Below, one piece after another: positions 1 through 60,304 of a stretch of DNA of 60,304 bases (position 1 is its first letter; every line of letters begins with the position of its first letter). The position numbers and the translations under genes were made by a program. The stretch is from contig JAHFCR010000011.1 in NCBI GenBank assembly GCA_023249405.1, forward strand, positions 12,481 through 72,784. The letters are read 5' to 3'. Origin of the DNA: Peptococcaceae bacterium (GTDB taxonomy: Bacteria; Bacillota; DSM-12270; Thermacetogeniales; Thermacetogeniaceae). The notes beneath the pieces are model-generated. The model ran no database searches. It saw only the letters and a list, made by a program, of their open reading frames with translations, and was not told the DNA's origin.

Positions 1-32
1 ACTGTATGGGGAATTTACTGTATGGGGAATTT
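1..32. repeat. Tandem 16-bp direct repeat at window edge
   Basis: Bases 1-16 and 17-32 are identical 16-mers (ACTGTATGGGGAATTT). The second copy runs into the stop codon of the DUF951 gene. The array may continue outside the window, so copy number is unknown. Confidence 0.8.
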
Positions 33-289
33 TAAGAGCGGGCCGGGGGGACCGGCTCTCCGGGGCTCTCAGTTGGCTCCCCGGCCTCAACCGGAATGGC
101 GGCTGTGACCCGGATCTTGACGTTTTTCTCGAATTTCGGGCGGGGCAGCATCACCATCCGCCGGCACTTCAGGCAGCGGATGCGAAAGTCCATCCCCACG
201 CGCAGGATCTCCCACTCGAAACCGCCGCAGGGATGTTGCTTTTTCATGCGCACCACATCACCGAGGTTGTATCGTACCGGAAGTGTCAT
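32..289 (-). CDS. DUF951 family protein
   Basis: An 85-residue protein that matches the small DUF951 (YyzM-like) family. The first 60 residues carry the family pattern: a basic VRMKKQHPCGG segment, then GxDFRIRCLKCRR with a CxxC pair, then a short basic stretch. The C-terminal 20 residues are Pro/Glu-rich and probably disordered. Its biochemical role is unknown; a small nucleic-acid or metal-binding protein is possible. In many Firmicutes this family sits next to an MscS channel and ychF. Here it overlaps the end of the MscS gene by 32 bases, which suggests translational coupling. Confidence 0.8.
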   Translation of the reverse strand: MTLPVRYNLGDVVRMKKQHPCGGFEWEILRVGMDFRIRCLKCRRMVMLPRPKFEKNVKIRVTAAIPVEAGEPTESPGEPVPPARS

Positions 290-1169
290 CGATCTCTCCT
301 TTTTCCAGGCCTTTGACGTGGAGCATCACATGGTGGGGATAGGAGATGGCAATACCGGCCGCATCCAGGGCCTCCTTGATCGCCCGTCGCAGCAGGCGTC
401 CAAAAGCCCATTGCTGCATCGGCCTGACCTTGGCGAACACCTGCAGGACGACGCCAGCCTCCCCGAAACTGCTGACCCCCAGAACCTGAGGGTCTTCCAG
501 CACCACTGACCGGTTGGCATCAGCCGTCCGCCCGGCAGCAGCCTCGATGATCGCAGTCACCTCGTCAAGGTCCTGTTTATAGGGGACGCTCACCTCTACC
601 AGCACACCCATTGCCCCCCGCGACATGTTGGTCACCTGCCGGATCTCGCCATTGGAGACGATGTACAGTTCACCGGTCGACCCCCGGATCTTGCTCACCC
701 GCAGACCCATGTCCTCTACCGTCCCCGTGACCCCGGCGACGGTGACATAGTCTCCCACCGCGAACTGGTCCTCGAACAGGATGAAGAAGCCGGTGACCAC
801 ATCCCGCACCAGGCTCTGAGCGCCGAAGCCGATAGCCAGGCCCAGGATGCTGGCGCCCGCCAGCACTGAGGTCATATTCAGGCCCAATTCATGGATGACC
901 ATGATGGCACCGACGAAGTAGAGAGTGTAACGCAGCAGACTTTTGACCAGGCCGCGCATCGTCTTGATGCGGCGTTCACCCCAGTTTCCGGGAATGCGGT
1001 CCGGGCGCAGGAGGCCGCTGATCAGGCGGTTGCCGACCTGCCCCGCCAGGATCAGGCCGGCAATGATCAGCAGGATGCGGAGCACCTTGACGCTGTAGTT
1101 ATACACCGCGATGTTGCCGGCAGGGAGTGCAGTGAGTAGGCTAAGCCAGAGGCTGAGCAACCTGGGCAT
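258..1169 (-). CDS. MscS family small-conductance mechanosensitive channel
   Basis: A 303-residue inner-membrane channel that releases solutes on hypo-osmotic shock. Two N-terminal hydrophobic helices precede the pore helix, whose Gly/Ala-rich pattern (LAGASILGLAIGFGAQS) and the following VRDVVTGFFILFEDQFAVGD are classic for MscS. A beta domain (VEDMGLRVSKIR) and an alpha/beta cytosolic domain follow. An upstream in-frame start would add 18 residues. The start at 1169 was chosen because AAGGAGG lies six bases before it. The 3' end overlaps the DUF951 gene. Length is typical for the short YkuT-like branch. Confidence 0.9.
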   Translation of the reverse strand: MPRLLSLWLSLLTALPAGNIAVYNYSVKVLRILLIIAGLILAGQVGNRLISGLLRPDRIPGNWGERRIKTMRGLVKSLLRYTLYFVGAIMVIHELGLNMTSVLAGASILGLAIGFGAQSLVRDVVTGFFILFEDQFAVGDYVTVAGVTGTVEDMGLRVSKIRGSTGELYIVSNGEIRQVTNMSRGAMGVLVEVSVPYKQDLDEVTAIIEAAAGRTADANRSVVLEDPQVLGVSSFGEAGVVLQVFAKVRPMQQWAFGRLLRRAIKEALDAAGIAISYPHHVMLHVKGLEKGEIDDTSGTIQPR

Positions 1170-1288
1170 GCGCATCCTCCTTCCCGGGACCGAGATTATA
1201 CCGGAGTCCGGCAGCGTCCGCATACCAGTCCAAGTCCACGTAAGGACCGGCGCACCTGGACAGATCCTAAAATAATGGCAGCAGAAGG

Positions 1289-1876
1289 CTACAGGTAGAT
1301 GACCTTGGGTACCTTTTGCAGGTATTCCAAAATGGTGTACAAGTTGGTAACCTGACCGACGCTCAGCTGGTCTTTGATCTTGAAGTAGTCGAGGCAGGTG
1401 CCGCAGACGAAGATCTCAGCCCCGTCCTGCTCCAGTTCCAACAGGTAGTCCAACGCCGGAGATCCGGCGCAGGCCAGGGTGACCCCGCTGTTCATGAAGA
1501 TGATCACCTTTCCCAGGCCACCCTGTTCAGAAAGAGCATAGAAGAAATTCTTCATTAAAAGCTGCCCCAGTTCCTCGCTGCCGCGTCCCAGGCTGTTCGA
1601 CGCCGCTAAAAACAGCTGGCTCTCCAGTGGCTCCAGGGTGGCGCCGAAATCCTCCGGCTTGGTGATGTTGATGTAGAACTCCGCACCCCGCTGTTCAGCC
1701 TCGACCCCGCAGGAAAGAGACCTGGCCAGCTTCATGATATTGTCCCGGGCTATCTCGTCGTCGGCAACTACCGTGAGCCGTTCCTGCTGTGACGCTTCCA
1801 GGGCCTGGCGCGTCCGGATCACCGGCTGCGGGCAGGCCAGACCGCGCACGTCAACCACATCGGACTGGTTTTCCAT
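1289..1876 (-). CDS. yedF: YedF-like selenium metabolism protein (TusA + DsrE domains)
   Basis: A 195-residue two-domain protein. Residues 1-75 are a TusA/SirA-like fold with the CPxP motif (RGLACPQPV, Cys15). Residues 95-195 are a DsrE-like domain with cysteines in LACAG and FVCGTCLDYF. This arrangement defines the putative selenium metabolism protein YedF, thought to handle activated selenium or sulfur as a persulfide/perselenide carrier. The gene lies 84 bases downstream of selD on the same strand, and this pairing supports a selenium role. No selenoprotein or Sec-tRNA gene is visible in the window, so the product could feed selenocysteine, selenouridine or a selenium-dependent hydroxylase. 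Confidence 0.88.
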   Translation of the reverse strand: MENQSDVVDVRGLACPQPVIRTRQALEASQQERLTVVADDEIARDNIMKLARSLSCGVEAEQRGAEFYINITKPEDFGATLEPLESQLFLAASNSLGRGSEELGQLLMKNFFYALSEQGGLGKVIIFMNSGVTLACAGSPALDYLLELEQDGAEIFVCGTCLDYFKIKDQLSVGQVTNLYTILEYLQKVPKVIYL

Positions 1877-1960
1877 CGTTCATCCTCCCGATTTTTATAT
1901 TATGATTATCACTGTTTTACATCCGCATTGTACGGTTTGACAAGCTGGCCGGAACAGCAC

Positions 1961-3055
1961 TCACATTCCCCTGACCGCGATCCCGCCGTCGCCTTTGCCA
2001 GTCACCCGCCCCACAACACCGTAACGCCTGACACCCTCCTGGCGAAGCGCCGCCAGCAATAACTCTTTTTTCGCTTCCGGCACCGCCATCATCAGCCCGC
2101 CGGAGGTCTGCGGATCGAAGCACAGGTCCTGCTCTGCCGGGCTCACCGCCCCGGTCCATTTCACGTAAGGCGCCACATATTCCCTGTTGTTGTAGGCCCC
2201 GGCAGGGATGACGCCCTGCCCGGCCAGCTTGCGAGCCTGGGGCAGGTAGGGCACAGCGGTGATATCGATCTCCAGGTCGACCCCGCTGTTCAGGGCCATT
2301 TCCCGCAGGTGCCCGAGCAGGCCGAATCCGGTGATGTCGGTGCAGGCATCGACGCCGATCTGGCGCATCGCCCGGGCAGCAGCAGCATTGAGAGTCGACA
2401 TCGTCTCCCCCAGCAACCGCTCCGCCTCGGGATCCAACAGTCCGCCCTTGAGGGCTGTGGCCAGCACCCCGGTTCCCAGGGGTTTGGTGAGCACCAGCCA
2501 GTCTCCGGGCTGAGCCCCCGCATTGGTGACGATCTGGTCCGGGTGCACGATGCCGGTGACGGCCAGGCCGTATTTGGGTTCGTCATCGGCGATCGAGTGG
2601 CCGCCGACGATCACTGCCCCGGCCTCGGCCACCTTGGCGCCGCCCCCTCTCAAAATCTCCTGCAGCGGAGCGGCTCCCAGGTCACAGAAGGGGTAGGCCA
2701 CCAGATTCAGGGCTGTCAGGGGCGTTCCTCCCATGGCGTAGATGTCGCTCAAGGCATTGGCGGCGGCGATCTGGCCGAAAGTGTAGGGGTCGTCCGCCAC
2801 CGGAGTGAAGAAGTCCACCGTCTGTACCAGAGCCAGGTCCGGCCGCAGCCGGTAAACCCCGGCATCATCCGGCGCTGCCAGGCCCACCAGCAGGTCCGGA
2901 TGCTCGAAGCGGGGCAGGCCCTCCATGATCTCCGCCAGTATGCCCGGCCCCAGCTTGGCTGCGCAACCCGAAGCCTTGGCATACTGGGTCAGCCTGATTC
3001 GTCCCCCATTCTGCCCGGCTTGCCCCGTAGCCGGCGTCTCCCTTTGATCCTGCAT
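1961..3055 (-). CDS. selD: Selenide, water dikinase (selenophosphate synthetase)
   Basis: A 364-residue enzyme that makes monoselenophosphate from ATP and selenide. An AIR-synthase-type N-terminal domain carries the mobile loop with the catalytic Cys31 and Lys34 (ASGCAAKLGPG). The Asp-rich metal/ATP sites (VQTVDFFTPVADDPY; GGHSIADDEPKYG) and C-terminal ITGFGLLGHL and DPQTSGGL motifs are intact. The active-site residue is read from a TGC codon, so this is the cysteine form and not a selenoprotein. The second Cys of the E. coli enzyme (C19) is Ala here, as in many homologues. It is probably transcribed with yedF. Confidence 0.95.
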   Translation of the reverse strand: MQDQRETPATGQAGQNGGRIRLTQYAKASGCAAKLGPGILAEIMEGLPRFEHPDLLVGLAAPDDAGVYRLRPDLALVQTVDFFTPVADDPYTFGQIAAANALSDIYAMGGTPLTALNLVAYPFCDLGAAPLQEILRGGGAKVAEAGAVIVGGHSIADDEPKYGLAVTGIVHPDQIVTNAGAQPGDWLVLTKPLGTGVLATALKGGLLDPEAERLLGETMSTLNAAAARAMRQIGVDACTDITGFGLLGHLREMALNSGVDLEIDITAVPYLPQARKLAGQGVIPAGAYNNREYVAPYVKWTGAVSPAEQDLCFDPQTSGGLMMAVPEAKKELLLAALRQEGVRRYGVVGRVTGKGDGGIAVRGM

Positions 3056-3210
3056 CTCTTGCCTGCCTCCCCGTCAAGTTTTGCTGTCAATGCTCATGTA
3101 CTACTAATGTACCCGGTGAACGATTTTTTACGGAATCGTCCAGACTGGACTGCCCACTCCTGATCCCTGGAGAGCAATCTCGCCGGGGGAACAATAGCCA
3201 TTTGGCAGAA

Positions 3211-3906
3211 CTAGATCATCGTAAAGAAATTATTCATACTGGGAGATACCAGATTCCAGGTGCGATTAAAGTACGGGATTAATGCAGACTGGTTCCAAGC
3301 CTGGAAGAAGGAATGCAGCCAGCCTCCCTGTACCGGCAGCCCCATGGACAGGCCAAGCACCACCGGAGTCAGCAGGCCGATGATCACCACCATCTCCAGT
3401 GCCCTGGTACCCAGACCGAGGCCCACCCCGCCGAGGCGGTCGAGACCTCCCATGAACAACAGATGCGCTACTCTGGATATAAAAGAGGCCAGGATCATCA
3501 CCAGATAGCTCACCAGGGCCATGATCAGGAAAAAGGCGATCGCCTTGACAATGGCCGCAGCCAGCATCTGAGCCATCCCCTGCCCGCTAACGCCAGCCGC
3601 GGCACCGCTTACGGGCACCCAGAGGGATGGTGGCCAGCCTGGGAACGTCGCCCCGCCGGTGGCCTTGATGGCCGGCACGGTTGAAGGAATGCCGGCGGTG
3701 AGGGGAATCAGGATCCTGGTGAATAGTTTGTCCAGGCCAAGTTGTGTCCCGAGGTATTGGGCCGCCGTGATATAGTAGCGGCCGGCCAGCCAGATGCCCC
3801 CGAGAAAGCCGAGGAGCCCGCCGCAAGTGAGGATCAGACCCCGGCGGAATCCCCCCCAGGCACCCAACAGCAGGATTAACAGGATGATCAGATCGAGGAT
3901 ATTCAA
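3211..3906 (-). CDS. cvpA: CvpA family membrane protein
   Basis: A roughly 231-residue integral membrane protein of the CvpA/colicin V production family. The N-terminus (LNILDLIILLILLLGAWGG) is the family hallmark, followed by the FRRGLI basic turn, a second helix and two further hydrophobic stretches near residues 110-145 and 165-190. The start is set at a TTG at 3906 because GGGAGG lies seven bases upstream and family members begin exactly here; an ATG 18 bases further upstream is the alternative. The biochemical role is unsettled; envelope homeostasis is the usual suggestion. The central region (residues 75-110) is longer and more Pro/Gly-rich than in short homologues. Confidence 0.85.
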   Translation of the reverse strand: MNILDLIILLILLLGAWGGFRRGLILTCGGLLGFLGGIWLAGRYYITAAQYLGTQLGLDKLFTRILIPLTAGIPSTVPAIKATGGATFPGWPPSLWVPVSGAAAGVSGQGMAQMLAAAIVKAIAFFLIMALVSYLVMILASFISRVAHLLFMGGLDRLGGVGLGLGTRALEMVVIIGLLTPVVLGLSMGLPVQGGWLHSFFQAWNQSALIPYFNRTWNLVSPSMNNFFTMI

Positions 3907-4235
3907 GGCGATCCCTCCCGTCATAGATATCAGGAGATCGGAATTTTATACCGGTATAACACGCCTGAAAAACAGGCTTGACAACGCGGTTTTAGCTTAC
4001 CCTATTCCTGGAAAAGTGTCAACGAAGCCCATCGGGGCTATTTTACCGCCCTTCGCCATCAAGTATAACATTTCTGTTTGCAGTTTTGTGTAGATAAGGG
4101 TTAGCTGGAAAATACAACATATAACGGATCAGGCGGGACAATTCCACTGCTTTATTGTTATAATTGGACTATATATCAGCATTAAGACCGGTCAACTATA
4201 GGTCCGGACAAACCTGGCATGAGAGAGATGACGAC
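3907..4235. promoter_or_regulatory. Divergent intergenic region between cvpA and lipA
   Basis: This 329-base gap holds no gene. A TATAAT hexamer at 4159-4164, with a weak GGGACA 18 bases upstream, is the best candidate lipA promoter. On the minus strand a TTGACA (bases 4022-4017), followed after 17 bases by TAAGCT, could serve cvpA. No terminator or Pho box was found. Confidence 0.35.
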
Positions 4236-5114
4236 ATGTCCCACTTTCCCATTTGGATGCATAAAAAGCTGTCGACTGGCGCAAAAATGGAGGCCACGAG
4301 ACAGACCCTCGCCCACTACGGTCTGAATACGATCTGCACCAGCGCCCTCTGTCCAAACCAGGGGGAATGTCTGGCCGCCGGCACTGCCACCTTTCTAATT
4401 CTCGGGGACTACTGTACCCGGGGCTGCACTTTCTGCGCCGTGACCAGGGGCCTGCCTGAGGCCCCGGACCCGGAGGAACCGGCCAGGCTCGCCCAAGCGG
4501 CTGCGGACTTGAATTTACGCCATGTCGTGGTCACGTCCGTCACCCGTGACGACCTGCCTGATGGTGGAGCGGGCCATTTTGCCGCTACCATCAAAGAATT
4601 GCGCCTCCACCTGCCTGCGGCGACCATCGAGGTGCTGACCCCTGATTTCGGGGGCCAGGAATGGTCGATAGATATCGTCATTGCTGCGGGGCCAGATGTC
4701 TATAACCACAATCTGGAAACTGTCAACCGGCTCTATCCTGCCGTACGCCCCGATGCCCAATATGAACGCAGCCTCAATCTGCTGCAGCGGGTCAAAGACC
4801 AGACGCCCCGGATCTACACTAAGTCAGGCCTGATGGTAGGTCTGGGCGAGGAGTTCGAGGAGGTGGTGGCAGCAATGTCAGACCTGCGCAGGGCAGGTTG
4901 TGACACCCTGACGATCGGACAGTACCTGCGTCCTTCTCCGCAGCATATACCGATTGCCAGATTCATCGCTCCTGAAGAGTTCGCTTCCTACAAGGAGAAG
5001 GCATTGCAACTGGGTTTTGTCTATGTCGAATCCGGCCCGTACGTCAGAAGCTCGTATCATGCGCACAAACTTTTCAGCGATAGAAGAAATGCCAATCCTG
5101 ACAACAATGGGTGA
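4236..5114 (+). CDS. lipA: Lipoyl synthase (radical SAM)
   Basis: A 292-residue radical-SAM enzyme that inserts two sulfurs into octanoyl chains on lipoyl-domain proteins. Both iron-sulfur motifs are present: the auxiliary cluster [12 protein letters not shown] and the SAM cluster CTRGCTFC. The family motif [14 protein letters not shown] follows near the C-terminus, with the expected [14 protein letters not shown] end. The upstream in-frame part of the reading frame (from 4164) looks non-coding, so the ATG at 4236 is preferred even though its Shine-Dalgarno is weak. The lipoate ligase begins six bases after the stop, so the two genes form an operon for making and salvaging lipoate. Confidence 0.95.
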
Positions 5115-5120
5115 GAAACC

Positions 5121-6104
5121 GTGAAAACAAGCCTGATGATCGCCTCTTCCACTGATCCCTGGCTCAACATGGCCGTAGAGGAGTACCTCTTCAATCATGT
5201 CTCCGGCGATGAGATGATCCTGTATCTGTGGCAGGTTCAGAGCACCGTGATGATCGGTAAACACCAGAATCCGCTAAAAGAGTGCCGGTGTGAACAACTG
5301 GAAAATGAGGGAGGCAACCTGGCACGCAGGTTATCCGGTGGGGGAGCGGTGTTTCAAGACCTGGGCACGCTGATGTTTTCCTTTATCTCCGACCGGGAAC
5401 TGTACAATCTGGATAGACAGTTGCGGGTTATTCTGCAGGCGGTCAATAGTTTCGGAATCAACGCCGAATTTTCCGGGCGGAACGATCTGACAGTGTCGGG
5501 CAAGAAATTTTCGGGCAATGCTTTTTATTTTAAGGGCAGAGCAGCGCTGCATCACGGAACGCTGCTCATCAATTCAGACCTGACCAGGCTTGCCCGCTAC
5601 CTGACAGTATCAAGAGAGAAGATCTCCTCCAAAGGGGTGGACTCTGTTCAATCCAGGGTGGTCAATCTATCCGCCTTGAGCGGCGACATCACCGTCGATG
5701 CCATCTCCCAACGCCTGCAAGAAAGCTTTTCGGATTTCTATGGCCGGACAGCGATCATGGGCGACCTTCCCCGGAACGCAGAAATTACCACGCTGTATCA
5801 GAAACATTCCTCATGGGAATGGAGGTACGGCAATACTCCCGCCTTCGATATCGCCTTCAGCAACAGGTTCTTTTGGGGTGACATCGAGATCAGGCTGAGC
5901 GTCAAAGATGGCCTGATCGCCGATGCGGTAGTCTATTCCGACGCCATGGACTGCGATCTGGCCGAGATCGTCGCATCGGCGCTGCAGCATATTCCCTTCC
6001 GTAAAGAGACCATGATCGCCAGCATTAAAAACTGCTCCGCCACTGACGGCCAACAAGCAATGATAGAGGATATCAGCAAGTGGCTGGAGCCAAAATTAAC
6101 CTGA
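5121..6104 (+). CDS. lplA: Lipoate-protein ligase A
   Basis: A 327-residue cytosolic enzyme that activates free lipoate with ATP and attaches it to lipoyl-domain lysines. The biotin/lipoate ligase domain shows RRLSGGGAVFQDLG (lipoyl-AMP binding) and NDLTVSGKKFSGNA with the catalytic lysine. The C-terminal accessory domain (about residues 250-327) is present, so it is the full-length LplA type and not the shorter LipM/LipL transferases. It starts at GTG. With lipA it provides both synthesis and salvage routes. No lipoylated enzyme is encoded nearby, so the target cannot be read from context. Confidence 0.93.
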   Translation: MKTSLMIASSTDPWLNMAVEEYLFNHVSGDEMILYLWQVQSTVMIGKHQNPLKECRCEQLENEGGNLARRLSGGGAVFQDLGTLMFSFISDRELYNLDRQLRVILQAVNSFGINAEFSGRNDLTVSGKKFSGNAFYFKGRAALHHGTLLINSDLTRLARYLTVSREKISSKGVDSVQSRVVNLSALSGDITVDAISQRLQESFSDFYGRTAIMGDLPRNAEITTLYQKHSSWEWRYGNTPAFDIAFSNRFFWGDIEIRLSVKDGLIADAVVYSDAMDCDLAEIVASALQHIPFRKETMIASIKNCSATDGQQAMIEDISKWLEPKLT

Positions 6105-6138
6105 CCGCCGGCGCTCTATCGCCTGCCGGACGCCCAGT

Positions 6139-6414
6139 TCACTTGTGGCGCAGCTTGAACAGTTCGGAGAGAGCGTTGGAGCCCTGGGAGATGATGATCC
6201 CGGAGATCAGGTAATCCACGAAGGGGTACCTGGTTTCCAGGCCGAGGCTGGTGAAGATGCCCACCTGGTAGGAAAAACAGAGGGCAACCCCGAACAGCAC
6301 CACCACCAGTTGGCCGGCCTGTTTGCTGACGAACTTCTGGAAGATGGCCAGCAGTAACTCCACCACGACTGACATAAAGATCAGGGTCTGGATCGCCTCG
6401 ATCGGCTTGTCCAA
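6139..6414 (-). CDS. Small membrane protein of unknown function
   Basis: A 91-residue protein with a TTG start preceded by GAAGGGG at six bases. It has hydrophobic segments near residues 8-25, 33-52 and 63-80 and ends in a basic tail (KLRHK). The pattern YLISGIIISQGSNALSEL resembles small phage-holin-like or prophage-associated membrane proteins, but no other phage gene is nearby, so this is only a resemblance. It points towards lplA and is probably transcribed alone. No function is assigned. Confidence 0.55.
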   Translation of the reverse strand: MDKPIEAIQTLIFMSVVVELLLAIFQKFVSKQAGQLVVVLFGVALCFSYQVGIFTSLGLETRYPFVDYLISGIIISQGSNALSELFKLRHK

Positions 6415-6516
6415 GGGAACACCCCTTCCGAAAATGGGCCTCCCTAATCTTTATGCACGTCCACTCCGTTTAAAACCGTCGCCTTGAAGCGGTTATTCAA
6501 CCTGTGTTGAGAGGCT

Positions 6517-7563
6517 TTATTCAAGCGCCACTTGGTAGTGCCGGCCTACCTGGCGCAATTCGGCCAGCACCTCTGCGGGCACCGGGATCCCCTCCCGGCG
6601 GCGGCGCTCCTCGCACTCCCACTCGATCTCGCCCGGCAGATAGATCCGTTCGCAGCCCGGAGCCCGGGGTGAATTCCTGATCTCCCGCACCAGTTGCTCC
6701 ATCTCCTCCTGAAACTCTGCCGGGTCGGCAAAGGCGCCGATATCCAGGGCGGCAAAGAAGTGGCCCACGTTCTGGGGGGCATCCAGACACCTCAGATTGC
6801 TGACGTGGGAGCCAAAAGCCGCTCCCGCCAGGACTCCCGACAGCACGTCCACCATCAGGGCAAATCCAGAGCCCTTGTAGCCGCCCATCGGCAGCAGGTT
6901 CCCGGCAGCTACCGCCGCCCCGGGGTCGGTAGTGGGCTGCCCGTATTGGTCTGCCGCCCAGTTGGACGGTATCTGTTCACCCTTCTTGGCCGCCAGCACC
7001 AGCTTGCCGATGGCGACCACGCTGGTTGCCCCGTCGTAGATCACCGGGCGCTCCCTGCCGGCAGGCACGGCCACACAGATCGGGTTGGTTCCGAAATAGG
7101 GCTGCCGGCTGCCCCATGGAGACATGTTGGCGGAGGCGTTGGTCATGGCCACCCCGATCATATTGGCCGCCACCGCCTCCTGGGCATAGTAGGCGGCGAT
7201 GCCGAAGTGGTTGGAGCGCCTGACCACGGCCACCCCGGTCCCCACCTGCCGCGCCCGCCCGATCGCCTCCCGCATTCCGGCCAGGCCGGCCACGGCGCCC
7301 CATCCGTTGTGGGCATCCAGCACACAGGCGCCCGGCGTCTGGCGCACCCTCTCCACCTCGGTGCGCCTGGCGATCAGGCCCGCCACCAGGCGTTCCACGT
7401 ACAGGGGCAATCGGGTAATGCCATGGGAATCGATCCCTCTAAGATTGGCGGTGATCAGGTTGTCGGCCACCACCCGGCTTTCCTGCGCATCCACCCCCGC
7501 AGCCTGCAATACCAGATCGGCAAAGCCTGATAGCACATCCGCGGCAAATAGTGACGAAGTCAA
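6517..7563 (-). CDS. Ldh family (type 2 malate/L-lactate) NAD(P)-dependent oxidoreductase
   Basis: A 348-residue dehydrogenase of the malate/L-lactate/ureidoglycolate/sulfolactate family, which is unrelated to Rossmann-fold lactate dehydrogenases. The family signatures are RGIDSHGITRLPLYV, the catalytic-His segment VRRSNHFGIAAYYAQEA, the cofactor-site WGSRQPYFGTNP and GYKGSGFALMVDVLSG. Substrate cannot be read from sequence; malate, sulfolactate, delta1-piperideine-2-carboxylate or similar 2-hydroxyacids are possible. The middle is shorter than in many relatives: about 20 residues seem to be missing after SVVAIGKLVLAAKKG. It appears monocistronic. Confidence 0.88.
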   Translation of the reverse strand: MTSSLFAADVLSGFADLVLQAAGVDAQESRVVADNLITANLRGIDSHGITRLPLYVERLVAGLIARRTEVERVRQTPGACVLDAHNGWGAVAGLAGMREAIGRARQVGTGVAVVRRSNHFGIAAYYAQEAVAANMIGVAMTNASANMSPWGSRQPYFGTNPICVAVPAGRERPVIYDGATSVVAIGKLVLAAKKGEQIPSNWAADQYGQPTTDPGAAVAAGNLLPMGGYKGSGFALMVDVLSGVLAGAAFGSHVSNLRCLDAPQNVGHFFAALDIGAFADPAEFQEEMEQLVREIRNSPRAPGCERIYLPGEIEWECEERRRREGIPVPAEVLAELRQVGRHYQVALE

Positions 7564-7734
7564 TTGAGGTCCCCTTTCGACTGCAGATCATCAGCAGATA
7601 CATTTTTTCAATATTATAGCATGTATTTGGCCATGCCTGGCCAGGCTGCCGCGTTGTCTTTGACCGAGTCTGCCGCGGGAAGCATAATCCGTAATGATGG
7701 GCAGAACAACCGGGGGAGAGCGACCGCTTGGGCG

Positions 7735-8133
7735 TTAAAAATTCTTATGGAAGGTCTTATCGACGGCTTCAGCCTTGAGGCTTGTTTCCGAGATCGGAGG
7801 CAGGCAGACTGCCTGCTCAACCCTGAGGTTGCCGGGGTCGATGCTGGGGTTGAGCAACAGCAGCCTCCCCAGCGTAGTTCCGGTAGCCTGGGCGATGCTA
7901 AACAGGGTATCCCCGGGGGCCGCTCGCCAATATAGACCTGATGCGCAGGGCGGCAGTTCCTCCGGCAGACACAGGCTTATGCCCACCTGGAGATTATCCG
8001 GGTCTATTCCCGGGTTGAGTTGTTGCAGATCCCCCACATCCAAGTTCAAACGCACCGCAATGGTGTAAAAGGTATCCCCCGCCTGCACCTTCCAGAAACG
8101 CCCGGACGGGCAGGCAGTCTGCTCAGAACCCAT
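7735..8133 (-). CDS. Double LysM-domain protein
   Basis: A 132-residue protein made of two LysM repeats of about 45 residues (residues 12-58 and 63-108). Each has the CPSG/CASG entry, a GDTFYTIA or GDTLFSIA motif and an NPxIDPxNLxVGxxLCLP exit. LysM binds peptidoglycan or chitin-like glycans. No signal peptide is visible, so export is uncertain. Cytoplasmic LysM proteins of this CP-G type in spore formers are often deposited on the forespore (SafA-like), which would fit this organism. The last 25 residues are a non-LysM tail. It is read convergently with no coding partner. Confidence 0.8.
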   Translation of the reverse strand: MGSEQTACPSGRFWKVQAGDTFYTIAVRLNLDVGDLQQLNPGIDPDNLQVGISLCLPEELPPCASGLYWRAAPGDTLFSIAQATGTTLGRLLLLNPSIDPGNLRVEQAVCLPPISETSLKAEAVDKTFHKNF

Positions 8134-8248
8134 GCCCGGTCACCCCCGACTGCCTATGCTTACATTTCATCTTATGCTCCGTTTTGGCCAAAGTTCAACG
8201 AGTTCTCAGCCTCAGCAAGGGCTTTCTTTCCCCCATATCGGGTAAATC

Positions 8249-8302
8249 TTAACTCAATCTTTATCCTGGCATTACACCATATTAACCCTGTCCTGATACC
8301 CT
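8249..8302 (+). promoter_or_regulatory. Pho box and promoter of the CehA-like metallohydrolase gene
   Basis: Four hexamers at exact 11-base steps, TTAACT (8249), TTTATC (8260), ATTACA (8271) and TTAACC (8282), are followed after nine bases by a -10 hexamer TACCCT (8297-8302). The arrangement matches the PhoP core-binding layout known from Bacillus (four TTAACA-like repeats with 5-base spacers upstream of a -10 box) and recurs at four other promoters in this window. Confidence 0.65.
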
Positions 8303-8315
8303 GTAAACAGTGTCA

Positions 8316-8353
8316 GCGCTGCCGCCGTAAGCGGCGGTTAGCTACCGGATAAA
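8316..8353 (+). repeat. Degenerate IS200/IS605-like element end, copy D
   Basis: The segment GCGGCGGTTAGCTACCGGAT and its flanks match the conserved outer end of the elements at 31289 and 39901 with one mismatch. It lies inside the predicted 5' leader of the CehA-like gene and can form a short GCCGC/GCGGC hairpin. Only the outer end is preserved. Confidence 0.6.
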
Positions 8354-8378
8354 CTGCGGATCACATGGAGGCAAATCA

Positions 8379-9902
8379 ATGGGAGCAGTGTTGCCGATGG
8401 CTCATCGGATGCGTGCGCAGGGGCCTCATGTTTACCAGTATCGAGGTATTTTTCACGCCTCAGACTCCGGTAAATACTTTAGCTACCCCCTGAGCATTCC
8501 CAGTGGAACGCGGCGGGTGGAGGTCAGCCTGGCCTACGCCCACAACTCCAATAACAACGTGCTGGGAGTGCAGGTCTTTGACCGGAACGGCTTCCGGGCC
8601 CGGGGCCGGGCGCAAAAGGTCAAGGGGAACTGGGGCCACGTCGAGAGCGTCATTGACACCGGCTGCCGCAGCAGAGGCGCGGTGTCAGGGGAGATCGCTC
8701 CGGGAATCTGGACCTTAGAAATCGACACCTATTGCGTCAAAAATGATTGCATTTTTGAACTGGTGACCGAGATCTACCAGGGAGCAACCGCCAGTTCCAG
8801 GCAACAGGCCAGCGCCAGTGAGCAGCAGAGGGCTGGAGGATTCCAGGCGCCCAGCCGCCTCGATATGCAGCGCCCTCTCAGGCAACGGTCGGGCTGGTAC
8901 CGGGGCGACCTGCATGTACACTCGGAAGAAAGCGACGGCATCCTGGAAGTGCGGGATCTGATGCGCCTGGCAGTGATCAGGGAACTGGACTTTCTGGCCA
9001 TTACCGACCATAATGTGCACACCGCCTGGGAGCAATTGACCACGGAACTCTCAGAGTTCTGCCTGCCGCTCACGGGGATCGAATTATCAACTTACCAGGG
9101 CCATGGCAATGCCCTGGGAGTTCGGGGCTGGGTCGATTGGCGTCTGGGGCTGGGGGATTACGGAGTCAATGAGATGATCCGCCGGGTGCGGGAGTTGGGC
9201 GGCATCTTCTCCATCAACCACCCCCGCACCGGCAAACTGCCTACGGGCCATGCCTGCTGGCGGGCTGATGATGTGGACTACAACCTGGTGGATGCGATCG
9301 AAGTCTGGAACGCCCCTGTATTCAGCAACGGCACCGGGGCCAACCAGGAGTCGCGCCGTTTCTGGGACCAGCTTCTGAACCAGGGCTACCGGATCACCGG
9401 CATCGGGGGCAGCGATGCCCATTACATTGACGGCTCCCGTCAGCCGCTGGGAGTGCCGCTAACTTACGTCTACGCCCTAGCCCTGTCGCAGGCAGAGATC
9501 ATCGCCGGAATTAGAAAGGGGAGTGTCTTCATGACCGTCGGCCCTAAGATCTACTTCACGGCATCCAGCCAGTCCGGCGCCAAGGCCATGGTCGGTGAGT
9601 CGCTGCCCCTGAGCCAGTTCCGGGAGCAGGTCTGGCTGCACATCAACATCAAGGATGCGCCCCTGGGCTCCGAGGTCCGTTTGGTGAAAAACGGTGTGTC
9701 CTGTCTGTCGGAACGGGTCTCCCATGCCGGCCTGCTCTCCATCGCCTGGAGCGACGACGAGGCGCTCGGCGCTGCCGGTTCCAAAACCTGGTACCGGGTA
9801 GAACTGTACACCTCCAGCAAGGAATTTGCTCCCGGTGATGACGGCCTGCTCGCTATCACCAACCCGATCTACGTGGATATGGCGCCCGGTCCAACCGCCT
9901 AG
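8379..9902 (+). CDS. CehA/McbA-type PHP-domain metallohydrolase
   Basis: A 507-residue protein with GGAGG eight bases before its ATG. Residues 1-165 form a beta-rich N-terminal domain. A PHP metal-binding domain follows (about residues 175-390): GDLHVHSEESDG, AITDHN, GIELST, INHPRTG and GGSDAHY supply the usual His/Asp/Glu ligands. The last 110 residues form a second beta domain. The family includes carbaryl hydrolase CehA and phosphoesterases, so substrate is open. There is no signal peptide. The upstream Pho box suggests a phosphoesterase induced by phosphate starvation; that substrate class is an inference from regulation and neighbours. Confidence 0.85.
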   Translation: MGAVLPMAHRMRAQGPHVYQYRGIFHASDSGKYFSYPLSIPSGTRRVEVSLAYAHNSNNNVLGVQVFDRNGFRARGRAQKVKGNWGHVESVIDTGCRSRGAVSGEIAPGIWTLEIDTYCVKNDCIFELVTEIYQGATASSRQQASASEQQRAGGFQAPSRLDMQRPLRQRSGWYRGDLHVHSEESDGILEVRDLMRLAVIRELDFLAITDHNVHTAWEQLTTELSEFCLPLTGIELSTYQGHGNALGVRGWVDWRLGLGDYGVNEMIRRVRELGGIFSINHPRTGKLPTGHACWRADDVDYNLVDAIEVWNAPVFSNGTGANQESRRFWDQLLNQGYRITGIGGSDAHYIDGSRQPLGVPLTYVYALALSQAEIIAGIRKGSVFMTVGPKIYFTASSQSGAKAMVGESLPLSQFREQVWLHINIKDAPLGSEVRLVKNGVSCLSERVSHAGLLSIAWSDDEALGAAGSKTWYRVELYTSSKEFAPGDDGLLAITNPIYVDMAPGPTA

Positions 9903-10105
9903 CTCCCGTAGATGGCACTGCCTGCTTATCTCCCTGGCTTCTCTTTCTCCCGCGCCTGCCTGTCAAATAATGCAGCCGGCGGACAATCGCTCTGACGAGC
10001 GGATCAGCTGCCGGCTATTGCTTCAGCTCGCTTATATGCCACCACTCACGATAGCTGCAATCGCCTCAGCCTACTGAGTTGCATGAGGCACAGCTGCGGA
10101 CTGCC

Positions 10106-10987
10106 TTACTTTGAAGTCACGAACTTCATTTTGGCAACTACCGCCTGCCCCTCCGGGCTCAGTACGAAATCTATAAAAGCCTTGGTAAGACCCTGGGGAT
10201 CATCCTTGGTTATATAGAAATAAGGCCGGGAAATCTTGTAGCTGGCGTTGAACACGGTCTGCCTGCTCGGCCTGACCCCCTGGATCGAGAGGGCCTTGAC
10301 AGAACTATTAAGATCGCCTAGCGATATGTAGCCGATCCCCCCATGATCTCCAGCCACTGCAGCTCTGATAGCTTCGGTAGAGTTCTGTATGCCGGCGGTA
10401 GAGCTGATTTTATCCTGGCCCATGACGATGCCCTGTAGAATAGAACGCGTGCCGGAACCTCTTTCACGGGTAAACAGGTCAATGGCGGCGGCGCCTCCAC
10501 CGACAGCCTGCCAGTTGGTGATCTGACCGTCAAAAACCTGTCTTGCCTGGTCCATGGTCAAACCAGACACCCCGTTAGCCGGGTTCACAATGATAACCAC
10601 CCCTTCCAGAGCGATCACATAGTTCTTGAAAGCAGACATCTCCTGGGCAGTCAGTACCCGGGGAACGGCCCCAATATCCGCAGTGCCCTTCTGGACAGCA
10701 GTGATGCCCGAGTCAAGGCTGCCGCCAACAACTTGGACCTTAACGCCTGGATGCTTTTTCATAAATGCGCCTGCCAGTTCCGTGTTGAGGGCTTGCACTG
10801 AAGTGGACCCACCGATCTTGAGCGTACCCGACAAAGTATCTACAGGCGCCGCAGTGCTTATGGGCGCCTGTGATTGAGCCTGCTGCGCAGTTTGCGCCTG
10901 CTGGGCAGCTTTCGGCCTGCATCCGGCAGCCATCCCCAGCACCAGCAGCGCCACAACCGCTACCCCCAGCCACTTAATCTTCAACAA
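10106..10987 (-). CDS. pstS: PstS-like phosphate ABC transporter substrate-binding lipoprotein
   Basis: A 293-residue secreted binding protein. The N-terminal helix ends in a lipobox (LGMAAGC, Cys23), so it should be lipid-anchored outside the membrane. The PBP-like domain has the phosphate-binding motifs GSTSVQAL, the ADIGAVPR turn and the RERGSGTRS loop typical of PstS. A short Gln/Ala linker follows the Cys. It is the last gene of the pst cluster, 81 bases after pstB, and is a second, distinct PstS: it lacks the stalk domain of the operon's first gene. The two proteins may differ in affinity or location. Confidence 0.9.
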   Translation of the reverse strand: MLKIKWLGVAVVALLVLGMAAGCRPKAAQQAQTAQQAQSQAPISTAAPVDTLSGTLKIGGSTSVQALNTELAGAFMKKHPGVKVQVVGGSLDSGITAVQKGTADIGAVPRVLTAQEMSAFKNYVIALEGVVIIVNPANGVSGLTMDQARQVFDGQITNWQAVGGGAAAIDLFTRERGSGTRSILQGIVMGQDKISSTAGIQNSTEAIRAAVAGDHGGIGYISLGDLNSSVKALSIQGVRPSRQTVFNASYKISRPYFYITKDDPQGLTKAFIDFVLSPEGQAVVAKMKFVTSK

Positions 10988-11068
10988 TCCAATTCCTCCT
11001 TGACGGTCAAATATAATCTTGCCTCAAGACGCGCAAACTTAATGTTCCATTATTCGAGCCCATACCCG

Positions 11069-11842
11069 CTACCCAAAATTACCGACCAGATAATCCTCAG
11101 TCTCCCTCTCCCTGGGGTTGACCACGACATCGATGGTCTGCCCATACTCCACCAGCCTGCCGTTCAGAAAGAAACCCAGGTAGTCGGAAACCCTGCGGGC
11201 TTGCCCCAGGTTATGCGTAACCACGATAAATGTATACTCATTCTTATACCGCAGCATCATCTCTTCGATCTTGGCGGTGGAGACCGGGTCGAGACTGGAG
11301 CAGGGCTCGTCCAGTAAGATTATCTCCGGCCTTACTGCCAACACCCTGGCCAGACACAGGCGCTGCTGCTGGCCCCCGGACAGGCTCATGGCGGAGGTTT
11401 GCATGCTGCCCTTGACCTCTTCCCAGAGGTAGACCCGCTGCAGACTGTTCACGACGATATCCAGGAGTTCTTTTTTCTTAATGCCGGGTTGTTGCTCACG
11501 CACTCCCAAAGCAATGTTATCGAAGATGGAGATCGGAAAGGGATTTGGCTGTTGAAAGACCATCCCCACCCTGCGCCGCACCATCACCACGTCCTTCTTC
11601 GGCTGGTAGATCTCCTCGCCGTCCAACAGGACCTGGCCCTGGTGCCGGAACGACGGCGCCAAGTCGTTGAGCCGGTTGAGAGTACGCAGGAAAGTGGTCT
11701 TGCCGCATCCGGAGGGTCCGATCAGGCCGGTGATGGCATGTGCATAAATCTCCATGCTGACATCCTGCAAGACATTTTGGGGGCCATACCAGCAGGAGAG
11801 GTCATTGACAACAATTTTAGAGGCATTTCCCCCCATATTCAT
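11069..11842 (-). CDS. pstB: Phosphate ABC transporter ATP-binding protein
   Basis: A 257-residue ATPase of the Pst importer. Walker A is GPSGCGKTT (residues 42-50), followed by the PstB-typical LRTLNRLNDL. The Q-loop is GMVFQQPNPFPISIFDN, the ABC signature LSGGQQQR, and Walker B IILLDEPCSSLDP, with the H-loop VVTHNLGQA. AAGGAGG precedes the ATG by nine bases. It begins two bases before the end of pstA, so the genes are tightly coupled. Confidence 0.96.
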   Translation of the reverse strand: MNMGGNASKIVVNDLSCWYGPQNVLQDVSMEIYAHAITGLIGPSGCGKTTFLRTLNRLNDLAPSFRHQGQVLLDGEEIYQPKKDVVMVRRRVGMVFQQPNPFPISIFDNIALGVREQQPGIKKKELLDIVVNSLQRVYLWEEVKGSMQTSAMSLSGGQQQRLCLARVLAVRPEIILLDEPCSSLDPVSTAKIEEMMLRYKNEYTFIVVTHNLGQARRVSDYLGFFLNGRLVEYGQTIDVVVNPRERETEDYLVGNFG

Positions 11843-11843
11843 G

Positions 11844-12767
11844 CTATTGATCCTCCTTAATGGCAGTAAAGCGCCCCAGGTAGCTGACGACGGCGTTGAG
11901 CAACAGAATGAAGACCACCAGCACTAACCCGGCCCCGAAGGCCTTTCCCGGTGAGTTGCCCTCACCTGCCGGCGATGAGAAGTAGACGTACGAGGTGAGC
12001 GTACTGCCAGTATGCCGCAGGGTGCTCACCCAATGCTGGGGCATCCACCAGGGCTGCTGTCCGCCCATGTTCATGCTGCCGCCCAGGCAAAGCCAGATGA
12101 TCGCCGTGTCTCCGGCAATTCTGCCGATCCCCAGGATCACCCCGGTGATGATTCCGGCCCTGGCCGCCGGCAAAATGACGCAGCTGATGGTATTCCACTT
12201 GCTAGCCCCCAGGGCATAGGAGGCCTCTTTATAAGAAGGCGGCACCGACCGGATCGCCTCTTCGATCGATTTGATCACAAAAGGCAGCACCATTGCCGCC
12301 ATGGTGATGGCAGCCACTAAAAAGCTCCGGCCGAAGGCCTGGGCATTGTCCACTCCCTCTACGATGGTACTGAACATGGCCATCTGCGGTAGCGTAAAGA
12401 CTGCCAGTCCAAAGATGGCAAACACGATGGTGGGCACACCGGCCAACACATCGATACCGGTGCGCAAGGCGTTAACGAACTGGTTTTCCCCGGCATATTC
12501 TGCCAGGTAGATAGCGGTAGCCCCAGCCCAGGGCAGGGCGCAGACAATCCCCAGCGTGGTCAACAGAACGGTGCCGATCAGCGGGGTCAAAATGCCGCCG
12601 CTAAGGGCCTCGTTCATGCTGGGCAGGGGATCGGTAAATAAAAACTGCCAGCTGATGGCATGCGCTCCTTTAACCACCAGGAACAGGACGATCCCCAGGC
12701 AGATCAGCATGGTGATCAGTCCGGAGCACCACAGGGCGGCGTAGGCAAGCCAGTGTCTCTTAAACAT
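11844..12767 (-). CDS. pstA: Phosphate ABC transporter permease PstA
   Basis: A 307-residue inner-membrane permease with six predicted helices. The binding-protein-dependent transport motif is visible as EAIRSVPPSYKEASYALGASKWNTI, which contacts PstB. It overlaps the end of pstC by eight bases and precedes pstB by one base, so the three membrane/ATPase genes are one translational unit. Length is usual for PstA. Confidence 0.95.
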   Translation of the reverse strand: MFKRHWLAYAALWCSGLITMLICLGIVLFLVVKGAHAISWQFLFTDPLPSMNEALSGGILTPLIGTVLLTTLGIVCALPWAGATAIYLAEYAGENQFVNALRTGIDVLAGVPTIVFAIFGLAVFTLPQMAMFSTIVEGVDNAQAFGRSFLVAAITMAAMVLPFVIKSIEEAIRSVPPSYKEASYALGASKWNTISCVILPAARAGIITGVILGIGRIAGDTAIIWLCLGGSMNMGGQQPWWMPQHWVSTLRHTGSTLTSYVYFSSPAGEGNSPGKAFGAGLVLVVFILLLNAVVSYLGRFTAIKEDQ

Positions 12768-13803
12768 GACTGCGCACCCCCTTACGTACCATCCCCGATA
12801 CCCACGTGGCCATCACGCTCAGGGCGACGCTGGACAGCAGCAACAAGGTAGCGCAGGCAAACAGGGCCGACTCGCAAGTGGAGACGATCATCCCCTCAGA
12901 GTTGTTCACGATAGCCGAGGCCAGGGTGCGCACCGGCTCCAGAAAAAAGACCAGCCCATGCTGAAAATCGGGTAGATTGGCCACGCCGCCGGAGACCATG
13001 GAGAGGGCGATCGCCTCTCCTATTGCCCGCCCGGTGGCCAGAATGGCCCCGGCGATGATCCCCTTGCGGGCCACAGGCAGCATCACCTTGAGGATGGTAC
13101 GCCATTGGGAGATGCCCAGGGCAAAGGCAGCTTCTTTGTAACTGCGCGGCACCGCCCGCAGGGCATCGCTGGAAAGAGCGATAAAGATCGGCCCGATCAT
13201 AATGCTGAGCACGATCATACTCGCCAGAATGCTGGTTCCATCGAGAGCAGCGATATTGATCATATTCATGGCCATCTGGTTGGTAATCAGGGTATGGGCA
13301 ATGACGGGCACTACCACGATCAGCCCCACCAGCCCGTAGATCACCGAAGGAATTGCCGCCAGCAAACGCACGGTGGTGGTCAGCGGAACCCGCAGCCAGG
13401 GCGGGCACAACTCCACCAAAAAAATGGCACAGCCCAGCCCCAGGGGAACGGCGATCAACAACGCTCCCACAGTGGTATAGATGGTGCCCATTACCAGTGG
13501 CAGCGCCCCGAATATCCAACTAGGCTGGTCGGCCGGCGCCTGCCAGGAGGTCATAAACTGGGTGTCCCATCCGCCGCGAAGGATAAAACCGATTCCGTTG
13601 GCCTGAAATACCGGCACGGCGCGCCTGATCACAAAGTACATGATAAAAAAGATCAATATAGCGCTCATTACGGTGAAGGTGGCGAGCAGGTACTCAATCG
13701 CCTTTTCCTTGAACTGTTTGAGCCTCCAGGCCGAAGTGACGGTGTTGGCAGTCGTGGGGGTTGCGGTAGCCAGAGCTGCTGTCAGATCCGAGTGCTCCTT
13801 CAT
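12760..13803 (-). CDS. pstC: Phosphate ABC transporter permease PstC
   Basis: A 347-residue permease partner of PstA. After a roughly 35-residue soluble N-terminus it has a first helix (TVMSAILIFFIMYFVIRRA), a periplasmic-type loop with GGWDTQF, and then the ABC permease core with the EAA-like motif DALRAVPRSYKEAAFALGIS. It lies 112 bases downstream of the stalk-type pstS; the gap contains no clear terminator, so co-transcription is likely. The Pho box upstream of pstS should control it. Confidence 0.95.
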   Translation of the reverse strand: MKEHSDLTAALATATPTTANTVTSAWRLKQFKEKAIEYLLATFTVMSAILIFFIMYFVIRRAVPVFQANGIGFILRGGWDTQFMTSWQAPADQPSWIFGALPLVMGTIYTTVGALLIAVPLGLGCAIFLVELCPPWLRVPLTTTVRLLAAIPSVIYGLVGLIVVVPVIAHTLITNQMAMNMINIAALDGTSILASMIVLSIMIGPIFIALSSDALRAVPRSYKEAAFALGISQWRTILKVMLPVARKGIIAGAILATGRAIGEAIALSMVSGGVANLPDFQHGLVFFLEPVRTLASAIVNNSEGMIVSTCESALFACATLLLLSSVALSVMATWVSGMVRKGVRSHV

Positions 13804-13915
13804 GCTGTCCAGCAGTCCCTCCCTCTATTTAAGGCTTAAAAAATGCCCGCCTGCCTCAACTGGAAGCAGGCGGGCGCCAAATTCACAGATCTACAACTCC
13901 GAGGTTCTGAAACTA

Positions 13916-15100
13916 TTACAGGGGCAGGTAATCCTTGGCTGCAATCGCCTGGCCGTCAGGGGAGAGGCAGTACTCGATGAAGGACTTGGCCAGCCCCGTG
14001 GGGTCGCCATTGGTGGCCAGCACGAACGGCCGGACGTAGGGATACTTGCCGCTCTTGGCGTTGCCGATGGTCGGATCAACACCGTCCAAAGGCATGGCCT
14101 TGATGGTATTATCCAAGTAACCCATGGAGACGAAACCGATGGCGTTGGGGTTGGATGCTACCGCCTGGCGGATCAGATCGGTGGAATTGTACTGCTTGGC
14201 GGTGGCCACCAGCTTGTTCTTGCCCAGGAACGACGAAGTGAAGAAATCCAGGGTGCCGGAACCGGCCTCCCGGGTATAGACCATAATCGGCAGATTCTGC
14301 CCATTAACGTGGACCCAATTTGTGATATTTCCGTCGAAAACGTCCTGCACCTGCTGCTTGGTCAGCTTGGCGATGGGGTTTTTCGGATTGACCACGATGA
14401 CGATGGCATCCTTGCAGATAGTCGTTCCCACCAGGTTCTTGGGGTCTTTGTCGGTCAGCGCCCGGGAGACGGAGCCGATATTGACCTTGCCGGCTGCCGC
14501 ATCGGCGACACCCACGCCGGAACCGCCGCCAGTGATGGTAATATTAACGCCCGGATACTTTGCCACAAAGGCGGTTTTCAGTTGCTCAGCCAGCGGCTGC
14601 ACAGAGGTAGAGCCGTCCATGACCAGGTTGCCCGACAGTGTGGTAGGCAGGGCGCCACCCTGGTTGGTCACGGCGCCATTGATGATCACCTGGCGCTGCC
14701 CGCCGTCCCAGTCGACTTGGGCGCCCAGGGACTCGCTTACAAAACGCAGGGGAACCACAGTATGCCCATTGACAATTGAGGCCGGAACGTCCAGATTATC
14801 TTTCTCATCACCGATGGTGGCAGTATTCTGGCCGATCACCAGGATCACGCTGGTGTCGCCCTTGACTCCGGTGACGGTCTGGGTGGATTCATCCCAGGAC
14901 ACATTGGCGCCGAGAGCCTCAAAGATCGCCCGGAAAGGCACCAGCACCCGCCCACCCTGGATAAACGGAGCCGGATCGGCGGCCAGAGTTTTGCCGTTGA
15001 CGATAACGGAGATGTCGCCCGCTGCCTGAGCAAACGGAACTTGTCCGACAAGCAGGACCAGGGCCAGAAAAATACACAATAACAGAGACTTCCTCTTCAT
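13916..15100 (-). CDS. pstS: PstS phosphate-binding protein fused to a copper-amine-oxidase-type stalk domain
   Basis: A 394-residue exported protein. The signal peptide ends near AQA (residue 26) and there is no lipobox. Residues 29-145 match the copper amine oxidase N-terminal-like (stalk) domain, with GGRVLVPFRAIFEALGA and the repeat HTVVPLRFVSESLGAQVDW. Residues 155-394 are a PstS domain with MDGSTSVQPL, TITGGGSGVGV and the REAGSGTLDFF loop. Such stalk domains are common in exported proteins of Clostridia and may hold them at the cell wall. This is the first gene of the pst operon and follows a strong Pho box. Confidence 0.93.
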   Translation of the reverse strand: MKRKSLLLCIFLALVLLVGQVPFAQAAGDISVIVNGKTLAADPAPFIQGGRVLVPFRAIFEALGANVSWDESTQTVTGVKGDTSVILVIGQNTATIGDEKDNLDVPASIVNGHTVVPLRFVSESLGAQVDWDGGQRQVIINGAVTNQGGALPTTLSGNLVMDGSTSVQPLAEQLKTAFVAKYPGVNITITGGGSGVGVADAAAGKVNIGSVSRALTDKDPKNLVGTTICKDAIVIVVNPKNPIAKLTKQQVQDVFDGNITNWVHVNGQNLPIMVYTREAGSGTLDFFTSSFLGKNKLVATAKQYNSTDLIRQAVASNPNAIGFVSMGYLDNTIKAMPLDGVDPTIGNAKSGKYPYVRPFVLATNGDPTGLAKSFIEYCLSPDGQAIAAKDYLPL

Positions 15101-15229
15101 GATAACCCTCCTTGGATTTTTAAATCACGCCAGTAAGCAATCATAGCAAAAATGCAAAAACCCCTTTTTTGGGGAAACTAGCCCACTTTCCCCCCTTTGT
15201 CGCTTTTTCTAACTATCCATTTTCTTAAA

Positions 15230-15283
15230 AGTTTATAAGAATAATGTTGACTGCATATTGATTTTTGATTAAGTAATTGTAAA
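15230..15283 (-). promoter_or_regulatory. Pho box and promoter of the pst operon
   Basis: Read on the minus strand, the hexamers TTTACA (15283-15278), TTAATC (15272-15267), TCAATA (15261-15256) and TCAACA (15250-15245) stand at exact 11-base steps. Nine bases later comes TAAACT (15235-15230) as the -10. The predicted start of transcription is about 120 bases before pstS. Confidence 0.75.
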
Positions 15284-15360
15284 GTATTGCCTCAATCGGC
15301 TTAGCAATGGCTAGCGCCGCAGATAATGGTAATATAACCGCATAAAAACGCCCTGGGAGA

Positions 15361-15414
15361 TTAACAACAGATTAATCCAGGCTTTATAGAAAGTTAACAG
15401 ACCGTTGTTACACT
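15361..15414 (+). promoter_or_regulatory. Pho box and promoter of the DUF2334-GT4-GNAT-PHP operon
   Basis: TTAACA (15361), TTAATC (15372), TTTATA (15383) and TTAACA (15394) repeat every 11 bases, then nine bases, then TACACT (15409-15414). It points away from the pst operon, so the two Pho boxes form a divergent control region about 185 bases wide. The rest of the gap from 15101 to 15531 holds no gene. Confidence 0.75.
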
Positions 15415-15531
15415 ATATCAAGGAAGTGTTGGAAGTTCCCGTGTCCCGTGCCCGATGGTGTCGTACACGGTTTCAAAGCGCAGCGCATCGGCTCTTGTGC
15501 GCCCGCTCCTGCCTCCAACAGACGATGGGGG

Positions 15532-16278
15532 GTGAACGTTTTATATTACAATGTATCGCTGCATGATATCACCCCGGCCCATGAGCAAGAGGCGCGGGCA
15601 ATGCTCCACCTGTGCGAGGAGTGTGGAATCGCCAGGGGCACGCTATTGGTGATTCCCAATTTTCACGGCCGATACCCTCTGCAGCGCCGGCAACCAATCG
15701 TGCGCTGGCTGCAAGCGCTCGCACAGGACGGCTGGGAGATTGCCCTGCACGGACAGGAGCACCTGATGCCCGAGCCTGCCAGCCTGACGTTGCCCCAGCG
15801 CCTGATCGCCCATCACTACACCGACCATGAAGGAGAGTTCTATCTGCTGTCCGGGGAGGAGGCGCGGCGCCGTCTTGCCCGGGGGCTGTCCATACTAGCG
15901 GATGAATGCAGCCTGACACCCGCCGGTTTCGTGGCCCCTGCCTGGTTGCTGGGACGGTCAACATTGCAGGCTCTCGAGCAGTTGCCTTTCTCCTTTACCA
16001 CCACCTTGAATCAGGTCTATGATTTAAAAAACGGCCGCCGCCGGTTTGCCCCGGTGCAGGCCTTCAGCAGCCGCAGCCCTGGACGCAGGCTGGCATCGGC
16101 AATCTCCGGCTGGTCAGCCGGATATCTCTGGTGGGGGTTGCCCTTCGTACGGGTTGCCCTGCACCCTTCCGATCTGGCCTCTCCCCTGATTATGCAGACC
16201 GCTAAACGGCTTCTGAAGTACCTGTCCAGCCAGCGCAGCTGCCTGTCGCTTGATGAATACCTGAAACTGCAGGCGTAA
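15532..16278 (+). CDS. DUF2334/polysaccharide deacetylase-like protein
   Basis: A protein of about 248 residues resembling DUF2334 carbohydrate-esterase-4-like deacetylases. The N-terminal SLHDITPAH supplies the HD motif, ALHGQEH the second His motif and GFVAPAW the substrate-side loop. No signal peptide is seen, so the substrate may be a cytosolic or lipid-linked sugar. The GTG at 15532 is chosen because family homology begins there; a GTG at 15448 would add 28 residues of unlikely composition. It is the first gene after a Pho box and is followed by a glycosyltransferase 49 bases later. Confidence 0.72.
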   Translation: MNVLYYNVSLHDITPAHEQEARAMLHLCEECGIARGTLLVIPNFHGRYPLQRRQPIVRWLQALAQDGWEIALHGQEHLMPEPASLTLPQRLIAHHYTDHEGEFYLLSGEEARRRLARGLSILADECSLTPAGFVAPAWLLGRSTLQALEQLPFSFTTTLNQVYDLKNGRRRFAPVQAFSSRSPGRRLASAISGWSAGYLWWGLPFVRVALHPSDLASPLIMQTAKRLLKYLSSQRSCLSLDEYLKLQA

Positions 16279-16327
16279 GGCCTGAATGTCCCATCATCAG
16301 ATAACTCCTGATGGAAGAAGGGAAAGC

Positions 16328-17683
16328 ATGCGAGTCTGTGACCTGACAATCTTCTACCACCAGCAGAGCGGGGGCGTACGCACCTACATTCACGAGAAGA
16401 TCTGCTACCTGGCCCGTCACCGGAACGGCAATTCACACCTGGTAATCGTTCCCGGAGAGAAAGACCTGGAACTGCGCCGGCAGCACAGCCGGATCCAGTT
16501 CCTCAAAGGGCCGGTGGTGCCTTTCGCCCGTCCCTACCGGGTGATCCTGCAGCTGGTCAAGGCCTACCGCCTGGTGCTGTCCTTCCAACCGGACGTGATC
16601 GAGGTCGGTTGCCCCTATATCTTTCCCTGGCTCGCCTTCCTGGTGCGGTGGCGCATTCGCCGGTCAGACGCCGGGCAGTCATCAGCAGGCGCAGTTGGGA
16701 AGTCCGGCCAAGGCGTGCACCCGGGTTGCCGGGTGGTCGGTTTCTACCACAGCGATTTCCCAAGCGCCTACCTCCGCCTTCATAACAAGCTGCTCGGGGA
16801 GATTGTGGAGATCCTGTTGCGGCAGTTGGCTTTTAGATATATACGCCTGGTGTACCGGAGGATGGACCTGACCATTGCTCCATCGCCGGCAATTGCCGCC
16901 TTTCTAAGCAGCTACGGGATCGAGCGGGTAGAGACCATCCCCCTGGGGGTAGATACTGTCAAGTTTCACCCACAGCACCGGCAACCTTGGGTGCGCAACC
17001 GGCTCGGCCTGTGTGAAGGACAGCTTTTGCTCCTGTTCGTGGGGCGCTTCTCCCAGGAGAAGGGTTTGACCTATCTGTTCCGGTCTTTTGAGTTGCTGTC
17101 CCGGCAGGAGCCGGGGCGCTTTCATCTGCTGTTCGTGGGGGCCGGTCCGCTCGGACCAGAACTGCAGTTCTGGTCCGCCGCCAGAAGCGACGTCACGGTC
17201 TGGAACTACCTCCAGGGGCAAGCTCTGGCAGAAGTGTATGCCTCCGCCGATATCTTCGTCAGTCCGGGCACTGCTGAGACTTTCGGGCTCACCCTCCTGG
17301 AAGCCCAGGCATCAGGTTTGCCGGTAATCGCCGGATCCTCCGGAGCCGCCCCGGAGGTAGTGGCGCCCGCTGCCGGGGCGTTGATCGACCCCCGGAACGC
17401 TGAATTGATGGCAGCAGCGGTATCCCTCATGGCCAGGCAGGATCTGAGGGCGCTGGGATGGAAGGCGCGCCGCTTCGTGGAGGAACGCTACAGTTGGAAC
17501 TGTACTTTTGACAGGCTGTTCCGTGCATACGAGCAATTGTCAACCCAGGGGGAGGTAAATCAAAATGGCCGTAAGGGTTCCGGAAATAATTCGCGAAAGA
17601 CAGTGCCGCATCAGGCCTTTCAGCCCGGAGGACCGCCCTGCGGTAAGAGAGATCTGCGCCGCCACCGGGCTGCTGGGCAATGA
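16328..17683 (+). CDS. GT4 family glycosyltransferase
   Basis: A GT-B fold glycosyltransferase of about 450 residues. The N-terminal domain has FYHQQSGGVRTY and an acceptor-side FYHSDFPSAYLR. The C-terminal nucleotide-sugar domain has LLFVGRFSQEKGL and the E-x7-E region TAETFGLTLLEAQASG. The sequence resembles MgtA/SQD2-type enzymes that glycosylate diacylglycerol or mannolipids, but the acceptor cannot be fixed. AAGAAGGG precedes the ATG at 16328. The last 40 residues are Arg/Gly/Pro-rich, run 119 bases into the next gene in another frame, and are unlike any GT4 end, so a stop lost by frameshift is possible. Confidence 0.83.
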   Translation: MRVCDLTIFYHQQSGGVRTYIHEKICYLARHRNGNSHLVIVPGEKDLELRRQHSRIQFLKGPVVPFARPYRVILQLVKAYRLVLSFQPDVIEVGCPYIFPWLAFLVRWRIRRSDAGQSSAGAVGKSGQGVHPGCRVVGFYHSDFPSAYLRLHNKLLGEIVEILLRQLAFRYIRLVYRRMDLTIAPSPAIAAFLSSYGIERVETIPLGVDTVKFHPQHRQPWVRNRLGLCEGQLLLLFVGRFSQEKGLTYLFRSFELLSRQEPGRFHLLFVGAGPLGPELQFWSAARSDVTVWNYLQGQALAEVYASADIFVSPGTAETFGLTLLEAQASGLPVIAGSSGAAPEVVAPAAGALIDPRNAELMAAAVSLMARQDLRALGWKARRFVEERYSWNCTFDRLFRAYEQLSTQGEVNQNGRKGSGNNSRKTVPHQAFQPGGPPCGKRDLRRHRAAGQ

Positions 17684-18347
17684 CATCCGGCCCCTGTTTC
17701 CGCACCCGGACTTCTTTGTGGACCTGTTCACATCCTACTACACAGACCTGGAGCCGGACTCCTGCCTGGTGGCCGAAGCCCCCGGCGCTTCGGGCCAGCC
17801 GGAGGTGGTCGGCTACCTGCTGGGATGCACGAACCCGCAGTGCTACAGTCGCCGCCAGCCGTTACTGCTGGCCAGGATCGCCTGCCAAGCGCTCCAGTTG
17901 CTGCTGCTGGGGGAATTCGGCGGCGGCGCCCGAAGCTACATCTGGTGGTCTATCCGGCGCGGCTGGCGGGAGATGCCCCGGACGCCTGCCGGCGGCGCTC
18001 ACTTTCATTGCAATTGCTTAAAGGAATGGCGCAACCGTAGAGCCGCCCTCCCGCTGATAGAAGCCTTCCTGGACTTGCTGCGCCGGGAGCACCCGGAGTT
18101 GCGGGCTGTGTGGGGCCAGATGACCACCTACGGCAAACGCCGTACCGCGGCGTCATTCCAGCGTTTCGGCTGGCAGTTCTATGACCGGGTGCGCCTCACC
18201 AAGTATGATGGGATCTTCAAGACCCGGGGGCGGGATGAGCCCATGCGGCAGTCAGGGATTACCGTCGGTCAGTCAATCAGGGAATTGGAATATTCCCGCT
18301 GCCGCCAGCCGGAGATCTACCTGACCACTATCTATCGCCGGCTGTGA
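17565..18347 (+). CDS. GNAT-like N-acetyltransferase
   Basis: A 260-residue protein with a strong GGGGAGG site eight bases before its ATG. The N-terminus CRIRPFSPEDRPAVREIC is the standard GNAT opening, and VGYLLGCTN marks the central strand. A Leu-rich insert (about residues 100-135) separates this from the C-terminal half (HFHCNCLKEWRNRRAALPLIEAF...) that would carry the acyl-CoA binding part. Donor and acceptor are unknown. The setting between glycosyltransferase and PHP genes under a Pho box suggests modification of a sugar or lipid head group. Confidence 0.68.
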   Translation: MAVRVPEIIRERQCRIRPFSPEDRPAVREICAATGLLGNDIRPLFPHPDFFVDLFTSYYTDLEPDSCLVAEAPGASGQPEVVGYLLGCTNPQCYSRRQPLLLARIACQALQLLLLGEFGGGARSYIWWSIRRGWREMPRTPAGGAHFHCNCLKEWRNRRAALPLIEAFLDLLRREHPELRAVWGQMTTYGKRRTAASFQRFGWQFYDRVRLTKYDGIFKTRGRDEPMRQSGITVGQSIRELEYSRCRQPEIYLTTIYRRL

Positions 18348-18465
18348 ACCCGGAAGCGTTTGTACAGGTATCGGCCAGCCTCGATTATGGCAACCTAAAC
18401 GGTATAACGAACGTTATCAAATTCAGCCGCAGGCAATTAAAACCATCATGAAATGGGGTCTATAT

Positions 18466-19224
18466 ATGGCCACTACTAATGAAACAACGGCGACGATCCT
18501 GGCGGAACTGCACTGCCATACCCAGTTCTTTGGCTGGCAACACTTTTCCCGGCGCCGTCTGAACAGCTTTTTGAGCCGCGCCCGGTGCCTGGGCGTAAAA
18601 GCCCTGGCCTTTACCGAACACGCCAACATCAAGAACTATTGGAAGCTGTTTGCCTTTCTAGAGGATAGCGCCTGGCAGCGGGAAGGAGTGACCATTCTCA
18701 CCGGTGCCGAGATCACCGTGCAAGAAGGCGGAGACATTTTAGTGTACGGCTCACCGTCAGCCTTCAAGGAGCTGCCGGATCGCCTGGGAGGTTGGCCTGC
18801 AGGCCGGGTCCGCCCACCCCTGGAGCGGCTGCTGGAAGCAGCCGAGGCTCTGGATCTGATGAAGGTCGGCGCCCACCCGTTACGGCCTCGCCAGAGCCTG
18901 CTCAATATACCGCGGGAACTATTGCGCCGGCTGGACGCCCTGGAGATCAACGCCAGGGAGACCGGCAGAAACCGGGAGGTCACCGCTCTGGCGGCAGAGT
19001 TGCGCCTGCCGTTGGTGGCAGGCAGCGACGCCCATTTCAGTTGGCACCTGGGGCGAGTGCTCAACCGCCTGCCCGGCTGGGTAAAGGACATGCCCACCCT
19101 GCGCCAGGCGGTCAGAAGCGGCCAGGTAGAGATCCTGCGCCATAACGAGATAGTCTGCCCGCGCCAGACTGCCGATCTGGACGCTCCGTCCAACTATGCC
19201 CGACAACCGGTATTAAATAAATGA
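18466..19224 (+). CDS. PHP-domain metal-dependent phosphoesterase-like protein
   Basis: A protein of about 252 residues built on a single PHP fold. Metal ligands are visible as AELHCHTQ (HxH), FTEHANI, TGAEITV, VGAHPLRP and AGSDAHFS. PHP proteins hydrolyse phosphate esters or act as nucleases. Here a phosphomonoesterase or diesterase is plausible because the gene is last in a Pho-box operon. The ATG at 18466 has GGGG about nine bases upstream; an ATG at 18448 has no ribosome site. It meets the SQD2-like gene convergently after 55 bases, with no clear terminator. Confidence 0.78.
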   Translation: MATTNETTATILAELHCHTQFFGWQHFSRRRLNSFLSRARCLGVKALAFTEHANIKNYWKLFAFLEDSAWQREGVTILTGAEITVQEGGDILVYGSPSAFKELPDRLGGWPAGRVRPPLERLLEAAEALDLMKVGAHPLRPRQSLLNIPRELLRRLDALEINARETGRNREVTALAAELRLPLVAGSDAHFSWHLGRVLNRLPGWVKDMPTLRQAVRSGQVEILRHNEIVCPRQTADLDAPSNYARQPVLNK

Positions 19225-19279
19225 TAGGGGAGATCGGTCCTATCCAGCTTGGGAGAAAATTGCGCCAGATATCTTCCGG

Positions 19280-20434
19280 CTACACTGCCTGTTGGAGAGG
19301 ATTCTTGGCCAGCGCCACGGACTGATAGCCCTCAAGCACGGGGGTGAGAGCGTTGGTCCAGGAGCGGGTCTCGGCATGGCGGCGGGCGGCAACGCTCATC
19401 TGCCGGCGCAGCAAGTCATTGTCCAAGAGAGCGCAGATTGCTGCAGCCATTCCCTGCGAGCGTTGGGGCGGAAAATCCAGGCCGTTGCTTCCGGGCCTCA
19501 GGTTCTCGGTGATCCCCCCACTCAGAGAGGCCACCACCGGCAGTCCCGAGGCCATCGCCTCCAGCACCACGTTGCCGTAGGTTTCGGTGGTGGAGGGAAA
19601 GACAAACAGGTCGCAGGAGGCGTAGAGGCGGCTCAACTCCTCACCCTGCAGCATGCCCAGGGGCAGCACCCCGGCTGGCGGCTGGCGGCGGATCACCGGC
19701 CCCAGGGGGCCGTCTCCGGCCAAGATCAGCTTTGCCTCCGGGTAGGTGTGGAGCACCTGTTCCAGGGCGGCGAATGCCACATCCAGGTTCTTTTCGGGTG
19801 CCAGCCGGCCTACATAGAGCAATAGAGGCCCGGAACCCAGCCGGCGGCGAAGCAGATCATCCCGCTTATGCGGGTGGAAAAGAGTGGTGTCCACTCCTCT
19901 TCCCCAGAATTGCAAGTTGGGAATTCCTCGTTCTGCCAACATCTGCCCGGTGCTCCGCGACGGATAGAAGTTGAGGCGGCACTGGCGGTGGAACCAGACC
20001 AGATAGCGCCAGGTGGCCTCGGACAGAAACGGTAAACGGTAGTAAGCCGCATAGCGGGAGATATCCGTGTGGTAGGATGAGACCACGGGCACACCGAAAC
20101 GACAGGCGCAATAAAGACCCGCCAAGCCCATGGAATACTCCGTCACCAGATGCACCAGATCCGGCTTGAAGCCAGTGAAGGCTGCATAGAAGCGGGGGCT
20201 GAGCGGCATGCTCAGCCGGCATTCAGCATAGAAGGGGAGCGGGATCCCATGGTACAGGTAAGCCTTGCGCCGCGGTTGCAAACCAGGTAACGGCTGCGTC
20301 GGATCAATCGGGGCAAAGACCGCCGTCTGACAACCCTGTTCCTCTAAAAACCCCAGCAGCCGGTCGACAGTACGACTGACCCCGTTCACCTGGTACAGGC
20401 AGGCATCAGTGAAAAAGGCGATGCGCAGGCTCAC
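19280..20434 (-). CDS. SQD2/MgtA-like GT4 glycosyltransferase (candidate glucuronosyl-diacylglycerol synthase)
   Basis: A 384-residue GT-B enzyme. The N-terminus RIAFFTDACLYQVNGVSRTV, then LVTEYSMGLAG, YHTDISRYAAYY and GRGVDTTLFHP are the pattern of the SQD2/SqdX/MgtA branch, which transfers sulfoquinovose, glucuronate or mannose to diacylglycerol. The nucleotide-sugar site is TTETYGNVVLEAMASG. Its start overlaps the end of the UDP-glucose dehydrogenase gene by four bases (ATGA), and phospholipase C lies upstream of that. This context suggests that it uses UDP-glucuronate on diacylglycerol released from phospholipid. The acceptor and donor remain inferred. Confidence 0.85.
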   Translation of the reverse strand: MSLRIAFFTDACLYQVNGVSRTVDRLLGFLEEQGCQTAVFAPIDPTQPLPGLQPRRKAYLYHGIPLPFYAECRLSMPLSPRFYAAFTGFKPDLVHLVTEYSMGLAGLYCACRFGVPVVSSYHTDISRYAAYYRLPFLSEATWRYLVWFHRQCRLNFYPSRSTGQMLAERGIPNLQFWGRGVDTTLFHPHKRDDLLRRRLGSGPLLLYVGRLAPEKNLDVAFAALEQVLHTYPEAKLILAGDGPLGPVIRRQPPAGVLPLGMLQGEELSRLYASCDLFVFPSTTETYGNVVLEAMASGLPVVASLSGGITENLRPGSNGLDFPPQRSQGMAAAICALLDNDLLRRQMSVAARRHAETRSWTNALTPVLEGYQSVALAKNPLQQAV

Positions 20435-21801
20435 GATAAGGCCACCCCCATCTCTGCACTGCCGGTTCTAGCTTGAAGCCGCTTCAGGGAATAACGCTTC
20501 TGCCCAATTCCGGCATAGCTGAAACCCGCAGCCTCTACGACAGACCCATCGAGGCAGTTGCGCCCATCCAGCACCAGCGGCCTCTTTACTTGGTGGCGCA
20601 GACGGTTCCAGTTCAGGTGAGCAAACTCCGGCCATTCGGTCAGCAAGATAATGGCCTCGGACCGGGCCGCCGCCTCGTAGGAGTCATGAGCGATGGCCAC
20701 TGCAGGAAATTGCTGCTTGACCAGCCAACAGGCCTTTACCTGAGGATCGTAGGCAGTGACCTGAGCGCCGCGACCGGTCAGTTCGGCCAGTACCGCCAGA
20801 GCCGGGGCATCCCGGGTATCGTCGGTCCCCGGTTTGTAGGTAAGGCCCCACAGGCAGACCCGCACTCCCTGCAGATCACCGTAAAGCTCACTCAGGAAAC
20901 GGGGCAGCAGCAGGTTCTGGTTATGATTGACAGCTGCCACCGCAGTGATCATGGGCAGCTGCAGTTGGGCCTCCTGGCCGGTGGACAGCAGGGCATGGAG
21001 ATCCTTGGGAAAACAGGAGCCTCCGAAGCCGATCCCCGCTCTCAGGAAGGCATGCCCGATCCGGGCATCCATCCCCATTCCCCGGGCAACCGCCCCGATA
21101 TCGGCTCCCACCTGCTCACAGAGGCAGGCGATCTCGTTGATAAAGGAGATCTTGGCAGCCAGGAAAGTGTTGGCGGCATACTTGATCATCTCTGCACTGC
21201 GCCGGTCTACCAGGAGTACCGGGCGGCCCAGCGGGGCGTAGATCTTCATCAACAGGTGAGCGGCATCCTCCTCTTCGGTGCCGATGATGATCCGGTCGGC
21301 GTTGTAGGTATCGTAGAGGGCCGTCCCCTGGCGCAAAAATTCGGGATTAGAGATCACCTGCCAGGAGCGGGAGGCGGCATTCTTCTGAAAAAAGTGGTGC
21401 AGTGCATCTCCGGTGCCGATCGGCACCGTGCTCTTGACCACTGCCAGCCGGCGCCCGGCGTTGGAACGGTACGGCAACTGGCAGAGAGCATCCCGGACTG
21501 CATAAAAAGAGGCCATGTCCGGGGAGCCGTCAGCCTGGGAGGGAGTGCCAACGGCGATGAAGACCGCTTCGGCTTTCTCGGCTGCGGCTCCGATATCATC
21601 GGTAAAAGTCAGCCGCCCATCCCGGAAATTATCTTTAACAAGGCTGGGGAGACCTTCCTCGTAGATCGGGGTCTCCCCTCTTCGCAACACCGCCAGCTTG
21701 GCAGGATGATTTTCCACCACCGAGACCTGATGCCCCAACCCGGCAATCACAGCGGCGGTCACCAATCCCACATAACCCGCCCCAACAACACAGATACGCA
21801 A
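20431..21801 (-). CDS. ugd: UDP-glucose 6-dehydrogenase
   Basis: A 456-residue UDP-glucose/GDP-mannose dehydrogenase. The Rossmann motif GAGYVGLVTA (residues 7-16), the IAVGTPSQADGSPDM loop, the central NEIACLCEQVGADI helix and the catalytic-Cys motif GIGFGGSCFPKDLHAL (Cys near 260) are all present, as is GLTYKPGTDDTRDAP. The product would be UDP-glucuronate. The gene is translationally coupled to the SQD2-like glycosyltransferase, which identifies the likely consumer. The phospholipase C gene ends 167 bases upstream on the same strand. Uronate-containing wall polymers (teichuronic acid type) are the main alternative use. Confidence 0.93.
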   Translation of the reverse strand: MRICVVGAGYVGLVTAAVIAGLGHQVSVVENHPAKLAVLRRGETPIYEEGLPSLVKDNFRDGRLTFTDDIGAAAEKAEAVFIAVGTPSQADGSPDMASFYAVRDALCQLPYRSNAGRRLAVVKSTVPIGTGDALHHFFQKNAASRSWQVISNPEFLRQGTALYDTYNADRIIIGTEEEDAAHLLMKIYAPLGRPVLLVDRRSAEMIKYAANTFLAAKISFINEIACLCEQVGADIGAVARGMGMDARIGHAFLRAGIGFGGSCFPKDLHALLSTGQEAQLQLPMITAVAAVNHNQNLLLPRFLSELYGDLQGVRVCLWGLTYKPGTDDTRDAPALAVLAELTGRGAQVTAYDPQVKACWLVKQQFPAVAIAHDSYEAAARSEAIILLTEWPEFAHLNWNRLRHQVKRPLVLDGRNCLDGSVVEAAGFSYAGIGQKRYSLKRLQARTGSAEMGVALS

Positions 21802-21968
21802 ATCCGGTCACCCTTTCCTGGTATGTCTTCTATTCATCCGCTTTTCCGCTTGGCTGGCAAGATAACCCTCTATCACCAACTGGCATTTTTTCACTGAAGA
21901 TTGATTTGCAAAACTGACCGGCTGACTTTGCCCGCTGCCGGCCCCATTGCTAAGGAGGTCCGGATAAC

Positions 21969-22727
21969 CTAGGCGACCCAGCCTGGAAAAACCGCAGCCC
22001 GGGTAGAGGCGCCGACTTTTTCCAGGAAGTAGATCCAGAACCCCGCCGTGCTCCGTTGAGCAAGGCCCAGAAGTTCGGTGGTGGCACGCTCATATTCGAC
22101 AAAGTGATCCGGCTTGAACACCAGACTCAGGCAATCGTAAGCTCTTTGGCTGTTAAAGATCACCCACTCTTCAGGACTGGAGACATTGCCCCGGTAGAGA
22201 CCGCCGCTGAGCACCGGAAAGCGCTCCCGTTCCTGCTGCACCCAGAGTTCGAAGCTGCCATGCCCACCTCCCACCAGCCCGTGAACATGCTGAGGTACGC
22301 AGACATCCTGCACCAGGTGGCTGGCCAACCCGATCAGATACAGTGCCCTGCCGGCATCGCCCTGGCGCCAGTACCGTACCGCCAGGTTGAAGAAACGGCC
22401 GCAGGCAGCTGCGGCCGAAACCCCTCCCCACAGCCCGCGTCCAGTGCTGGGGTTGTAATAGTGGCTGATGCATCCCAGGCCGCCGTCGGCCCTGCAGACA
22501 CCGGCATTGAGGTAGACCAGCGACCGCTTGATAAAGTCGCCCTGGGCCTTCCAACCGTCCTTCTGCAAAATAGTGGCCGCCTGACGGTTGATAAAGATAT
22601 GAGTGGCAGCAAAACCGAGAGTGGCTCCCAGCGTGGGGCGGCAGGTAGTTGCCGCATAAGAACCGGCGTTGCGCAGGCAGGCATTGATGGTGCGCAGCAA
22701 TAGATGTGGCTTCCCTTGCAATGGCAC
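21969..22727 (-). CDS. Zinc-dependent phospholipase C (alpha-toxin/P1-nuclease fold)
   Basis: A protein of about 252 residues of the zinc-dependent phospholipase C family. Ligand motifs occur in the family order: ATHIFINRQA, CISHYYNP, HLVQDVCVPQHVH and GHGSFELWVQQER, the last matching the HxxFExxxxE element of clostridial alpha-toxin. It lacks the C-terminal C2-like domain and any clear signal peptide, so it may act on the inner leaflet. A GTG at 22727 is preferred (GAGGGGGG at about eight bases); an ATG at 22751 would leave almost no 5' leader from the predicted promoter. It follows a strong Pho box and heads the ugd-glycosyltransferase series. Confidence 0.85.
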   Translation of the reverse strand: MPLQGKPHLLLRTINACLRNAGSYAATTCRPTLGATLGFAATHIFINRQAATILQKDGWKAQGDFIKRSLVYLNAGVCRADGGLGCISHYYNPSTGRGLWGGVSAAAACGRFFNLAVRYWRQGDAGRALYLIGLASHLVQDVCVPQHVHGLVGGGHGSFELWVQQERERFPVLSGGLYRGNVSSPEEWVIFNSQRAYDCLSLVFKPDHFVEYERATTELLGLAQRSTAGFWIYFLEKVGASTRAAVFPGWVA

Positions 22728-22762
22728 CGCCAGACCCCCCTCTTGACACATTTGGTGGTTTA

Positions 22763-22816
22763 AGTATAAATAAGAAGTGTTAAAGGGGCGTGAATCAGAA
22801 GTAAAGTTTTATTTAA
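22763..22816 (-). promoter_or_regulatory. Pho box and promoter of the phospholipase C operon
   Basis: On the minus strand TTAAAT (22816-22811), TTTACT (22805-22800), TTCACG (22794-22789) and TTAACA (22783-22778) repeat every 11 bases. Nine bases later stands TATACT (22768-22763). Geometry is identical to the promoters of pst and of the deacetylase operon. Confidence 0.72.
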
Positions 22817-22901
22817 CCTTGTTGATAATAAGGCCTAACGCCCCCTCCGACCGCTTTCCGAAGCAGGGGCATTGGGGATCGGACAAAATAGCTGCTAAAC
22901 G

Positions 22902-22955
22902 ACAAGAAAAAGTTTACAATAAGATAATACGAATTAAATCTTGAGCGTATATGAT
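22902..22955 (+). promoter_or_regulatory. Weak Pho-box-like promoter of the UgtP-like gene
   Basis: Hexamers in the same 11-base phase are ACAAGA (22902), TTTACA (22913), ATAATA (22924) and TAAATC (22935), followed after nine bases by TATGAT (22950-22955). Only the second hexamer is a full match, so this is the least certain of the six; the -10 and its spacing fit well. Confidence 0.4.
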
Positions 22956-22994
22956 TATAGTGAAACCCATCGTTCCCGAACTGGGGGTATCATA

Positions 22995-24158
22995 ATGCTT
23001 GACGTACTGATATTTTCAGCCAGCTACGGCGGAGGACACCGCCAGGCATCGCTGGCGCTGGCCAAGGCGCTGGGATCTTGCCAGGACAAGCTGCAGATCG
23101 AAATCGTCGATTTCATGGAGTTGATCAGCCCCGCCATCAACAAAGTCACCAGGTTCACCTATACCAAATCAATCCGCAACACCCCGACCCTCTACGGATA
23201 TTTTTACAAGGTAACGGATAACCTGAAACTGGACAACCTGATGGAAAAACAACTCACCAACTTCGGGCTGCAAAAGATCCTGGATTTCCTGGTCGACCGA
23301 TCGCCACAGATGGTTGTCGCCACCTACCCTATGGTGGCCGGCATCGTCTCCTATATCAAGCGTATGGGGCAGTTAAACGCCCCGCTGGTCACGGTGATCA
23401 CGGACAACACCGCTCACTGCCAGTGGGTGCATCCGGAAACCGATCTCTACCTGGTAGCCTCTGAACAGGTCCGCCAGGGCTTGCTCTACCAGGGAGTGCC
23501 CGACTCGAAGATCGCCGTCACCGGCATCCCTATCGACCCCAAGTTTGCCCGGGTGCCGCCGCGAGAGACCCTGCTGGCGAAGTTCGGGCTCAGTCCAGAT
23601 AGCCCGGTGATCCTGGTGATGACTGGGGCTGAGGGGATGTTGCGAGGAATCCCGGCGCTTTGCCAGGTATTGGACGAGTTTCCCCTGCCTTTACAGGTTT
23701 TGGTGGTGACCGGCAAAGACAAGGGCCTCTATCAGCTCCTGAGAGAACAAGCAGGCAAGTTCAGTAAACCGCTGAAGGTCTACCAGTTCGTCGACAACGT
23801 CGAGGAGTTCATGGCGGTATCCAACCTGCTGATCACCAAGGCGGGAGGCCTGACCATCTCCGAGGCCCTGGCCCTGGGGTTGCCAATGCTGATCTACCAC
23901 CCGATTCCCGGACAGGAGATGGAAAACACCCAGTACCTGGTGAATGCGGGGGCGGCGCTCCCAGTTTACGACCTGAAGGAACTGAAGGTAAAGCTGCACC
24001 TCGTCTTCACCCAGAAGCATTTCTACGAGGCGCTGTGTTTTAGGGCCCGAGCCGCGGGGCGCCCAGAAGCCGCCAAATTGGCTGCCGAGATCCTGATCTC
24101 GATGCTGGCCGGCGAATATGCCGGCAGTATACCGGCGATCAGGGCCAACACCGTATAA
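22995..24158 (+). CDS. MGDG synthase/UgtP-like diacylglycerol glycosyltransferase
   Basis: A 387-residue GT28-type enzyme. The N-terminal MGDG-synthase domain shows DVLIFSASYGGGHRQAS, DFMELISP and VATYPMVAGI; the C-terminal domain shows VILVMTGAEGMLRGIP, the VDNVEEFMAVSNLLITKAGGLT donor site and PMLIYHPIPGQEMENT. This is the family of B. subtilis UgtP and plant MGDG synthases, which add hexose to diacylglycerol at the membrane surface. The ATG at 22995 follows GGGGG at about eight bases; upstream sequence in frame from a TTG at 22941 looks non-coding. It is followed by an MFS carrier, recalling the ypfP-ltaA pair of staphylococci. Confidence 0.9.
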   Translation: MLDVLIFSASYGGGHRQASLALAKALGSCQDKLQIEIVDFMELISPAINKVTRFTYTKSIRNTPTLYGYFYKVTDNLKLDNLMEKQLTNFGLQKILDFLVDRSPQMVVATYPMVAGIVSYIKRMGQLNAPLVTVITDNTAHCQWVHPETDLYLVASEQVRQGLLYQGVPDSKIAVTGIPIDPKFARVPPRETLLAKFGLSPDSPVILVMTGAEGMLRGIPALCQVLDEFPLPLQVLVVTGKDKGLYQLLREQAGKFSKPLKVYQFVDNVEEFMAVSNLLITKAGGLTISEALALGLPMLIYHPIPGQEMENTQYLVNAGAALPVYDLKELKVKLHLVFTQKHFYEALCFRARAAGRPEAAKLAAEILISMLAGEYAGSIPAIRANTV

Positions 24159-24237
24159 GTGATCGGCATCCGTCATTTGTTGTTTTGACTAATGGCCAGC
24201 GACCAATCGCTAACGACCATGTTAAGGGACTGTTGGC

Positions 24238-25440
24238 ATGCGCAATGGATTTCGAGAGGCCTACTACCGGCGCTTTCACTGGATCCTTCTCAGCCTCATC
24301 GGTTCGGTCGACTTTGTGCGGGGCGCTCTATTCATCGCCCTGATTCCCATTTACGTGCCCGAACAGTTGAGGGCCACTGTTTTCCTGAGCGGCGCCATCA
24401 TCTCCGCCATGTACGGGGCCGACACCATTTTCAAGCCTACCGCCGGCTGGCTGGTGGACTACTTCGGGCCGCGGGCTACCCTGCTGATCAGCCTGCCCTG
24501 TGCCCTGCTCGGCCTGAGCTTCTTTTTGTGGAGCAAGTCCGGGGCCATCCTGATCCTGGGAGCGATCCTCTACGGCCTGGGCTGTGCTCCGGTCTGGCCG
24601 GCGGTGGTGAGCACCCTGGTGGAGTATTCCCCCACCGGAGAGAAGGCCAAGACCCTTAGCTCCATCTACGTGGTCTGGCTGCTCGGAATGGGCTCCGGGG
24701 CAGTGCTGATCAATCTGGTCTACCATCTGGGCCCGAAATTGCTGATCGCGATCCTGGTAGGAGTCTTCTGCATCCCGCTCATCCTCGCCCTCAATATTCG
24801 CAAGTGGATCTCCAGGCGTCGCACCACCAAGGAAGCCAGCGCCGGACGCCACCTGTTGCGGATGACCCGGGAGATCTGGAACTTCCGGGTGCTATTGCCC
24901 GGGGCCTTCACCCAGACCCTGGCTCTGGGCATGCTGTTGCCCCTGCTGCAACCCTTCTGTAAACAGGTTTACGGCCTCAACCAGCGAGCTTACGGAATAC
25001 TCATGCTGGCGGGAGGCCTCATTACCATCGCCATGCTGGTGCCGATCGGAAAGATGGTTGACCGGTTTGGATACCGCACGTTTCTGGTCGTGGGCTTCTT
25101 TCTGGGCGGCACGCTGCTGGTAGCCATCAACCACTATCCCAACCACCTGCTGATCTATCCCTATGCCATACTGCTGGGAATCTCCTATGCCTTCATCCTG
25201 CCAGCCTGGAACGGCCTGCTTGCCAACCGGCTGCCCAGCGAGGTGCGGGCCAGCCTCTATTCCATCATCATGAGCATCGAGGGTCTGGGCGTCGCCGCAG
25301 GTCCGGTGATCGGCGGCAAATTGGGAGAACTCTTCAGCTACTCGTTCACCTTTGGCGTTTCCGCAACGGCGCTGTTTATCATGGGCGCCTTCTACCTGAT
25401 CCTGCTGCGCCGCCCACAGGGCGGAAGGGCAGGCAATTAA
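24238..25440 (+). CDS. MFS transporter (possible glycolipid flippase)
   Basis: A 400-residue carrier with about twelve helices. The MFS loop 2-3 motif appears as GWLVDYFGPRATLL, and a second copy as GKMVDRFGYRTFLV in the C-terminal half. A basic central loop (IRKWISRRRTT) separates the halves. It begins 79 bases after the UgtP-like gene and is probably co-transcribed. In staphylococci LtaA, an MFS flippase for diglucosyl-diacylglycerol, follows the same kind of glycosyltransferase; that analogy is the basis for the flippase suggestion. A drug or sugar exporter remains possible. Confidence 0.82.
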   Translation: MRNGFREAYYRRFHWILLSLIGSVDFVRGALFIALIPIYVPEQLRATVFLSGAIISAMYGADTIFKPTAGWLVDYFGPRATLLISLPCALLGLSFFLWSKSGAILILGAILYGLGCAPVWPAVVSTLVEYSPTGEKAKTLSSIYVVWLLGMGSGAVLINLVYHLGPKLLIAILVGVFCIPLILALNIRKWISRRRTTKEASAGRHLLRMTREIWNFRVLLPGAFTQTLALGMLLPLLQPFCKQVYGLNQRAYGILMLAGGLITIAMLVPIGKMVDRFGYRTFLVVGFFLGGTLLVAINHYPNHLLIYPYAILLGISYAFILPAWNGLLANRLPSEVRASLYSIIMSIEGLGVAAGPVIGGKLGELFSYSFTFGVSATALFIMGAFYLILLRRPQGGRAGN

Positions 25441-25543
25441 AAATTACAGCGCCCTCAAGTTCGCCCAGAATGCGGTCCAGGTTGCGCGAGCCTGTATTTT
25501 TGCGCGCTTTCAATCCGGATGGATCAACTCCGGCAACGGGAAC

Positions 25544-26104
25544 CTAGCTCAGGAAGGGCAGGGTCAGGTTGATGGTCAAGAGGAAACAGAGATAGGCGAT
25601 CCCGAAGCCGACCAGGACATCGGTGGGATAGTGAAAACCCAGGTAGATCCGCGAGATGGCCACCAGGAAAGCCAGGGCGAACAGCACCCCGGCGACGGCG
25701 CCCGACACCGGCAGACTGGCCGCCAAAATGAAGGCCATCACAAAGGCGGTGGCGGTATGCCCGGAGGGGAAGGAGTACTTGCAGGATGGCGGGTGTATGG
25801 CAATAGCGTCCTCCAGGGCGCGATACGGGCGCGGCCGGTTGACCAGGCGCTTGATGGTGTGCACGACGATCTGGCTGGAGACCAGTCCCATCGCCAGGTT
25901 GATCCCGGCGTTTCTGGTCAGAGGATGCCTGGAGAATAGAAAAGTTGCCAACAGGGCCAGGGTGAACCCCACCGACCCCAGGTTTGTGATCGCCCGCATC
26001 AGGATATCCAGCAATGAGCAGTGCATCTTGTGGTTCAGCGCATAGAAAACAGTCACGTCGCCCCGCTGCAGGTAGGCATTCATCGCTTGCAAATCCCCTC
26101 GCAT
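25544..26104 (-). CDS. PAP2 family membrane phosphatase
   Basis: A 186-residue integral membrane protein with the complete acid-phosphatase signature: KRLVNRPRPY (motif 1), FPSGHTATAF (motif 2) and SRIYLGFHYPTDVLVG (motif 3, catalytic His). Five to six helices are expected, with the active site on the outer face. Substrates in this family are phosphatidate, phosphatidylglycerophosphate or undecaprenyl pyrophosphate. Phosphatidate would give diacylglycerol for the neighbouring glycosyltransferases. The start is ambiguous: ATG at 26104 has no ribosome site, ATG at 26083 follows GAGGGG at 11 bases. No Pho box was found upstream. Confidence 0.88.
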   Translation of the reverse strand: MRGDLQAMNAYLQRGDVTVFYALNHKMHCSLLDILMRAITNLGSVGFTLALLATFLFSRHPLTRNAGINLAMGLVSSQIVVHTIKRLVNRPRPYRALEDAIAIHPPSCKYSFPSGHTATAFVMAFILAASLPVSGAVAGVLFALAFLVAISRIYLGFHYPTDVLVGFGIAYLCFLLTINLTLPFLS

Positions 26105-26246
26105 CTCAATTTAAGCTCAACTGCCCCTCCGGCATCATCAGCCTGGCGCCAAGGCAGCATGGACAACTCCAAAACAGTATATCCTGGCTATTGTATCAGA
26201 AAACTACCTGCACTTATATAAAAAATAAATGCCCAATATTGCGCCC

Positions 26247-28571
26247 CTATAAAGAAAAGGTAATTTCTTGTAAATCTTTGTTTGCTGAATTGCTTCGGAG
26301 ATCACAGGCAAAGGTGCTGCCGGGAATGGACTTTACGTATTTCTTGAGTTCCGCCGCCGTTTCAGACACCTCCAGGCAACTCCTGAAACTGCGCCGCTCA
26401 TTGGTGACCACCGCCAGGGAGATGGATACCAGGGGAAAACGCTGGCTGATACCGCGGCGATCGCAGACTTCGATAAAACCGTTCGTCCGGTCCTCTTTCC
26501 GGTACAGACCGGGTATTTCCGCGTCAAACATCTCGATCGTATCCCTGCATAGCGGCTGAACTCTGTCGGGTGTGGTCACTATGACAAAATCATCTCCCCC
26601 AATATGTCCCAGAAAAGCCTCACCCGGACACACCCGTTTGATAGCCTGTTGTAGTACCCGGGCGGTCATAGCCAGTACCTGATCGCCGCGTTCAAAACCA
26701 TAGTAATCATTATAGGCTTTAAAATCGTCCAGGTCGCAATAGATCACTGCGAACTGCCCATCAGATTGCAGGCGTTCAGTAATCTCACTCTGGATGACCG
26801 GATTACCGGGGAGATTGGTCAGCGGATTGGCCGCCCGGGCCAGCTCCAACTGCTTCTGGGTGATCCCGCTAAGTAAATCCTGGACGGAAACTACCCCGCA
26901 GTAGGTATTGTCCCTGGTCAGGATCAGGTAATCATAAATTTTATCATTCGGCCTGCTCATGGCCAGTTGTGACGCCACCTCCAACGGAGTGCCGGCATCG
27001 ATGATCAGGGGGTTGGCATCCATCACTGTGGTGACCGGGCGGTCCATATAGAGGGAATAACCGTAACGGGTGCCCAGCTTCGCATACAGCTTCTCCCGCA
27101 TGATCAGCCCCACTACTTGCAGCTGCTGCGTGACTCCAATCCCCTGCAACTGGGGATTATGTTCAAACAATTGCACCACTTTTTTGGTCATGTCCGCAAT
27201 GTCGACCTCAACGCCCTGGCTGGCGATGGCGTTCACCGTGTGTTGGCCGAGCTTATGTTTGTATAGCTCTTTCTTCAGTTCTCCCAACACCTGCCGAACT
27301 TCTGCCACTGGCTGCGGCGGAGGAAAACCAGGTCTTGCCAAGTAATAGCCCTGCCCCAGCATGATCCCCAACTGGGCCAGAGACACCAGCTCTTCGCGGC
27401 TCTCGATCCCTTCGGCGACTACCTGGACATGGGCCTTCCGGGCAAAGGCCAGGAAGGTCTCGATCAGGGCCTGCAGCACCGGCTTGGCTTGAACGCCGCG
27501 CACCAGGGACATATCCAGCTTGATGAAGTCGGGCTGCAATTCGGCAATCGCCTTGAGACTGGAACAACCATTTCCAAAATCGTCGATGGCGATCAGAAAG
27601 CCCTGGTTGCGATAATGGTCCATGACCCTGCAAAAGGTCGGATAATCGTCGATGGCGGTGCCTTCGGTGATCTCAAAGACAATGTTTTCCGGAGTCAGGT
27701 TGTGTTTGTCAACAAATTTTTGGGTCACTCCGGCAGTAAAGCCGGGGTCATTGATAGTCTGGGGATTGATGTTCAAGAACAGTTTCTCATTGCGGCCCAG
27801 GTAAGACAATTGTTGTAAAGCCATCTCCCTGGTAACCCTCTCCAGCGGGTAGAGCATGCCCTTTTCAGCAGCAAAAGCAAATAACTGTGCCGGACCGGCG
27901 AAACCGCTTCCCTCGTCCGGGCGAGTCAGGGCCTCATAACCGAAGATATCACCCTCGGGAATGGTCACGACCGGCTGAAAAACACTGGTAAAATCCTGCT
28001 CCCGGATCAGCCGGCCCAATTGCCTCTGCAGAACCTGGTTATGAATGTCGGATTGAACTCCGGCACGGTCGCGGGCCTCTCTTAAAGCCCAGTAAACCGC
28101 CTGTTCCAGTGAACCCTGGCCCAGGTCGATCAGTCCAAAGCCGGAAGTAATCCGGATATCCCTGTCGGCAACAACTGTATCTGTCTCCATCATTTCCTCA
28201 ATTTTCTCTGTCAGGACTACGATGTAATTTTGCAAATGCTCCATGGTCAGATGAGAATCGGCGGCAATATAGAGACAGCACTCGCCATATCCAAAATTCT
28301 GTATGGCTATCGGCAAGCCTGATGGCAAACACAGCCGCGCTTTTTCCGAGATGATCCGCTCAATCGATTGCCAGTCCAGAAAACCTGTTTTACCGTTGCT
28401 TCCCGTTTTCGGCTGGCAGGAAGATGCGATTTTCAAATAGACCAGGCTCAACTGCAACTTTTGTTTATGAGCCTGGATCAACTGCCTAGCTACGCGCTTC
28501 GTCAGACAATAAAAGTAGTCATGCCGCCGTTTGCCCAAAACCGATGGCATTAAAGCATCAATGAAATCCAA
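26247..28571 (-). CDS. EAL-CBS-GGDEF cyclic-di-GMP protein
   Basis: A cytosolic protein of about 774 residues. The first 180 residues look like a degenerate GGDEF-type fold. The EAL domain (about 190-430) keeps the catalytic set: GYEALTRP, NINPQTI, FEITEGT, AIDDFGNGCSSL, FIKLDMS and AEGIES, so phosphodiesterase activity is likely. Two CBS motifs (about 480-600) could sense nucleotides. The C-terminal GGDEF domain (about 610-760) has GGDDF, a slightly atypical but possibly active site. No membrane segment or PAS domain is present. Start set at a TTG at 28571 behind AGGAGG (10 bases); the frame is open upstream to a TTG at 28619. Confidence 0.88.
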   Translation of the reverse strand: MDFIDALMPSVLGKRRHDYFYCLTKRVARQLIQAHKQKLQLSLVYLKIASSCQPKTGSNGKTGFLDWQSIERIISEKARLCLPSGLPIAIQNFGYGECCLYIAADSHLTMEHLQNYIVVLTEKIEEMMETDTVVADRDIRITSGFGLIDLGQGSLEQAVYWALREARDRAGVQSDIHNQVLQRQLGRLIREQDFTSVFQPVVTIPEGDIFGYEALTRPDEGSGFAGPAQLFAFAAEKGMLYPLERVTREMALQQLSYLGRNEKLFLNINPQTINDPGFTAGVTQKFVDKHNLTPENIVFEITEGTAIDDYPTFCRVMDHYRNQGFLIAIDDFGNGCSSLKAIAELQPDFIKLDMSLVRGVQAKPVLQALIETFLAFARKAHVQVVAEGIESREELVSLAQLGIMLGQGYYLARPGFPPPQPVAEVRQVLGELKKELYKHKLGQHTVNAIASQGVEVDIADMTKKVVQLFEHNPQLQGIGVTQQLQVVGLIMREKLYAKLGTRYGYSLYMDRPVTTVMDANPLIIDAGTPLEVASQLAMSRPNDKIYDYLILTRDNTYCGVVSVQDLLSGITQKQLELARAANPLTNLPGNPVIQSEITERLQSDGQFAVIYCDLDDFKAYNDYYGFERGDQVLAMTARVLQQAIKRVCPGEAFLGHIGGDDFVIVTTPDRVQPLCRDTIEMFDAEIPGLYRKEDRTNGFIEVCDRRGISQRFPLVSISLAVVTNERRSFRSCLEVSETAAELKKYVKSIPGSTFACDLRSNSANKDLQEITFSL

Positions 28572-28778
28572 GTCAGGCAAACCTCCTGCTATAAGCTCTA
28601 GCGGCGCCACATTTGTCAACGGCTGGTTATGATCTCTTTGTACACCCTTGCCAACAGCCTTTCAATATGTCAACCATTAAAACATGGTTAAGTTACTGTA
28701 AAATTATGATCAGAAATTACCAATAACCGTTCAGCATTCAGCTATCTTTTCCGGCATAAAAAAGGAGGGCGGGTCTGA

Positions 28779-28832
28779 ATGGCGAAATTTAAATCAGTGA
28801 TATCCGAAGGAGCAACAACTGCGCATGCCTGA
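28779..28832 (+). CDS. 17-codon leader ORF translationally coupled to the EamA gene
   Basis: A short reading frame (MAKFKSVISEGATTAHA) begins eight bases after a strong AAGGAGG, a far better ribosome site than that of the following gene. Its stop overlaps the first codons of the EamA gene (ATGCCTGA), so ribosomes ending here could restart at 28825. No homologue is recognised; it may act only as a coupling leader. Confidence 0.45.
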   Translation: MAKFKSVISEGATTAHA

Positions 28833-29754
28833 AAACATCATGAAGGACATCCATACACCAGCAGCCGCCCCCAGGCGAGGGGCGGCTTCAGCTGTCTATC
28901 ACCTGGGTCTGTTCCTGACCGCTGCTATCTGGGCCAGCACTTTCCTTAACATCAAAATCGTGCTGCTGCAGCTTCCTCCCAATACCATCGCCTTCCTACG
29001 CTTCCTGGCGGCCAGCCTGGCGCTGGGGTTGTACATGCTCTGCACGCGCCAGCCGGCGATCCGGCGGCAGGACTGGCTGCGCCTGGCCGTCTGTGGCCTG
29101 ACCGGAGTAGCCTTGTACAATTTCTTACAGAACCAGGGTCTCCAGTACGCCGGAGCTACCGATGCCGCCATTCTGACTGCCACATCCCCGGTGTTTCTGG
29201 CACTGTTCGCCTGGGCGATACTGAAAGAGCGCATCTCCCGGATCCAGAGCCTGGGGATTACCATCGCCCTGGCCGGGTCAGTTCTGGTGGCTACCAACGG
29301 CTCACTAGCCAACCTTGCTATGAACCCGCTGCGGGTCTACGGCGACACCCTGGTGCTGATGACAGGGCTGGCCTGGGCAGCCTACAGCACCATCGTGAAA
29401 ACCCTGTTGGAGCGCTATCCTGCAGCAACCGTGCTGGGTTACTCCACTTTTGCCGGAACACTGTTCCTACTCCCTTTGAGCCTGGCGGAACTACCGATCA
29501 ACTTTGCCGCAGTCACCCTCTCCTGTTGGCTGAATGTGATCTACCTGGGGCTGTTCGCCTCGACTCTTGCCTACCTGATCTGGAACCTGGCCCTCACGCG
29601 GGTGGCAGCGGTCACCGCTGCCTCCTACATCTACCTGATACCGGTACTGACGGCAGTGATGTCCACCGTCTACTACAGGCAGCTGCCCAGTCTCTACACA
29701 ATAATTGGCGGGCTGATCGTCCTGGGCGGCACCTATCTGACCAGCCGGCAATAA
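28825..29754 (+). CDS. EamA/DMT family transporter
   Basis: A 309-residue membrane protein with ten expected helices in two EamA repeats (about residues 25-155 and 170-305). Typical signatures are FLRFLAASLALGL, LQNQGLQYAGATDAAILTATSPVF and LKERISRIQSLGI in the first repeat and SYIYLIPVLTAVMS in the second. The family exports metabolites such as amino acids or nucleobases; substrate is unknown. The gene's own Shine-Dalgarno lies 12 bases away, so translation probably depends on the upstream 17-codon frame. Confidence 0.88.
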   Translation: MPENIMKDIHTPAAAPRRGAASAVYHLGLFLTAAIWASTFLNIKIVLLQLPPNTIAFLRFLAASLALGLYMLCTRQPAIRRQDWLRLAVCGLTGVALYNFLQNQGLQYAGATDAAILTATSPVFLALFAWAILKERISRIQSLGITIALAGSVLVATNGSLANLAMNPLRVYGDTLVLMTGLAWAAYSTIVKTLLERYPAATVLGYSTFAGTLFLLPLSLAELPINFAAVTLSCWLNVIYLGLFASTLAYLIWNLALTRVAAVTAASYIYLIPVLTAVMSTVYYRQLPSLYTIIGGLIVLGGTYLTSRQ

Positions 29755-29852
29755 CCATGCGGCTCCGGGCAGCGCTATAGCCGCGCCAGATAATAGATCC
29801 GCCGCTACGATGCCGTTGACTGTAACGCTGCTGAACACGGCCGCCAGAAATG

Positions 29853-30560
29853 TTACATGTGAAAGTGGGCAAGCAGGACAACTATCGGGATGGCGACAAA
29901 GATACCCGGCAACAGGTTGCCAATCTTGATCTGCAACCTGTTGCCCGTCAGCATGTTGATACCGATGCCGAAGATCAGGAGGCCGCCGGTGGCGCTCATC
30001 TCCAGGATAATGGCGTCGGTCAGGAGGGGTTTGATAAATGATGCCGCCAGGGTAATGCCGCCCTGGTAGAGAAAGACCGGAATGGCCGCGAAGGCTACAC
30101 CGATCCCCAGGCTGGAGGCGAAGACGACAGAGGTGATCCCGTCCAGGATGGACTTGACGAACAGAGTATTATGGTGCCCGGTGAGACCGCTCTCCAGGGA
30201 GCCCATGATCGCCATCGCCCCCACGCAGTAGACCAGGCTGGCGGTGACGAAGGCCTTGGCAAAATTGCCGTCATCGCCGCGCCCTGAGGGCACCAGGCGC
30301 CGTTCCAGCTTCAGCCCCAGTCTATTCAACCACTCTTCTATGCCCAACAATTCCCCGATGACACCGCCGATGACGATACTCAGGGTCACTATCAGGGCAT
30401 TCTGAGTCTTCAGGGCCATGGACAGGCCGATCAGGATCACCACCAGGCCAATCCCCTGCATTACCGTAGCCTTGATCCGCTCCGGAAAGCCGGTCTTTAG
30501 AAAGTTACCCAGGATAGCCCCTAAAAGAATTGCTGCCGCGTTGACAATGGTTCCCAACAA
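29853..30560 (-). CDS. DUF554 family membrane protein
   Basis: A 235-residue integral membrane protein of the DUF554 (YdfK/YqgA-like) family. The N-terminal GTIVNAAAILLGAILGNFLK, the central MALKTQNALIVTLSIVIGGVIGELLGIEEWLNRLG and the SLVYCVGAMAIMGSLESGL segment are conserved. Seven or so helices are expected. The start is one of two adjacent TTG codons. The function is not established; a transport role is often proposed. It converges on the EamA gene about 100 bases away and appears monocistronic. Confidence 0.87.
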   Translation of the reverse strand: MLGTIVNAAAILLGAILGNFLKTGFPERIKATVMQGIGLVVILIGLSMALKTQNALIVTLSIVIGGVIGELLGIEEWLNRLGLKLERRLVPSGRGDDGNFAKAFVTASLVYCVGAMAIMGSLESGLTGHHNTLFVKSILDGITSVVFASSLGIGVAFAAIPVFLYQGGITLAASFIKPLLTDAIILEMSATGGLLIFGIGINMLTGNRLQIKIGNLLPGIFVAIPIVVLLAHFHM

Positions 30561-30678
30561 CCGGATCTCGCTCCCCAGGCTGTATCAGCCGCATATAGGC
30601 CTCTTTTGGACCCGGTTTTCATTATAACATCATTAGCCCGATGAGCGGGTAACTTTTGTGGCATGATTCGGGAGCCAC

Positions 30679-30721
30679 GACAAGGAGAGAGGGCCCAAAA
30701 TAGGACCCCCCTCTCCTTGTC
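30679..30721. terminator. Strong hairpin downstream of the first cyclophilin gene
   Basis: An 11-bp stem (GACAAGGAGAG with CTCTCCTTGTC), extended by three G-C pairs after one mismatch, closes a 12-base loop. It sits between the cyclophilin stop and the DUF554 gene on the minus strand. No T-run follows on either strand, so termination is uncertain; mRNA stabilisation is an alternative. Confidence 0.45.
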
Positions 30722-30813
30722 TGCAAGTATCTATCATGCTACGGCACCCTCGCGTTAAAATCAGTCTGCCGCCGATGTCGTTTCAGGCCCCGGGAATGAG
30801 TGCACAAGGCGGC

Positions 30814-31236
30814 CTATTCCGCTTTGACCGTTTTCATGAGATCGCCCTTCTGGATCAGGTCGACCACGTCCAACCCCTGCACTACCTTGCCGAATACGGC
30901 ATACTGCCCGTCGAGCCAGGAGGCGTCCTTCTTCAAGATATAGAACTGGGAACCGGCAGAGTTGGGGTCCGATGCCCTGGCCATGGCCACCGCTCCACGC
31001 ACGTTCTTGAGCTGCGGGCTGGTCTCCAGCTTGATCTTCCAGCCGGGGCCGCCGGTGCCGTTGCCGATGGGGTCGCCGCCCTGGATCACCCAGTCCTCCA
31101 CCCGGTGGAACTTGAGCCCGTCGTAGAAACCGGACTGCACCAGCTTGTCGAAATTGGCCACGGTGATCGGCATCAGGTCCGGGTAGACTTCCAGCTCGAT
31201 CTGGCCCCTGGCGGTGTCGATGAAGACTTTGGACAC
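30814..31236 (-). CDS. Cyclophilin-type peptidyl-prolyl isomerase, cytosolic
   Basis: A 140-residue single-domain cyclophilin that catalyses proline cis-trans isomerisation. Active-site segments are [34 protein letters not shown] and YAVFGKVVQGLDVVD. It has no signal peptide, so it should be cytosolic. The next gene upstream is a membrane-anchored paralogue with nearly the same core, suggesting local duplication. An IS-like repeat now separates the two. Confidence 0.93.
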   Translation of the reverse strand: MSKVFIDTARGQIELEVYPDLMPITVANFDKLVQSGFYDGLKFHRVEDWVIQGGDPIGNGTGGPGWKIKLETSPQLKNVRGAVAMARASDPNSAGSQFYILKKDASWLDGQYAVFGKVVQGLDVVDLIQKGDLMKTVKAE

Positions 31237-31288
31237 TTAATTTCCCCCTCGCTAAAATTTGGACGGTCCCCGTCCCCGCGGTTACTTG

Positions 31289-31443
31289 TTTATCCGATAG
31301 CTAACCGCCGCTAAGACTCCCGCTTCTTGACGCGGGAGATAAGAGGCGCTAAGCCGGGTGCCCGGGTACCCTCTGGGTGGGGCGGGATAACATCTTCTAA
31401 GATTCAGATGGGTTTTAAACCCATCTGAATCTTAGAAGATGTT
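31289..31443 (-). repeat. Degenerate IS200/IS605-like element, copy B, with 27-bp perfect palindrome
   Basis: Read on the minus strand, the element starts with a perfect 27-bp inverted repeat with a one-base centre (31389-31443), passes a GGGTACCCGGG block and ends in a 42-base stretch identical to copy A (31289-31330). About 100 bases of the copy A interior are missing. No transposase is encoded. The palindrome abuts the stop codon of the upstream cyclophilin gene and probably also works as a terminator. Confidence 0.7.
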
Positions 31444-31445
31444 TA

Positions 31446-32162
31446 TTATTCTTTCACTGACAACATCTTGTCACCCTGCTGGATCTGGTCGACCACGTCC
31501 ATGCCGGAGATCACCTTGCCGAATACGGCATACTGCCCGTCCAGGGACGATTGGTCCTTCTTTAAGATATAGAACTGGGAACTGGCGGAATTGGGATCGC
31601 TAGAGCGCGCCATGGCCACCGCCCCGCGTATATTATTTAGTTGCGGATTGGTCTCCAGTTTGATGGTCTGGCTTGATCCGCCGGTGCCGTCACCCTTCGG
31701 GTCACCGCCCTGGATCACCCAGCCCTCCACGCGGTGCCACGTGAGCCCGTTGTAAAATCCTGATTTTACCAGTTTGTCGAAATTGGCCACAGTGATCGGC
31801 ATCAGGTCCGGGTAGACATCCAGCACGATCTGGCCCCTGCTGGTAGCGATAGTCACCCGGTGGGCGCTCTTGTCAGCCTGGGGCGGAGCCGTCTGCTGGC
31901 CGGAGGCCGCACCCTGGACAGCAGGTGTATTTGTCGAGGCAGTCTGCTGGGTTGTTCCCTGGCTGGAAGCAGCAGGTACCGGAGCTTTCGCCCCCTGGTT
32001 GTTTGCGGCCTGGTTGCCGCCCCGGGCCATTCCCGCTGCAATCACAACAACCAGGGCTATTGCAGCGATGATCACCACGCCGATAATCAGGTTTCTCCTT
32101 CTGATCTGCCCGGGAGACGGACCACTGAGTCGGGTGCTATGCGAGATCCGCTTCTTGGACAT
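31446..32162 (-). CDS. Membrane-anchored cyclophilin-type peptidyl-prolyl isomerase
   Basis: A protein of about 238 residues. After a basic N-terminus (RRRN) one helix ([20 protein letters not shown]) anchors it, followed by an Ala/Gln/Thr-rich linker of about 60 residues and a cyclophilin domain with [14 protein letters not shown] and [12 protein letters not shown]. It should fold exported proteins outside the membrane. The start at 32162 has AAGGAG seven bases upstream; the reading frame is open further upstream, but that part looks non-coding. The core is very close to the cytosolic paralogue at 30814. Confidence 0.92.
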
Positions 32163-32289
32163 GCTCATGCTCCTTTCCCCGTTGGCGCCTACCGGGCGCG
32201 GCGCTGCTATTTCAACCACTAATATAGCACTGGCACAAAGCTGTGGCAAGGGACAGGACCTGGTAACGCCCACCCACCTCTCCCCTATC

Positions 32290-32343
32290 ATCATACAATT
32301 TTAATTCCGGCTTAATCTGGGGTTAATAATCCGGGGCTATGAT
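32290..32343 (+). promoter_or_regulatory. Pho box and promoter of phoH
   Basis: ATCATA (32290), TTAATT (32301), TTAATC (32312) and TTAATA (32323) stand at 11-base steps, followed after nine bases by TATGAT (32338-32343). The expected transcript starts about 38 bases before the TTG start codon of phoH. Confidence 0.65.
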
Positions 32344-32387
32344 CAGATGGACAACTTCATAAAGGAACTTTTCGGGAGGCTGGTCGA

Positions 32388-33701
32388 TTGGCTGACATTT
32401 ATGTCCTGGACAGCAATGTTCTCCTCAGCGACCCACATTCCATCCATGAATTTCCAGAAGCCGAAATCGTCATCCCCGGAGTGGTCATCGAAGAGATCGA
32501 CGCCAAAAAGTACGGGTGCGACGGCACGGCCTATAACGCCCGGCAGGTGGCCCGTCAGCTAGATGACCTTCGCCGGCAGGGAAGCCTGCACCAGCCCACA
32601 CCGCTGGGCAACGGCAGCCTCCTCCGGGTCGAACTGAACCACCGCTCACTGGACCTGTTGCGAGACCATTTCCCGGAGGTCAACAACGACAACCGTCTGT
32701 TGGCGGTAGCCCTCAATCTCCAACTGGAGGAAAACAGGAAAGAGCACTCCAGAACCGTGTCCCTGGTCTCCCAGGACGCCATCGTCCGTATCAAAGCCGA
32801 CGCCCTCGGTCTGACAACCGAAGAGTACCCTGCAACCAAGCCCGCCCCCATTTTATATACCGGCTACGAGGAAGCGGTCGTCGACCCCGGCTTCGTAGAC
32901 CGGTTCTATTTTAATAGGGAGATCGATGCCGGCGATCTGCCAAACAGTCTGCATCCGAACCAGTATGTGATCCTTAAGACCCCGGGCCTGTCTCAGTCCG
33001 GCCTCGGGCGCCGCTGCGCCGGCAACGGACTGATCCTGCCCCTACGCCACGGAAGCAACCCGGTCTGGGGGATCAGTCCCCGGAACGTGCAGCAGAAGAT
33101 GGCCCTCGACCTGCTGCTCGACCCGGAAATCCCCCTGGTAACCATTACCGGACGGGCCGGCACCGGCAAAACCCTGCTCGCCCTGGCTGCCGGCCTTTAT
33201 CTGACCCAGGACGCCGCCACCTATCAGAAGATCCTGATCGCTCGCCCGGTGGTTCCCCTAGGCCGTGATATCGGCTATCTGCCCGGCAACAAGGATGAAA
33301 AACTCCGTCCCTGGATCCAGCCGATCTATGACAACCTGGAGTTCCTGTTCGGCCAGCGCAAAGGCGCCCTTGATGAGATCCTGATCGGCCTGAAAAATCT
33401 GCAGATCGAAGCCCTGACCTACATTCGGGGGCGCACCCTACCCCACCAGTACATCCTGATCGACGAGGCCCAGAACCTGACCCGCCATGAGGTGAAGACA
33501 GTGATCTCCCGCGCCGGCGAAAACAGCAAGATCGTGCTGATCGGCGACACCGAGCAGATCGACCACCCCTATCTGGACACGGAGAGCAACGGCCTCAGTT
33601 ACGTGGTCGACAAAATGATGGATCAACCCCTGGCCGGCCATGTGGCGCTGATCAAGGGAGAGCGTTCCCCCCTGTCCCGGCTGGCCGCCGATATCCTGTA
33701 G
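32388..33701 (+). CDS. phoH: PhoH family ATPase with N-terminal PIN domain
   Basis: A 437-residue cytosolic protein (PhoH2 type). Residues 1-150 form a PIN nuclease domain (YVLDSNVLLSDP, VVIEEIDAKK). Residues 215-437 form the PhoH P-loop ATPase: Walker A GRAGTGKT (about 255-262) and Walker B ILIDEAQN (about 355). PhoH2 proteins are reported as RNA helicase/RNases. The TTG start at 32388 has GGGAGG nine bases upstream. A Pho-box-type promoter lies just before it, in keeping with the original definition of phoH as a phosphate-starvation gene in E. coli. Confidence 0.93.
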   Translation: MADIYVLDSNVLLSDPHSIHEFPEAEIVIPGVVIEEIDAKKYGCDGTAYNARQVARQLDDLRRQGSLHQPTPLGNGSLLRVELNHRSLDLLRDHFPEVNNDNRLLAVALNLQLEENRKEHSRTVSLVSQDAIVRIKADALGLTTEEYPATKPAPILYTGYEEAVVDPGFVDRFYFNREIDAGDLPNSLHPNQYVILKTPGLSQSGLGRRCAGNGLILPLRHGSNPVWGISPRNVQQKMALDLLLDPEIPLVTITGRAGTGKTLLALAAGLYLTQDAATYQKILIARPVVPLGRDIGYLPGNKDEKLRPWIQPIYDNLEFLFGQRKGALDEILIGLKNLQIEALTYIRGRTLPHQYILIDEAQNLTRHEVKTVISRAGENSKIVLIGDTEQIDHPYLDTESNGLSYVVDKMMDQPLAGHVALIKGERSPLSRLAADIL

Positions 33702-33760
33702 GCGTTCCGGCGCTCCTGTAAGCTTTCGCAGTTTTCCCATAGTCAATATGGCACAACCAT

Positions 33761-33790
33761 GTAAGCGACCCGGATATCCGGGTCGCTTAC
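33761..33790. terminator. Perfect 30-base palindrome between convergent genes
   Basis: GTAAGCGACCCGGAT and its exact reverse complement are joined without spacer. It lies between phoH and the oppositely oriented zinc-ribbon gene and may end transcription from both sides, although no T-run follows. Confidence 0.5.
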
Positions 33791-33823
33791 ATCCCTCTTA
33801 CAACGAGATGCTGCTGTGGCATC

Positions 33824-33991
33824 TCACTTGAGCCTACAGCCGCAGAGAGGGCAGTAATTCCACTCCCCCCTGACAGCGCCCCGGCACTGCGGGCAGTCAC
33901 CGCTCACGGCGCTACCGCAATGTGGGCAGATAGGCTGGCCTTTGCGCATCTTTCGCCCGCAGGATGGGCAGCGCCGTCTCCGGTATCCCAT
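33824..33991 (-). CDS. Small four-CxxC zinc-ribbon protein
   Basis: A 55-residue frame rich in Cys: CPSCGRK, CPHCGSA, CPQCRGA and CPLCGCR, i.e. four CxxC knuckles forming two zinc ribbons, after a basic MGYRRRR start. The regular spacing of the knuckles is strong evidence of coding. No good ribosome site precedes the ATG. The frame is open for eight hydrophobic codons upstream without a standard start codon. The role is unknown; such double zinc ribbons often mediate protein or RNA contacts. Confidence 0.6.
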   Translation of the reverse strand: MGYRRRRCPSCGRKMRKGQPICPHCGSAVSGDCPQCRGAVRGEWNYCPLCGCRLK

Positions 33992-34096
33992 AACAAGCAG
34001 ATAGACGAAAAAGAGCTAAAGGGAATTGCTCCTGGCCCCTTCAGCTCTGTTTAAATCATTGCTCACTCTATCAATGCAACGGTTTTCTGGCTCAGT

Positions 34097-34549
34097 TCAG
34101 CTGGCTGCCAGCTGTTCGATCTCTCCGATCATCCGGTGAACCACCTGCTCCCGGTAGGCCAGGGCAGCCAGCGATCCGGCCAGTTCCTCGGGATCCTTGA
34201 TGAAAGAGCCTGCCTCCTGTGCAGCCATACTGAAACAGTCGGCCAGCCGCTCCAGTTTCCCCTTCCACTGCGCCAACATGGACAGGATCCGGCATCTCCT
34301 GCCCGTATCCTCAATTCTCCCCAGGCGGCCGAGCGCCTCCATGAGAATGTCCAGGCTTTCGGCAGCCTTCAGCCAATCCTCGACGCTCATCCCGGACCGC
34401 TGCTGAATTACCTTGGATAGGAGCATTTTTCGCAGCGGATCGAGAGAGTCAATCTCCTTGGCAACCGTCTCCAGCATCTCTTTCAGCTCCGCTGCCACCT
34501 GGGCGGGCGGAGTTTCTTCAGGCAAGACTATCGGCTCATGCTCTGCCAT
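34097..34549 (-). CDS. Helical protein of unknown function
   Basis: A 150-residue acidic protein that is predicted to be almost wholly alpha-helical (for example AELKEMLETVAKEIDSLDPLRKMLL and SLDILMEALGRLGRIEDTGRR). No membrane segment, signal peptide, Cys pair or catalytic motif is visible, and no family was recognised. It has typical codon usage and is likely expressed alone or with the downstream zinc-ribbon gene, about 105 bases away. Confidence 0.5.
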   Translation of the reverse strand: MAEHEPIVLPEETPPAQVAAELKEMLETVAKEIDSLDPLRKMLLSKVIQQRSGMSVEDWLKAAESLDILMEALGRLGRIEDTGRRCRILSMLAQWKGKLERLADCFSMAAQEAGSFIKDPEELAGSLAALAYREQVVHRMIGEIEQLAAS

Positions 34550-34776
34550 CAGGGCGCTTCAGCCTCCGTACGTACATATTTCCGGGAGCGTTCCCCTCAT
34601 CCAATGGCCGCCCGCTCTAACCCTCACCTCTTCGAAACAGCGAGTAAGATCGGCTACGTCCCTGGATAACAATTTCTAAACTTTAAGCGGGAGAGAGGGC
34701 CCACCCCTCTAAGCCAGACTCATCTATATTATACGCTCACTACCAGGGCTTCAAATCAAAGGTTCCACGCGGAAAA

Positions 34777-35421
34777 CTATATTCTCGCCTTACTCCCGCA
34801 AGAACGCTTGCTTTTTCCCACCGGCTGCCGGATCACAGTCCTCAGCTTTTCCGGCGCCGACTTGCGAGGGTCCCCCAGGTAAATCTCGTGGTGTTTGCCC
34901 CGCAGTGCGTAACCCTGCTCCTTGATAAAATCGTGCAGCAAGGCGATTGTCGGATGCTCTGCGGCGTAGGGACCGATGTGCATGACCTGGGCCGACAGGC
35001 CCTCGTGGAAACGCTCCAGTCTGACCCGGTCCAGCGATGCCAAATCCTTTTTCTTGCGCGCCTGCTCCCCGGCCTCCTCCAGCAGGTGATGCGTCACCTG
35101 CGGCGGCTGCATGATCATCAAGGCCCATTCCCAGCTATCCCTGTCTCCTGCGGTGAACGCCTCCATATCATCGGCCCACCACAATCCCTCCAGGGGCGGC
35201 ACACCGTAGTCCAGCACCCCAGCCTTCTTGAGCATGAATTTCATGGTGTAGGAAAGCGAGTACAGGGCGTTGACCGCGGCCTCAAAAGAAGGTGAATTGC
35301 CCGGGTCGCCCTTGCCATCAACCAACAGAAACTGGAACTCCGGAACATCGATCAGGGCCGGCTCTTTCGCCGGTGGGCCGTATAAAACCTTAAACTCCTT
35401 CTTAAAATCGATCTTTTCCAT
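34777..35421 (-). CDS. GyrI-like small-molecule binding domain protein
   Basis: A 214-residue stand-alone GyrI-like (SHS2-fold) protein. The start EKIDFKKEFKVLYGPPAKEP, then FLLVDGKGDPGNSPSFEAAVNALYSLSYTMKF, the GVPPLEGLWW pocket segment and C-terminal EIYLGDPRKSAPEKLRTVIRQPV match the family. Such proteins bind or hydrolyse hydrophobic, often toxic, small molecules. The start at 35421 is supported by AAGGAGG eight bases upstream; an in-frame start six codons earlier has none. Confidence 0.9.
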   Translation of the reverse strand: MEKIDFKKEFKVLYGPPAKEPALIDVPEFQFLLVDGKGDPGNSPSFEAAVNALYSLSYTMKFMLKKAGVLDYGVPPLEGLWWADDMEAFTAGDRDSWEWALMIMQPPQVTHHLLEEAGEQARKKKDLASLDRVRLERFHEGLSAQVMHIGPYAAEHPTIALLHDFIKEQGYALRGKHHEIYLGDPRKSAPEKLRTVIRQPVGKSKRSCGSKARI

Positions 35422-35477
35422 CCCGCTCGCCTCCTTCATTATAATTATATATTATCCACAGAATCCAAAGCTTCACA

Positions 35478-35503
35478 ATAAAAAGGCGGGGTTGCCCCTC
35501 GCT
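35478..35503 (-). terminator. Rho-independent terminator after the flavin oxidoreductase gene
   Basis: On the minus strand GGGGCAACCCC with a flanking GCG/CGC extension is followed by TTTTTATTG. It lies just beyond the stop at 35534. Confidence 0.65.
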
Positions 35504-35533
35504 CTGATCGATAATTTTTGAACTACGTTAGTA

Positions 35534-36487
35534 CTAGCCCTCGCTGCGTGCGCCTTGAAGCAGGTTCTGAAAGATCTGTTTTACCGGCAATATCTCCTTG
35601 ATCTTCTCTACCTTCTCCCCGGCGAAAACCAGTGCCCTCCTGAAATCCCCGCTCCGGCAGGCATTATTCAGGGCTTCCATGATACAGAAGTTCTGGGAGC
35701 ATCTTTTCAGGCAGTTGACGCAGCTCTCGATCTCCAGGGATTTGTCCTCCGCGACGATCAGTTGCAAGAAACTGTTGCGGATCCCCCTGCCCGGCAGTCC
35801 CACCGGGCTCTTGATTATCACCACGTCTTCCTGGCGCGCCTTGACGTAGAGATCCTTGAATTCATCGGAGGCGTTGGATTCCTCGCTGGCAGCAAACCGG
35901 GTGCCCATCTGGACACCATCCGCTCCCAGGGCCATCACCTGCCCAATGTCCTGACCGTCGATCACTCCGCCGGCGCCGATGACCGGGATCTGTACGGCAG
36001 CCCTGACCTCCGGCAGGACCTCCCGCATTGAGCGGTCGGTGCCCAGGTGGCCGCCTGCCTCCTTGCCTTCCACCACCACTGCTGCCGCTCCCAATTTTTC
36101 GGCGATGGTGGCCAGTTTCGCCGAGGAGACAATGGGAACGATGGGGACGTTTCCCTCTCTCCCCCAGGAGAACATATCCCGGGAGAAGCCAGCCCCCGAA
36201 ACCACCAGATCGATCTTTTCCTCGATCGCCGTTTTAACCAGAGAGGCAAACTCGATAGCGGCAAAGAGCACATTAACGCCAATGATCCCCCTTGTCATCT
36301 CCCGGGCCCTGCGGATCTCGTTTCGCAGCTCTTCCAGGGACATGCCGGTTCCGGCAATCAGCCCGATCCCGCCTTCATTGGCCACCGCAGCAGCCAGGGG
36401 CGCAGTGGAAATACGCACTGCCATGGCCCCCTGCATGATCGGTACCGCCGCCCTCAACCTGCCGATGCGTAATTCCTTCAATTGCAT
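35534..36487 (-). CDS. NAD(P)H-dependent flavin oxidoreductase / nitronate monooxygenase-like
   Basis: A 317-residue TIM-barrel flavoprotein of the NMO/FabK-like family. FMN-site motifs are QGAMAVRIS, GGIGLIAGTG, VEGKEAGGHLG, VIGAGGVIDGQDI and LGADGVQMGTRFAAS. A Cys-rich segment near the C-terminus (CVNCLKRCSQNFC) is typical of the clostridial branch and could bind a metal or iron-sulfur cluster. The enzyme may oxidise nitronates or reduce enoyl-thioesters; sequence alone does not decide. Genes around it are not metabolically related. Confidence 0.85.
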   Translation of the reverse strand: MQLKELRIGRLRAAVPIMQGAMAVRISTAPLAAAVANEGGIGLIAGTGMSLEELRNEIRRAREMTRGIIGVNVLFAAIEFASLVKTAIEEKIDLVVSGAGFSRDMFSWGREGNVPIVPIVSSAKLATIAEKLGAAAVVVEGKEAGGHLGTDRSMREVLPEVRAAVQIPVIGAGGVIDGQDIGQVMALGADGVQMGTRFAASEESNASDEFKDLYVKARQEDVVIIKSPVGLPGRGIRNSFLQLIVAEDKSLEIESCVNCLKRCSQNFCIMEALNNACRSGDFRRALVFAGEKVEKIKEILPVKQIFQNLLQGARSEG

Positions 36488-36663
36488 GACTGGCCCTCCG
36501 TTTTCCCTGGCTATTGTCTACAGTCGTTAAGCCGGCGATAATATGCTTATTCGTTTCACCCATGCCAACGCCAATATCTTCATTTTAACAGACCATACGG
36601 CCCCATTGTAAAATAATTATTACCAGGTGATAATGCCTGTACAATTCAAAAGCCCAGTCAGAA

Positions 36664-36696
36664 ACAAAAAAGCGAGGGGCGACCTCGCTTTTGATC
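36664..36696. terminator. Bidirectional rho-independent terminator
   Basis: The AAAAGCGAGG / CCTCGCTTTT stem (36668-36677 and 36683-36692) with a five-base loop has A and T tracts on its two sides. It lies in the 371-base gap between the flavin oxidoreductase promoter side and the Tim44-like gene; that gap holds no gene. Confidence 0.7.
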
Positions 36697-36771
36697 GGGT
36701 CATTACACATGCCCTTCTGGTTTATAGGATTTACCTCACTTCATTTTAGGAGGGGACAGTAGGCAGCAGCC

Positions 36772-36810
36772 ATGAACAAAAACAAAGACCGGCCACTGCC
36801 AGCGGCCGGT
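36772..36810 (-). terminator. Rho-independent terminator of the SPFH-Tim44 operon
   Basis: On the minus strand ACCGGCC...GGCCGGT forms a stem with a nine-base loop, followed by CTTTGTTTTTG. It lies 49 bases after the Tim44-like stop codon. Confidence 0.7.
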
Positions 36811-36858
36811 TAATATTAATCCAGGGCGCTCAGGGGCTACGCCAGGCAGGCCGTCCAG

Positions 36859-37809
36859 CTAGCTCTGATCGAGCACCTCCACCGATGCCAGCACCCAGTC
36901 ATACTGGCCGCTGGTGATCACGCTGCCGCAGTAATCGCACTGCCCGGAGGCATTGATACTGACGTTGGCGCCGCAATTCGGACACTGGGTGACCTTGGTG
37001 GCCTCTGTCTCCGCTTTGGTGAGCACGCCCTGTTTGCGGATCATCTTGAACAGGTAGGCCATATAAATCTCCCGGTGTGGGTCGCCTTCCACCACCTTGC
37101 GGGTGTTGTCGTCGATCACGTAGTCTTTGAGCCGGGCTTTCAGGACGACGCTTAAGACATCATTGACGCCATCGCCTGCATAGTCAGCGATCTCAGTCTC
37201 CAGAACACAGATCTCCTCCATCACGTTGGTAGTATGGTTGTCGATGAAGCCCTGCAACTGTTTATTGTGCATGTTGAACAGTTCGTCGGTCTCGAACGGC
37301 CGCACCGAGTTCCAGTTCTTCTTCATCCAGGAGTCTTGCAACTGCAGGTACATGTTGTTGACCCGGGTGATGAAGTTGGCCTCGGAGAAGTTGGGGTCAT
37401 TCTGCTTGAGCTGGTCCAGGCTGTTGCTCCTGATAGAGTATGGCTCTGCATCCCCGGGGCTATCCGGCCGCCCTGCTCCAGGGCTCCGCGGCAGCAGGTT
37501 GCGTAGAGCAAAGATCGCCAGAAAGACAACGATCAGCACGACGGCTGATCGGCCGCCACCGCCAAAGAGGAGAAGGAGGGGCAAAAGCGAGCCTCCGGAT
37601 GAACCGCCGAAACCGCCTCCGAAGGAACCGGAAGATCCGCCGCTGGAAAAGGAGCCCGAGCTGTGGAACGAACCGCTGTGGGACGTGCTGTTGCCGAACC
37701 CGGCCAGTGCCGGCTGTGGCTGAACTGCCGCCGACGCCATCAGCACCAGGGCCACAGCCAGGACGGCAATCGCCAGTCTGGCATAAAGAAATAGTTGTCT
37801 GGGTTTCAT
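36859..37809 (-). CDS. Tim44-like domain membrane protein with C-terminal zinc ribbon
   Basis: A protein of about 316 residues. A signal-anchor (residues 8-26) is followed by a Ser/Gly/Phe-rich stretch (HSSGSFSSGGSSGSFGGGFG), a second helix near 75-100 (VVLIVVFLAIFALRN), and a Tim44-like domain (about 130-250; NFITRVNNMYLQLQDSWMKKNW). The C-terminus carries CPNCGANVS...CDYCGS, a zinc ribbon. Start at 37809 by GGGGGG upstream and homology. It begins 11 bases after the SPFH gene ends, so the pair is an operon. The role is unknown; a membrane-stress or scaffold function with the SPFH protein is likely. Confidence 0.82.
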   Translation of the reverse strand: MKPRQLFLYARLAIAVLAVALVLMASAAVQPQPALAGFGNSTSHSGSFHSSGSFSSGGSSGSFGGGFGGSSGGSLLPLLLLFGGGGRSAVVLIVVFLAIFALRNLLPRSPGAGRPDSPGDAEPYSIRSNSLDQLKQNDPNFSEANFITRVNNMYLQLQDSWMKKNWNSVRPFETDELFNMHNKQLQGFIDNHTTNVMEEICVLETEIADYAGDGVNDVLSVVLKARLKDYVIDDNTRKVVEGDPHREIYMAYLFKMIRKQGVLTKAETEATKVTQCPNCGANVSINASGQCDYCGSVITSGQYDWVLASVEVLDQS

Positions 37810-37820
37810 CTGCCGCCCCC

Positions 37821-38933
37821 CTATTCCAATTTTATCCCGCACTTACTGCAGAACAAGGCGCTTAAACTCAGCCCGGCCCCACACCGGGAACAGAACCTGG
37901 CCTCCGGCTCAGGGGCCGGAAGTGGAGTGCCGCACTTGGAGCAAAACTTGGCATCGGCCACTGCTGAAGCGCCACACTTCGGACAGGCCAGGGCGGCAAC
38001 CCCTGCTGCCGCTGACCCCGGGGCAACTGCTCCCTGCGGTGTGCCGGGCTGATCCTGGTTGTTCAGGGCGCCCTTCAGGTTCTGGGCAAACAAGCCTCCG
38101 ATCCCCAGGCCCATGCCAACGCCGACACCTGCCTGGCCCATAGCGTTGATGCCCGGGTTGGCTACCGATTCCTTCATGGCGTCCAGAGTCTCCACCTGGG
38201 CATAATTCTGCATCCCGCCCATGATATTGACTCCGGTGCGCTTTCGCAGCATCTCCTGATACTCTTCCTGCAGAGTGATGCTCTCGATCTGAAAACCGTT
38301 CATCTCCAGGCCGAGACTGGCAAACTCTGCGGTTACCGCCCCGATCATCCCATCGTCGATGAGCTTGTAGTTGGCAGACAGTTGGGCCGCAGTCACTCCC
38401 TGCTGCACGAGCAGCGGAGCAAAGTTGGTGACGATAAAACCCTTCAACTGGTCCCTGAGATCGGCGGCAGTATAGTAACGGTTGGTGCTGGTGACCTGGA
38501 TCAGAAACTGCTTGGGATCGGCAATGTGAAAGTTGAAGGTGCCAAAAGCCTTGATCTCCACCTGCTCGAACTTCGGGTCCGGGATCAGCACCGGGGCAGG
38601 TGTGCCCCACTTTTGGCCGAGGAACTGTTTGATGTTGATGAAGTAGACATCAGATTTGAAAGGGGATTGAAAACCGTAGGGCCACCCCTTCAAGTCTGCC
38701 AAAATCGGCAGGTTCTTGGTGTTCAAGGTATAGGTATCAGGCTCGGAAAAGATGTCGGCGATGCGTCCCTCATCCAGGAAGACGGCGCACTGGCCCGGTC
38801 GGACGATCAGCTTGCCGTTGTTCTGGATCTCGTTATCCAGCATCGGGAACTTGTAGAGGATTGTCTCCTGAGAGTCGTCCTCCCACTGGATGATATCCAG
38901 CCACTGCTTTTTGATAAAATTCTTGAGGCCCAA
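37821..38933 (-). CDS. SPFH-domain protein with double zinc ribbon (YdjI-like)
   Basis: A protein of about 370 residues. The N-terminus (GLKNFIKKQWLDIIQWEDDS) matches the YdjI/virion-core-like SPFH branch. The SPFH domain spans about 40-230 (LIVRPGQCAVFLDEGRIADIF; VTSTNRYYTAADLRDQLKGF). A helical region and a Gly-rich MGQAGVGVGMGLGIGGLF segment follow, then two zinc ribbons (CPKCG...CSKCG and CSRCG...CSKCG). The TTG at 38933 is chosen (AAAGGAG nine bases upstream); the upstream extension of the frame lacks homology. In Bacillus the YdjI relative works with membrane-stress proteins. Confidence 0.87.
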   Translation of the reverse strand: MGLKNFIKKQWLDIIQWEDDSQETILYKFPMLDNEIQNNGKLIVRPGQCAVFLDEGRIADIFSEPDTYTLNTKNLPILADLKGWPYGFQSPFKSDVYFINIKQFLGQKWGTPAPVLIPDPKFEQVEIKAFGTFNFHIADPKQFLIQVTSTNRYYTAADLRDQLKGFIVTNFAPLLVQQGVTAAQLSANYKLIDDGMIGAVTAEFASLGLEMNGFQIESITLQEEYQEMLRKRTGVNIMGGMQNYAQVETLDAMKESVANPGINAMGQAGVGVGMGLGIGGLFAQNLKGALNNQDQPGTPQGAVAPGSAAAGVAALACPKCGASAVADAKFCSKCGTPLPAPEPEARFCSRCGAGLSLSALFCSKCGIKLE

Positions 38934-39179
38934 TATTTTCAGCTCCTTTAGCGAGTAGCAGGGTGTATTGTTCGATGGAAGCGCCTGCCCGCGCCCAAAG
39001 GGCGCCCGGCAGCCCGCCTTCTGCTCCGTCATCAGACCCGGGCAGGATCTACTTAAAATTATATTCGCCACAATGTTGCACTTCCCTGCAGGCTGCCCGG
39101 CCTGAACCCAACCCCGCTATTTTGCTATAACCTGTGCTTTAACGAAAGGAAATAGGCACCACCATATGCAGCCAGACAA

Positions 39180-39206
39180 CGAAAAAGCCCGCTCCCAGGG
39201 CGGGCG
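39180..39206 (-). terminator. Rho-independent terminator of the response-regulator gene
   Basis: On the minus strand GCCCGCCCTGGGAGCGGGC is followed directly by TTTTTCG. It lies 39 bases beyond the response-regulator stop. Confidence 0.75.
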
Positions 39207-39244
39207 CTGTTGATTGAGCAAGAGGTAGCTACATGGGATCCGGT

Positions 39245-39655
39245 TCACAGGTTGGCAGCTTTTTGCTTCAAGCCGGAGTCCGGCAGCATGATCCGCTTCA
39301 CCAATTGTATCAGGCTAACGATGTCAAAGGGTTTGGAGATATAGTACTGGATCAATCCCCGTTTTCCCGCATCCATAATATCCTCTATTTCCCCGTAGGC
39401 AGTGATCAAAATCACAGGCACATCAGAGATCAGGCTCTGGACCTCCTTCAATGTCTCCAGACCGTTTTTGCCAGGCATGTTGATGTCCATAAAGATCAAC
39501 CCCGGGGTACAGGCCCGGATGGCGCGGACAGCCTGCTCACTGTTCAAGGCTGTCTGGACATGGTATCCCTCCGCAGCAAAAATCTCGCCCAGCAGCTCAC
39601 AGATGGCTAGCTGATCATCCACAATAAGCATATACTGGTGACTTTCAATGCTCAT
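39245..39655 (-). CDS. Single-domain response regulator (CheY/Spo0F-like)
   Basis: A 136-residue receiver domain with no output domain. Acidic residues are in LIVDDQ, the phospho-acceptor Asp in FMDINMPG, the switch Thr in LITAYG and the Lys in ISKPFD. GAGGTGATC precedes the ATG. It is transcribed alone, with its own terminator, and no kinase is adjacent; the kinases at 47444 and 48356 lie on the other strand 8 kb away. It could be a phosphorelay intermediate or bind a target directly. Confidence 0.92.
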   Translation of the reverse strand: MSIESHQYMLIVDDQLAICELLGEIFAAEGYHVQTALNSEQAVRAIRACTPGLIFMDINMPGKNGLETLKEVQSLISDVPVILITAYGEIEDIMDAGKRGLIQYYISKPFDIVSLIQLVKRIMLPDSGLKQKAANL

Positions 39656-39900
39656 TATAAGATCACCTCAAATCCCAGATAAGGTATTGCATACTGTTCG
39701 ACTCGCATTAAAAAAATCCTTGACAAAAATTCCAATAAATATCGACAAATTTCACGTTTTACAAGGTGCATAATTCATATAATAGCCATGCCGCATGCCC
39801 TTCAGCAATCTATGGCGCAGGCTTCGCTACTCGGTCCCAGCGTAAAATTAGGACTTCTGTCCCCAAGCATCCAAGACATTCTGTGTATAAACAAATTCTT

Positions 39901-40223
39901 GATTCAGGTGGGGTTAAAACCCCACCTGAATCTGCTCTGAAAATGTTCATTTTCATTCTCTGATGGCGCCTCCGGGCGGCGTGGTGTCTTAGAAGATGTT
40001 ATCCCACCCCACCGGGGCACCATCTGGGTCGGGTACCCGGGTACCCGGCTTAGCGCCGCTTACCTGTGCCGTTTTCTGACGTGCAGCCGTCCTTTGAGGC
40101 TGAGACGAAGTCGGGGCGCCCACCTTTGGTGGGTCAGGCTGCCTTCAGGCCGGGCGTCAGCCCGGATACGGCGCTCCCGCTTCAAGAAGCGGGAGTCTTA
40201 GCGGCGGTTAGCTATCGGATAAA
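39901..40223 (+). repeat. Degenerate IS200/IS605-like element, copy A (longest copy)
   Basis: The element starts with a 15-bp perfect hairpin (39901-39932, two-base loop). It continues with a TCTTAGAAGATGTTATCCC block shared with copy B, a GGGTACCCGGGTACCCGGC block, a GC-rich interior with several hairpins, and a CCCGCTTCAAGAAGCGGG stem. It ends in GCGGCGGTTAGCTATCGGAT. Hairpin-bounded, transposase-free elements with such right ends are typical of IS200/IS605 derivatives; the interior could encode an omega-RNA-like transcript. The rest of the gap 39656-40419 shows no gene. Confidence 0.65.
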
Positions 40224-40419
40224 TGTTATTATTTTTTAATAAAGGCCGCCAGAGCCTACAGGCGTTGAAAAGCCCGGAAGATCACCATCCTGGCGCACCG
40301 CGCCCATGCCGCGAAGCACCTGGCGGCTGAAGGTGGTCTTGCTGAAAAGGCGTAAAAATGATAAGCTTTTTGAGCAGGAAGGAGTTTTTTGGGGTTTTGA
40401 GAGACGACGGAGGGTGTTC

Positions 40420-41430
40420 ATGCTAGACAATAATAGCGGCATCTTGGCCAGAACCGCCAGGCCGGGAAGAACAGCCAGAAAAAGAATGAATACCAAGAAA
40501 ATCCTGTTAGCGGTATTGCTTTTTCTAGGTGCTAACATCATCTTGTTTGCCGTGACGTGCCCATTTGTGGTCTGGTACGGCCCTTTTCGCAACATCAAAA
40601 ATGCCGCCGTCGGGGCGATCGTCACTTCCCAACACCAGTACCTGCTGCGCTACATCATGAGTCCCTGGGAGATCAGCAAGCTCCTGTCGAAGGAACCGCA
40701 GACTGGCGGCGGGGTGTCCGGTGTCACCGTCGGAAAAAACCATGACAACGGGGTAGCGCTGACAGAGGTCAACAGTTCCCGCTTCAAGGGCTACCTGCTG
40801 GAGATCAATGACCCCACCCGGGTCAAGCTGGGCGTAACCGCCAGTCTGGGAGTCAAGGGAGAGCTGACCAGTGAGATCGCCCGGGATAACGGGGCAATGG
40901 CGGCGGTGAACGCCGGCGGCTTCGACGACCCGGCCGGCACAGGCAACGGCAGGACCCCTTACGGGGTCATCATTCACAACGGCTTCATTCTTGCCGGGGC
41001 AGGAACCCAGGAGAAGGTAGAACTGATCGGTCTGGACGACAACGGGATACTGTTCACCGGCTACTACACCATCAGGGAGATCCGCCAGTTAGGCATCAAG
41101 GACGGCATCTCCTTCGGACCGACCCTGATCAAGAACGGCCAGAAGCAGATCGCCAGGGGGGACGGAGGCTGGGGCATCGCTCCGCGCACCGCCATCGGGC
41201 AGAAGCAGGACGGAACCATCATGCTGCTGGTGATCGATGGACGCCAGACTGACTCCTTGGGCGCCAGCCTGCTGGATGTGCAAAACATTCTCTACGACAA
41301 CGGCGCCTGGACGGCGGCCAATCTGGACGGCGGCTCCAGCACCACTATGTACTACGAGGGCAAGGTCGTCAACCATCCTTGCGACCTGATGGGAGAGCGC
41401 CTGGTTCCCACCGCCTTCATCGTCATTTAA
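40420..41430 (+). CDS. Phosphodiester glycosidase (NAGPA) family protein, first copy
   Basis: A protein of about 336 residues. A single N-terminal helix (ILLAVLLFLGANIILFAVTC) anchors an extracytoplasmic domain of the phosphodiester glycosidase family, with MAAVNAGGFDDPAG, TPYGVIIHNG, RTAIGQKQDGTIMLLVIDGRQ and NLDGGSSTTMYYEG. Eukaryotic members remove GlcNAc from a phosphodiester; bacterial ones act in the envelope or on spores with unknown substrates. CGGAGGG precedes the ATG at 40420; an in-frame ATG at 40486 is the alternative. It forms an operon with the next two genes. Confidence 0.87.
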   Translation: MLDNNSGILARTARPGRTARKRMNTKKILLAVLLFLGANIILFAVTCPFVVWYGPFRNIKNAAVGAIVTSQHQYLLRYIMSPWEISKLLSKEPQTGGGVSGVTVGKNHDNGVALTEVNSSRFKGYLLEINDPTRVKLGVTASLGVKGELTSEIARDNGAMAAVNAGGFDDPAGTGNGRTPYGVIIHNGFILAGAGTQEKVELIGLDDNGILFTGYYTIREIRQLGIKDGISFGPTLIKNGQKQIARGDGGWGIAPRTAIGQKQDGTIMLLVIDGRQTDSLGASLLDVQNILYDNGAWTAANLDGGSSTTMYYEGKVVNHPCDLMGERLVPTAFIVI

Positions 41431-41452
41431 CGGTTAACGGGGTGATCTAATT

Positions 41453-42370
41453 GTGAAGAAACTGATACCGTGGCTACTGGCAGTGGTGGTTTTTCAGCTG
41501 TGCATCTACCTCTATCTGGACCGGGTGCTCCTGGTGCCCGCAGTCTCCAGCGTCACCCAGAAAGCAATCGGGTCTGACGGCGCCTCCAAGCTGCCATCCT
41601 ACGACAGCAGCTATCTGGCGGAGGTCTCCAAGGACTGGGTCAAGATCTACTCGGTCAAGGACAATAGCGTGGTCAACCAGGTCGACATCGGGGACACCGA
41701 GAAGCTCACCTACTTCTCCTGGCTGCCGGACCGGAACATCGCCCTGGCGGGGATCAGCAAGCCGGGCACCAAGGGCACCATCTGTACCCTGAAGCCACTC
41801 AACATGATCACCGACAGCCACCCGTTTGAACCGTCCATCACCGGCCTGTCCAAGGATGCGGAGATCGCCGACGTGGCCTTCTCGCCGGACATCAACGTGG
41901 TCTATATCCAGGTGAAAAGCAGGAATAGCTCCTCGATCTACCGCACCGACGCCAACAACAACCTGACTAAGGTGGAGAATACCCCCTCCGCTATCGGCCG
42001 GATCGCCAACTTGAAGAGCGAGGACGCCCTGCTCTATGACAGCATCAACACCGGACGAATCTACCTGGTGGACAAGAACGGCCGGAAGCAGGTCTCCCCG
42101 GGCGATGGCAGCCAGTATGCCCTGATCGGCACCGACAAGGAGGACAACATCTACATCGCCAGGTTGAGCGGCTCCAAGACCGGTTCCAAGACCAGCGGCA
42201 AGACAGGTGCCAGCAAGGAAAGCAGCAGCCAGAACGATAATGGCCAACTGGCGGAGGCCATCCTGGTGGGCAAGATGGATGGAGACTTCTCGCCTCTGCA
42301 ACAGGCGGGACTGCCATATCCGGCCGAATTCATCAGGGTGGGCTTCGATGGAAAACTGCTGCTGAAGTAA
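41453..42370 (+). CDS. Membrane-anchored, propeller-like protein of unknown function
   Basis: A 305-residue protein with GTG start. One N-terminal helix (LIPWLLAVVVFQLCIYLYL) is followed by an extracytoplasmic region with repeated strand motifs such as DWVKIYSVKDNSVVNQVD, LTYFSWLPDRNIALAG and IADVAFSPDINVVYIQV, suggesting a beta-propeller-like fold (WD40/YncE type). A low-complexity Ser/Lys/Gly linker (GSKTGSKTSGKTGASKESSS) lies near residues 240-262. No family was named. Its place between two phosphodiester glycosidase paralogues suggests that the three act together at the cell surface. Confidence 0.65.
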   Translation: MKKLIPWLLAVVVFQLCIYLYLDRVLLVPAVSSVTQKAIGSDGASKLPSYDSSYLAEVSKDWVKIYSVKDNSVVNQVDIGDTEKLTYFSWLPDRNIALAGISKPGTKGTICTLKPLNMITDSHPFEPSITGLSKDAEIADVAFSPDINVVYIQVKSRNSSSIYRTDANNNLTKVENTPSAIGRIANLKSEDALLYDSINTGRIYLVDKNGRKQVSPGDGSQYALIGTDKEDNIYIARLSGSKTGSKTSGKTGASKESSSQNDNGQLAEAILVGKMDGDFSPLQQAGLPYPAEFIRVGFDGKLLLK

Positions 42371-42398
42371 ACAGCATGGCATTAAACGGAGGGGCAGC

Positions 42399-43394
42399 AT
42401 GCCCGTACCAAGGATGACGACGTATAGCCGAATACGGAAAAAGAGGCCCATCAAGCGGGGTGTGATCATCATCTCCCGCTTCCTGTTGATCAACGTCCTC
42501 TTCTTTATCCTTACAGCGCCCTTCATCGTGCTTTATGGTCCCTTCGACAACCTGAGGACCACCGCCATCGGGTCCATCATCACCTCCAGGCACCACGACT
42601 GGCTGCGCTACGTCCTGAGCAGCGAGCAGTACAACAAGTATGTGCCCGACAATCTGGAACAGCCGAACGGCTCGGGAGGAAAAGACTTTAGCAATTCCCA
42701 CGGCAGCGAGGTGACGCTTACGCAAATCAGCAGTTCCCGGTTCAACGGCTATCTCCTGGAAATCCAGGACCCCACCAGGGTGCGGGTGGGGGTGACCTCC
42801 AACCTGGGGACCAAAGGGGAGTCCACCAGCGACATCGCCCGGGACAACCGGGCGATAGCAGCGGTGAACGCCGGCGGCTTCGTCGACCCGCTCGGCACCG
42901 GCACCGGCAAGACTCCGTTGGGCGTGATCGTCCACAACGGCTACTTCCAGTATGGAGCGAATGCCCGGGGGAAGGTGCCGCTGATCGGGCTAGACAGCCA
43001 AGGAGTGCTGATCACCGGCAACTACACCGTTAAAGAGATCCAGGAGATGGACATTAAAGAGGGTATCTCTTTCGACTACCCCACCCTGATCCGAAACGGC
43101 AAGAAGCAGATCACCAAGGAGGTCTCCGCCCAGTACGGCCTCCAGCCGCGCACCGCCATCGGCCAGAAGGCTGACGGCCACATCCTGCTGCTGGTGATCG
43201 ATGGGCGCCAGACCAGTTCCCTGGGCGCCAGCCTGCTGGATGTGCAAAACATTCTCTACGACAACGGCGCCGTGACTGCGACCAACCTGGACGGAGGCGC
43301 CAGCACCACCATGTGCTACAACGGCAAGGTCATTAACAACCCCAGCCTCCTAATGGGCGAGCGCCTGGTACCCACTGCCATGGTCGTCATCTGA
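42399..43394 (+). CDS. Phosphodiester glycosidase (NAGPA) family protein, second copy
   Basis: A 331-residue paralogue of the protein at 40420, with the same layout: basic N-terminus, one helix (FLLINVLFFILTAPFIVLYG) and a NAGPA domain with IAAVNAGGFVDPLGTG, TPLGVIVHNG, TAIGQKADGHILLLVIDG and NLDGGASTTMCYNG. CGGAGGGG lies six bases before the ATG. Even at DNA level a stretch around the LGASLLDVQNILYDNG codons is identical in both genes, so the duplication is fairly recent or kept similar by gene conversion. Confidence 0.87.
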   Translation: MPVPRMTTYSRIRKKRPIKRGVIIISRFLLINVLFFILTAPFIVLYGPFDNLRTTAIGSIITSRHHDWLRYVLSSEQYNKYVPDNLEQPNGSGGKDFSNSHGSEVTLTQISSSRFNGYLLEIQDPTRVRVGVTSNLGTKGESTSDIARDNRAIAAVNAGGFVDPLGTGTGKTPLGVIVHNGYFQYGANARGKVPLIGLDSQGVLITGNYTVKEIQEMDIKEGISFDYPTLIRNGKKQITKEVSAQYGLQPRTAIGQKADGHILLLVIDGRQTSSLGASLLDVQNILYDNGAVTATNLDGGASTTMCYNGKVINNPSLLMGERLVPTAMVVI

Positions 43395-43613
43395 CCCGAC
43401 GCGGCCGCTCTTCGGTCGCCATCCCCCCGATTATCACAACTCTTCCTGTTTCGTTCTCTATCACTCTCCAGACTTCCCGGGTATTGCGCATTCATACATT
43501 CATCAATGGCATCCCGTTTTCCTGAGGATAACCTTCATTGCTGATACCTGGCGCAGCAATCCGATCAGTATGGCAATTTGATGCATATGAAGTCTCCATG
43601 AGAGACAATCAGC

Positions 43614-43686
43614 ATTAAGCCGGGTGCCATTTTGGGGCACGATAAGTCAACTAAAACTTCAGATGTGGTTTAAACCCCATCTGAAG
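43614..43686 (-). repeat. Degenerate IS200/IS605-like element, copy C
   Basis: In the orientation of copy B, this keeps TTAAGCCGGGTGCC, a short interior and a near-perfect palindrome (43657-43686, CTTCAGATGTGG / CCCCATCTGAAG with one mismatch). The outer 42-base end seen in copies A and B is missing. The first part of the 498-base gap 43395-43892 shows nothing else. Confidence 0.5.
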
Positions 43687-43740
43687 CAATTCTCCTTATT
43701 TTTCTTATTTTAAAAAGGAGATTGGTAATTAGCGTAGAAC

Positions 43741-43846
43741 ATAGGCTAAGAATGGTAATAGAAAAGGCTGCATGGGCAAGCCTTGTACATAACCGGATTA
43801 CTAAGCCAATAGCCATTTAACTCTCCGGTTTTAACGGAGAGTTTTT
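43741..43846 (+). ncRNA. Structured leader with intrinsic terminator before the stressosome operon
   Basis: Nested pairings are ATAGGCT with AGCCAAT (43741-43747/43804-43810), TGGTAAT with ATTACTA (about 43753-43759/43797-43803) and an inner hairpin AGGCT/AGCCT. A rho-independent terminator follows: CTCTCCG/CGGAGAG with seven-base loop (43821-43841) and five T. The stem's CTCTCC could pair instead with the identical GGAGAG of the rsbR Shine-Dalgarno (43880-43885). It resembles a riboswitch or attenuator, but no known class was matched. Confidence 0.45.
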
Positions 43847-43892
43847 ATGCGGCAGAATGAGAAGTTATTAAAATATCAAGGAGAGCGCAGAT

Positions 43893-45590
43893 ATGCAATC
43901 AGGGGATGAGCGGCAGAACAGAGAAGAAGTTCTTAAGGAATTACAGGAGTATCGCACCATCTTTGAAATCTCCGGCTCCAGCATTGCCATAGCGGCAGAT
44001 GATGGCACCATCAATCGCGTCAATGCAGAGTTCGTGAAGCTCTTCGGCTATTCGAAAGAAGAGGTCGAGGGCCGGAAAAAATGGTCGGAACTCTGTGCAG
44101 CGGAAGACAGAGACCGGATCAATCACTATCATCAACTGAGAAGGAGCAACCCCGATAGCGCCCCTCACAACTATGAGGCACGCTTTATCCATAAGAACGG
44201 CGGTCTTATTCATGCCTATATCACCGCCGGCCTGATTCCGAAAACCCAGGAATCTGTTCTGGCCGTTATCGATATCAGCAATCTCAAGAAGGCCGAGGAA
44301 ACTGCCAGAGTATCGGAGAGAAGCTACCGGCAGATCTTTAACTCTGTCAACGATGCCATTATCGTACACGATGCGGCGAGAGAGATCATCGTCGACGCCA
44401 ACACCAAGGCAAGCGAGATGTTTGGTTATACACTCGAGGAGATCAAAAATACCTCCTTGAAGGATAGAGTCGCCGGTAAGCACCCCTATTCAGAGGCCAT
44501 TCTCAGAGATTTTATCAATAAGGCAGCCAAGGGTGCGCCACAGGTCTTTGAGTGGCTGTACAGGCACAAGGATGGCCGGACCTTCAGCACCGAGATCAGC
44601 CTCAAAGATGCCGTCATCAGCGGCGATCAACTGGTACTGGCGATTATTCGGGACATTACCGAGCGCAAGCGGGCGGAGGAGGCCTTCCGGGAGACGAACG
44701 CCTATCTGGAAAACCTGCTCAACTACGCCAACGCCCCGATCATCGTGTGGGACCCGGACTATAACATAACTCGCTTCAATAGGGCCTTTGAACGTCTGAC
44801 CGGGTACCGCGCCGACGAGGTGTTGGGCAAATCCCTGGAGATCCTGTTCCCCGATGACAAGAAAGAGGATTCGATGGGTCTGATCCGCCGCACGGCCTCC
44901 GGAGAGCGCTGGGAAGTGGTGGAGATTGCCATCGCCCATGTCGATCAGACAGTGCGGACGGTGCTCTGGAACTCGGCCACCCTGTTTGCGCCGGACGGCA
45001 CGACAGTGGTCGCCACCATCGCCCAGGGGCAGGACATTACCGCCCGCAAGCGGGCGGAGGAAGAACTGCGGCAATCTCATGAAAAGTTGGAGTCTAGAGT
45101 CAGGGAACGGACAGCCGAGTTGGAAAAGCTCAATGAGGCACTGCGAGGGGAAATAGAAGAGCGTAAGCGGGCCGAGGAGATCATCTCCCGCCAGGCCCAG
45201 GAGATTCTCGAGGTGTCCACCCCGGTGATTCAGATCTGGGAAGGTATCGTCTCCGTGCCCCTGATCGGCACCCTGGACAGTATGCGAGCACAGCAGTTGA
45301 TGGAACAGTTGCTGCAGAGGATCGTGGAGACTGGCTCGGCAGTCGCCCTGCTCGACGTTACCGGAGTTCCCGCCATTGATTCTAAAACCGCCCGGTATCT
45401 GATCGAAACTATCAGCGCAGTGCGTCTGTTAGGGGCGGAGGTGGTGCTGACCGGGATTCGCCCGGCAATCGCCCGGACACTCGCTCAATTGGGCGTAGAC
45501 CTGTCCAACGTCAACACCCGCTCATCCTTCTCCGCCGGGTTGCTCTTCGCTCTGACCCTGCTCAAACTGCGGGTGGTCAGCCATGATTGA
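43893..45590 (+). CDS. rsbR: RsbR-type stressosome sensor with three PAS domains and C-terminal STAS
   Basis: A 565-residue cytosolic protein. Three PAS domains (about 18-130, 145-260, 265-390) are followed by a long coiled coil (about 385-435, KLESRVRERTAELEKLNEALRGEIEERKR) and a STAS domain (about 445-560). The STAS part has LLDVTGVPAIDSKTARYL and VVLTGIRPAIARTLAQLG, which contain the two Thr sites that RsbT phosphorylates in RsbR. PAS instead of the usual non-heme globin input suggests redox, light or ligand sensing. AAGGAG precedes the ATG. The gene overlaps rsbS by eight bases. Confidence 0.92.
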   Translation: MQSGDERQNREEVLKELQEYRTIFEISGSSIAIAADDGTINRVNAEFVKLFGYSKEEVEGRKKWSELCAAEDRDRINHYHQLRRSNPDSAPHNYEARFIHKNGGLIHAYITAGLIPKTQESVLAVIDISNLKKAEETARVSERSYRQIFNSVNDAIIVHDAAREIIVDANTKASEMFGYTLEEIKNTSLKDRVAGKHPYSEAILRDFINKAAKGAPQVFEWLYRHKDGRTFSTEISLKDAVISGDQLVLAIIRDITERKRAEEAFRETNAYLENLLNYANAPIIVWDPDYNITRFNRAFERLTGYRADEVLGKSLEILFPDDKKEDSMGLIRRTASGERWEVVEIAIAHVDQTVRTVLWNSATLFAPDGTTVVATIAQGQDITARKRAEEELRQSHEKLESRVRERTAELEKLNEALRGEIEERKRAEEIISRQAQEILEVSTPVIQIWEGIVSVPLIGTLDSMRAQQLMEQLLQRIVETGSAVALLDVTGVPAIDSKTARYLIETISAVRLLGAEVVLTGIRPAIARTLAQLGVDLSNVNTRSSFSAGLLFALTLLKLRVVSHD

Positions 45591-45996
45591 GCAAAGACAC
45601 CTAAAGGGGCGTGAACCGATCACTGGCGAAAGCATTTCGGTGATCAAAATACGGGACGTGCTGCTGGTGGCGATGCCGCCGGATCCGGATGATACCACCA
45701 TTACCATACTCCAGGAAAAAGTGCTGGCCGCCATAGAGCGGTATCAAGTCAAGGGCCTGGTGTTAGACATCTCCGCCGTGCAGACGTTGGATTCTTTCTT
45801 TGCCCGGGTGGTAGCGGAAACAGCCCAGATGGTGGTACTGATGGGTGCTCAGACGGTGATCGCCGGGATGCAGCCGAGCGTGGCCATCACCGCCACGCAA
45901 CTTGGCCTGACACTAGGAGGCGCCCTGACAGCCCTGAATGTCGACCTCGCCCTGGAGATAGTCAGCGACGCCTTCCAACGGAGACAGCGTTCATGA
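45583..45996 (+). CDS. rsbS: RsbS-type STAS stressosome scaffold protein
   Basis: A 137-residue STAS-only protein that with RsbR builds the stressosome core. The key segment VLDISAVQTLDSFFARVV carries the Ser that RsbT phosphorylates. TVIAGMQPSVAITATQLGL matches the second conserved helix. It overlaps rsbR by eight bases and rsbT by four, so stoichiometry is set by translational coupling. Confidence 0.92.
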   Translation: MIEQRHLKGREPITGESISVIKIRDVLLVAMPPDPDDTTITILQEKVLAAIERYQVKGLVLDISAVQTLDSFFARVVAETAQMVVLMGAQTVIAGMQPSVAITATQLGLTLGGALTALNVDLALEIVSDAFQRRQRS

Positions 45997-46406
45997 TCGA
46001 TGGCATTCGGGAAGAGGTTGCCATAATTGATGAGAGCGATATCATCCTGGTGCGGAAGACGGTCCGTGAGGCCGCAACAAAGTTCAACTACAGCCTCACG
46101 GATGTGACACGCATTGTCACCGCGGCGTCGGAATTGGCGCGCAACATTTTCCTATATGCCGGCTCGGGAGTGATGAGGTGGCGTCTGCTGGAGGGAAATG
46201 GCGCCAAGGGAATGGAGTTGATCTTCGAGGATCGGGGGCCAGGCATCACCGATCTGGAACAGGCCTTTCAGGAAGGCTATTCCACCAGTGGCGGCCTCGG
46301 CCTTGGTCTCCCTGGAACACAGAGGCTGATGGATGAGATGGAGATCGATACCCGGGTAGGCGTAGGTACCACCGTTGTCGTCAGAAAATGGCAGAGGAGA
46401 TACTAA
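45993..46406 (+). CDS. rsbT: RsbT-type serine/threonine kinase
   Basis: A 137-residue GHKL-ATPase kinase that phosphorylates RsbS and RsbR and is released to activate a downstream partner. The N box is SELARNIFLYAG and the G boxes EDRGPGITDLEQAF and GGLGLGLPGTQRLMDEMEI. Length and motifs are standard. No sigma-B gene or RsbU is present; the released RsbT must act on another target, perhaps the kinases encoded downstream. Confidence 0.94.
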   Translation: MIDGIREEVAIIDESDIILVRKTVREAATKFNYSLTDVTRIVTAASELARNIFLYAGSGVMRWRLLEGNGAKGMELIFEDRGPGITDLEQAFQEGYSTSGGLGLGLPGTQRLMDEMEIDTRVGVGTTVVVRKWQRRY

Positions 46407-46407
46407 G

Positions 46408-47451
46408 ATGCTATTGCCGTCCGTCTGCAGAGTGCCAATCTCCCATTCCAGCGATACGAGCGAGGCGAGGCGTCTGGCCAGGACGATGGCCACCGGGATC
46501 GGTTTCAGCTTGACAGAGTGCGAGGATCTCGCCATTGTTGCCAGCGAACTGGCATCCAATCTGATCAAGCACGCCACAGGCGGCAAACTGGTATTCACTC
46601 CTCTCAACGAGAGCGGACGCCTGGGCATCAAGATGGAATCACTGGACGAGGGACCGGGGATCGCTGACATCGAGCTGGCTATGGCCGATGGCTTCTCGAC
46701 CACAGGCAGCTTGGGCTACGGTCTGGGCGCCGTCAACCGGCTGATGGACGAGTTGGAGATCCGGCCCAGGTCTGACGGCAAACCCGGCACACAGATCACC
46801 TGTCTGCGCTGGAGGTTGGAACATCATCAAATGGGGGTCTGCCCGCTCTCTTTCGGGGCCGCCACTCGCGCCTGCCGCGGCATGGAACTAAACGGAGACG
46901 CCTATCTCGTCAAGCGCTGGAATAATTCTGCCCTGGTTGCTCTGATCGACGGGCTGGGGCATGGACAACAGGCCAACATCGCCGCCCAGGCAGCCAGAGA
47001 ATATATCGAGAATCACTATAACCAGCCGCTGGAGAAGATTGTGCAGGGAGCAGACCGGGCCTGCCGCGCCACCAGGGGGGTAGTGATGGCCCTAGCCCGG
47101 TTCGATTGGCAATTGCAGCCGGTCAGACTTTCCTTTATCAGCGTCGGCAATATCGAGGCCAGGGTGAACGGCAACCCCACGATAGAAAGTTTCCCGGCGT
47201 ACCGCGGCGTGATCGGCCTGAACGCTTCTGATCCCGTTGCCGCCGAAGATCCCTGGCATCCAGACTATACACTGGTGCTACATACTGACGGCCTGCGCAC
47301 GAACTGGCGCTGGGATGACTTTCCCGGGCTGGCGGCACTCCCGCCAGCCGATGCTGCCCGGCGCCTGCTGCAGGATCTGGCCAAGGAGGAGGACGACGCC
47401 ACTGTGATCGTGGTGGGAAAAAATAAATCAATCGATATTAGCTATGAATGA
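46408..47451 (+). CDS. GHKL-ATPase fused to RsbX/SpoIIE-like PP2C phosphatase
   Basis: A 347-residue fusion. Residues 1-135 are an anti-sigma-type GHKL domain close to RsbT (SELASNLIKHATGG; DEGPGIADIELAMADGFST; GSLGYGLGAVNRLMDELEI). Residues 150-347 are a PP2C-like phosphatase as in RsbX (ALIDGLGHGQQANIAAQ; LHTDGL; EEDDATVIVV). It could therefore both phosphorylate and dephosphorylate stressosome proteins. The ATG at 46408 has GGAG eight bases upstream and lies one base after the rsbT stop. The stop overlaps the next kinase gene by eight bases. Confidence 0.88.
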   Translation: MLLPSVCRVPISHSSDTSEARRLARTMATGIGFSLTECEDLAIVASELASNLIKHATGGKLVFTPLNESGRLGIKMESLDEGPGIADIELAMADGFSTTGSLGYGLGAVNRLMDELEIRPRSDGKPGTQITCLRWRLEHHQMGVCPLSFGAATRACRGMELNGDAYLVKRWNNSALVALIDGLGHGQQANIAAQAAREYIENHYNQPLEKIVQGADRACRATRGVVMALARFDWQLQPVRLSFISVGNIEARVNGNPTIESFPAYRGVIGLNASDPVAAEDPWHPDYTLVLHTDGLRTNWRWDDFPGLAALPPADAARRLLQDLAKEEDDATVIVVGKNKSIDISYE

Positions 47452-48331
47452 TCCGAATATAGATATAGGCACCCTGAAAGAGCAGTTATATCAAACGCTG
47501 AAGCAGAATCGCCTCCTCCAGGAGGAGTTGGAAGCCACCAACCGCGGCCTGATCGCTCTAACCATGGAACTGGAAGCGAAGAAAGAGGAGATCCAGGCGA
47601 TCACTCAACAACTCTGGCAGGCGGCCAGAATGGCAACAGTTGGCGAGTTGGCGGCCAGGATCGCTCACGAGTTAAACAACCCGCTGACTACCGTGAGCCT
47701 GCGGGTGGAATCCCTGATCGCCCAGGTTCCCTACGACGTTCCTCAGCAGAGGCAACTGCAGATCATCTCCCAGGAAGTCGAGCGCATGGCCACGCTGGTC
47801 AAGAACCTGCTTGACTTCAGCCGGCGCAACCAGCGGCAGATCTCCATCATCGATATCTGCCTGGAGATAGAGCGCTCTCTGGAGCTGATCAGTTATCATT
47901 TTCGCAAGAACCGGATCATTATCGAACGGGATTACCAGCCCGAACTGCCACTGTTGCCCGCTGACCGCCAGGAGTTGCAGCAGCTTTTCCTGAATCTGTT
48001 CACCAATGCCGGTGACGCCATGCCCCAGGGAGGAACGCTGACGATCCGGATCTACGCGAAACACGCAGACGCCGATTGGGTTGCTGTCGATATTGCCGAT
48101 ACCGGCATGGGCATTCAGCCAGATGACCTGCCAAGAGTGATGGAGCCTTTTTTTACCACCAAACCGGAGGGCAAGGGCACCGGACTAGGACTGCCGATCT
48201 GCCGCCGCATCGTGCAGTCGCATCATGGAATGATCACCATTGCCAGCAAAGCAGCCAAAGGCACGACCGTCTCTGTAAATTTGCCAGTCATCGACGGGGG
48301 ATCTGCGGAGCCGTATCCGGAACTATTTTGA
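47444..48331 (+). CDS. Soluble sensor histidine kinase
   Basis: A 295-residue kinase without membrane segments or PAS domain. An N-terminal coiled coil (residues 8-60) leads to a HisKA domain with MATVGELAARIAHELNNPLTTVS and a HATPase_c domain (NLFTNAGDAM, DIADTGMGI, KGTGLGLPICRRIVQ). With no sensor of its own it probably takes input from the co-translated stressosome proteins. The likely partner is the receiver domain of the next gene. Confidence 0.92.
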   Translation: MNDPNIDIGTLKEQLYQTLKQNRLLQEELEATNRGLIALTMELEAKKEEIQAITQQLWQAARMATVGELAARIAHELNNPLTTVSLRVESLIAQVPYDVPQQRQLQIISQEVERMATLVKNLLDFSRRNQRQISIIDICLEIERSLELISYHFRKNRIIIERDYQPELPLLPADRQELQQLFLNLFTNAGDAMPQGGTLTIRIYAKHADADWVAVDIADTGMGIQPDDLPRVMEPFFTTKPEGKGTGLGLPICRRIVQSHHGMITIASKAAKGTTVSVNLPVIDGGSAEPYPELF

Positions 48332-48355
48332 TCAAGGGCGTTGGGGGTTAATCTA

Positions 48356-50254
48356 ATGGTTACGACAAAATTTGGGCGCCTGCTGGTTGTTGACGATGAA
48401 ACAAAACTGATGACTGCCCTGTGCGAGACTCTCAGCGTACATGGATACGAGGCGCACGGTGCCGTGTCCGGCGCAGACGCCCTGCAAGCCTTACAAGAGC
48501 AGGGTTTCGATCTGCTCCTGATCGATCTGATGATGCCGGAAATGGACGGGATCGAGTTATTAAAAAATGCGAAAAAAATTGATCCCAACGTTGGCAGCAT
48601 CATCATGACCGGATATGGGACGGTGCAGACAGCAATAGAGGCAATGAAGGCAGGGGCATTCGATTACGTGCTGAAACCCTTCAAGCTGGGCATGTTGCTA
48701 CCGGCGTTGGAGCGCGCCATGGAAATGAGGCGCCTGAAAGATGAAAATCTGCAGTTGCGTGAATCGATGGCGATCTATAATCTGGCCACGACTATTTCCC
48801 AAAAGTTGGACATGGATCTGATTCTCAACAAGATCGCCGATGCCGTGATCGATCAGTGCGAGGCGGACGAGATGTCGATCATGCTGCCGGCAGGCACGGA
48901 TGATGAGCTTTATGTAGCTATTGCCCGGTGCGGGCAGAGGGCAGGCATGATCGAGGGGCGGATCACAATTTCCGAGGGAGTGTTCAACTGGGCTACCGCC
49001 AACCGGGAGACGCTGCTGCGGCAAGGGTTTGTCTGCGATCCCCGTTTTGCCCCGATCAGAGCGCGGCCGGAGATCGAGCACTCCATCTCCATTCCCCTGC
49101 TTGTTGGCGGAGAGTGTGTCGGAGTATTGAACGTCAATTCGAAGAGGAGAGCATCCTTCCCTCCAGGGAAGATCAGGGTGCTGAACATCCTGGCCGGCAC
49201 TGCCGCCAGCACCATCCAAAACGCCAGGCTCTACGAGGAATTGAAGCAGGCCGAGCGGAACTACCGCTCCATCTTCGAAAATGCCACCGAGGGAGTCTTC
49301 CGGGCTGACCGGAATGGCCGCTATCTTTTAGCAAACCCGGCACTGGCGCGCATCCTGGGATATGATCACCCCGATGAATTGCTCTCACTGGCATCCGGAA
49401 TGGATTATGAGCGCTTATTGGAAAGCAAGATCACGGTGCAGAGCATAGAGCACCAGCACTGCCGCCGGGACGGCGCCAGCATCTGGGTCTCAGAAAATAT
49501 CTGGGCGGTGCATGATGATCAGGATCGGATCCTCTACTTTGAAGGCATCATGAAAGATATCACGGAATCCAAGATATTTAGACAGGAGATGGCCCGCCTG
49601 GATCGGCTCAATCTGGTGGGAGAGATGGCCGCAGGCCTCGCCCACGAGATCCGGAACCCGATGACTGTCGTAAGGGGTTATTTACAACTGCTGCAGCTGA
49701 AAGAGGGGTATGCCGAAGATCGAAAACGCCTTACTGTGATGATCGAAGAACTCGACCGCGCCAACGCCATCATCACAGAATTTCTCTCCCTGGCGAGAAA
49801 TGCTCCGGTGAAATTGCAAAGACAGAGCCTCAACAACATTCTGACAGCATTATTGCCTTTAATACAGGCCGATGCCGTCAAGACAGGGATAGCCGTAAAC
49901 TTGAAATTAGCAGAGATTCCTGAATTGAGTCTGGATGAGAAGCAGATCCGGCAGGTCGTGCTCAATTTTGTTCGCAATGGATTGGAAGCAATGGACGGTA
50001 AAGGGGTGCTGACAATTAAAACCTACCTGGATGAGGATGAGGTCGTGTTAGCCGTAAATGACCAGGGAAATGGCATCAGCCCCGATGTGCTTGAGAAAAT
50101 AGGCACACCCTTTTTTTCCACCAAAGAAAAGGGGACCGGCCTCGGTTTGGCGGTCTGCTACCGGATCGCCGAACAGCATAATGCCAAAATAAAAGTGGAA
50201 ACAGGGGCAGAGGGAACGACCTTTGCCGTTTATTTTCCGCCAGACGTAAATTAA
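48356..50254 (+). CDS. Hybrid REC-GAF-PAS histidine kinase
   Basis: A 632-residue cytosolic protein. A receiver domain (about 8-120; VVDDETKL, LIDLMMPEMDG, VLKPF) is followed by GAF (about 135-295), PAS (about 300-415), HisKA (MAAGLAHEIRNPMTVVRGY) and HATPase_c (NFVRNGLEAMDG; KGTGLGLAVCYRIAEQ). Receiver-first order suggests it is phosphorylated by the preceding kinase and then signals on. The start at 48356 (GGGGG nine bases upstream) is preferred to a TTG five codons earlier. It ends the stressosome operon; no DNA-binding output is encoded here. Confidence 0.92.
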   Translation: MVTTKFGRLLVVDDETKLMTALCETLSVHGYEAHGAVSGADALQALQEQGFDLLLIDLMMPEMDGIELLKNAKKIDPNVGSIIMTGYGTVQTAIEAMKAGAFDYVLKPFKLGMLLPALERAMEMRRLKDENLQLRESMAIYNLATTISQKLDMDLILNKIADAVIDQCEADEMSIMLPAGTDDELYVAIARCGQRAGMIEGRITISEGVFNWATANRETLLRQGFVCDPRFAPIRARPEIEHSISIPLLVGGECVGVLNVNSKRRASFPPGKIRVLNILAGTAASTIQNARLYEELKQAERNYRSIFENATEGVFRADRNGRYLLANPALARILGYDHPDELLSLASGMDYERLLESKITVQSIEHQHCRRDGASIWVSENIWAVHDDQDRILYFEGIMKDITESKIFRQEMARLDRLNLVGEMAAGLAHEIRNPMTVVRGYLQLLQLKEGYAEDRKRLTVMIEELDRANAIITEFLSLARNAPVKLQRQSLNNILTALLPLIQADAVKTGIAVNLKLAEIPELSLDEKQIRQVVLNFVRNGLEAMDGKGVLTIKTYLDEDEVVLAVNDQGNGISPDVLEKIGTPFFSTKEKGTGLGLAVCYRIAEQHNAKIKVETGAEGTTFAVYFPPDVN

Positions 50255-50299
50255 TGCCATCACTGGCGCCCCGGATTATCCGCAGCGGGCGCTCCTTCC

Positions 50300-50439
50300 T
50301 TTCTCCTGACCGAAATCCAGCAGTCGGGCCAGCGTTTCTGGCAACGATGGCTGAAACAAAAAGAAGAGGTGCCATCCGTGGTCATCATGAAGAGCAGCAT
50401 GACGAGTTGTACGCTGCTGATGCGGCCCTTATCCAGCAT
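50300..50439 (-). pseudogene. gerB fragment, frameshifted and truncated
   Basis: On the minus strand LDKGRISSVQLVMLLFMMTTDGT is read from 50439, close to the LDNGRISSVQLLFIFLIF start of the intact gerB at 52916. After a frame change the same strand reads LLFVSAIVARNAGPTAG, the next conserved part of GerB. Nothing beyond about residue 45 is recognisable. It lies just downstream of gerC, so it is probably what remains of a second germination gene set. Confidence 0.65.
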
Positions 50440-50476
50440 CGATCCGATCCCGCTTTTATCTGAGAGAGTGCTCAAA

Positions 50477-51802
50477 CTACTTGCTCTTGACAGCCTGGCC
50501 GGTCACGCCGGTCTGCTCGATGGTGAATCTGGCTGTGACCCGGACTTTCACGGTCGGAAAGCGATCCCGCCACTGATCTTTGATCTGCTTCCAATAGGCA
50601 GGATTGCTCTTATGGATCAGGTCCCCAAATCCGAAGATGTCTGACTGTAGGGATTGGCACCTGGCCACCGCCTCCTGGCAGTAATGCTCGGCTTCCGCGT
50701 CGATATACTGCTCGGCTGCCTTGATATCGGACGCCTTCATGGTGTCGATGGCGGCGTCCCTGTTCTCCGACAGCCCCCCCGAACCCCTGATATTAACCTC
50801 CAAGGTGATGCCGTCCCGGGTGATCACCGGTTTGACGCCGGCGCTGACCCGCTGAAAAGCGTAAGAGGCATTTTTCTGGGACGACCGGAATGCAAAAGGG
50901 ACCTCGCCGCCCCTGGCCTGCCTGGTGATAAACATCGCCCCCTCGCTCTCCTCCCCGTTCAGCCAACCCACCAGCCTGTCTCCGAGAAAAACCGCCGTGC
51001 CGTCCACACTAAATACTTTCCGCTCCGGGTGTTCGGACTCGGACACCCCCAGGGTCTGGTTGAAATTCTGGCCCCTGGCGCCCGGCTGACCTTGCTGCCC
51101 CTGCTGATCCAAGGTAATACTGCTGCTGGGCGGTCCCTTGCGCACGGAAGACCCTCTTTCCGGCGGCGAGAACAGGTGCAGCCGCGGCATGGCCACTTCC
51201 CTTCCGGGAGTCATCAGGCCGGAGACCACGTGCAGCAGATCGGCCGGCACTGTCTTGGAGATGTGTGCGGGATCTTGCTTGATCAGCTCGACCAGTTCCG
51301 TCGAACTCAGCATCTCAAACTCCGGCTGGGCCTCCAGGGCCTCCAGGGCCGAACCCTGGCAGGTGACCACCTCTGTCCGGTAGCGGATGTCCTTGCTGCG
51401 GTCCCCGAAGTCGATCACCTGCTGGATGCCGTCCCTGGCCATCTCCTCCCCGATCACGATCGCCTGGACATGTCCCAGGTAGAGTGACCGGGGGGAGCGC
51501 AGGGCGATATTCCTGCAGGCATCGTCGATCGTCTCCCCCTCGGCGGTGTCCACAAAACCCATGCTGGGAACCAAGCCTGCCCCCTGCCCCAGTCCCGACG
51601 ATCCCACCACCGAGTTCAGTTTCAGAGAGAGCACGCTCAGGAGCACCCTGGTCTTGCCGTCCCTGACCACCCGGTCGACGCCCAGCATCATGACCACGTT
51701 GAGCTTGTCGATCTCCCTCCGGTCCCAGCAGCCGGCACAGTTCAGCAGCAGCACGGAGATCAGTGTCAGAGCGATCATTCTAAGAGTTCTCTTGATCCGC
51801 AA
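50477..51802 (-). CDS. gerC: Ger(x)C family spore germination lipoprotein
   Basis: A 441-residue lipoprotein subunit of the nutrient germinant receptor in the spore inner membrane. The lipobox is LLLNCAGC, followed by the family mark CWDRREIDKLNVVMMLGVD. The central and C-terminal domains (FLGDRLVGWLNGEESEGAMF; the last 150 residues) match GerAC/GerKC. A Gln/Gly-rich low-complexity segment near 230-250 is an insertion. It overlaps gerB by 23 bases. Confidence 0.94.
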   Translation of the reverse strand: MRIKRTLRMIALTLISVLLLNCAGCWDRREIDKLNVVMMLGVDRVVRDGKTRVLLSVLSLKLNSVVGSSGLGQGAGLVPSMGFVDTAEGETIDDACRNIALRSPRSLYLGHVQAIVIGEEMARDGIQQVIDFGDRSKDIRYRTEVVTCQGSALEALEAQPEFEMLSSTELVELIKQDPAHISKTVPADLLHVVSGLMTPGREVAMPRLHLFSPPERGSSVRKGPPSSSITLDQQGQQGQPGARGQNFNQTLGVSESEHPERKVFSVDGTAVFLGDRLVGWLNGEESEGAMFITRQARGGEVPFAFRSSQKNASYAFQRVSAGVKPVITRDGITLEVNIRGSGGLSENRDAAIDTMKASDIKAAEQYIDAEAEHYCQEAVARCQSLQSDIFGFGDLIHKSNPAYWKQIKDQWRDRFPTVKVRVTARFTIEQTGVTGQAVKSK

Positions 51803-52916
51803 GGGGGCCGCCTCCTTTTTTTCTGATCACGGCAATCAACAAAATGAGAGCGGGGATGGCCAGTTCCACGATCAGGGCCTCGATCGGCCATACATAGAAC
51901 AGTTGGCTTAACAGCTTGAGGTTTGTGCCATACAGTACCCGGCTGAGCGCGACCGTGATCAGGACGATCGGGATCAATGCGCTCCGGTAGTTCTTCAGCC
52001 CGAGGGTGCTGGCAGCAGCGATACCGGCCGAGTGGTAGATGACCGCCAGCTTGACGATCGTCGCGGCGGTCAGGAAGACGATCACCACTATCTCCAGGCG
52101 TTCCACAAAGCGCCCCAGCGAGATGTACTGAGCCAATGTCTCGAGGGGAAAGAGCAGGTGCGCGGTGACCAGATCGCCAAACACTCCCACGATAACGGTA
52201 TGGACTACCACGGCCAGAACGATGACCAGCCCCAGGTAGAACAGACCGGCCTTGAGCGCCTCCTGCTTCTGGCTCAGGTAGGGGTAGAGCATCAGCAGAA
52301 AAAAGACCTCGCCCCGCCAGCTGCTGTGAAACAGCGCGGCCCTGAGGACTGGCAGCAGGCCGTTCTCTAAGACCGGTTTGAGGTGGCTGATATCGACATC
52401 CTTAGCCGCCAGCAAAAGCAGAAAAACAATCAGCAGCAACCATACCGGTAAAACAATCTCGTTTTCTCTGGCAATTGCCTCAATGCCCAGGTAAGCCCCA
52501 TAGATAGCCATCATTGCCAGCACTGTATCCAACACCGTTGGCGGAGTCAGAAATAAAAGATGCGTATTGATGAAGACAGAGGCCTCGCCCACGAAAACCG
52601 ATCCCATGTGGATGAAGGCCAGGGCATAGGCGGCAGCCAGCAGCTTGCCGCCAATCCGGCCCAGGATCTCCGGCAGATAACCGGTAAAGACCTGGTCCGG
52701 AAACCGCTTGCCCAGCGTCACCGCCACCAGAAGAACCACCAAGCCGTAAACCCCGTCGCCCAAGGACACTGCCAGCCAGCTGTCCGGTCCGGCCAGGGCG
52801 GCCACCCTGGCCGGCGTGTAGAGAATAGCGGTGGATGCTTCGAATATCAAAAAAATGAAGAGCAATTGCACACTGCTGATCCGGCCGTTGTCCAGCCTGG
52901 CGGTCCCTGTTCTCAT
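51780..52916 (-). CDS. gerB: GerB family endospore germination permease
   Basis: A 378-residue APC-superfamily integral membrane protein with ten helices, the B subunit that binds the germinant. Conserved parts are GRISSVQLLFIFLIFEASTAILYTPA, AYALAFIHMGSVFVGEASVFINTHLL and the FFLLMLYPYL segment. It overlaps gerA by four bases and gerC by 23, so the three subunits are translationally coupled in the standard A-B-C order. Confidence 0.95.
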   Translation of the reverse strand: MRTGTARLDNGRISSVQLLFIFLIFEASTAILYTPARVAALAGPDSWLAVSLGDGVYGLVVLLVAVTLGKRFPDQVFTGYLPEILGRIGGKLLAAAYALAFIHMGSVFVGEASVFINTHLLFLTPPTVLDTVLAMMAIYGAYLGIEAIARENEIVLPVWLLLIVFLLLLAAKDVDISHLKPVLENGLLPVLRAALFHSSWRGEVFFLLMLYPYLSQKQEALKAGLFYLGLVIVLAVVVHTVIVGVFGDLVTAHLLFPLETLAQYISLGRFVERLEIVVIVFLTAATIVKLAVIYHSAGIAAASTLGLKNYRSALIPIVLITVALSRVLYGTNLKLLSQLFYVWPIEALIVELAIPALILLIAVIRKKGGGPLADQENS

Positions 52917-54493
52917 CTCGGCCTCGGCGGGCGCGGTTTGTTGTCGTCCTGCTTGACCGGCTCCACGTAGCCCTGCAGCCGCGGCCGCATGCGCATCGCC
53001 CAGATCGGCGCCCGGATAAAGGTATCTTTCAGGTCACCCAGGCTCAGAGGGGCGAAGGGTGCCAGGTAGGGAACGCCGAAGGACCTCAGGGCGCAGAGCT
53101 GGAAGGTGGCCATAGTGAAGACCGCCATCACCCCGAACAGCCCCAGAAATCCGGCAGCGACGATGAACAGGAGGCGCAGGATGCGCACGCCGGTTGACAG
53201 GTTCAGCGAGGAAAGGGTGTAGGAGGCGATCGCCGTCAGGGCGATCGCCACGACCACCGCCGGGGTGACCAGGCCGGCAGTGACGGCGATCTGCCCGATC
53301 AGGATCGCCCCGACCACGCCGATCGTCTGGCCGAAGGGCTTGGGCAGCCGGATCCCCGCCTCCTGCAAAATCTCGAAGGCCAGGACCATGATCAGCGCCT
53401 CCACCATCCCCGGGAAGGGCACACCGTCGCGGGATGCGAGAATGGTGATCAGAAAAGGGGTGGGGATCAGGTCCTGGTGGAAGGTGGTGATAGCGACATA
53501 GAAGGCTGGCGCCAGTATGGAGATCAGGAGCGAGCCCCAGCGGACCATCCGGATAAAGCTGGCGAACCAGTAGCGGTTGTAGTAATCCTCAGGGCTCTGC
53601 ATGTCGGTGGCCAGCGTCGTCGGGACGATCAGGGAAAAGGGAGTGCCGTCGAAGAGCAGGGCGGCCTTGCCCTGCAGCAGAGCGGAGACCACCCGGTCCG
53701 GCCGTTCCGACACCCCGATCCCACTGACCGGGGAGTAGGGAGCATCCTGGATCAGCTCCTCGATCTGGCCGCTGTCGATGACGCCGTCAATCCGGATGCG
53801 CTGCAGCCGCGTTTTGATCTCTTCGACCAGGCCATCGTAGACGTAGCCCTTGAGGTAGACAATGCTGATCTTGGTCTTGCTGACCTCGCCGACATCCACC
53901 TTTTCGACGGCCAGCCGGGTGGTGTGCAGGCGCTTGCGCAGCAGGGCGATATTGATGCGCCCGTTCTCGTTGAAGGCGTCCAGAGAGCCCCGGGCCACGG
54001 ACTCGGTCTGCGGCATCATCACCGGACGGTGGATATTCTCCATGGCGAACAGCAGCAAGGCCTGGTCCTGGCCGTCTATTAAAAGGGCCGTAAGGCCCTT
54101 GGTGATCTCCCCGGCCACGTCCACCCAGCGGTCATATATGAGGATCCGGGTGTTGGGAATGGCCTCCTGCATCAGCCAGTCCAGGGTAACTCCCGACTGC
54201 GGCAGCTGGCTGGCCTGCAAGGGTTTGGTCACGCCCTCCTCCAACTCCTGATAATGTATCAGGGCGTCAAAATACACCAGCAGGGCGCGAGGGCCCTGCT
54301 TCCCGATCCTGATCTCCCGCTCCACCAGGTCCCCACAGTGGTCGAAGATTTCGGCCAGTACCTGCTTATTGTCGTCTAGCCTCTTGGAGAGAGTTCGATC
54401 CTCTTTTTCCGGTTCTACCTGGTATGTTTTTTTGAGAGGGCCGTTTTTTTTATTGCGCCCGAATAAGTTGAGCAGCCAGTGCAACACTGCCAT
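52913..54493 (-). CDS. gerA: GerA family spore germination protein
   Basis: A 526-residue A subunit of the germinant receptor. A soluble N-terminal part (about 40-290) has REIRIGKQGPRALLVYFDALI and YMRIRV-region equivalents such as NTRILIYDRWVD; the C-terminal part has about five helices with PEDYYNRYWFASFIRMVRW and PFPGMVEALIMVLAFEILQEAG(I)RLP. All family landmarks are present. A forespore-type promoter candidate lies upstream. Confidence 0.95.
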   Translation of the reverse strand: MAVLHWLLNLFGRNKKNGPLKKTYQVEPEKEDRTLSKRLDDNKQVLAEIFDHCGDLVEREIRIGKQGPRALLVYFDALIHYQELEEGVTKPLQASQLPQSGVTLDWLMQEAIPNTRILIYDRWVDVAGEITKGLTALLIDGQDQALLLFAMENIHRPVMMPQTESVARGSLDAFNENGRINIALLRKRLHTTRLAVEKVDVGEVSKTKISIVYLKGYVYDGLVEEIKTRLQRIRIDGVIDSGQIEELIQDAPYSPVSGIGVSERPDRVVSALLQGKAALLFDGTPFSLIVPTTLATDMQSPEDYYNRYWFASFIRMVRWGSLLISILAPAFYVAITTFHQDLIPTPFLITILASRDGVPFPGMVEALIMVLAFEILQEAGIRLPKPFGQTIGVVGAILIGQIAVTAGLVTPAVVVAIALTAIASYTLSSLNLSTGVRILRLLFIVAAGFLGLFGVMAVFTMATFQLCALRSFGVPYLAPFAPLSLGDLKDTFIRAPIWAMRMRPRLQGYVEPVKQDDNKPRPPRPR

Positions 54494-54540
54494 CGCCCTG
54501 CCTCTTTTACGACATCTTCGATGTCCACACCATACATTTT

Positions 54541-54569
54541 TAGCATGCGCTCCGATCGTTTGGCTATGT
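54541..54569 (-). promoter_or_regulatory. Candidate forespore (sigma-G/F type) promoter of the ger operon
   Basis: On the minus strand CATGCTA (54547-54541) fits the CATnnTA -10 of forespore sigma factors. ACATA 17 bases upstream (54569-54565) fits four of five positions of the GnATR -35. gerA starts 47 bases downstream. ger operons are expressed in the forespore in Bacillus, which supports the reading. Confidence 0.4.
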
Positions 54570-54631
54570 CAAGCAATGATTGGACAGGCTAACAACAGCA
54601 GGCAGCCATGCTGCATGGCAGGCAGGCATTC

Positions 54632-54668
54632 CAAATAAATAAAAAGCACCCAGCCTTTGTCTGGGCGC
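54632..54668 (-). terminator. Rho-independent terminator of the glutamate-synthase-domain genes
   Basis: On the minus strand GCGCCCAG...CTGGGTGC forms a stem with one mismatch, followed by TTTTTATTTATTTGG. It separates the FMN-protein genes from the ger operon. Confidence 0.72.
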
Positions 54669-54722
54669 CCATAAAGTCGTAAGCCGATCGGGGATATTTC
54701 CCAAGGGGGCGTGTCCCCTTTC

Positions 54723-56123
54723 CTAATCAGGTGATTGATAAAACAGGGGAATGCCGGCGATCTTGGCTGTCTGCTCATCGATAGCCACCAGGTCATCTCT
54801 GGAGAGGTCCCGCAAGGCGGTCTTGCCGATCGCCTTGGTAGCCAACCGCATCTCCTCGACGCAGGCTCGCAGGTAATTGGCCAGATGCCTGGCCCCATCC
54901 TTGGGGTTGAATTTGTTCTTCTGCTTGCCTGTATAATACACCAATTGGGTCGGAGGCTCGAAGGGAACTGCTTTAAAGATCTGGGTGTGCGTCATGGCCA
55001 GCAGGGCGGCGCTGCCAATATAGACACCGTCGGCCCCCAGGGCGATGGCCTTTAGGAAATCCCCCGGAGAACTCAGGCCGCCACCGACGATCAGAGAAAC
55101 ACGATCGCGCGCATTCTGGCTATCCAGCCAGCGGGAGGCCCGGCAGAGGGCGGCTACCGTAGGAATGCCGAAGTTATCCTCAATGACTACCGGCGCACTG
55201 TGGGATGCTGCCTGGCCGCCGTCAAGAGCAAGCACATCCGCCTCCGCCTCCAGGGCGATGGCCAGGTCGCTCTCGATATCGCCACAGGCCATCTTCACCC
55301 CGATCGGCAATCCCTCCGTGATTTTCCGCAGCTCGGATACGAGCGTCCGCAGATCCCGGGGTTTGGAGACCTCCGGCAGCCGGGAGTGATAGATGGCCGG
55401 CTCGCCGCGCTTCAGCCCCAGTACCCGGCGCAGTTCGGGGGAAAGCTCCTCCCACCCGTACTTGCCGCCAGCCCCGGCCCAGGCGGCATGCCCGATCTCG
55501 ATCATGACCAGATCAGCCTGCCGCAGCAGATCGGGATCGTGATTCCATTTGACCTGGGGGTACTGGACGATCAGGCGGTCAGTAGCAGCACGCTCCCAAT
55601 CCGTCATCGGCCCGTCGCCTGTGCTGGCAGCGGTTCCCACCTTGTTGGCAGCCTCCGCAATGGCCAGCTTTGCCTGCCTGCTGAGCGCCAGGCCAAAGGC
55701 CATACCGCCGATGGTGATCGGGATGTCCAGCCTCAACGGCCTGGCTGCCTTTTTGCCCAACACCAAGGTGGTATCGACCTCTACTTCATTGGATACAGGC
55801 TTACGGTCTAACTGGGCGGCTTTGAATCTCATGCCGCTGAAGTCAGGCAGCGGGTACGGCGTTCCCAGGGATCTCTCCAGGGCCTTGCCGGATTGTGCCC
55901 GCATGCTCAGTTCCACCAGAGCGATCGGATTGATACGGCTGGTGGATGTGAATGTCTCAAAAATATTTTCACTGTAGGGTTCGCTGAGCATCTTGGAGCC
56001 GGCTTGCGATACCAACGACTTAATCAGGAATCGCCCTAAAAAGTAGGCGCCCGTGGCGCCTAGAGCGCCCAGTCCGACGATCTTGCCTATGTTTGCTAAT
56101 AAATCTTCATCGCCATCAAACAT
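54723..56123 (-). CDS. FMN-binding glutamate synthase family protein, copy 1
   Basis: A protein of about 466 residues with the FMN-binding central domain of glutamate synthase but no amidotransferase part. An N-terminal helix (LANIGKIVGLGALGATGAYFLG) may tether it to the membrane. The barrel has PITIGGMAFGLALSRQAK, IGVKMACGDIESDLA, LDGGQAASHSAP and SLIVGGGLSSPGDFLKAIALGADGV. The Cys cluster for the 3Fe-4S centre of true GltB is absent, so ammonia assimilation is doubtful. The start at 56123 fits the paralogue's start. It follows copy 2 by 145 bases and shares its terminator. Confidence 0.85.
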   Translation of the reverse strand: MFDGDEDLLANIGKIVGLGALGATGAYFLGRFLIKSLVSQAGSKMLSEPYSENIFETFTSTSRINPIALVELSMRAQSGKALERSLGTPYPLPDFSGMRFKAAQLDRKPVSNEVEVDTTLVLGKKAARPLRLDIPITIGGMAFGLALSRQAKLAIAEAANKVGTAASTGDGPMTDWERAATDRLIVQYPQVKWNHDPDLLRQADLVMIEIGHAAWAGAGGKYGWEELSPELRRVLGLKRGEPAIYHSRLPEVSKPRDLRTLVSELRKITEGLPIGVKMACGDIESDLAIALEAEADVLALDGGQAASHSAPVVIEDNFGIPTVAALCRASRWLDSQNARDRVSLIVGGGLSSPGDFLKAIALGADGVYIGSAALLAMTHTQIFKAVPFEPPTQLVYYTGKQKNKFNPKDGARHLANYLRACVEEMRLATKAIGKTALRDLSRDDLVAIDEQTAKIAGIPLFYQSPD

Positions 56124-56268
56124 GGCATATCCACCCCTGAGTTTTATTCTCTCCCGCATCGAAGAAAATACCCCTGGCTAATCTCCCGGGCCGGTTTGAA
56201 TGGAACAATCTTGTGGCTGCCGCAAGGGAATGGATAAAACAGGGGCGCCTAGCTAGAGCAATGCCGGT

Positions 56269-57672
56269 CTAAGGCTGCGGTTGATATAAGAGAGGAATGT
56301 TGGCGATTTTAGCAGTATCGTCATCGATGGCGAACAGATCATCGATAGAGACATCCCGCAGGGCGGTCTTGCCCAGTGCCCTGGTACATATTCTCATCTC
56401 CTCGGTGCAGGCCCGCAGGTAATTGGCCAGGTACCTGGCCCCCTCTTTGCGGCTGAACCTATGATGAGATCTTCCACCATACCAGAGCAACTGGGTCGGT
56501 GGTTCGAACGGGAGCGACTTGAATTCCTGGCTGTGCTCCAACGCTATCAAAGCGATGGTTCCAATCACGACGCCGTCAGCGCCCAGGGCGAGGGCTTTCA
56601 GGAAGTCCCCGGGGGATTCCAGGCCGCCACCAACCAGCAGGGAAACGCGATCGCGCGCCTTTTGGCTGTCCAGCCAACGGGAGGCCCGGCAGAGGGCGGC
56701 TACTGTGGGCACACCGAAGTTGTCCATGATTGCCGCAGGAGCGCTGTGAGAGGCGGCTTGCCCGCCGTCCAGGTTGATCACGTCTACTTCCGCCTCCAGG
56801 GCGATAGCCAGACCACGTTCAAGATATTTTCCACAGGCCATCTTGATACCGATCGGCACTCCTCCGGTGATCTCTTTCAGATCGGCGACAAGAACCCGCA
56901 GATCCCGGGGCCGGCGTACTTCTGGAAATTGGGCGTGATAGATAAAATCCTCACCGGGTTTTAGCCCAAAGGCCCGGCGCAGCTCAGGAGTAAGTTCACT
57001 CCAGGCATATTTGCTGCCGATGCCGGTCCACCCGCAGTGTCCAAACTGGATCTCGATCATGTCAGCCTGCCGCAATACATTCGGGTCACGATTCAGCCTG
57101 GTGCGACCGTATTGCACAATGTAGTGCTTGGCGGCAGCCCGCTCCCAGTCGTTAAAGGGTCCGTCACCGCAGTTGGTGACAGTCCCCACCTTGGTAGCAG
57201 CCTCCGCCAGAGCGAGCTTGGCCTGCTTGCTGAGGCCCGTGCCGTAAGCCATACCGCCAAGCAGGATCGGAATATCCAGCCGCAGCGGCCGGGCCGCTTG
57301 CTTGCCCAGTACCAGGGTGGTGTCGACCTCGACATCGTTGGGCGTGGGAAAGCGGTCTACCTGTGCGGCGTCGAATCGCATGCCGCTGAAATCTGGCATC
57401 GGGAAGGGCGTGCCGAGAGGCCGCATCAGAGCCTTCCCTGATTCTGCCCGCAGGTTGGTATCCACAAGCAAGACCGGATTGGTGCGGTTTCTCGAGGTAA
57501 ACAATTCAAAGAGGTTTCTGTTGTAAGACTCGCTGAGTATTTTGGATGTGTTCTGCGATATAAAATATTTAAACCCTAACCGTCCCAACAGGCAGGCGCC
57601 AGTCGCGCCGAGAACGCCAAGACCGATGATCTTGCCGACAGTGGTTAATAAATCGTCATTCTGATTAAACAC
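56269..57672 (-). CDS. FMN-binding glutamate synthase family protein, copy 2
   Basis: A 467-residue paralogue of copy 1, similar throughout, including the N-terminal helix (VGKIIGLGVLGATGACLLG), PILLGGMAYGTGLSKQAK, NLDGGQAASHSAP and LLVGGGLESPGDFLKALALGADGV. The two genes are adjacent and in the same direction, a tandem duplication that has diverged clearly. Conserved changes in both copies suggest two related FMN oxidoreductases and not one gene plus a decaying copy. Electron donor and substrate are unknown. Confidence 0.85.
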   Translation of the reverse strand: MFNQNDDLLTTVGKIIGLGVLGATGACLLGRLGFKYFISQNTSKILSESYNRNLFELFTSRNRTNPVLLVDTNLRAESGKALMRPLGTPFPMPDFSGMRFDAAQVDRFPTPNDVEVDTTLVLGKQAARPLRLDIPILLGGMAYGTGLSKQAKLALAEAATKVGTVTNCGDGPFNDWERAAAKHYIVQYGRTRLNRDPNVLRQADMIEIQFGHCGWTGIGSKYAWSELTPELRRAFGLKPGEDFIYHAQFPEVRRPRDLRVLVADLKEITGGVPIGIKMACGKYLERGLAIALEAEVDVINLDGGQAASHSAPAAIMDNFGVPTVAALCRASRWLDSQKARDRVSLLVGGGLESPGDFLKALALGADGVVIGTIALIALEHSQEFKSLPFEPPTQLLWYGGRSHHRFSRKEGARYLANYLRACTEEMRICTRALGKTALRDVSIDDLFAIDDDTAKIANIPLLYQPQP

Positions 57673-57941
57673 GAATAGATCACCCCGGTTTTAGGTTCTC
57701 CCAAATTTCATAAATAATTTAAGGATATTGCTCCAGGCAAATTGGAACTAAATGTCATGCTAACTAACGTCCAGCCCACCTGCAGATGAGCAGACTATTG
57801 ACAGGCTTACTTTTTTCTGCGCTTCAGCAACTGCGCCAACTCGCAGGTAATCGCCGGTATTCCGATCGCTCGTTGAAGGGTTCCATGGAGTGGTGTGTCG
57901 AATATTGCTTTGATAATCATTATTTGAGCGAGGTGGTCTGC

Positions 57942-60304
57942 ATGGCCTTTCCAAGAGTCGGGATCGGGGTAACCGCTGATGGGCTGAGATCGTTGGAGGC
58001 TTTCTTCGCCAATCTGCCAGAAAACTGCGGCATTGCTTTTATCCTGGCGCCGCACCTGGACATGGAGGCCGCCGGCGCATTGGAGGAATTGCTGGCAGGA
58101 TGCTCGCGGCTGCCCGTGCTGGCGGCAGCCGACGGGATGATCGCGCAGCCCGGCTACGTATATCTCGGCCCCACCGGTAGCGATATGGAAATAATACAGG
58201 GCGCTCTCCACTTGAAAGCGCCGCAAAATCACAACGGTATGCGGATGCCGATCGATCTCTTCCTGCGTTCGCTGGCCCACGATCAGGGTGAGAGAGCGAT
58301 CTGCATCATTCTATCCGGCACCGGCGCCGATGGTACGCTGGGCATGAGGGAGATCAGAGCCGAACTCGGAATGACGATGGTGCTTGGTGTCAACCATGCC
58401 ACCGGCGAGGATCAGCCGGTCAACGGCTCTCCCGGCAGATTGGCCGATTTCGTCCTGCCGGCCGAGCAGATGCCGGCCCAGTTGCTCGCCTACATCAAGC
58501 GTTCCGGACTGTGGGCGGTGCCACAGGCAGACCCGGCCGAGAATGGCATTGACGACGTTTTGGCAAAAATATTTGCAACTTTACGGTCGCAGACAGGGCA
58601 TGACTTCTCTTTTTACAAGAAGAATACCATTTACCGGCGCATCGAAAGGCGCATGCATCTTCATCAAATGGAGAACGCCACTGAATACGTCCGTTACCTG
58701 GAACAGGACGAGGCTGAAGTCGTGAGCCTCTTCAAAGAGCTGCTGATCCATGTCACCAGTTTTTTCCGGGACCCGGAGGCCTTCGAGTTCCTCAAAACCA
58801 ATGTCTTGCTGGATCTGCTGGCCCACAAGCAGAATGACGATATCCGGATCTGGGTCCCCGGCTGTTCCACCGGCGAAGAGGTCTACTCGCTGGCCATCAT
58901 CCTGCGGGAGTGCATGGATAAACTGAAGCGGGACTTCTCCGTGCAGATCTTCGGCACGGACATCGATGACGACGCTGTCGAAACAGCGCGCTCCGCCCTC
59001 TATCCGCCGGCCATCGCCAGCGAGGTGCGACCGGACCGCCTGCCCCGGTTTTTCAGCCTAGACAAGAATCTCTACAAAGTTAAAAAAGAGATCAGGGAGA
59101 TGGCGATCTTCGCCCTGCAGGATGTGATCAAAGACCCGCCGTTCACCAAGCTGGACCTGGTCTGCTGCCGCAACCTGCTGATCTACCTGGAACCCCCGCT
59201 GCAGAAAAAGCTGCTCCCTCTGTTTCATTACGCCCTGAAGCCGGACGGCATTCTCTTGCTGGGCTCTTCGGAGAGCATTGGAGGAAGCACCGACCTCTTC
59301 GTCACGATTAACCATAAATACAAGATCTTTGCACGCCGGGAAGTTCCATCTTTTAAACAGAGAATGAGAATGCCAGCCTTTCCAATCACGTCCAGTGGCT
59401 TTACCAGGCAGTTCCAACACCTGCCCGTCAAAACTGAAAAAACCAGTATCTCTCAGATCGTCGACAAGATGCTGCTGGAATCTTATGCCCCTCCCTGCGC
59501 CATCATCAACGAGAACAGCGAGATCATCTATATCCATGGCCGTACGGGGAAGTACCTGGAGCCGTCTCCGGGACAGGCCAGCATGAATATCGTGAGCATG
59601 GCCCGCGAGGGTCTCCGGTACGAGTTGCGGTCAGCCATTCGCCAGGCAGCGGTCCAGCAAAGCAGTGTCACCCTTGAGGGATTGCGGGTCAAGGATAACG
59701 GGGGGACCACAGACTTGAACCTGACCGTGAAACCGGTCAGGGAGCTAAAAAACCTGGAGGGGATGCTGCTGGTGGTGTTTGAGGAGGCTTCCGCCCACCA
59801 GCCAGAGGCATCTGGAAAAATACAGCTTGCTGCAGCCCTGCAGAATGACCAGCAGATTGCGGAGATGGAGCAGGAGCTGAAAAACACCAGGGAGCAACTG
59901 CACCGGACGATCGAAGAGATTGAAACCTCCTATGAAGAGGTGGCCTCCTCCAATGAGGAGCTGCAGTCATCCAACGAGGAGCTGCAGAGCACCAACGAAG
60001 AGCTGGAGACATCCAAGGAGGAGCTGCAGTCGCTCTATGAGGAACTGGTAGTGGTCAATGCCGAACTCCAGACCAAGATCAGCGAACTGTCTAACGCCAA
60101 CGACGATATCCGGAACCTGCTCAACAGCACCCAGATCGCCACCATTTTCCTGGATTATGATCTTAACATCAAACGCTTCACCCCGCTGACCACCAATCTG
60201 ATCAACCTGATCCCCGCAGATATTGGCCGCCCTCTGGGCCACCTCGTTTCCAAACTGAGACAGGAAGGCCTGGCGAGCGAAGTGCGGCAGGTGCTGGACA
60301 CGTT
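57942..60304 (+). CDS. CheB-CheR-type fusion protein with PAS region (3' end outside window)
   Basis: At least 787 residues, open at the window edge. Residues 1-190 are CheB methylesterase-like: PHLD (His38) and SGTGADGTLG (Asp) are kept, but the usual GxSxGG nucleophile site reads GIGVTADG, with Thr11 for Ser. Residues 205-465 are a CheR methyltransferase (DFSFYKKNTIYRRIERRM; WVPGCSTGEEVYSLAI; NLLIYLEPPLQKKLL). A PAS-like part, a Glu-rich coiled coil (NEELQSSNEELQSTNEELE) and another PAS start follow. The ATG follows GAGGTGG by five bases. Such fusions usually carry kinase or other output domains further on. Confidence 0.9.
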   Translation, partial: MAFPRVGIGVTADGLRSLEAFFANLPENCGIAFILAPHLDMEAAGALEELLAGCSRLPVLAAADGMIAQPGYVYLGPTGSDMEIIQGALHLKAPQNHNGMRMPIDLFLRSLAHDQGERAICIILSGTGADGTLGMREIRAELGMTMVLGVNHATGEDQPVNGSPGRLADFVLPAEQMPAQLLAYIKRSGLWAVPQADPAENGIDDVLAKIFATLRSQTGHDFSFYKKNTIYRRIERRMHLHQMENATEYVRYLEQDEAEVVSLFKELLIHVTSFFRDPEAFEFLKTNVLLDLLAHKQNDDIRIWVPGCSTGEEVYSLAIILRECMDKLKRDFSVQIFGTDIDDDAVETARSALYPPAIASEVRPDRLPRFFSLDKNLYKVKKEIREMAIFALQDVIKDPPFTKLDLVCCRNLLIYLEPPLQKKLLPLFHYALKPDGILLLGSSESIGGSTDLFVTINHKYKIFARREVPSFKQRMRMPAFPITSSGFTRQFQHLPVKTEKTSISQIVDKMLLESYAPPCAIINENSEIIYIHGRTGKYLEPSPGQASMNIVSMAREGLRYELRSAIRQAAVQQSSVTLEGLRVKDNGGTTDLNLTVKPVRELKNLEGMLLVVFEEASAHQPEASGKIQLAAALQNDQQIAEMEQELKNTREQLHRTIEEIETSYEEVASSNEELQSSNEELQSTNEELETSKEELQSLYEELVVVNAELQTKISELSNANDDIRNLLNSTQIATIFLDYDLNIKRFTPLTTNLINLIPADIGRPLGHLVSKLRQEGLASEVRQVLDT

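Follow-up and report, generated by a model that had tools for sequence, protein, structure and literature searches.

The window analysed here, a stretch of 60,304 nucleotides from a Peptococcaceae bacterium, carries four co-directional open reading frames at 15532-19224, encoding a DUF2334, a GT4, a GNAT-fold and a PHP protein. Gene 1 (15532..16278, plus strand) encodes a NodB-like N-deacetylase of the DUF2334 family that resembles GpgD (Pfam PF10096, 2e-27; NCBIfam NF053788). Gene 2 (16328..17683, plus strand) encodes a GpgS-like GT4 glycosyltransferase, hereafter GT4A (NF053787), with an EX7E motif at residues 317-325. Gene 3 (17565..18347, plus strand) encodes a protein with a GNAT fold, of the type of SsHAT and the O-GlcNAcase pseudo-HAT, in which the acyl-CoA P-loop is missing, and gene 4 (18466..19224, plus strand) a metal-dependent hydrolase recognised by its PHP and PHP_C domains (Pfam) and its metal-site motifs. 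A longer open reading frame of gene 1 opens at 15448, but the GTG at 15532 is most likely the start, because the start of the relative in Desulfofundulus thermobenzoicus lies at nearly the same position. The last 119 nt of gene 2 are shared with gene 3; the homologous part of gene 2 stops near residue 405 and the remainder overlaps gene 3. These four reading frames and their coordinates agree with an earlier sequence-only reading, as does its statement that none has a signal peptide: no signal peptide or membrane helix was suggested for genes 1-4, in which the highest 19-residue Kyte-Doolittle mean is 0.96-1.59, with no helix-like hydrophobic stretch.

That reading ended with gene 4. A second GT4 glycosyltransferase, GT4B (19280..20434, minus strand), lies just beyond, convergent to genes 1-4, and its reading frame shares 4 nt with that of a UDP-glucose 6-dehydrogenase (20431..21801, minus strand; TIGR03026, 400 bits, top match TuaD), which likely supplies UDP-GlcA. 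These are followed by a zinc-dependent phospholipase C-like protein (21969..22751, minus strand; PF00882, 1e-12), while pstS (13916-15100) is divergent from gene 1. Rfam models revealed no RNA element within 15000-26200. As a side observation, an MGDG-synthase-like transferase, an LtaA-like MFS protein and a PAP2 phosphatase adjoin the module at 22941-26104, and the whole may form a wider island for lipid or teichoic-acid remodelling.

Upstream of gene 1 lies a PhoP-type Pho box (15361..15399, plus strand) of four TTAACA-like repeats, TTAACA-TTAATC-TTTATA-TTAACA, with an exact 11-bp period and a weaker fifth repeat, TTGTTA, at 15405. Its score of 21.9 is the best in the window, compared to a maximum of 19.0 among 100 whole-window shuffles, and periods from 8 to 14 other than 11 reach at most 17.6. 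Moreover, it is the sole zero-mismatch match to TTWAYA-N5-TTWAYM-N5-TTWAYA in the 3.57-Mb genome. The box thus exceeds chance, and tandem hexamers of the TT.A.A type with an 11-bp period upstream of an operon are the arrangement of a PhoP regulon member. The claim that these genes stand behind one of the best Pho boxes is therefore well founded, and Pho control of the operon, as predicted from the box, is supported. Elsewhere in the genome, positive controls for the box model were provided by an ABC-transporter operon (20.1) and by a second pst operon (contig C9, 454-3417), whose box of 22.7 is stronger than any in the window. The divergent pstS has a separate box (15245..15283, minus strand, score 19.9), and the phospholipase C-like gene has its own at 22816 (minus strand, 19.3).

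Other Pho-box-like repeats were observed in the same genome. In the window, they occur at 8249 (18.7), with a second PHP-domain protein of 507 aa (8379-9902) near the pst genes, and directly upstream of a PhoH/PIN protein (32290-33701; 19.2). Repeats at 28702 (minus strand) lie upstream of a gene for an EAL-GGDEF-CBS protein (26247-28713), which suggests, from the sequence, a possible link between c-di-GMP and phosphate. On contig C89 (2179-3079), a secreted-looking protein stands behind a very strong box (22.1).

The gene set recurs far outside its own lineage. Among close relatives, nothing was found for gene 3 (100 genomes) or gene 1 (60 genomes), and of 299 genomes sampled from the phylum only 1, that of the window itself, had a GpgD-like protein at E<1e-10; the set is therefore patchy and probably spread by transfer. 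It should be noted that an alignment query was needed to detect gene 3 relatives in contigs: a single-sequence scan of genome contigs with gene 3 found nothing, and the matches from tblastn against plasmids were all short, to GNATs of Streptomyces and Deinococcus. In D. thermobenzoicus, one contig ends with the DUF2334 (43% identity) and GT4A (49%) genes, and a relative of GT4B (46%) lies divergent to them. A further contig opens within that GT4A gene (58%) and goes on to the GNAT (50%) and PHP (39%) genes; phospholipase C (36%) and UDP-glucose dehydrogenase (43%) follow farther on. As the contigs overlap by 14 nt at these ends, inside the GT4 gene, the order DUF2334-GT4-GNAT-PHP is repeated. 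In Limnochordaceae, a PHP-GT4B fusion, GT4A (41%) and the GNAT stand side by side; no clear DUF2334 protein was found there.

Among 289 sampled Verrucomicrobiota genomes, the GNAT was detected in 23 at E<1e-20, 16 of which reached E<1e-69. All of these 16 had a GpgD-like DUF2334 protein at E<1e-44, versus none of 20 GNAT-negative genomes, which were the top of the listing rather than lineage-matched and included two with weak matches. For the co-occurrence, Fisher's test gives 1e-10, ignoring the close kinship of several of the 16 genomes. The GNAT and DUF2334 genes are neighbours in 11 of the 16, and six have an operon GT4A-GNAT-DUF2334-(PHP-GT4B fusion); in others the set is split into GT4A-GNAT and DUF2334-PHP-GT4B. 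One genome encodes GT4A and the GNAT in a single open reading frame, PHP-GT4B fusions are numerous, and these fusions point to two pairs, GT4A with the GNAT and PHP with GT4B. An 821-aa GNAT fusion (locus L118) was rejected, because the N-terminal region resembles a stop-to-stop artefact of high-GC sequence. The gene set is thus a real conserved module spanning very distant bacteria. The proposal that the four genes act as one functional set is supported by the repeated order in D. thermobenzoicus; separate occurrence of the genes in relatives was looked for, and distant relatives keep them together. All four are conserved, but four is an incomplete count, since GT4B is a fifth member.

Pho control is less widespread than the module. 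In the D. thermobenzoicus intergenic region from which the module genes diverge, a candidate Pho box faces GT4B (19.7 versus a shuffle maximum of 17.8), a weaker candidate on the strand facing DUF2334 (16.5) is inside the shuffle range, and the UDP-glucose dehydrogenase has a marginal box (17.7 versus 17.4). No Pho box was found for the module copies of Limnochordaceae or Verrucomicrobiota; in the latter, Gram-negative Pho boxes matched at best ≤11 of 14 positions. Predicted Pho control is therefore a trait of the Bacillota copies (the window and, more weakly, D. thermobenzoicus) and does not always accompany the gene set.

For each of genes 1 and 2, the best-matching family is an enzyme of one published pathway. 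Gene 1 has as its top NCBIfam model the GlcNAc-PG deacetylase GpgD (NF053788; 158.8 bits against a cut-off of 280), and it keeps the conserved SLHD Asp and LHG...H His residues. Gene 2 is matched over its full length by the GlcNAc-PG synthase GpgS (NF053787; 290 bits against a cut-off of 480), the next family reaching 100 bits. Their relatives likewise score best as GpgD (152-196 bits for module relatives) and GpgS. In Pseudomonas aeruginosa, GpgS is necessary for GlcNAc-PG and GpgD deacetylates it, and gpgSDF in Escherichia coli yields both GlcNAc-PG and GlcN-PG (PMC12713373). GlcNAc transfer followed by deacetylation, as the sequence-only reading had proposed, therefore has a published precedent that supports the chemistry, with scores below both cut-offs. 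The first two steps are a variant of GpgSD chemistry. Since the cut-offs are missed, the genes do not qualify as members of GpgSDF, and the acceptor, and even the donor, may therefore differ. Both systems have adjacent genes for a GT4 and a DUF2334/COG3233 deacetylase without membrane helices, but in the window the gene order is reversed, a Pho box and three extra conserved parts (GNAT, PHP and second GT4) are present, and no GpgF-type flippase occurs in the operon, the only PF03706 protein of the genome being on contig C59.

Two other systems invite comparison. HexSDF of Clostridioides difficile, which makes aminohexosyl-hexosyl-diradylglycerol, shares the logic of N-acetylhexosamine transfer and then deacetylation on a glycolipid, but there the transferase HexS is MGDG-synthase-like, HexD carries a polysaccharide deacetylase annotation, a flippase is present as HexF, and HexRK is the regulator (PMC10128005); with a GT4 as gene 2 and a DUF2334 protein as gene 1, the operon does not match this combination. 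In Desulfovibrio alaskensis, an Agt-type transferase makes glycolipids under phosphate limitation (PMC5193443), and the phospholipase C, UDP-glucose dehydrogenase and MGDG-synthase-like neighbours in the window recall such Pho-induced remodelling. However, the D. alaskensis-type glycolipids (MGDG and glucuronosyl-DAG) contain no hexosamine, and no deacetylase, GNAT or PHP part is described (PMC5193443).

Gene 3 has no Pfam match. Its closest relative of solved structure by sequence is SsHAT (PDB 4bmh, 6.8e-13), and the folds nearest to its AlphaFold2 model (pLDDT 83) are the three PDB entries 4bmh (SsHAT), 3zj0 (OgAT) and 6r45 (the HAT-like domain of O-GlcNAcase), which places it in the SsHAT / OGA-HAT-like fold group. 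The P-loop position reads RNRRAA rather than Q/R-x-x-G-x-G/A, the form expected of an active GNAT N-acyltransferase, a loss shared by the pseudo-HAT of human O-GlcNAcase. The acyl-CoA P-loop is missing in 19 of 20 module GNATs, gene 3 included, a count that takes in copies with GT4A or DUF2334 at another place in the genome or unchecked; the Limnochordaceae copy keeps it as R-A-A-G-A-G. In contrast, it is present in 11 of 12 stand-alone relatives, SsHAT among them. The lone exception is a deltaproteobacterial copy (locus L029, 6398-7159) beside LpxB-like and GT2-like genes, possibly a lipid A-related cousin. In a tree, the module GNATs form one group beside the stand-alone ones (support 89/89).

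The same loop is atypical in O-GlcNAcase, and when that of OgAT was changed to resemble it, acetyl-CoA binding was lost (PMC3919268). Given this result and the P-loop loss, simple re-acylation by gene 3 is unlikely, and the re-acylation step of the sequence-only reading is disfavoured. Gene 3 also differs from O-GlcNAcase in that it is not fused to a glycoside hydrolase and has a GlcNAc-type transferase and a deacetylase as its genetic partners. Since glucosamine N-acetyltransferase activity has been described for one GNAT (PMC4680927), recognition of a GlcN or GlcNAc head group by gene 3 is a reasonable guess, but no more than a guess.

Gene 4 has the metal motifs of a PHP hydrolase (HCH 16-18, TEH 50-52, GAE 80-82, AHP and SDAH), and the folds nearest to its model (pLDDT 72) are PsfC (7rty), EndoQ and RNase AM. 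Pairwise BLAST gave no link between the PHP proteins of the window and of Limnochordaceae, and their link rests on Pfam PHP_C and the motifs. GT4B shares 35% identity with the GT4 portion of the PHP-GT4 fusion in Limnochordaceae, and its relatives are fused to a PHP domain in both Limnochordaceae and Verrucomicrobiota.

Taken as a whole, we give roughly even odds that a PhoP-activated operon here supplies the greater part of a conserved module of five parts for an amino-sugar glycolipid, each reaction of which we infer. The probable function of the module is to link an amino sugar to a lipid of the membrane, and the product is most likely a GlcN-containing glycolipid made under phosphate starvation. 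GT4A would transfer GlcNAc from UDP-GlcNAc to a membrane lipid, which may be phosphatidylglycerol or diacylglycerol from the neighbouring phospholipase C; diacylglycerol from this Pho-boxed enzyme would suit a phosphate-sparing lipid. The DUF2334 protein would then remove the acetyl group to leave a cationic glucosaminyl head group, to which GT4B may add a second sugar, probably GlcA by way of the adjacent UDP-glucose dehydrogenase. Gene 3, as a partner of GT4A that lacks the usual acyl-CoA binding, would most likely be a pseudo-enzyme that binds the GlcNAc/GlcN head group, or else use another donor, and gene 4, a predicted phosphoesterase acting with GT4B, perhaps strips phosphate from the GT4B acceptor. 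Counting against this model are the lack of a flippase within the operon, of a clear DUF2334 protein in Limnochordaceae and of a Pho box in Limnochordaceae and Verrucomicrobiota. More tentatively, the five-part pathway of distant phyla may have been recruited to phosphate starvation in Bacillota to build a disaccharide amino-sugar lipid, with the GNAT, a bacterial relative of the O-GlcNAcase pseudo-HAT, acting as a pseudo-acetyltransferase that recognises GlcNAc/GlcN and controls it or presents it to a GlcNAc transferase.

The sequence-only reading had proposed a phosphate-free lipid or polymer, whereas the characterised product of GpgS is a phospholipid (PMC12713373). Genes 1 and 2 might be no more than a diverged GpgS/GpgD pair whose product is glucosaminyl-phosphatidylglycerol, a phospholipid of altered charge, with genes 3, 4 and GT4B accessory or unrelated to the product. 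The family matches and the GlcN-PG made by E. coli expressing gpgSDF (PMC12713373) speak for this, but both scores are far below the cut-offs, the other three parts recur with genes 1 and 2 across several phyla, fusions included, and a phospholipid is of no obvious use to a Pho operon; we hold it unlikely. That the GNAT re-acylates the deacetylated amino sugar to an N-acylated glycolipid seems very unlikely to us: its fold, the retained second His of HxH (a candidate catalytic residue in SsHAT), the P-loop of the Limnochordaceae copy and the known glucosamine N-acetyltransferase (PMC4680927) favour such a step, against which stand the loss of the P-loop in 19 of 20 module members versus its presence in 11 of 12 stand-alone relatives and the OgAT loop result (PMC3919268).

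In phosphate-limited Bacillus, teichuronic acid replaces teichoic acid, and this, together with the TuaD-like dehydrogenase and the nearby LtaA-like MFS and PAP2 proteins, would fit a module that makes or tailors a cell-surface polymer (teichuronic-acid- or capsule-like) or its lipid-linked precursor rather than a bulk membrane lipid. However, no polymerase, Wzx/Wzy or priming transferase occurs within the stretch examined and GT4A is GpgS-like, not TuaC-like (290 versus 71 bits), which makes this quite unlikely. The mycothiol pathway uses a GT4 (MshA), a phosphatase, a deacetylase and a GNAT (MshD), and the same four reaction types are united here, with PHP as the phosphatase. A soluble GlcN compound made by such logic is nevertheless highly improbable, given that gene 2 falls far short of the MshA model (85.6 bits versus a cut-off of 462.5), the deacetylase is DUF2334 rather than LmbE, the GNAT lacks the CoA loop, and the cluster has a second GT4 and no Cys ligase.

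The sequence-only reading had held that these genes belong to no known pathway. This does not apply to the GT4/DUF2334 pair, whose counterpart is GpgS/GpgD (PMC12713373), but it stands for the five-part set: in the literature searched, with incomplete coverage, the set, its two fusion pairings and a P-loop-less GNAT within it were not found, no description of a PHP-GT4 module was found, and DUF2334 is named in a single paper. Two of the five module parts have no known role in an amino-sugar lipid pathway. If the glycolipid reading is true, environmental bacteria have an enlarged form of the newly found glucosaminyl-lipid pathway, and amino-sugar lipids become tied to phosphate starvation. Moreover, bacterial relatives of the O-GlcNAcase pseudo-HAT, whose role is unsettled, would be placed in a genetic context, that of GlcNAc transfer and deacetylation, which allows their function to be tested. 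Elsewhere in the window, two NAGPA (phosphodiester glycosidase) proteins are encoded close together at 40306-41430 and 42399-43394, with an open reading frame between them.

Follow-up and report, generated by a model that had tools for sequence, protein, structure and literature searches.

A predicted sigma-H-type promoter and an early intrinsic terminator ahead of a stressosome-type operon in a Peptococcaceae bacterium

The stressosome-type operon described here likely has a sigma-H-type promoter of the form AGGA-N17-GAAC ahead of it, and this is the new element that our analysis brings to the locus. Within the window (the whole stretch of 60,304 nucleotides that was analyzed), the candidate promoter is followed by an intrinsic terminator, and in the reading that we favor, to which we give about an even chance, transcription of the operon would be of the SigH type and would be made partial by this early terminator ~100 nt downstream. 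Judged by title and opening of the abstract, the papers listed in our literature searches included none on a leader RNA or a SigH promoter of a stressosome operon, an absence that such a search leaves unproven.

The elements in question lie within the 498 bases that separate a phosphodiester-glycosidase gene (end 43394) from the rsbR-like gene (start 43893), and the operon itself consists of the following genes.

43893-45590, + strand: rsbR-like gene, with three PAS domains and a STAS domain
45583-45996, + strand: rsbS-like STAS gene
45993-46406, + strand: rsbT-like HATPase gene
46408-47451, + strand: HATPase-SpoIIE fusion gene (start codon assumed)
47444-48331, + strand: histidine kinase gene
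48356-50254, + strand: receiver-GAF-PAS-histidine kinase gene (start codon assumed)

Judged by domains and order, genes for an RsbR-type STAS protein, an RsbS-type STAS protein and an RsbT-type kinase follow one another directly, the arrangement that marks a stressosome operon; an NCBIfam search returned no Rsb equivalog above cut-off for the operon proteins. The stressosome operon of B. subtilis is rsbR-S-T-X, and the order of STAS sensor, STAS scaffold, HATPase switch kinase and SpoIIE-type phosphatase is the same in both. Unlike its B. subtilis counterpart, the operon here has sensor domains of the PAS type, joins HATPase and phosphatase in one fusion, carries two histidine kinase genes downstream and has, as predicted, a sigma-H-type promoter. 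On the other side of the intergenic region, the two neighboring phosphodiester-glycosidase-like genes (40306-41430 and 42399-43394) are alike and perhaps reflect a tandem duplication; the latter matches Pfam NAGPA, and the former was judged from its own sequence.

The features between the glycosidase gene and the operon are as follows.

43598-43699, + strand: palindromic repeat, one of the copies interspersed in this genome, immediately 5' of the promoter and outside the leader
43716-43742, + strand: predicted sigma-H-type promoter, with a -35 box AGGA at 43716-43719, a spacer of 17 and a -10 box GAAC at 43737-43740
43744-43815, + strand: nested-helix fold drawn by the sequence-only reading, with an outer stem that lies either at the predicted start or upstream of it
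43752-43820, + strand: 22-codon ATG..TAA frame whose end lies on the terminator, with a codon score like that of non-coding sequence
43791-43797, + strand: AACCGGA, 5' half of a possible antiterminator helix
43819-43846, + strand: intrinsic terminator by fold and strict scan, with a 9-bp stem, a 7-nt loop and a T run at 43842-43846
43824-43830, + strand: TCCGGTT, 3' half of the possible antiterminator helix
43880-43885, + strand: GGAGAG ribosome site of the rsbR-like gene

With respect to the promoter, its boxes are of the AGGA/GAAT type apart from the last base, which is C here, the spacer is 17 nt, and the genome encodes SigH (374 bits against a cut-off of 294.8). Transcript-start mapping in Sporomusa sphaeroides gives, as far as the available text of that study goes, a SigH motif of AGGA and GAAT boxes with 17-18 nt spacers (PMC12456013). 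The predicted promoter resembles those promoters in its AGGA and GAA(T/C) boxes and 17-nt spacer, whereas it departs from them in carrying GAAC rather than GAAT, in standing ahead of a stressosome-type operon and in having a start that is predicted. Overall, 43716-43742 is likely to be a SigH-type promoter, its use in transcription being a prediction. Assuming a promoter-to-start distance that we take to apply here, the RNA would begin at ~43746-43749.

The frequency of the motif is also consistent with this assignment. Specifically, a stricter version of the promoter pattern occurs once in the window against 0.01 expected, and across 61 genomes it gives 61 matches compared with 5 for the reversed control; by eye, 43 of the 61 matches have the same total length as here, 27. 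Of the pattern sites examined in relatives, two precede spoVS-like genes, one of which was confirmed as SpoVS by Pfam. A looser pattern occurs twice in the window, the second time ahead of a Spo0F-like response-regulator gene. This second motif (AGGA-N17/18-GTCGAACA, 39720-39695, - strand) lies ~40 bases before the gene (39655-39245), which was recognized as Spo0F-like by eye and from its position, the profile libraries giving a receiver domain only. Both spo0F and spoVS belong to the sigma-H genes of B. subtilis. A stretch of G024, another genome, aligns with 43698-43744 (79% over 47 bases, E 5.9e-4) and sits directly ahead of a gene that reads, by eye, like UMP kinase; the core common to the two is AGGA-NN-TT-N10-GTAGAACAT. 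In the organism's own genome the stricter pattern matches here only, and the looser one has 6 matches (some probably inside genes) against 0 for the reversed control, modest counts that argue against a large regulon using precisely this form of the motif.

The palindromic repeat at 43598-43699 reads CTTCAGATGNGG...CCCCATCTGAAG with a smaller palindrome flanking it. It has 32 matching rows in its own genome, which by eye amount to ~25 distinct further places, as some palindromes match both strands; a search of relatives found none except one weak match. An origin from IS200/IS605 elements was considered and set aside, no Y1 transposase having been found in the genome. A separate inverted repeat (CAATTCTCCTT...AAGGAGATTG, 43688-43726) overlaps the -35 box, and the segment 43650-43735, which takes in this repeat and the preceding palindrome, folds with z -4.9.

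The intrinsic terminator that the sequence-only reading had claimed is borne out. Its sequence, AACTCTCCG-GTTTTAA-CGGAGAGTT followed by T's (43819-43846), folds over 43819-43850 at -13.9 kcal/mol with z -5.34, a value equaled by none of 300 shuffles, and it is the sole + strand match of a strict terminator script in the 60-kb window, where the - strand has 3. The same rule gave 1, 0, 0, 0 and 0 matches on the + strand of five whole-window shuffles and succeeded in 1 of 1000 local shuffles. A simpler consensus terminator scan of the window called nothing at 43819-43846, probably because the stem takes up part of the T run; read from the sequence, the full 9-bp stem leaves just 3 unpaired T's. 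By fold and rarity this is a convincing intrinsic terminator, with termination itself predicted. A transcript start downstream of it had been named in advance as something that would count against a regulatory leader. A scan for sigma-70-type promoters found no candidate between the terminator and the rsbR-like gene, which is weak evidence against such a start, and a SigA promoter may lie below the scan threshold.

Related loci share the promoter class more readily than the leader. Among the 20 genomes of the same family, this one included, one other matches the rsbR-like protein at E <= 1e-30, in the STAS part only, so no close relative of the operon was available; G001 and G002, genomes of the same genus that are 84% and 71% complete, contain no match at that threshold. 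Pelotomaculum sp. UBA10960 (L029) has the operon's first five genes, and its rsbR-like gene has a different N-terminus and starts 16 bases after a kinase gene, without a leader. For a broader comparison we used 31 other rsbR-like loci (L090, which had no match, was left out), with rsbR start codons picked automatically, so that some may be wrong. A similar scan found no terminator in the 150 bases next to the chosen start in any of the 31, and 2 have one further upstream. AGGA-N17/18-GAAY occurs within 350 bases upstream in 6 of the 31 (L071, L073, L075, L080, L092 and L028), ~67 to 215 nt from the chosen start codons, compared with 0 for the reversed control and a mean of 0.93 and maximum of 4 over 200 shuffles; the strict GTMGAAY box occurs in 3. 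It is the promoter class that recurs, rather than the leader, and in a minority only, to which the two relatives closest by protein, L029 and L070, do not belong.

The sequence-only reading had also proposed that a compact nested-helix fold precedes the terminator and might act as a riboswitch. Folding reproduced the nested helices, yet as a structure they are unremarkable: 43741-43818 alone gives z -1.53 (17 of 300 shuffles as good) and 43744-43815, the fold as drawn, z -1.89 (12 of 300), against a background of 402 tiles, each of 78 nt, taken from the whole window (mean z -0.09, sd 1.24, 10th percentile -1.6), in which one tile in ten reaches about -1.6. Longer stretches fold better (43735-43844, z -4.04; 43735-43892, z -2.17), and both include the terminator. 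With a start at ~43746-43749 the outer stem would be wholly or partly absent from the RNA. When folding begins at those predicted starts, the fold accordingly changes and falls to chance, with z -0.3 to -0.5 and 94-111 of 300 shuffles as good.

Searches for relatives of the leader were negative in the same direction. Rfam 15 gave no match, either at the gathering threshold across the window or at E <= 5 for 43500-44100, and a structure model of the leader matched none of the 31 other rsbR-like loci. The model returned its own source and, from 298 other genomes, three matches with per-genome E of 0.017-0.084, which is no more than chance expectation; having been built from one sequence entered twice, it can find near relatives only. 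On reading, the best of these foreign matches, L149, showed no stressosome-like gene adjoining it. A BLAST search of 61 genomes with the leader as query produced many matches (E 0.004-1), which were treated as chance from the best foreign one, a run of 19/19 bases in L007 inside a coding sequence that looks by eye like dnaA. Taken together, the BLAST, structure-model and rsbR-like locus searches revealed no convincing leader homologue, and they yielded no argument for a conserved RNA.

In terms of alternative pairings, CTCTCC (43821-43826) had been said to pair equally with GGAGAG in the terminator and in the rsbR ribosome site. GGAGAG is indeed present in both the ribosome site and the 3' arm of the terminator, and it is complementary to CTCTCC in each. 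The two pairings are nonetheless not equal, since that with the ribosome site is worse by 4.2-4.4 kcal/mol (forced, -36.6 against -40.8 kcal/mol unforced; in a transcript from 43748, -29.0 against -33.4 kcal/mol), and sequestration of the ribosome site as the main switch was ruled out on this energy. The coincidence itself is unusual, as none of 30 window frames with a recognizable ribosome site has a 6-nt stretch complementary to it in the preceding 150 nt; the nominal chance of such a complement is ~7% per gene. A possible antiterminator of 7 bp (43791-43797 with 43824-43830) overlaps the terminator, and 125 of 1000 shuffles match or beat it. In RNA from 43748 it is the predicted fold until the 3' arm of the terminator is made; once the transcript is complete, its energy is less favorable by 7.5 kcal/mol (-25.9 compared with -33.4).

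By codon score, the stretches on the same side as the 22-codon frame make up 31% of the non-coding set and 2.4% of the coding set. By eye it contains no run of a regulatory codon, the feature by which a leader peptide would be recognized. The short frame (43752-43817, VIEKAAWASLVHNR) is similar to a motif conserved in ribosomal protein L13 (VIEKAVWGMLPHNR in L062). A 31-residue reading gave, besides itself, weak protein matches (E 0.014-0.3) in 17 of 41 genomes including its own (G000). These were rejected as probably due to chance, the L062 match looking by eye like ribosomal protein L13, and comparison of the frame with its matching stretch in the same genome found no DNA match longer than 11 bases.

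Set against these results, a ligand-binding riboswitch of an undescribed class, to which the multi-helix fold predicted ahead of the terminator could point, is scarcely credible: Rfam match and homologue are lacking in the searches above, the supposed sensor, begun at the predicted start, folds no better than chance, and the outer stem and the terminator do not overlap. We consider this an ordinary leader and a ligand riboswitch unlikely. Translation might instead do the sensing, with a ribosome on the 43752-43820 frame choosing between terminator and antiterminator. The frame ends in a stop codon that runs into the terminator stem and the antiterminator is predicted to form first in folding, as such an attenuator would have it, but antiterminators as good arise in 125 of 1000 shuffles, the codons look non-coding and lack a regulatory run, relatives were not found, and the start codon would follow the predicted 5' end by a mere 3-6 nt; we think this quite improbable. 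The combined version, in which a SigH-driven stressosome operon has its premature terminator read through according to translation of the near-leaderless 22-codon frame, is a long shot; if true, sporulation entry and translation state would both gate production of the stress sensor.

Two further explanations alter the role of the hairpin. Promoter and terminator frame ~100 nt, and read-through is only inferred, so the pair could bound a separate short unit (a small RNA or 22-codon gene), with the rsbR operon served by another promoter that was missed. We hold this to be unlikely, given that the sigma-70-type scan offered no such promoter, that the short frame scores as non-coding and that the leader has no homologue among those sought. 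The hairpin may also be a terminator that does not work, its free U tract being short, and the leader an inert 5' UTR; the silent consensus scan and the 3 T's left unpaired after the 9-bp stem suit this idea, whereas the strong fold, rare in shuffles, makes it highly doubtful.

The favored reading, SigH-type transcription with partial early termination, has as its observed basis the terminator sequence and fold, the promoter motif with its enrichment in relatives, and the SigH gene. In this mechanism, the promoter at 43716-43742 would start RNA at ~43746-43749, the terminator ~100 nt downstream would halt part of the polymerases to yield a short RNA, and the remainder would read through into the rsbR-rsbS-rsbT-SpoIIE/kinase operon. 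The terminator, with no ligand-sensing domain beside it, would be a constant brake, or else a brake that some general factor releases. Two features of the promoter would weigh against this reading, namely the -10 box that ends in C (GAAC) rather than T and the scarcity of the motif in its own genome (strict pattern here only, looser pattern 6 times), and the terminator's role here draws no comparative support from the other rsbR-like loci, where it was not seen.

The proposal of an attenuator survives only in the sense of a terminator in the leader. Anatomy supports it in that broad sense, because the only good promoter candidate lies upstream of the terminator and the gene downstream; as to switching, the candidate antiterminator is matched or beaten in 125/1000 shuffles. 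As far as the available text of Naville and Gautheret (2010, PMC2965389) goes, premature 5' terminators and attenuators are similar in having an intrinsic terminator with a 7-9 bp stem in a 5' leader, and such terminators are on average weaker than typical 3' terminators, as the one here appears to be. The leader differs from those attenuators in that cross-species conservation was not seen and neither a sensing element nor an alternative fold was demonstrated.

If the favored reading is true, the riboswitch claim gives way to a simpler link, in which SigH would transcribe stressosome-type operons in some spore formers, and the terminator would contribute at most a local brake. With read-through from a SigH-type promoter, the operon would be tied to a sigma factor of stationary phase and early sporulation. 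Recurrence of the motif in 6 of 31 loci would then tie stress sensing to sporulation entry, and SigH-controlled stressosome operons may recur across the phylum.
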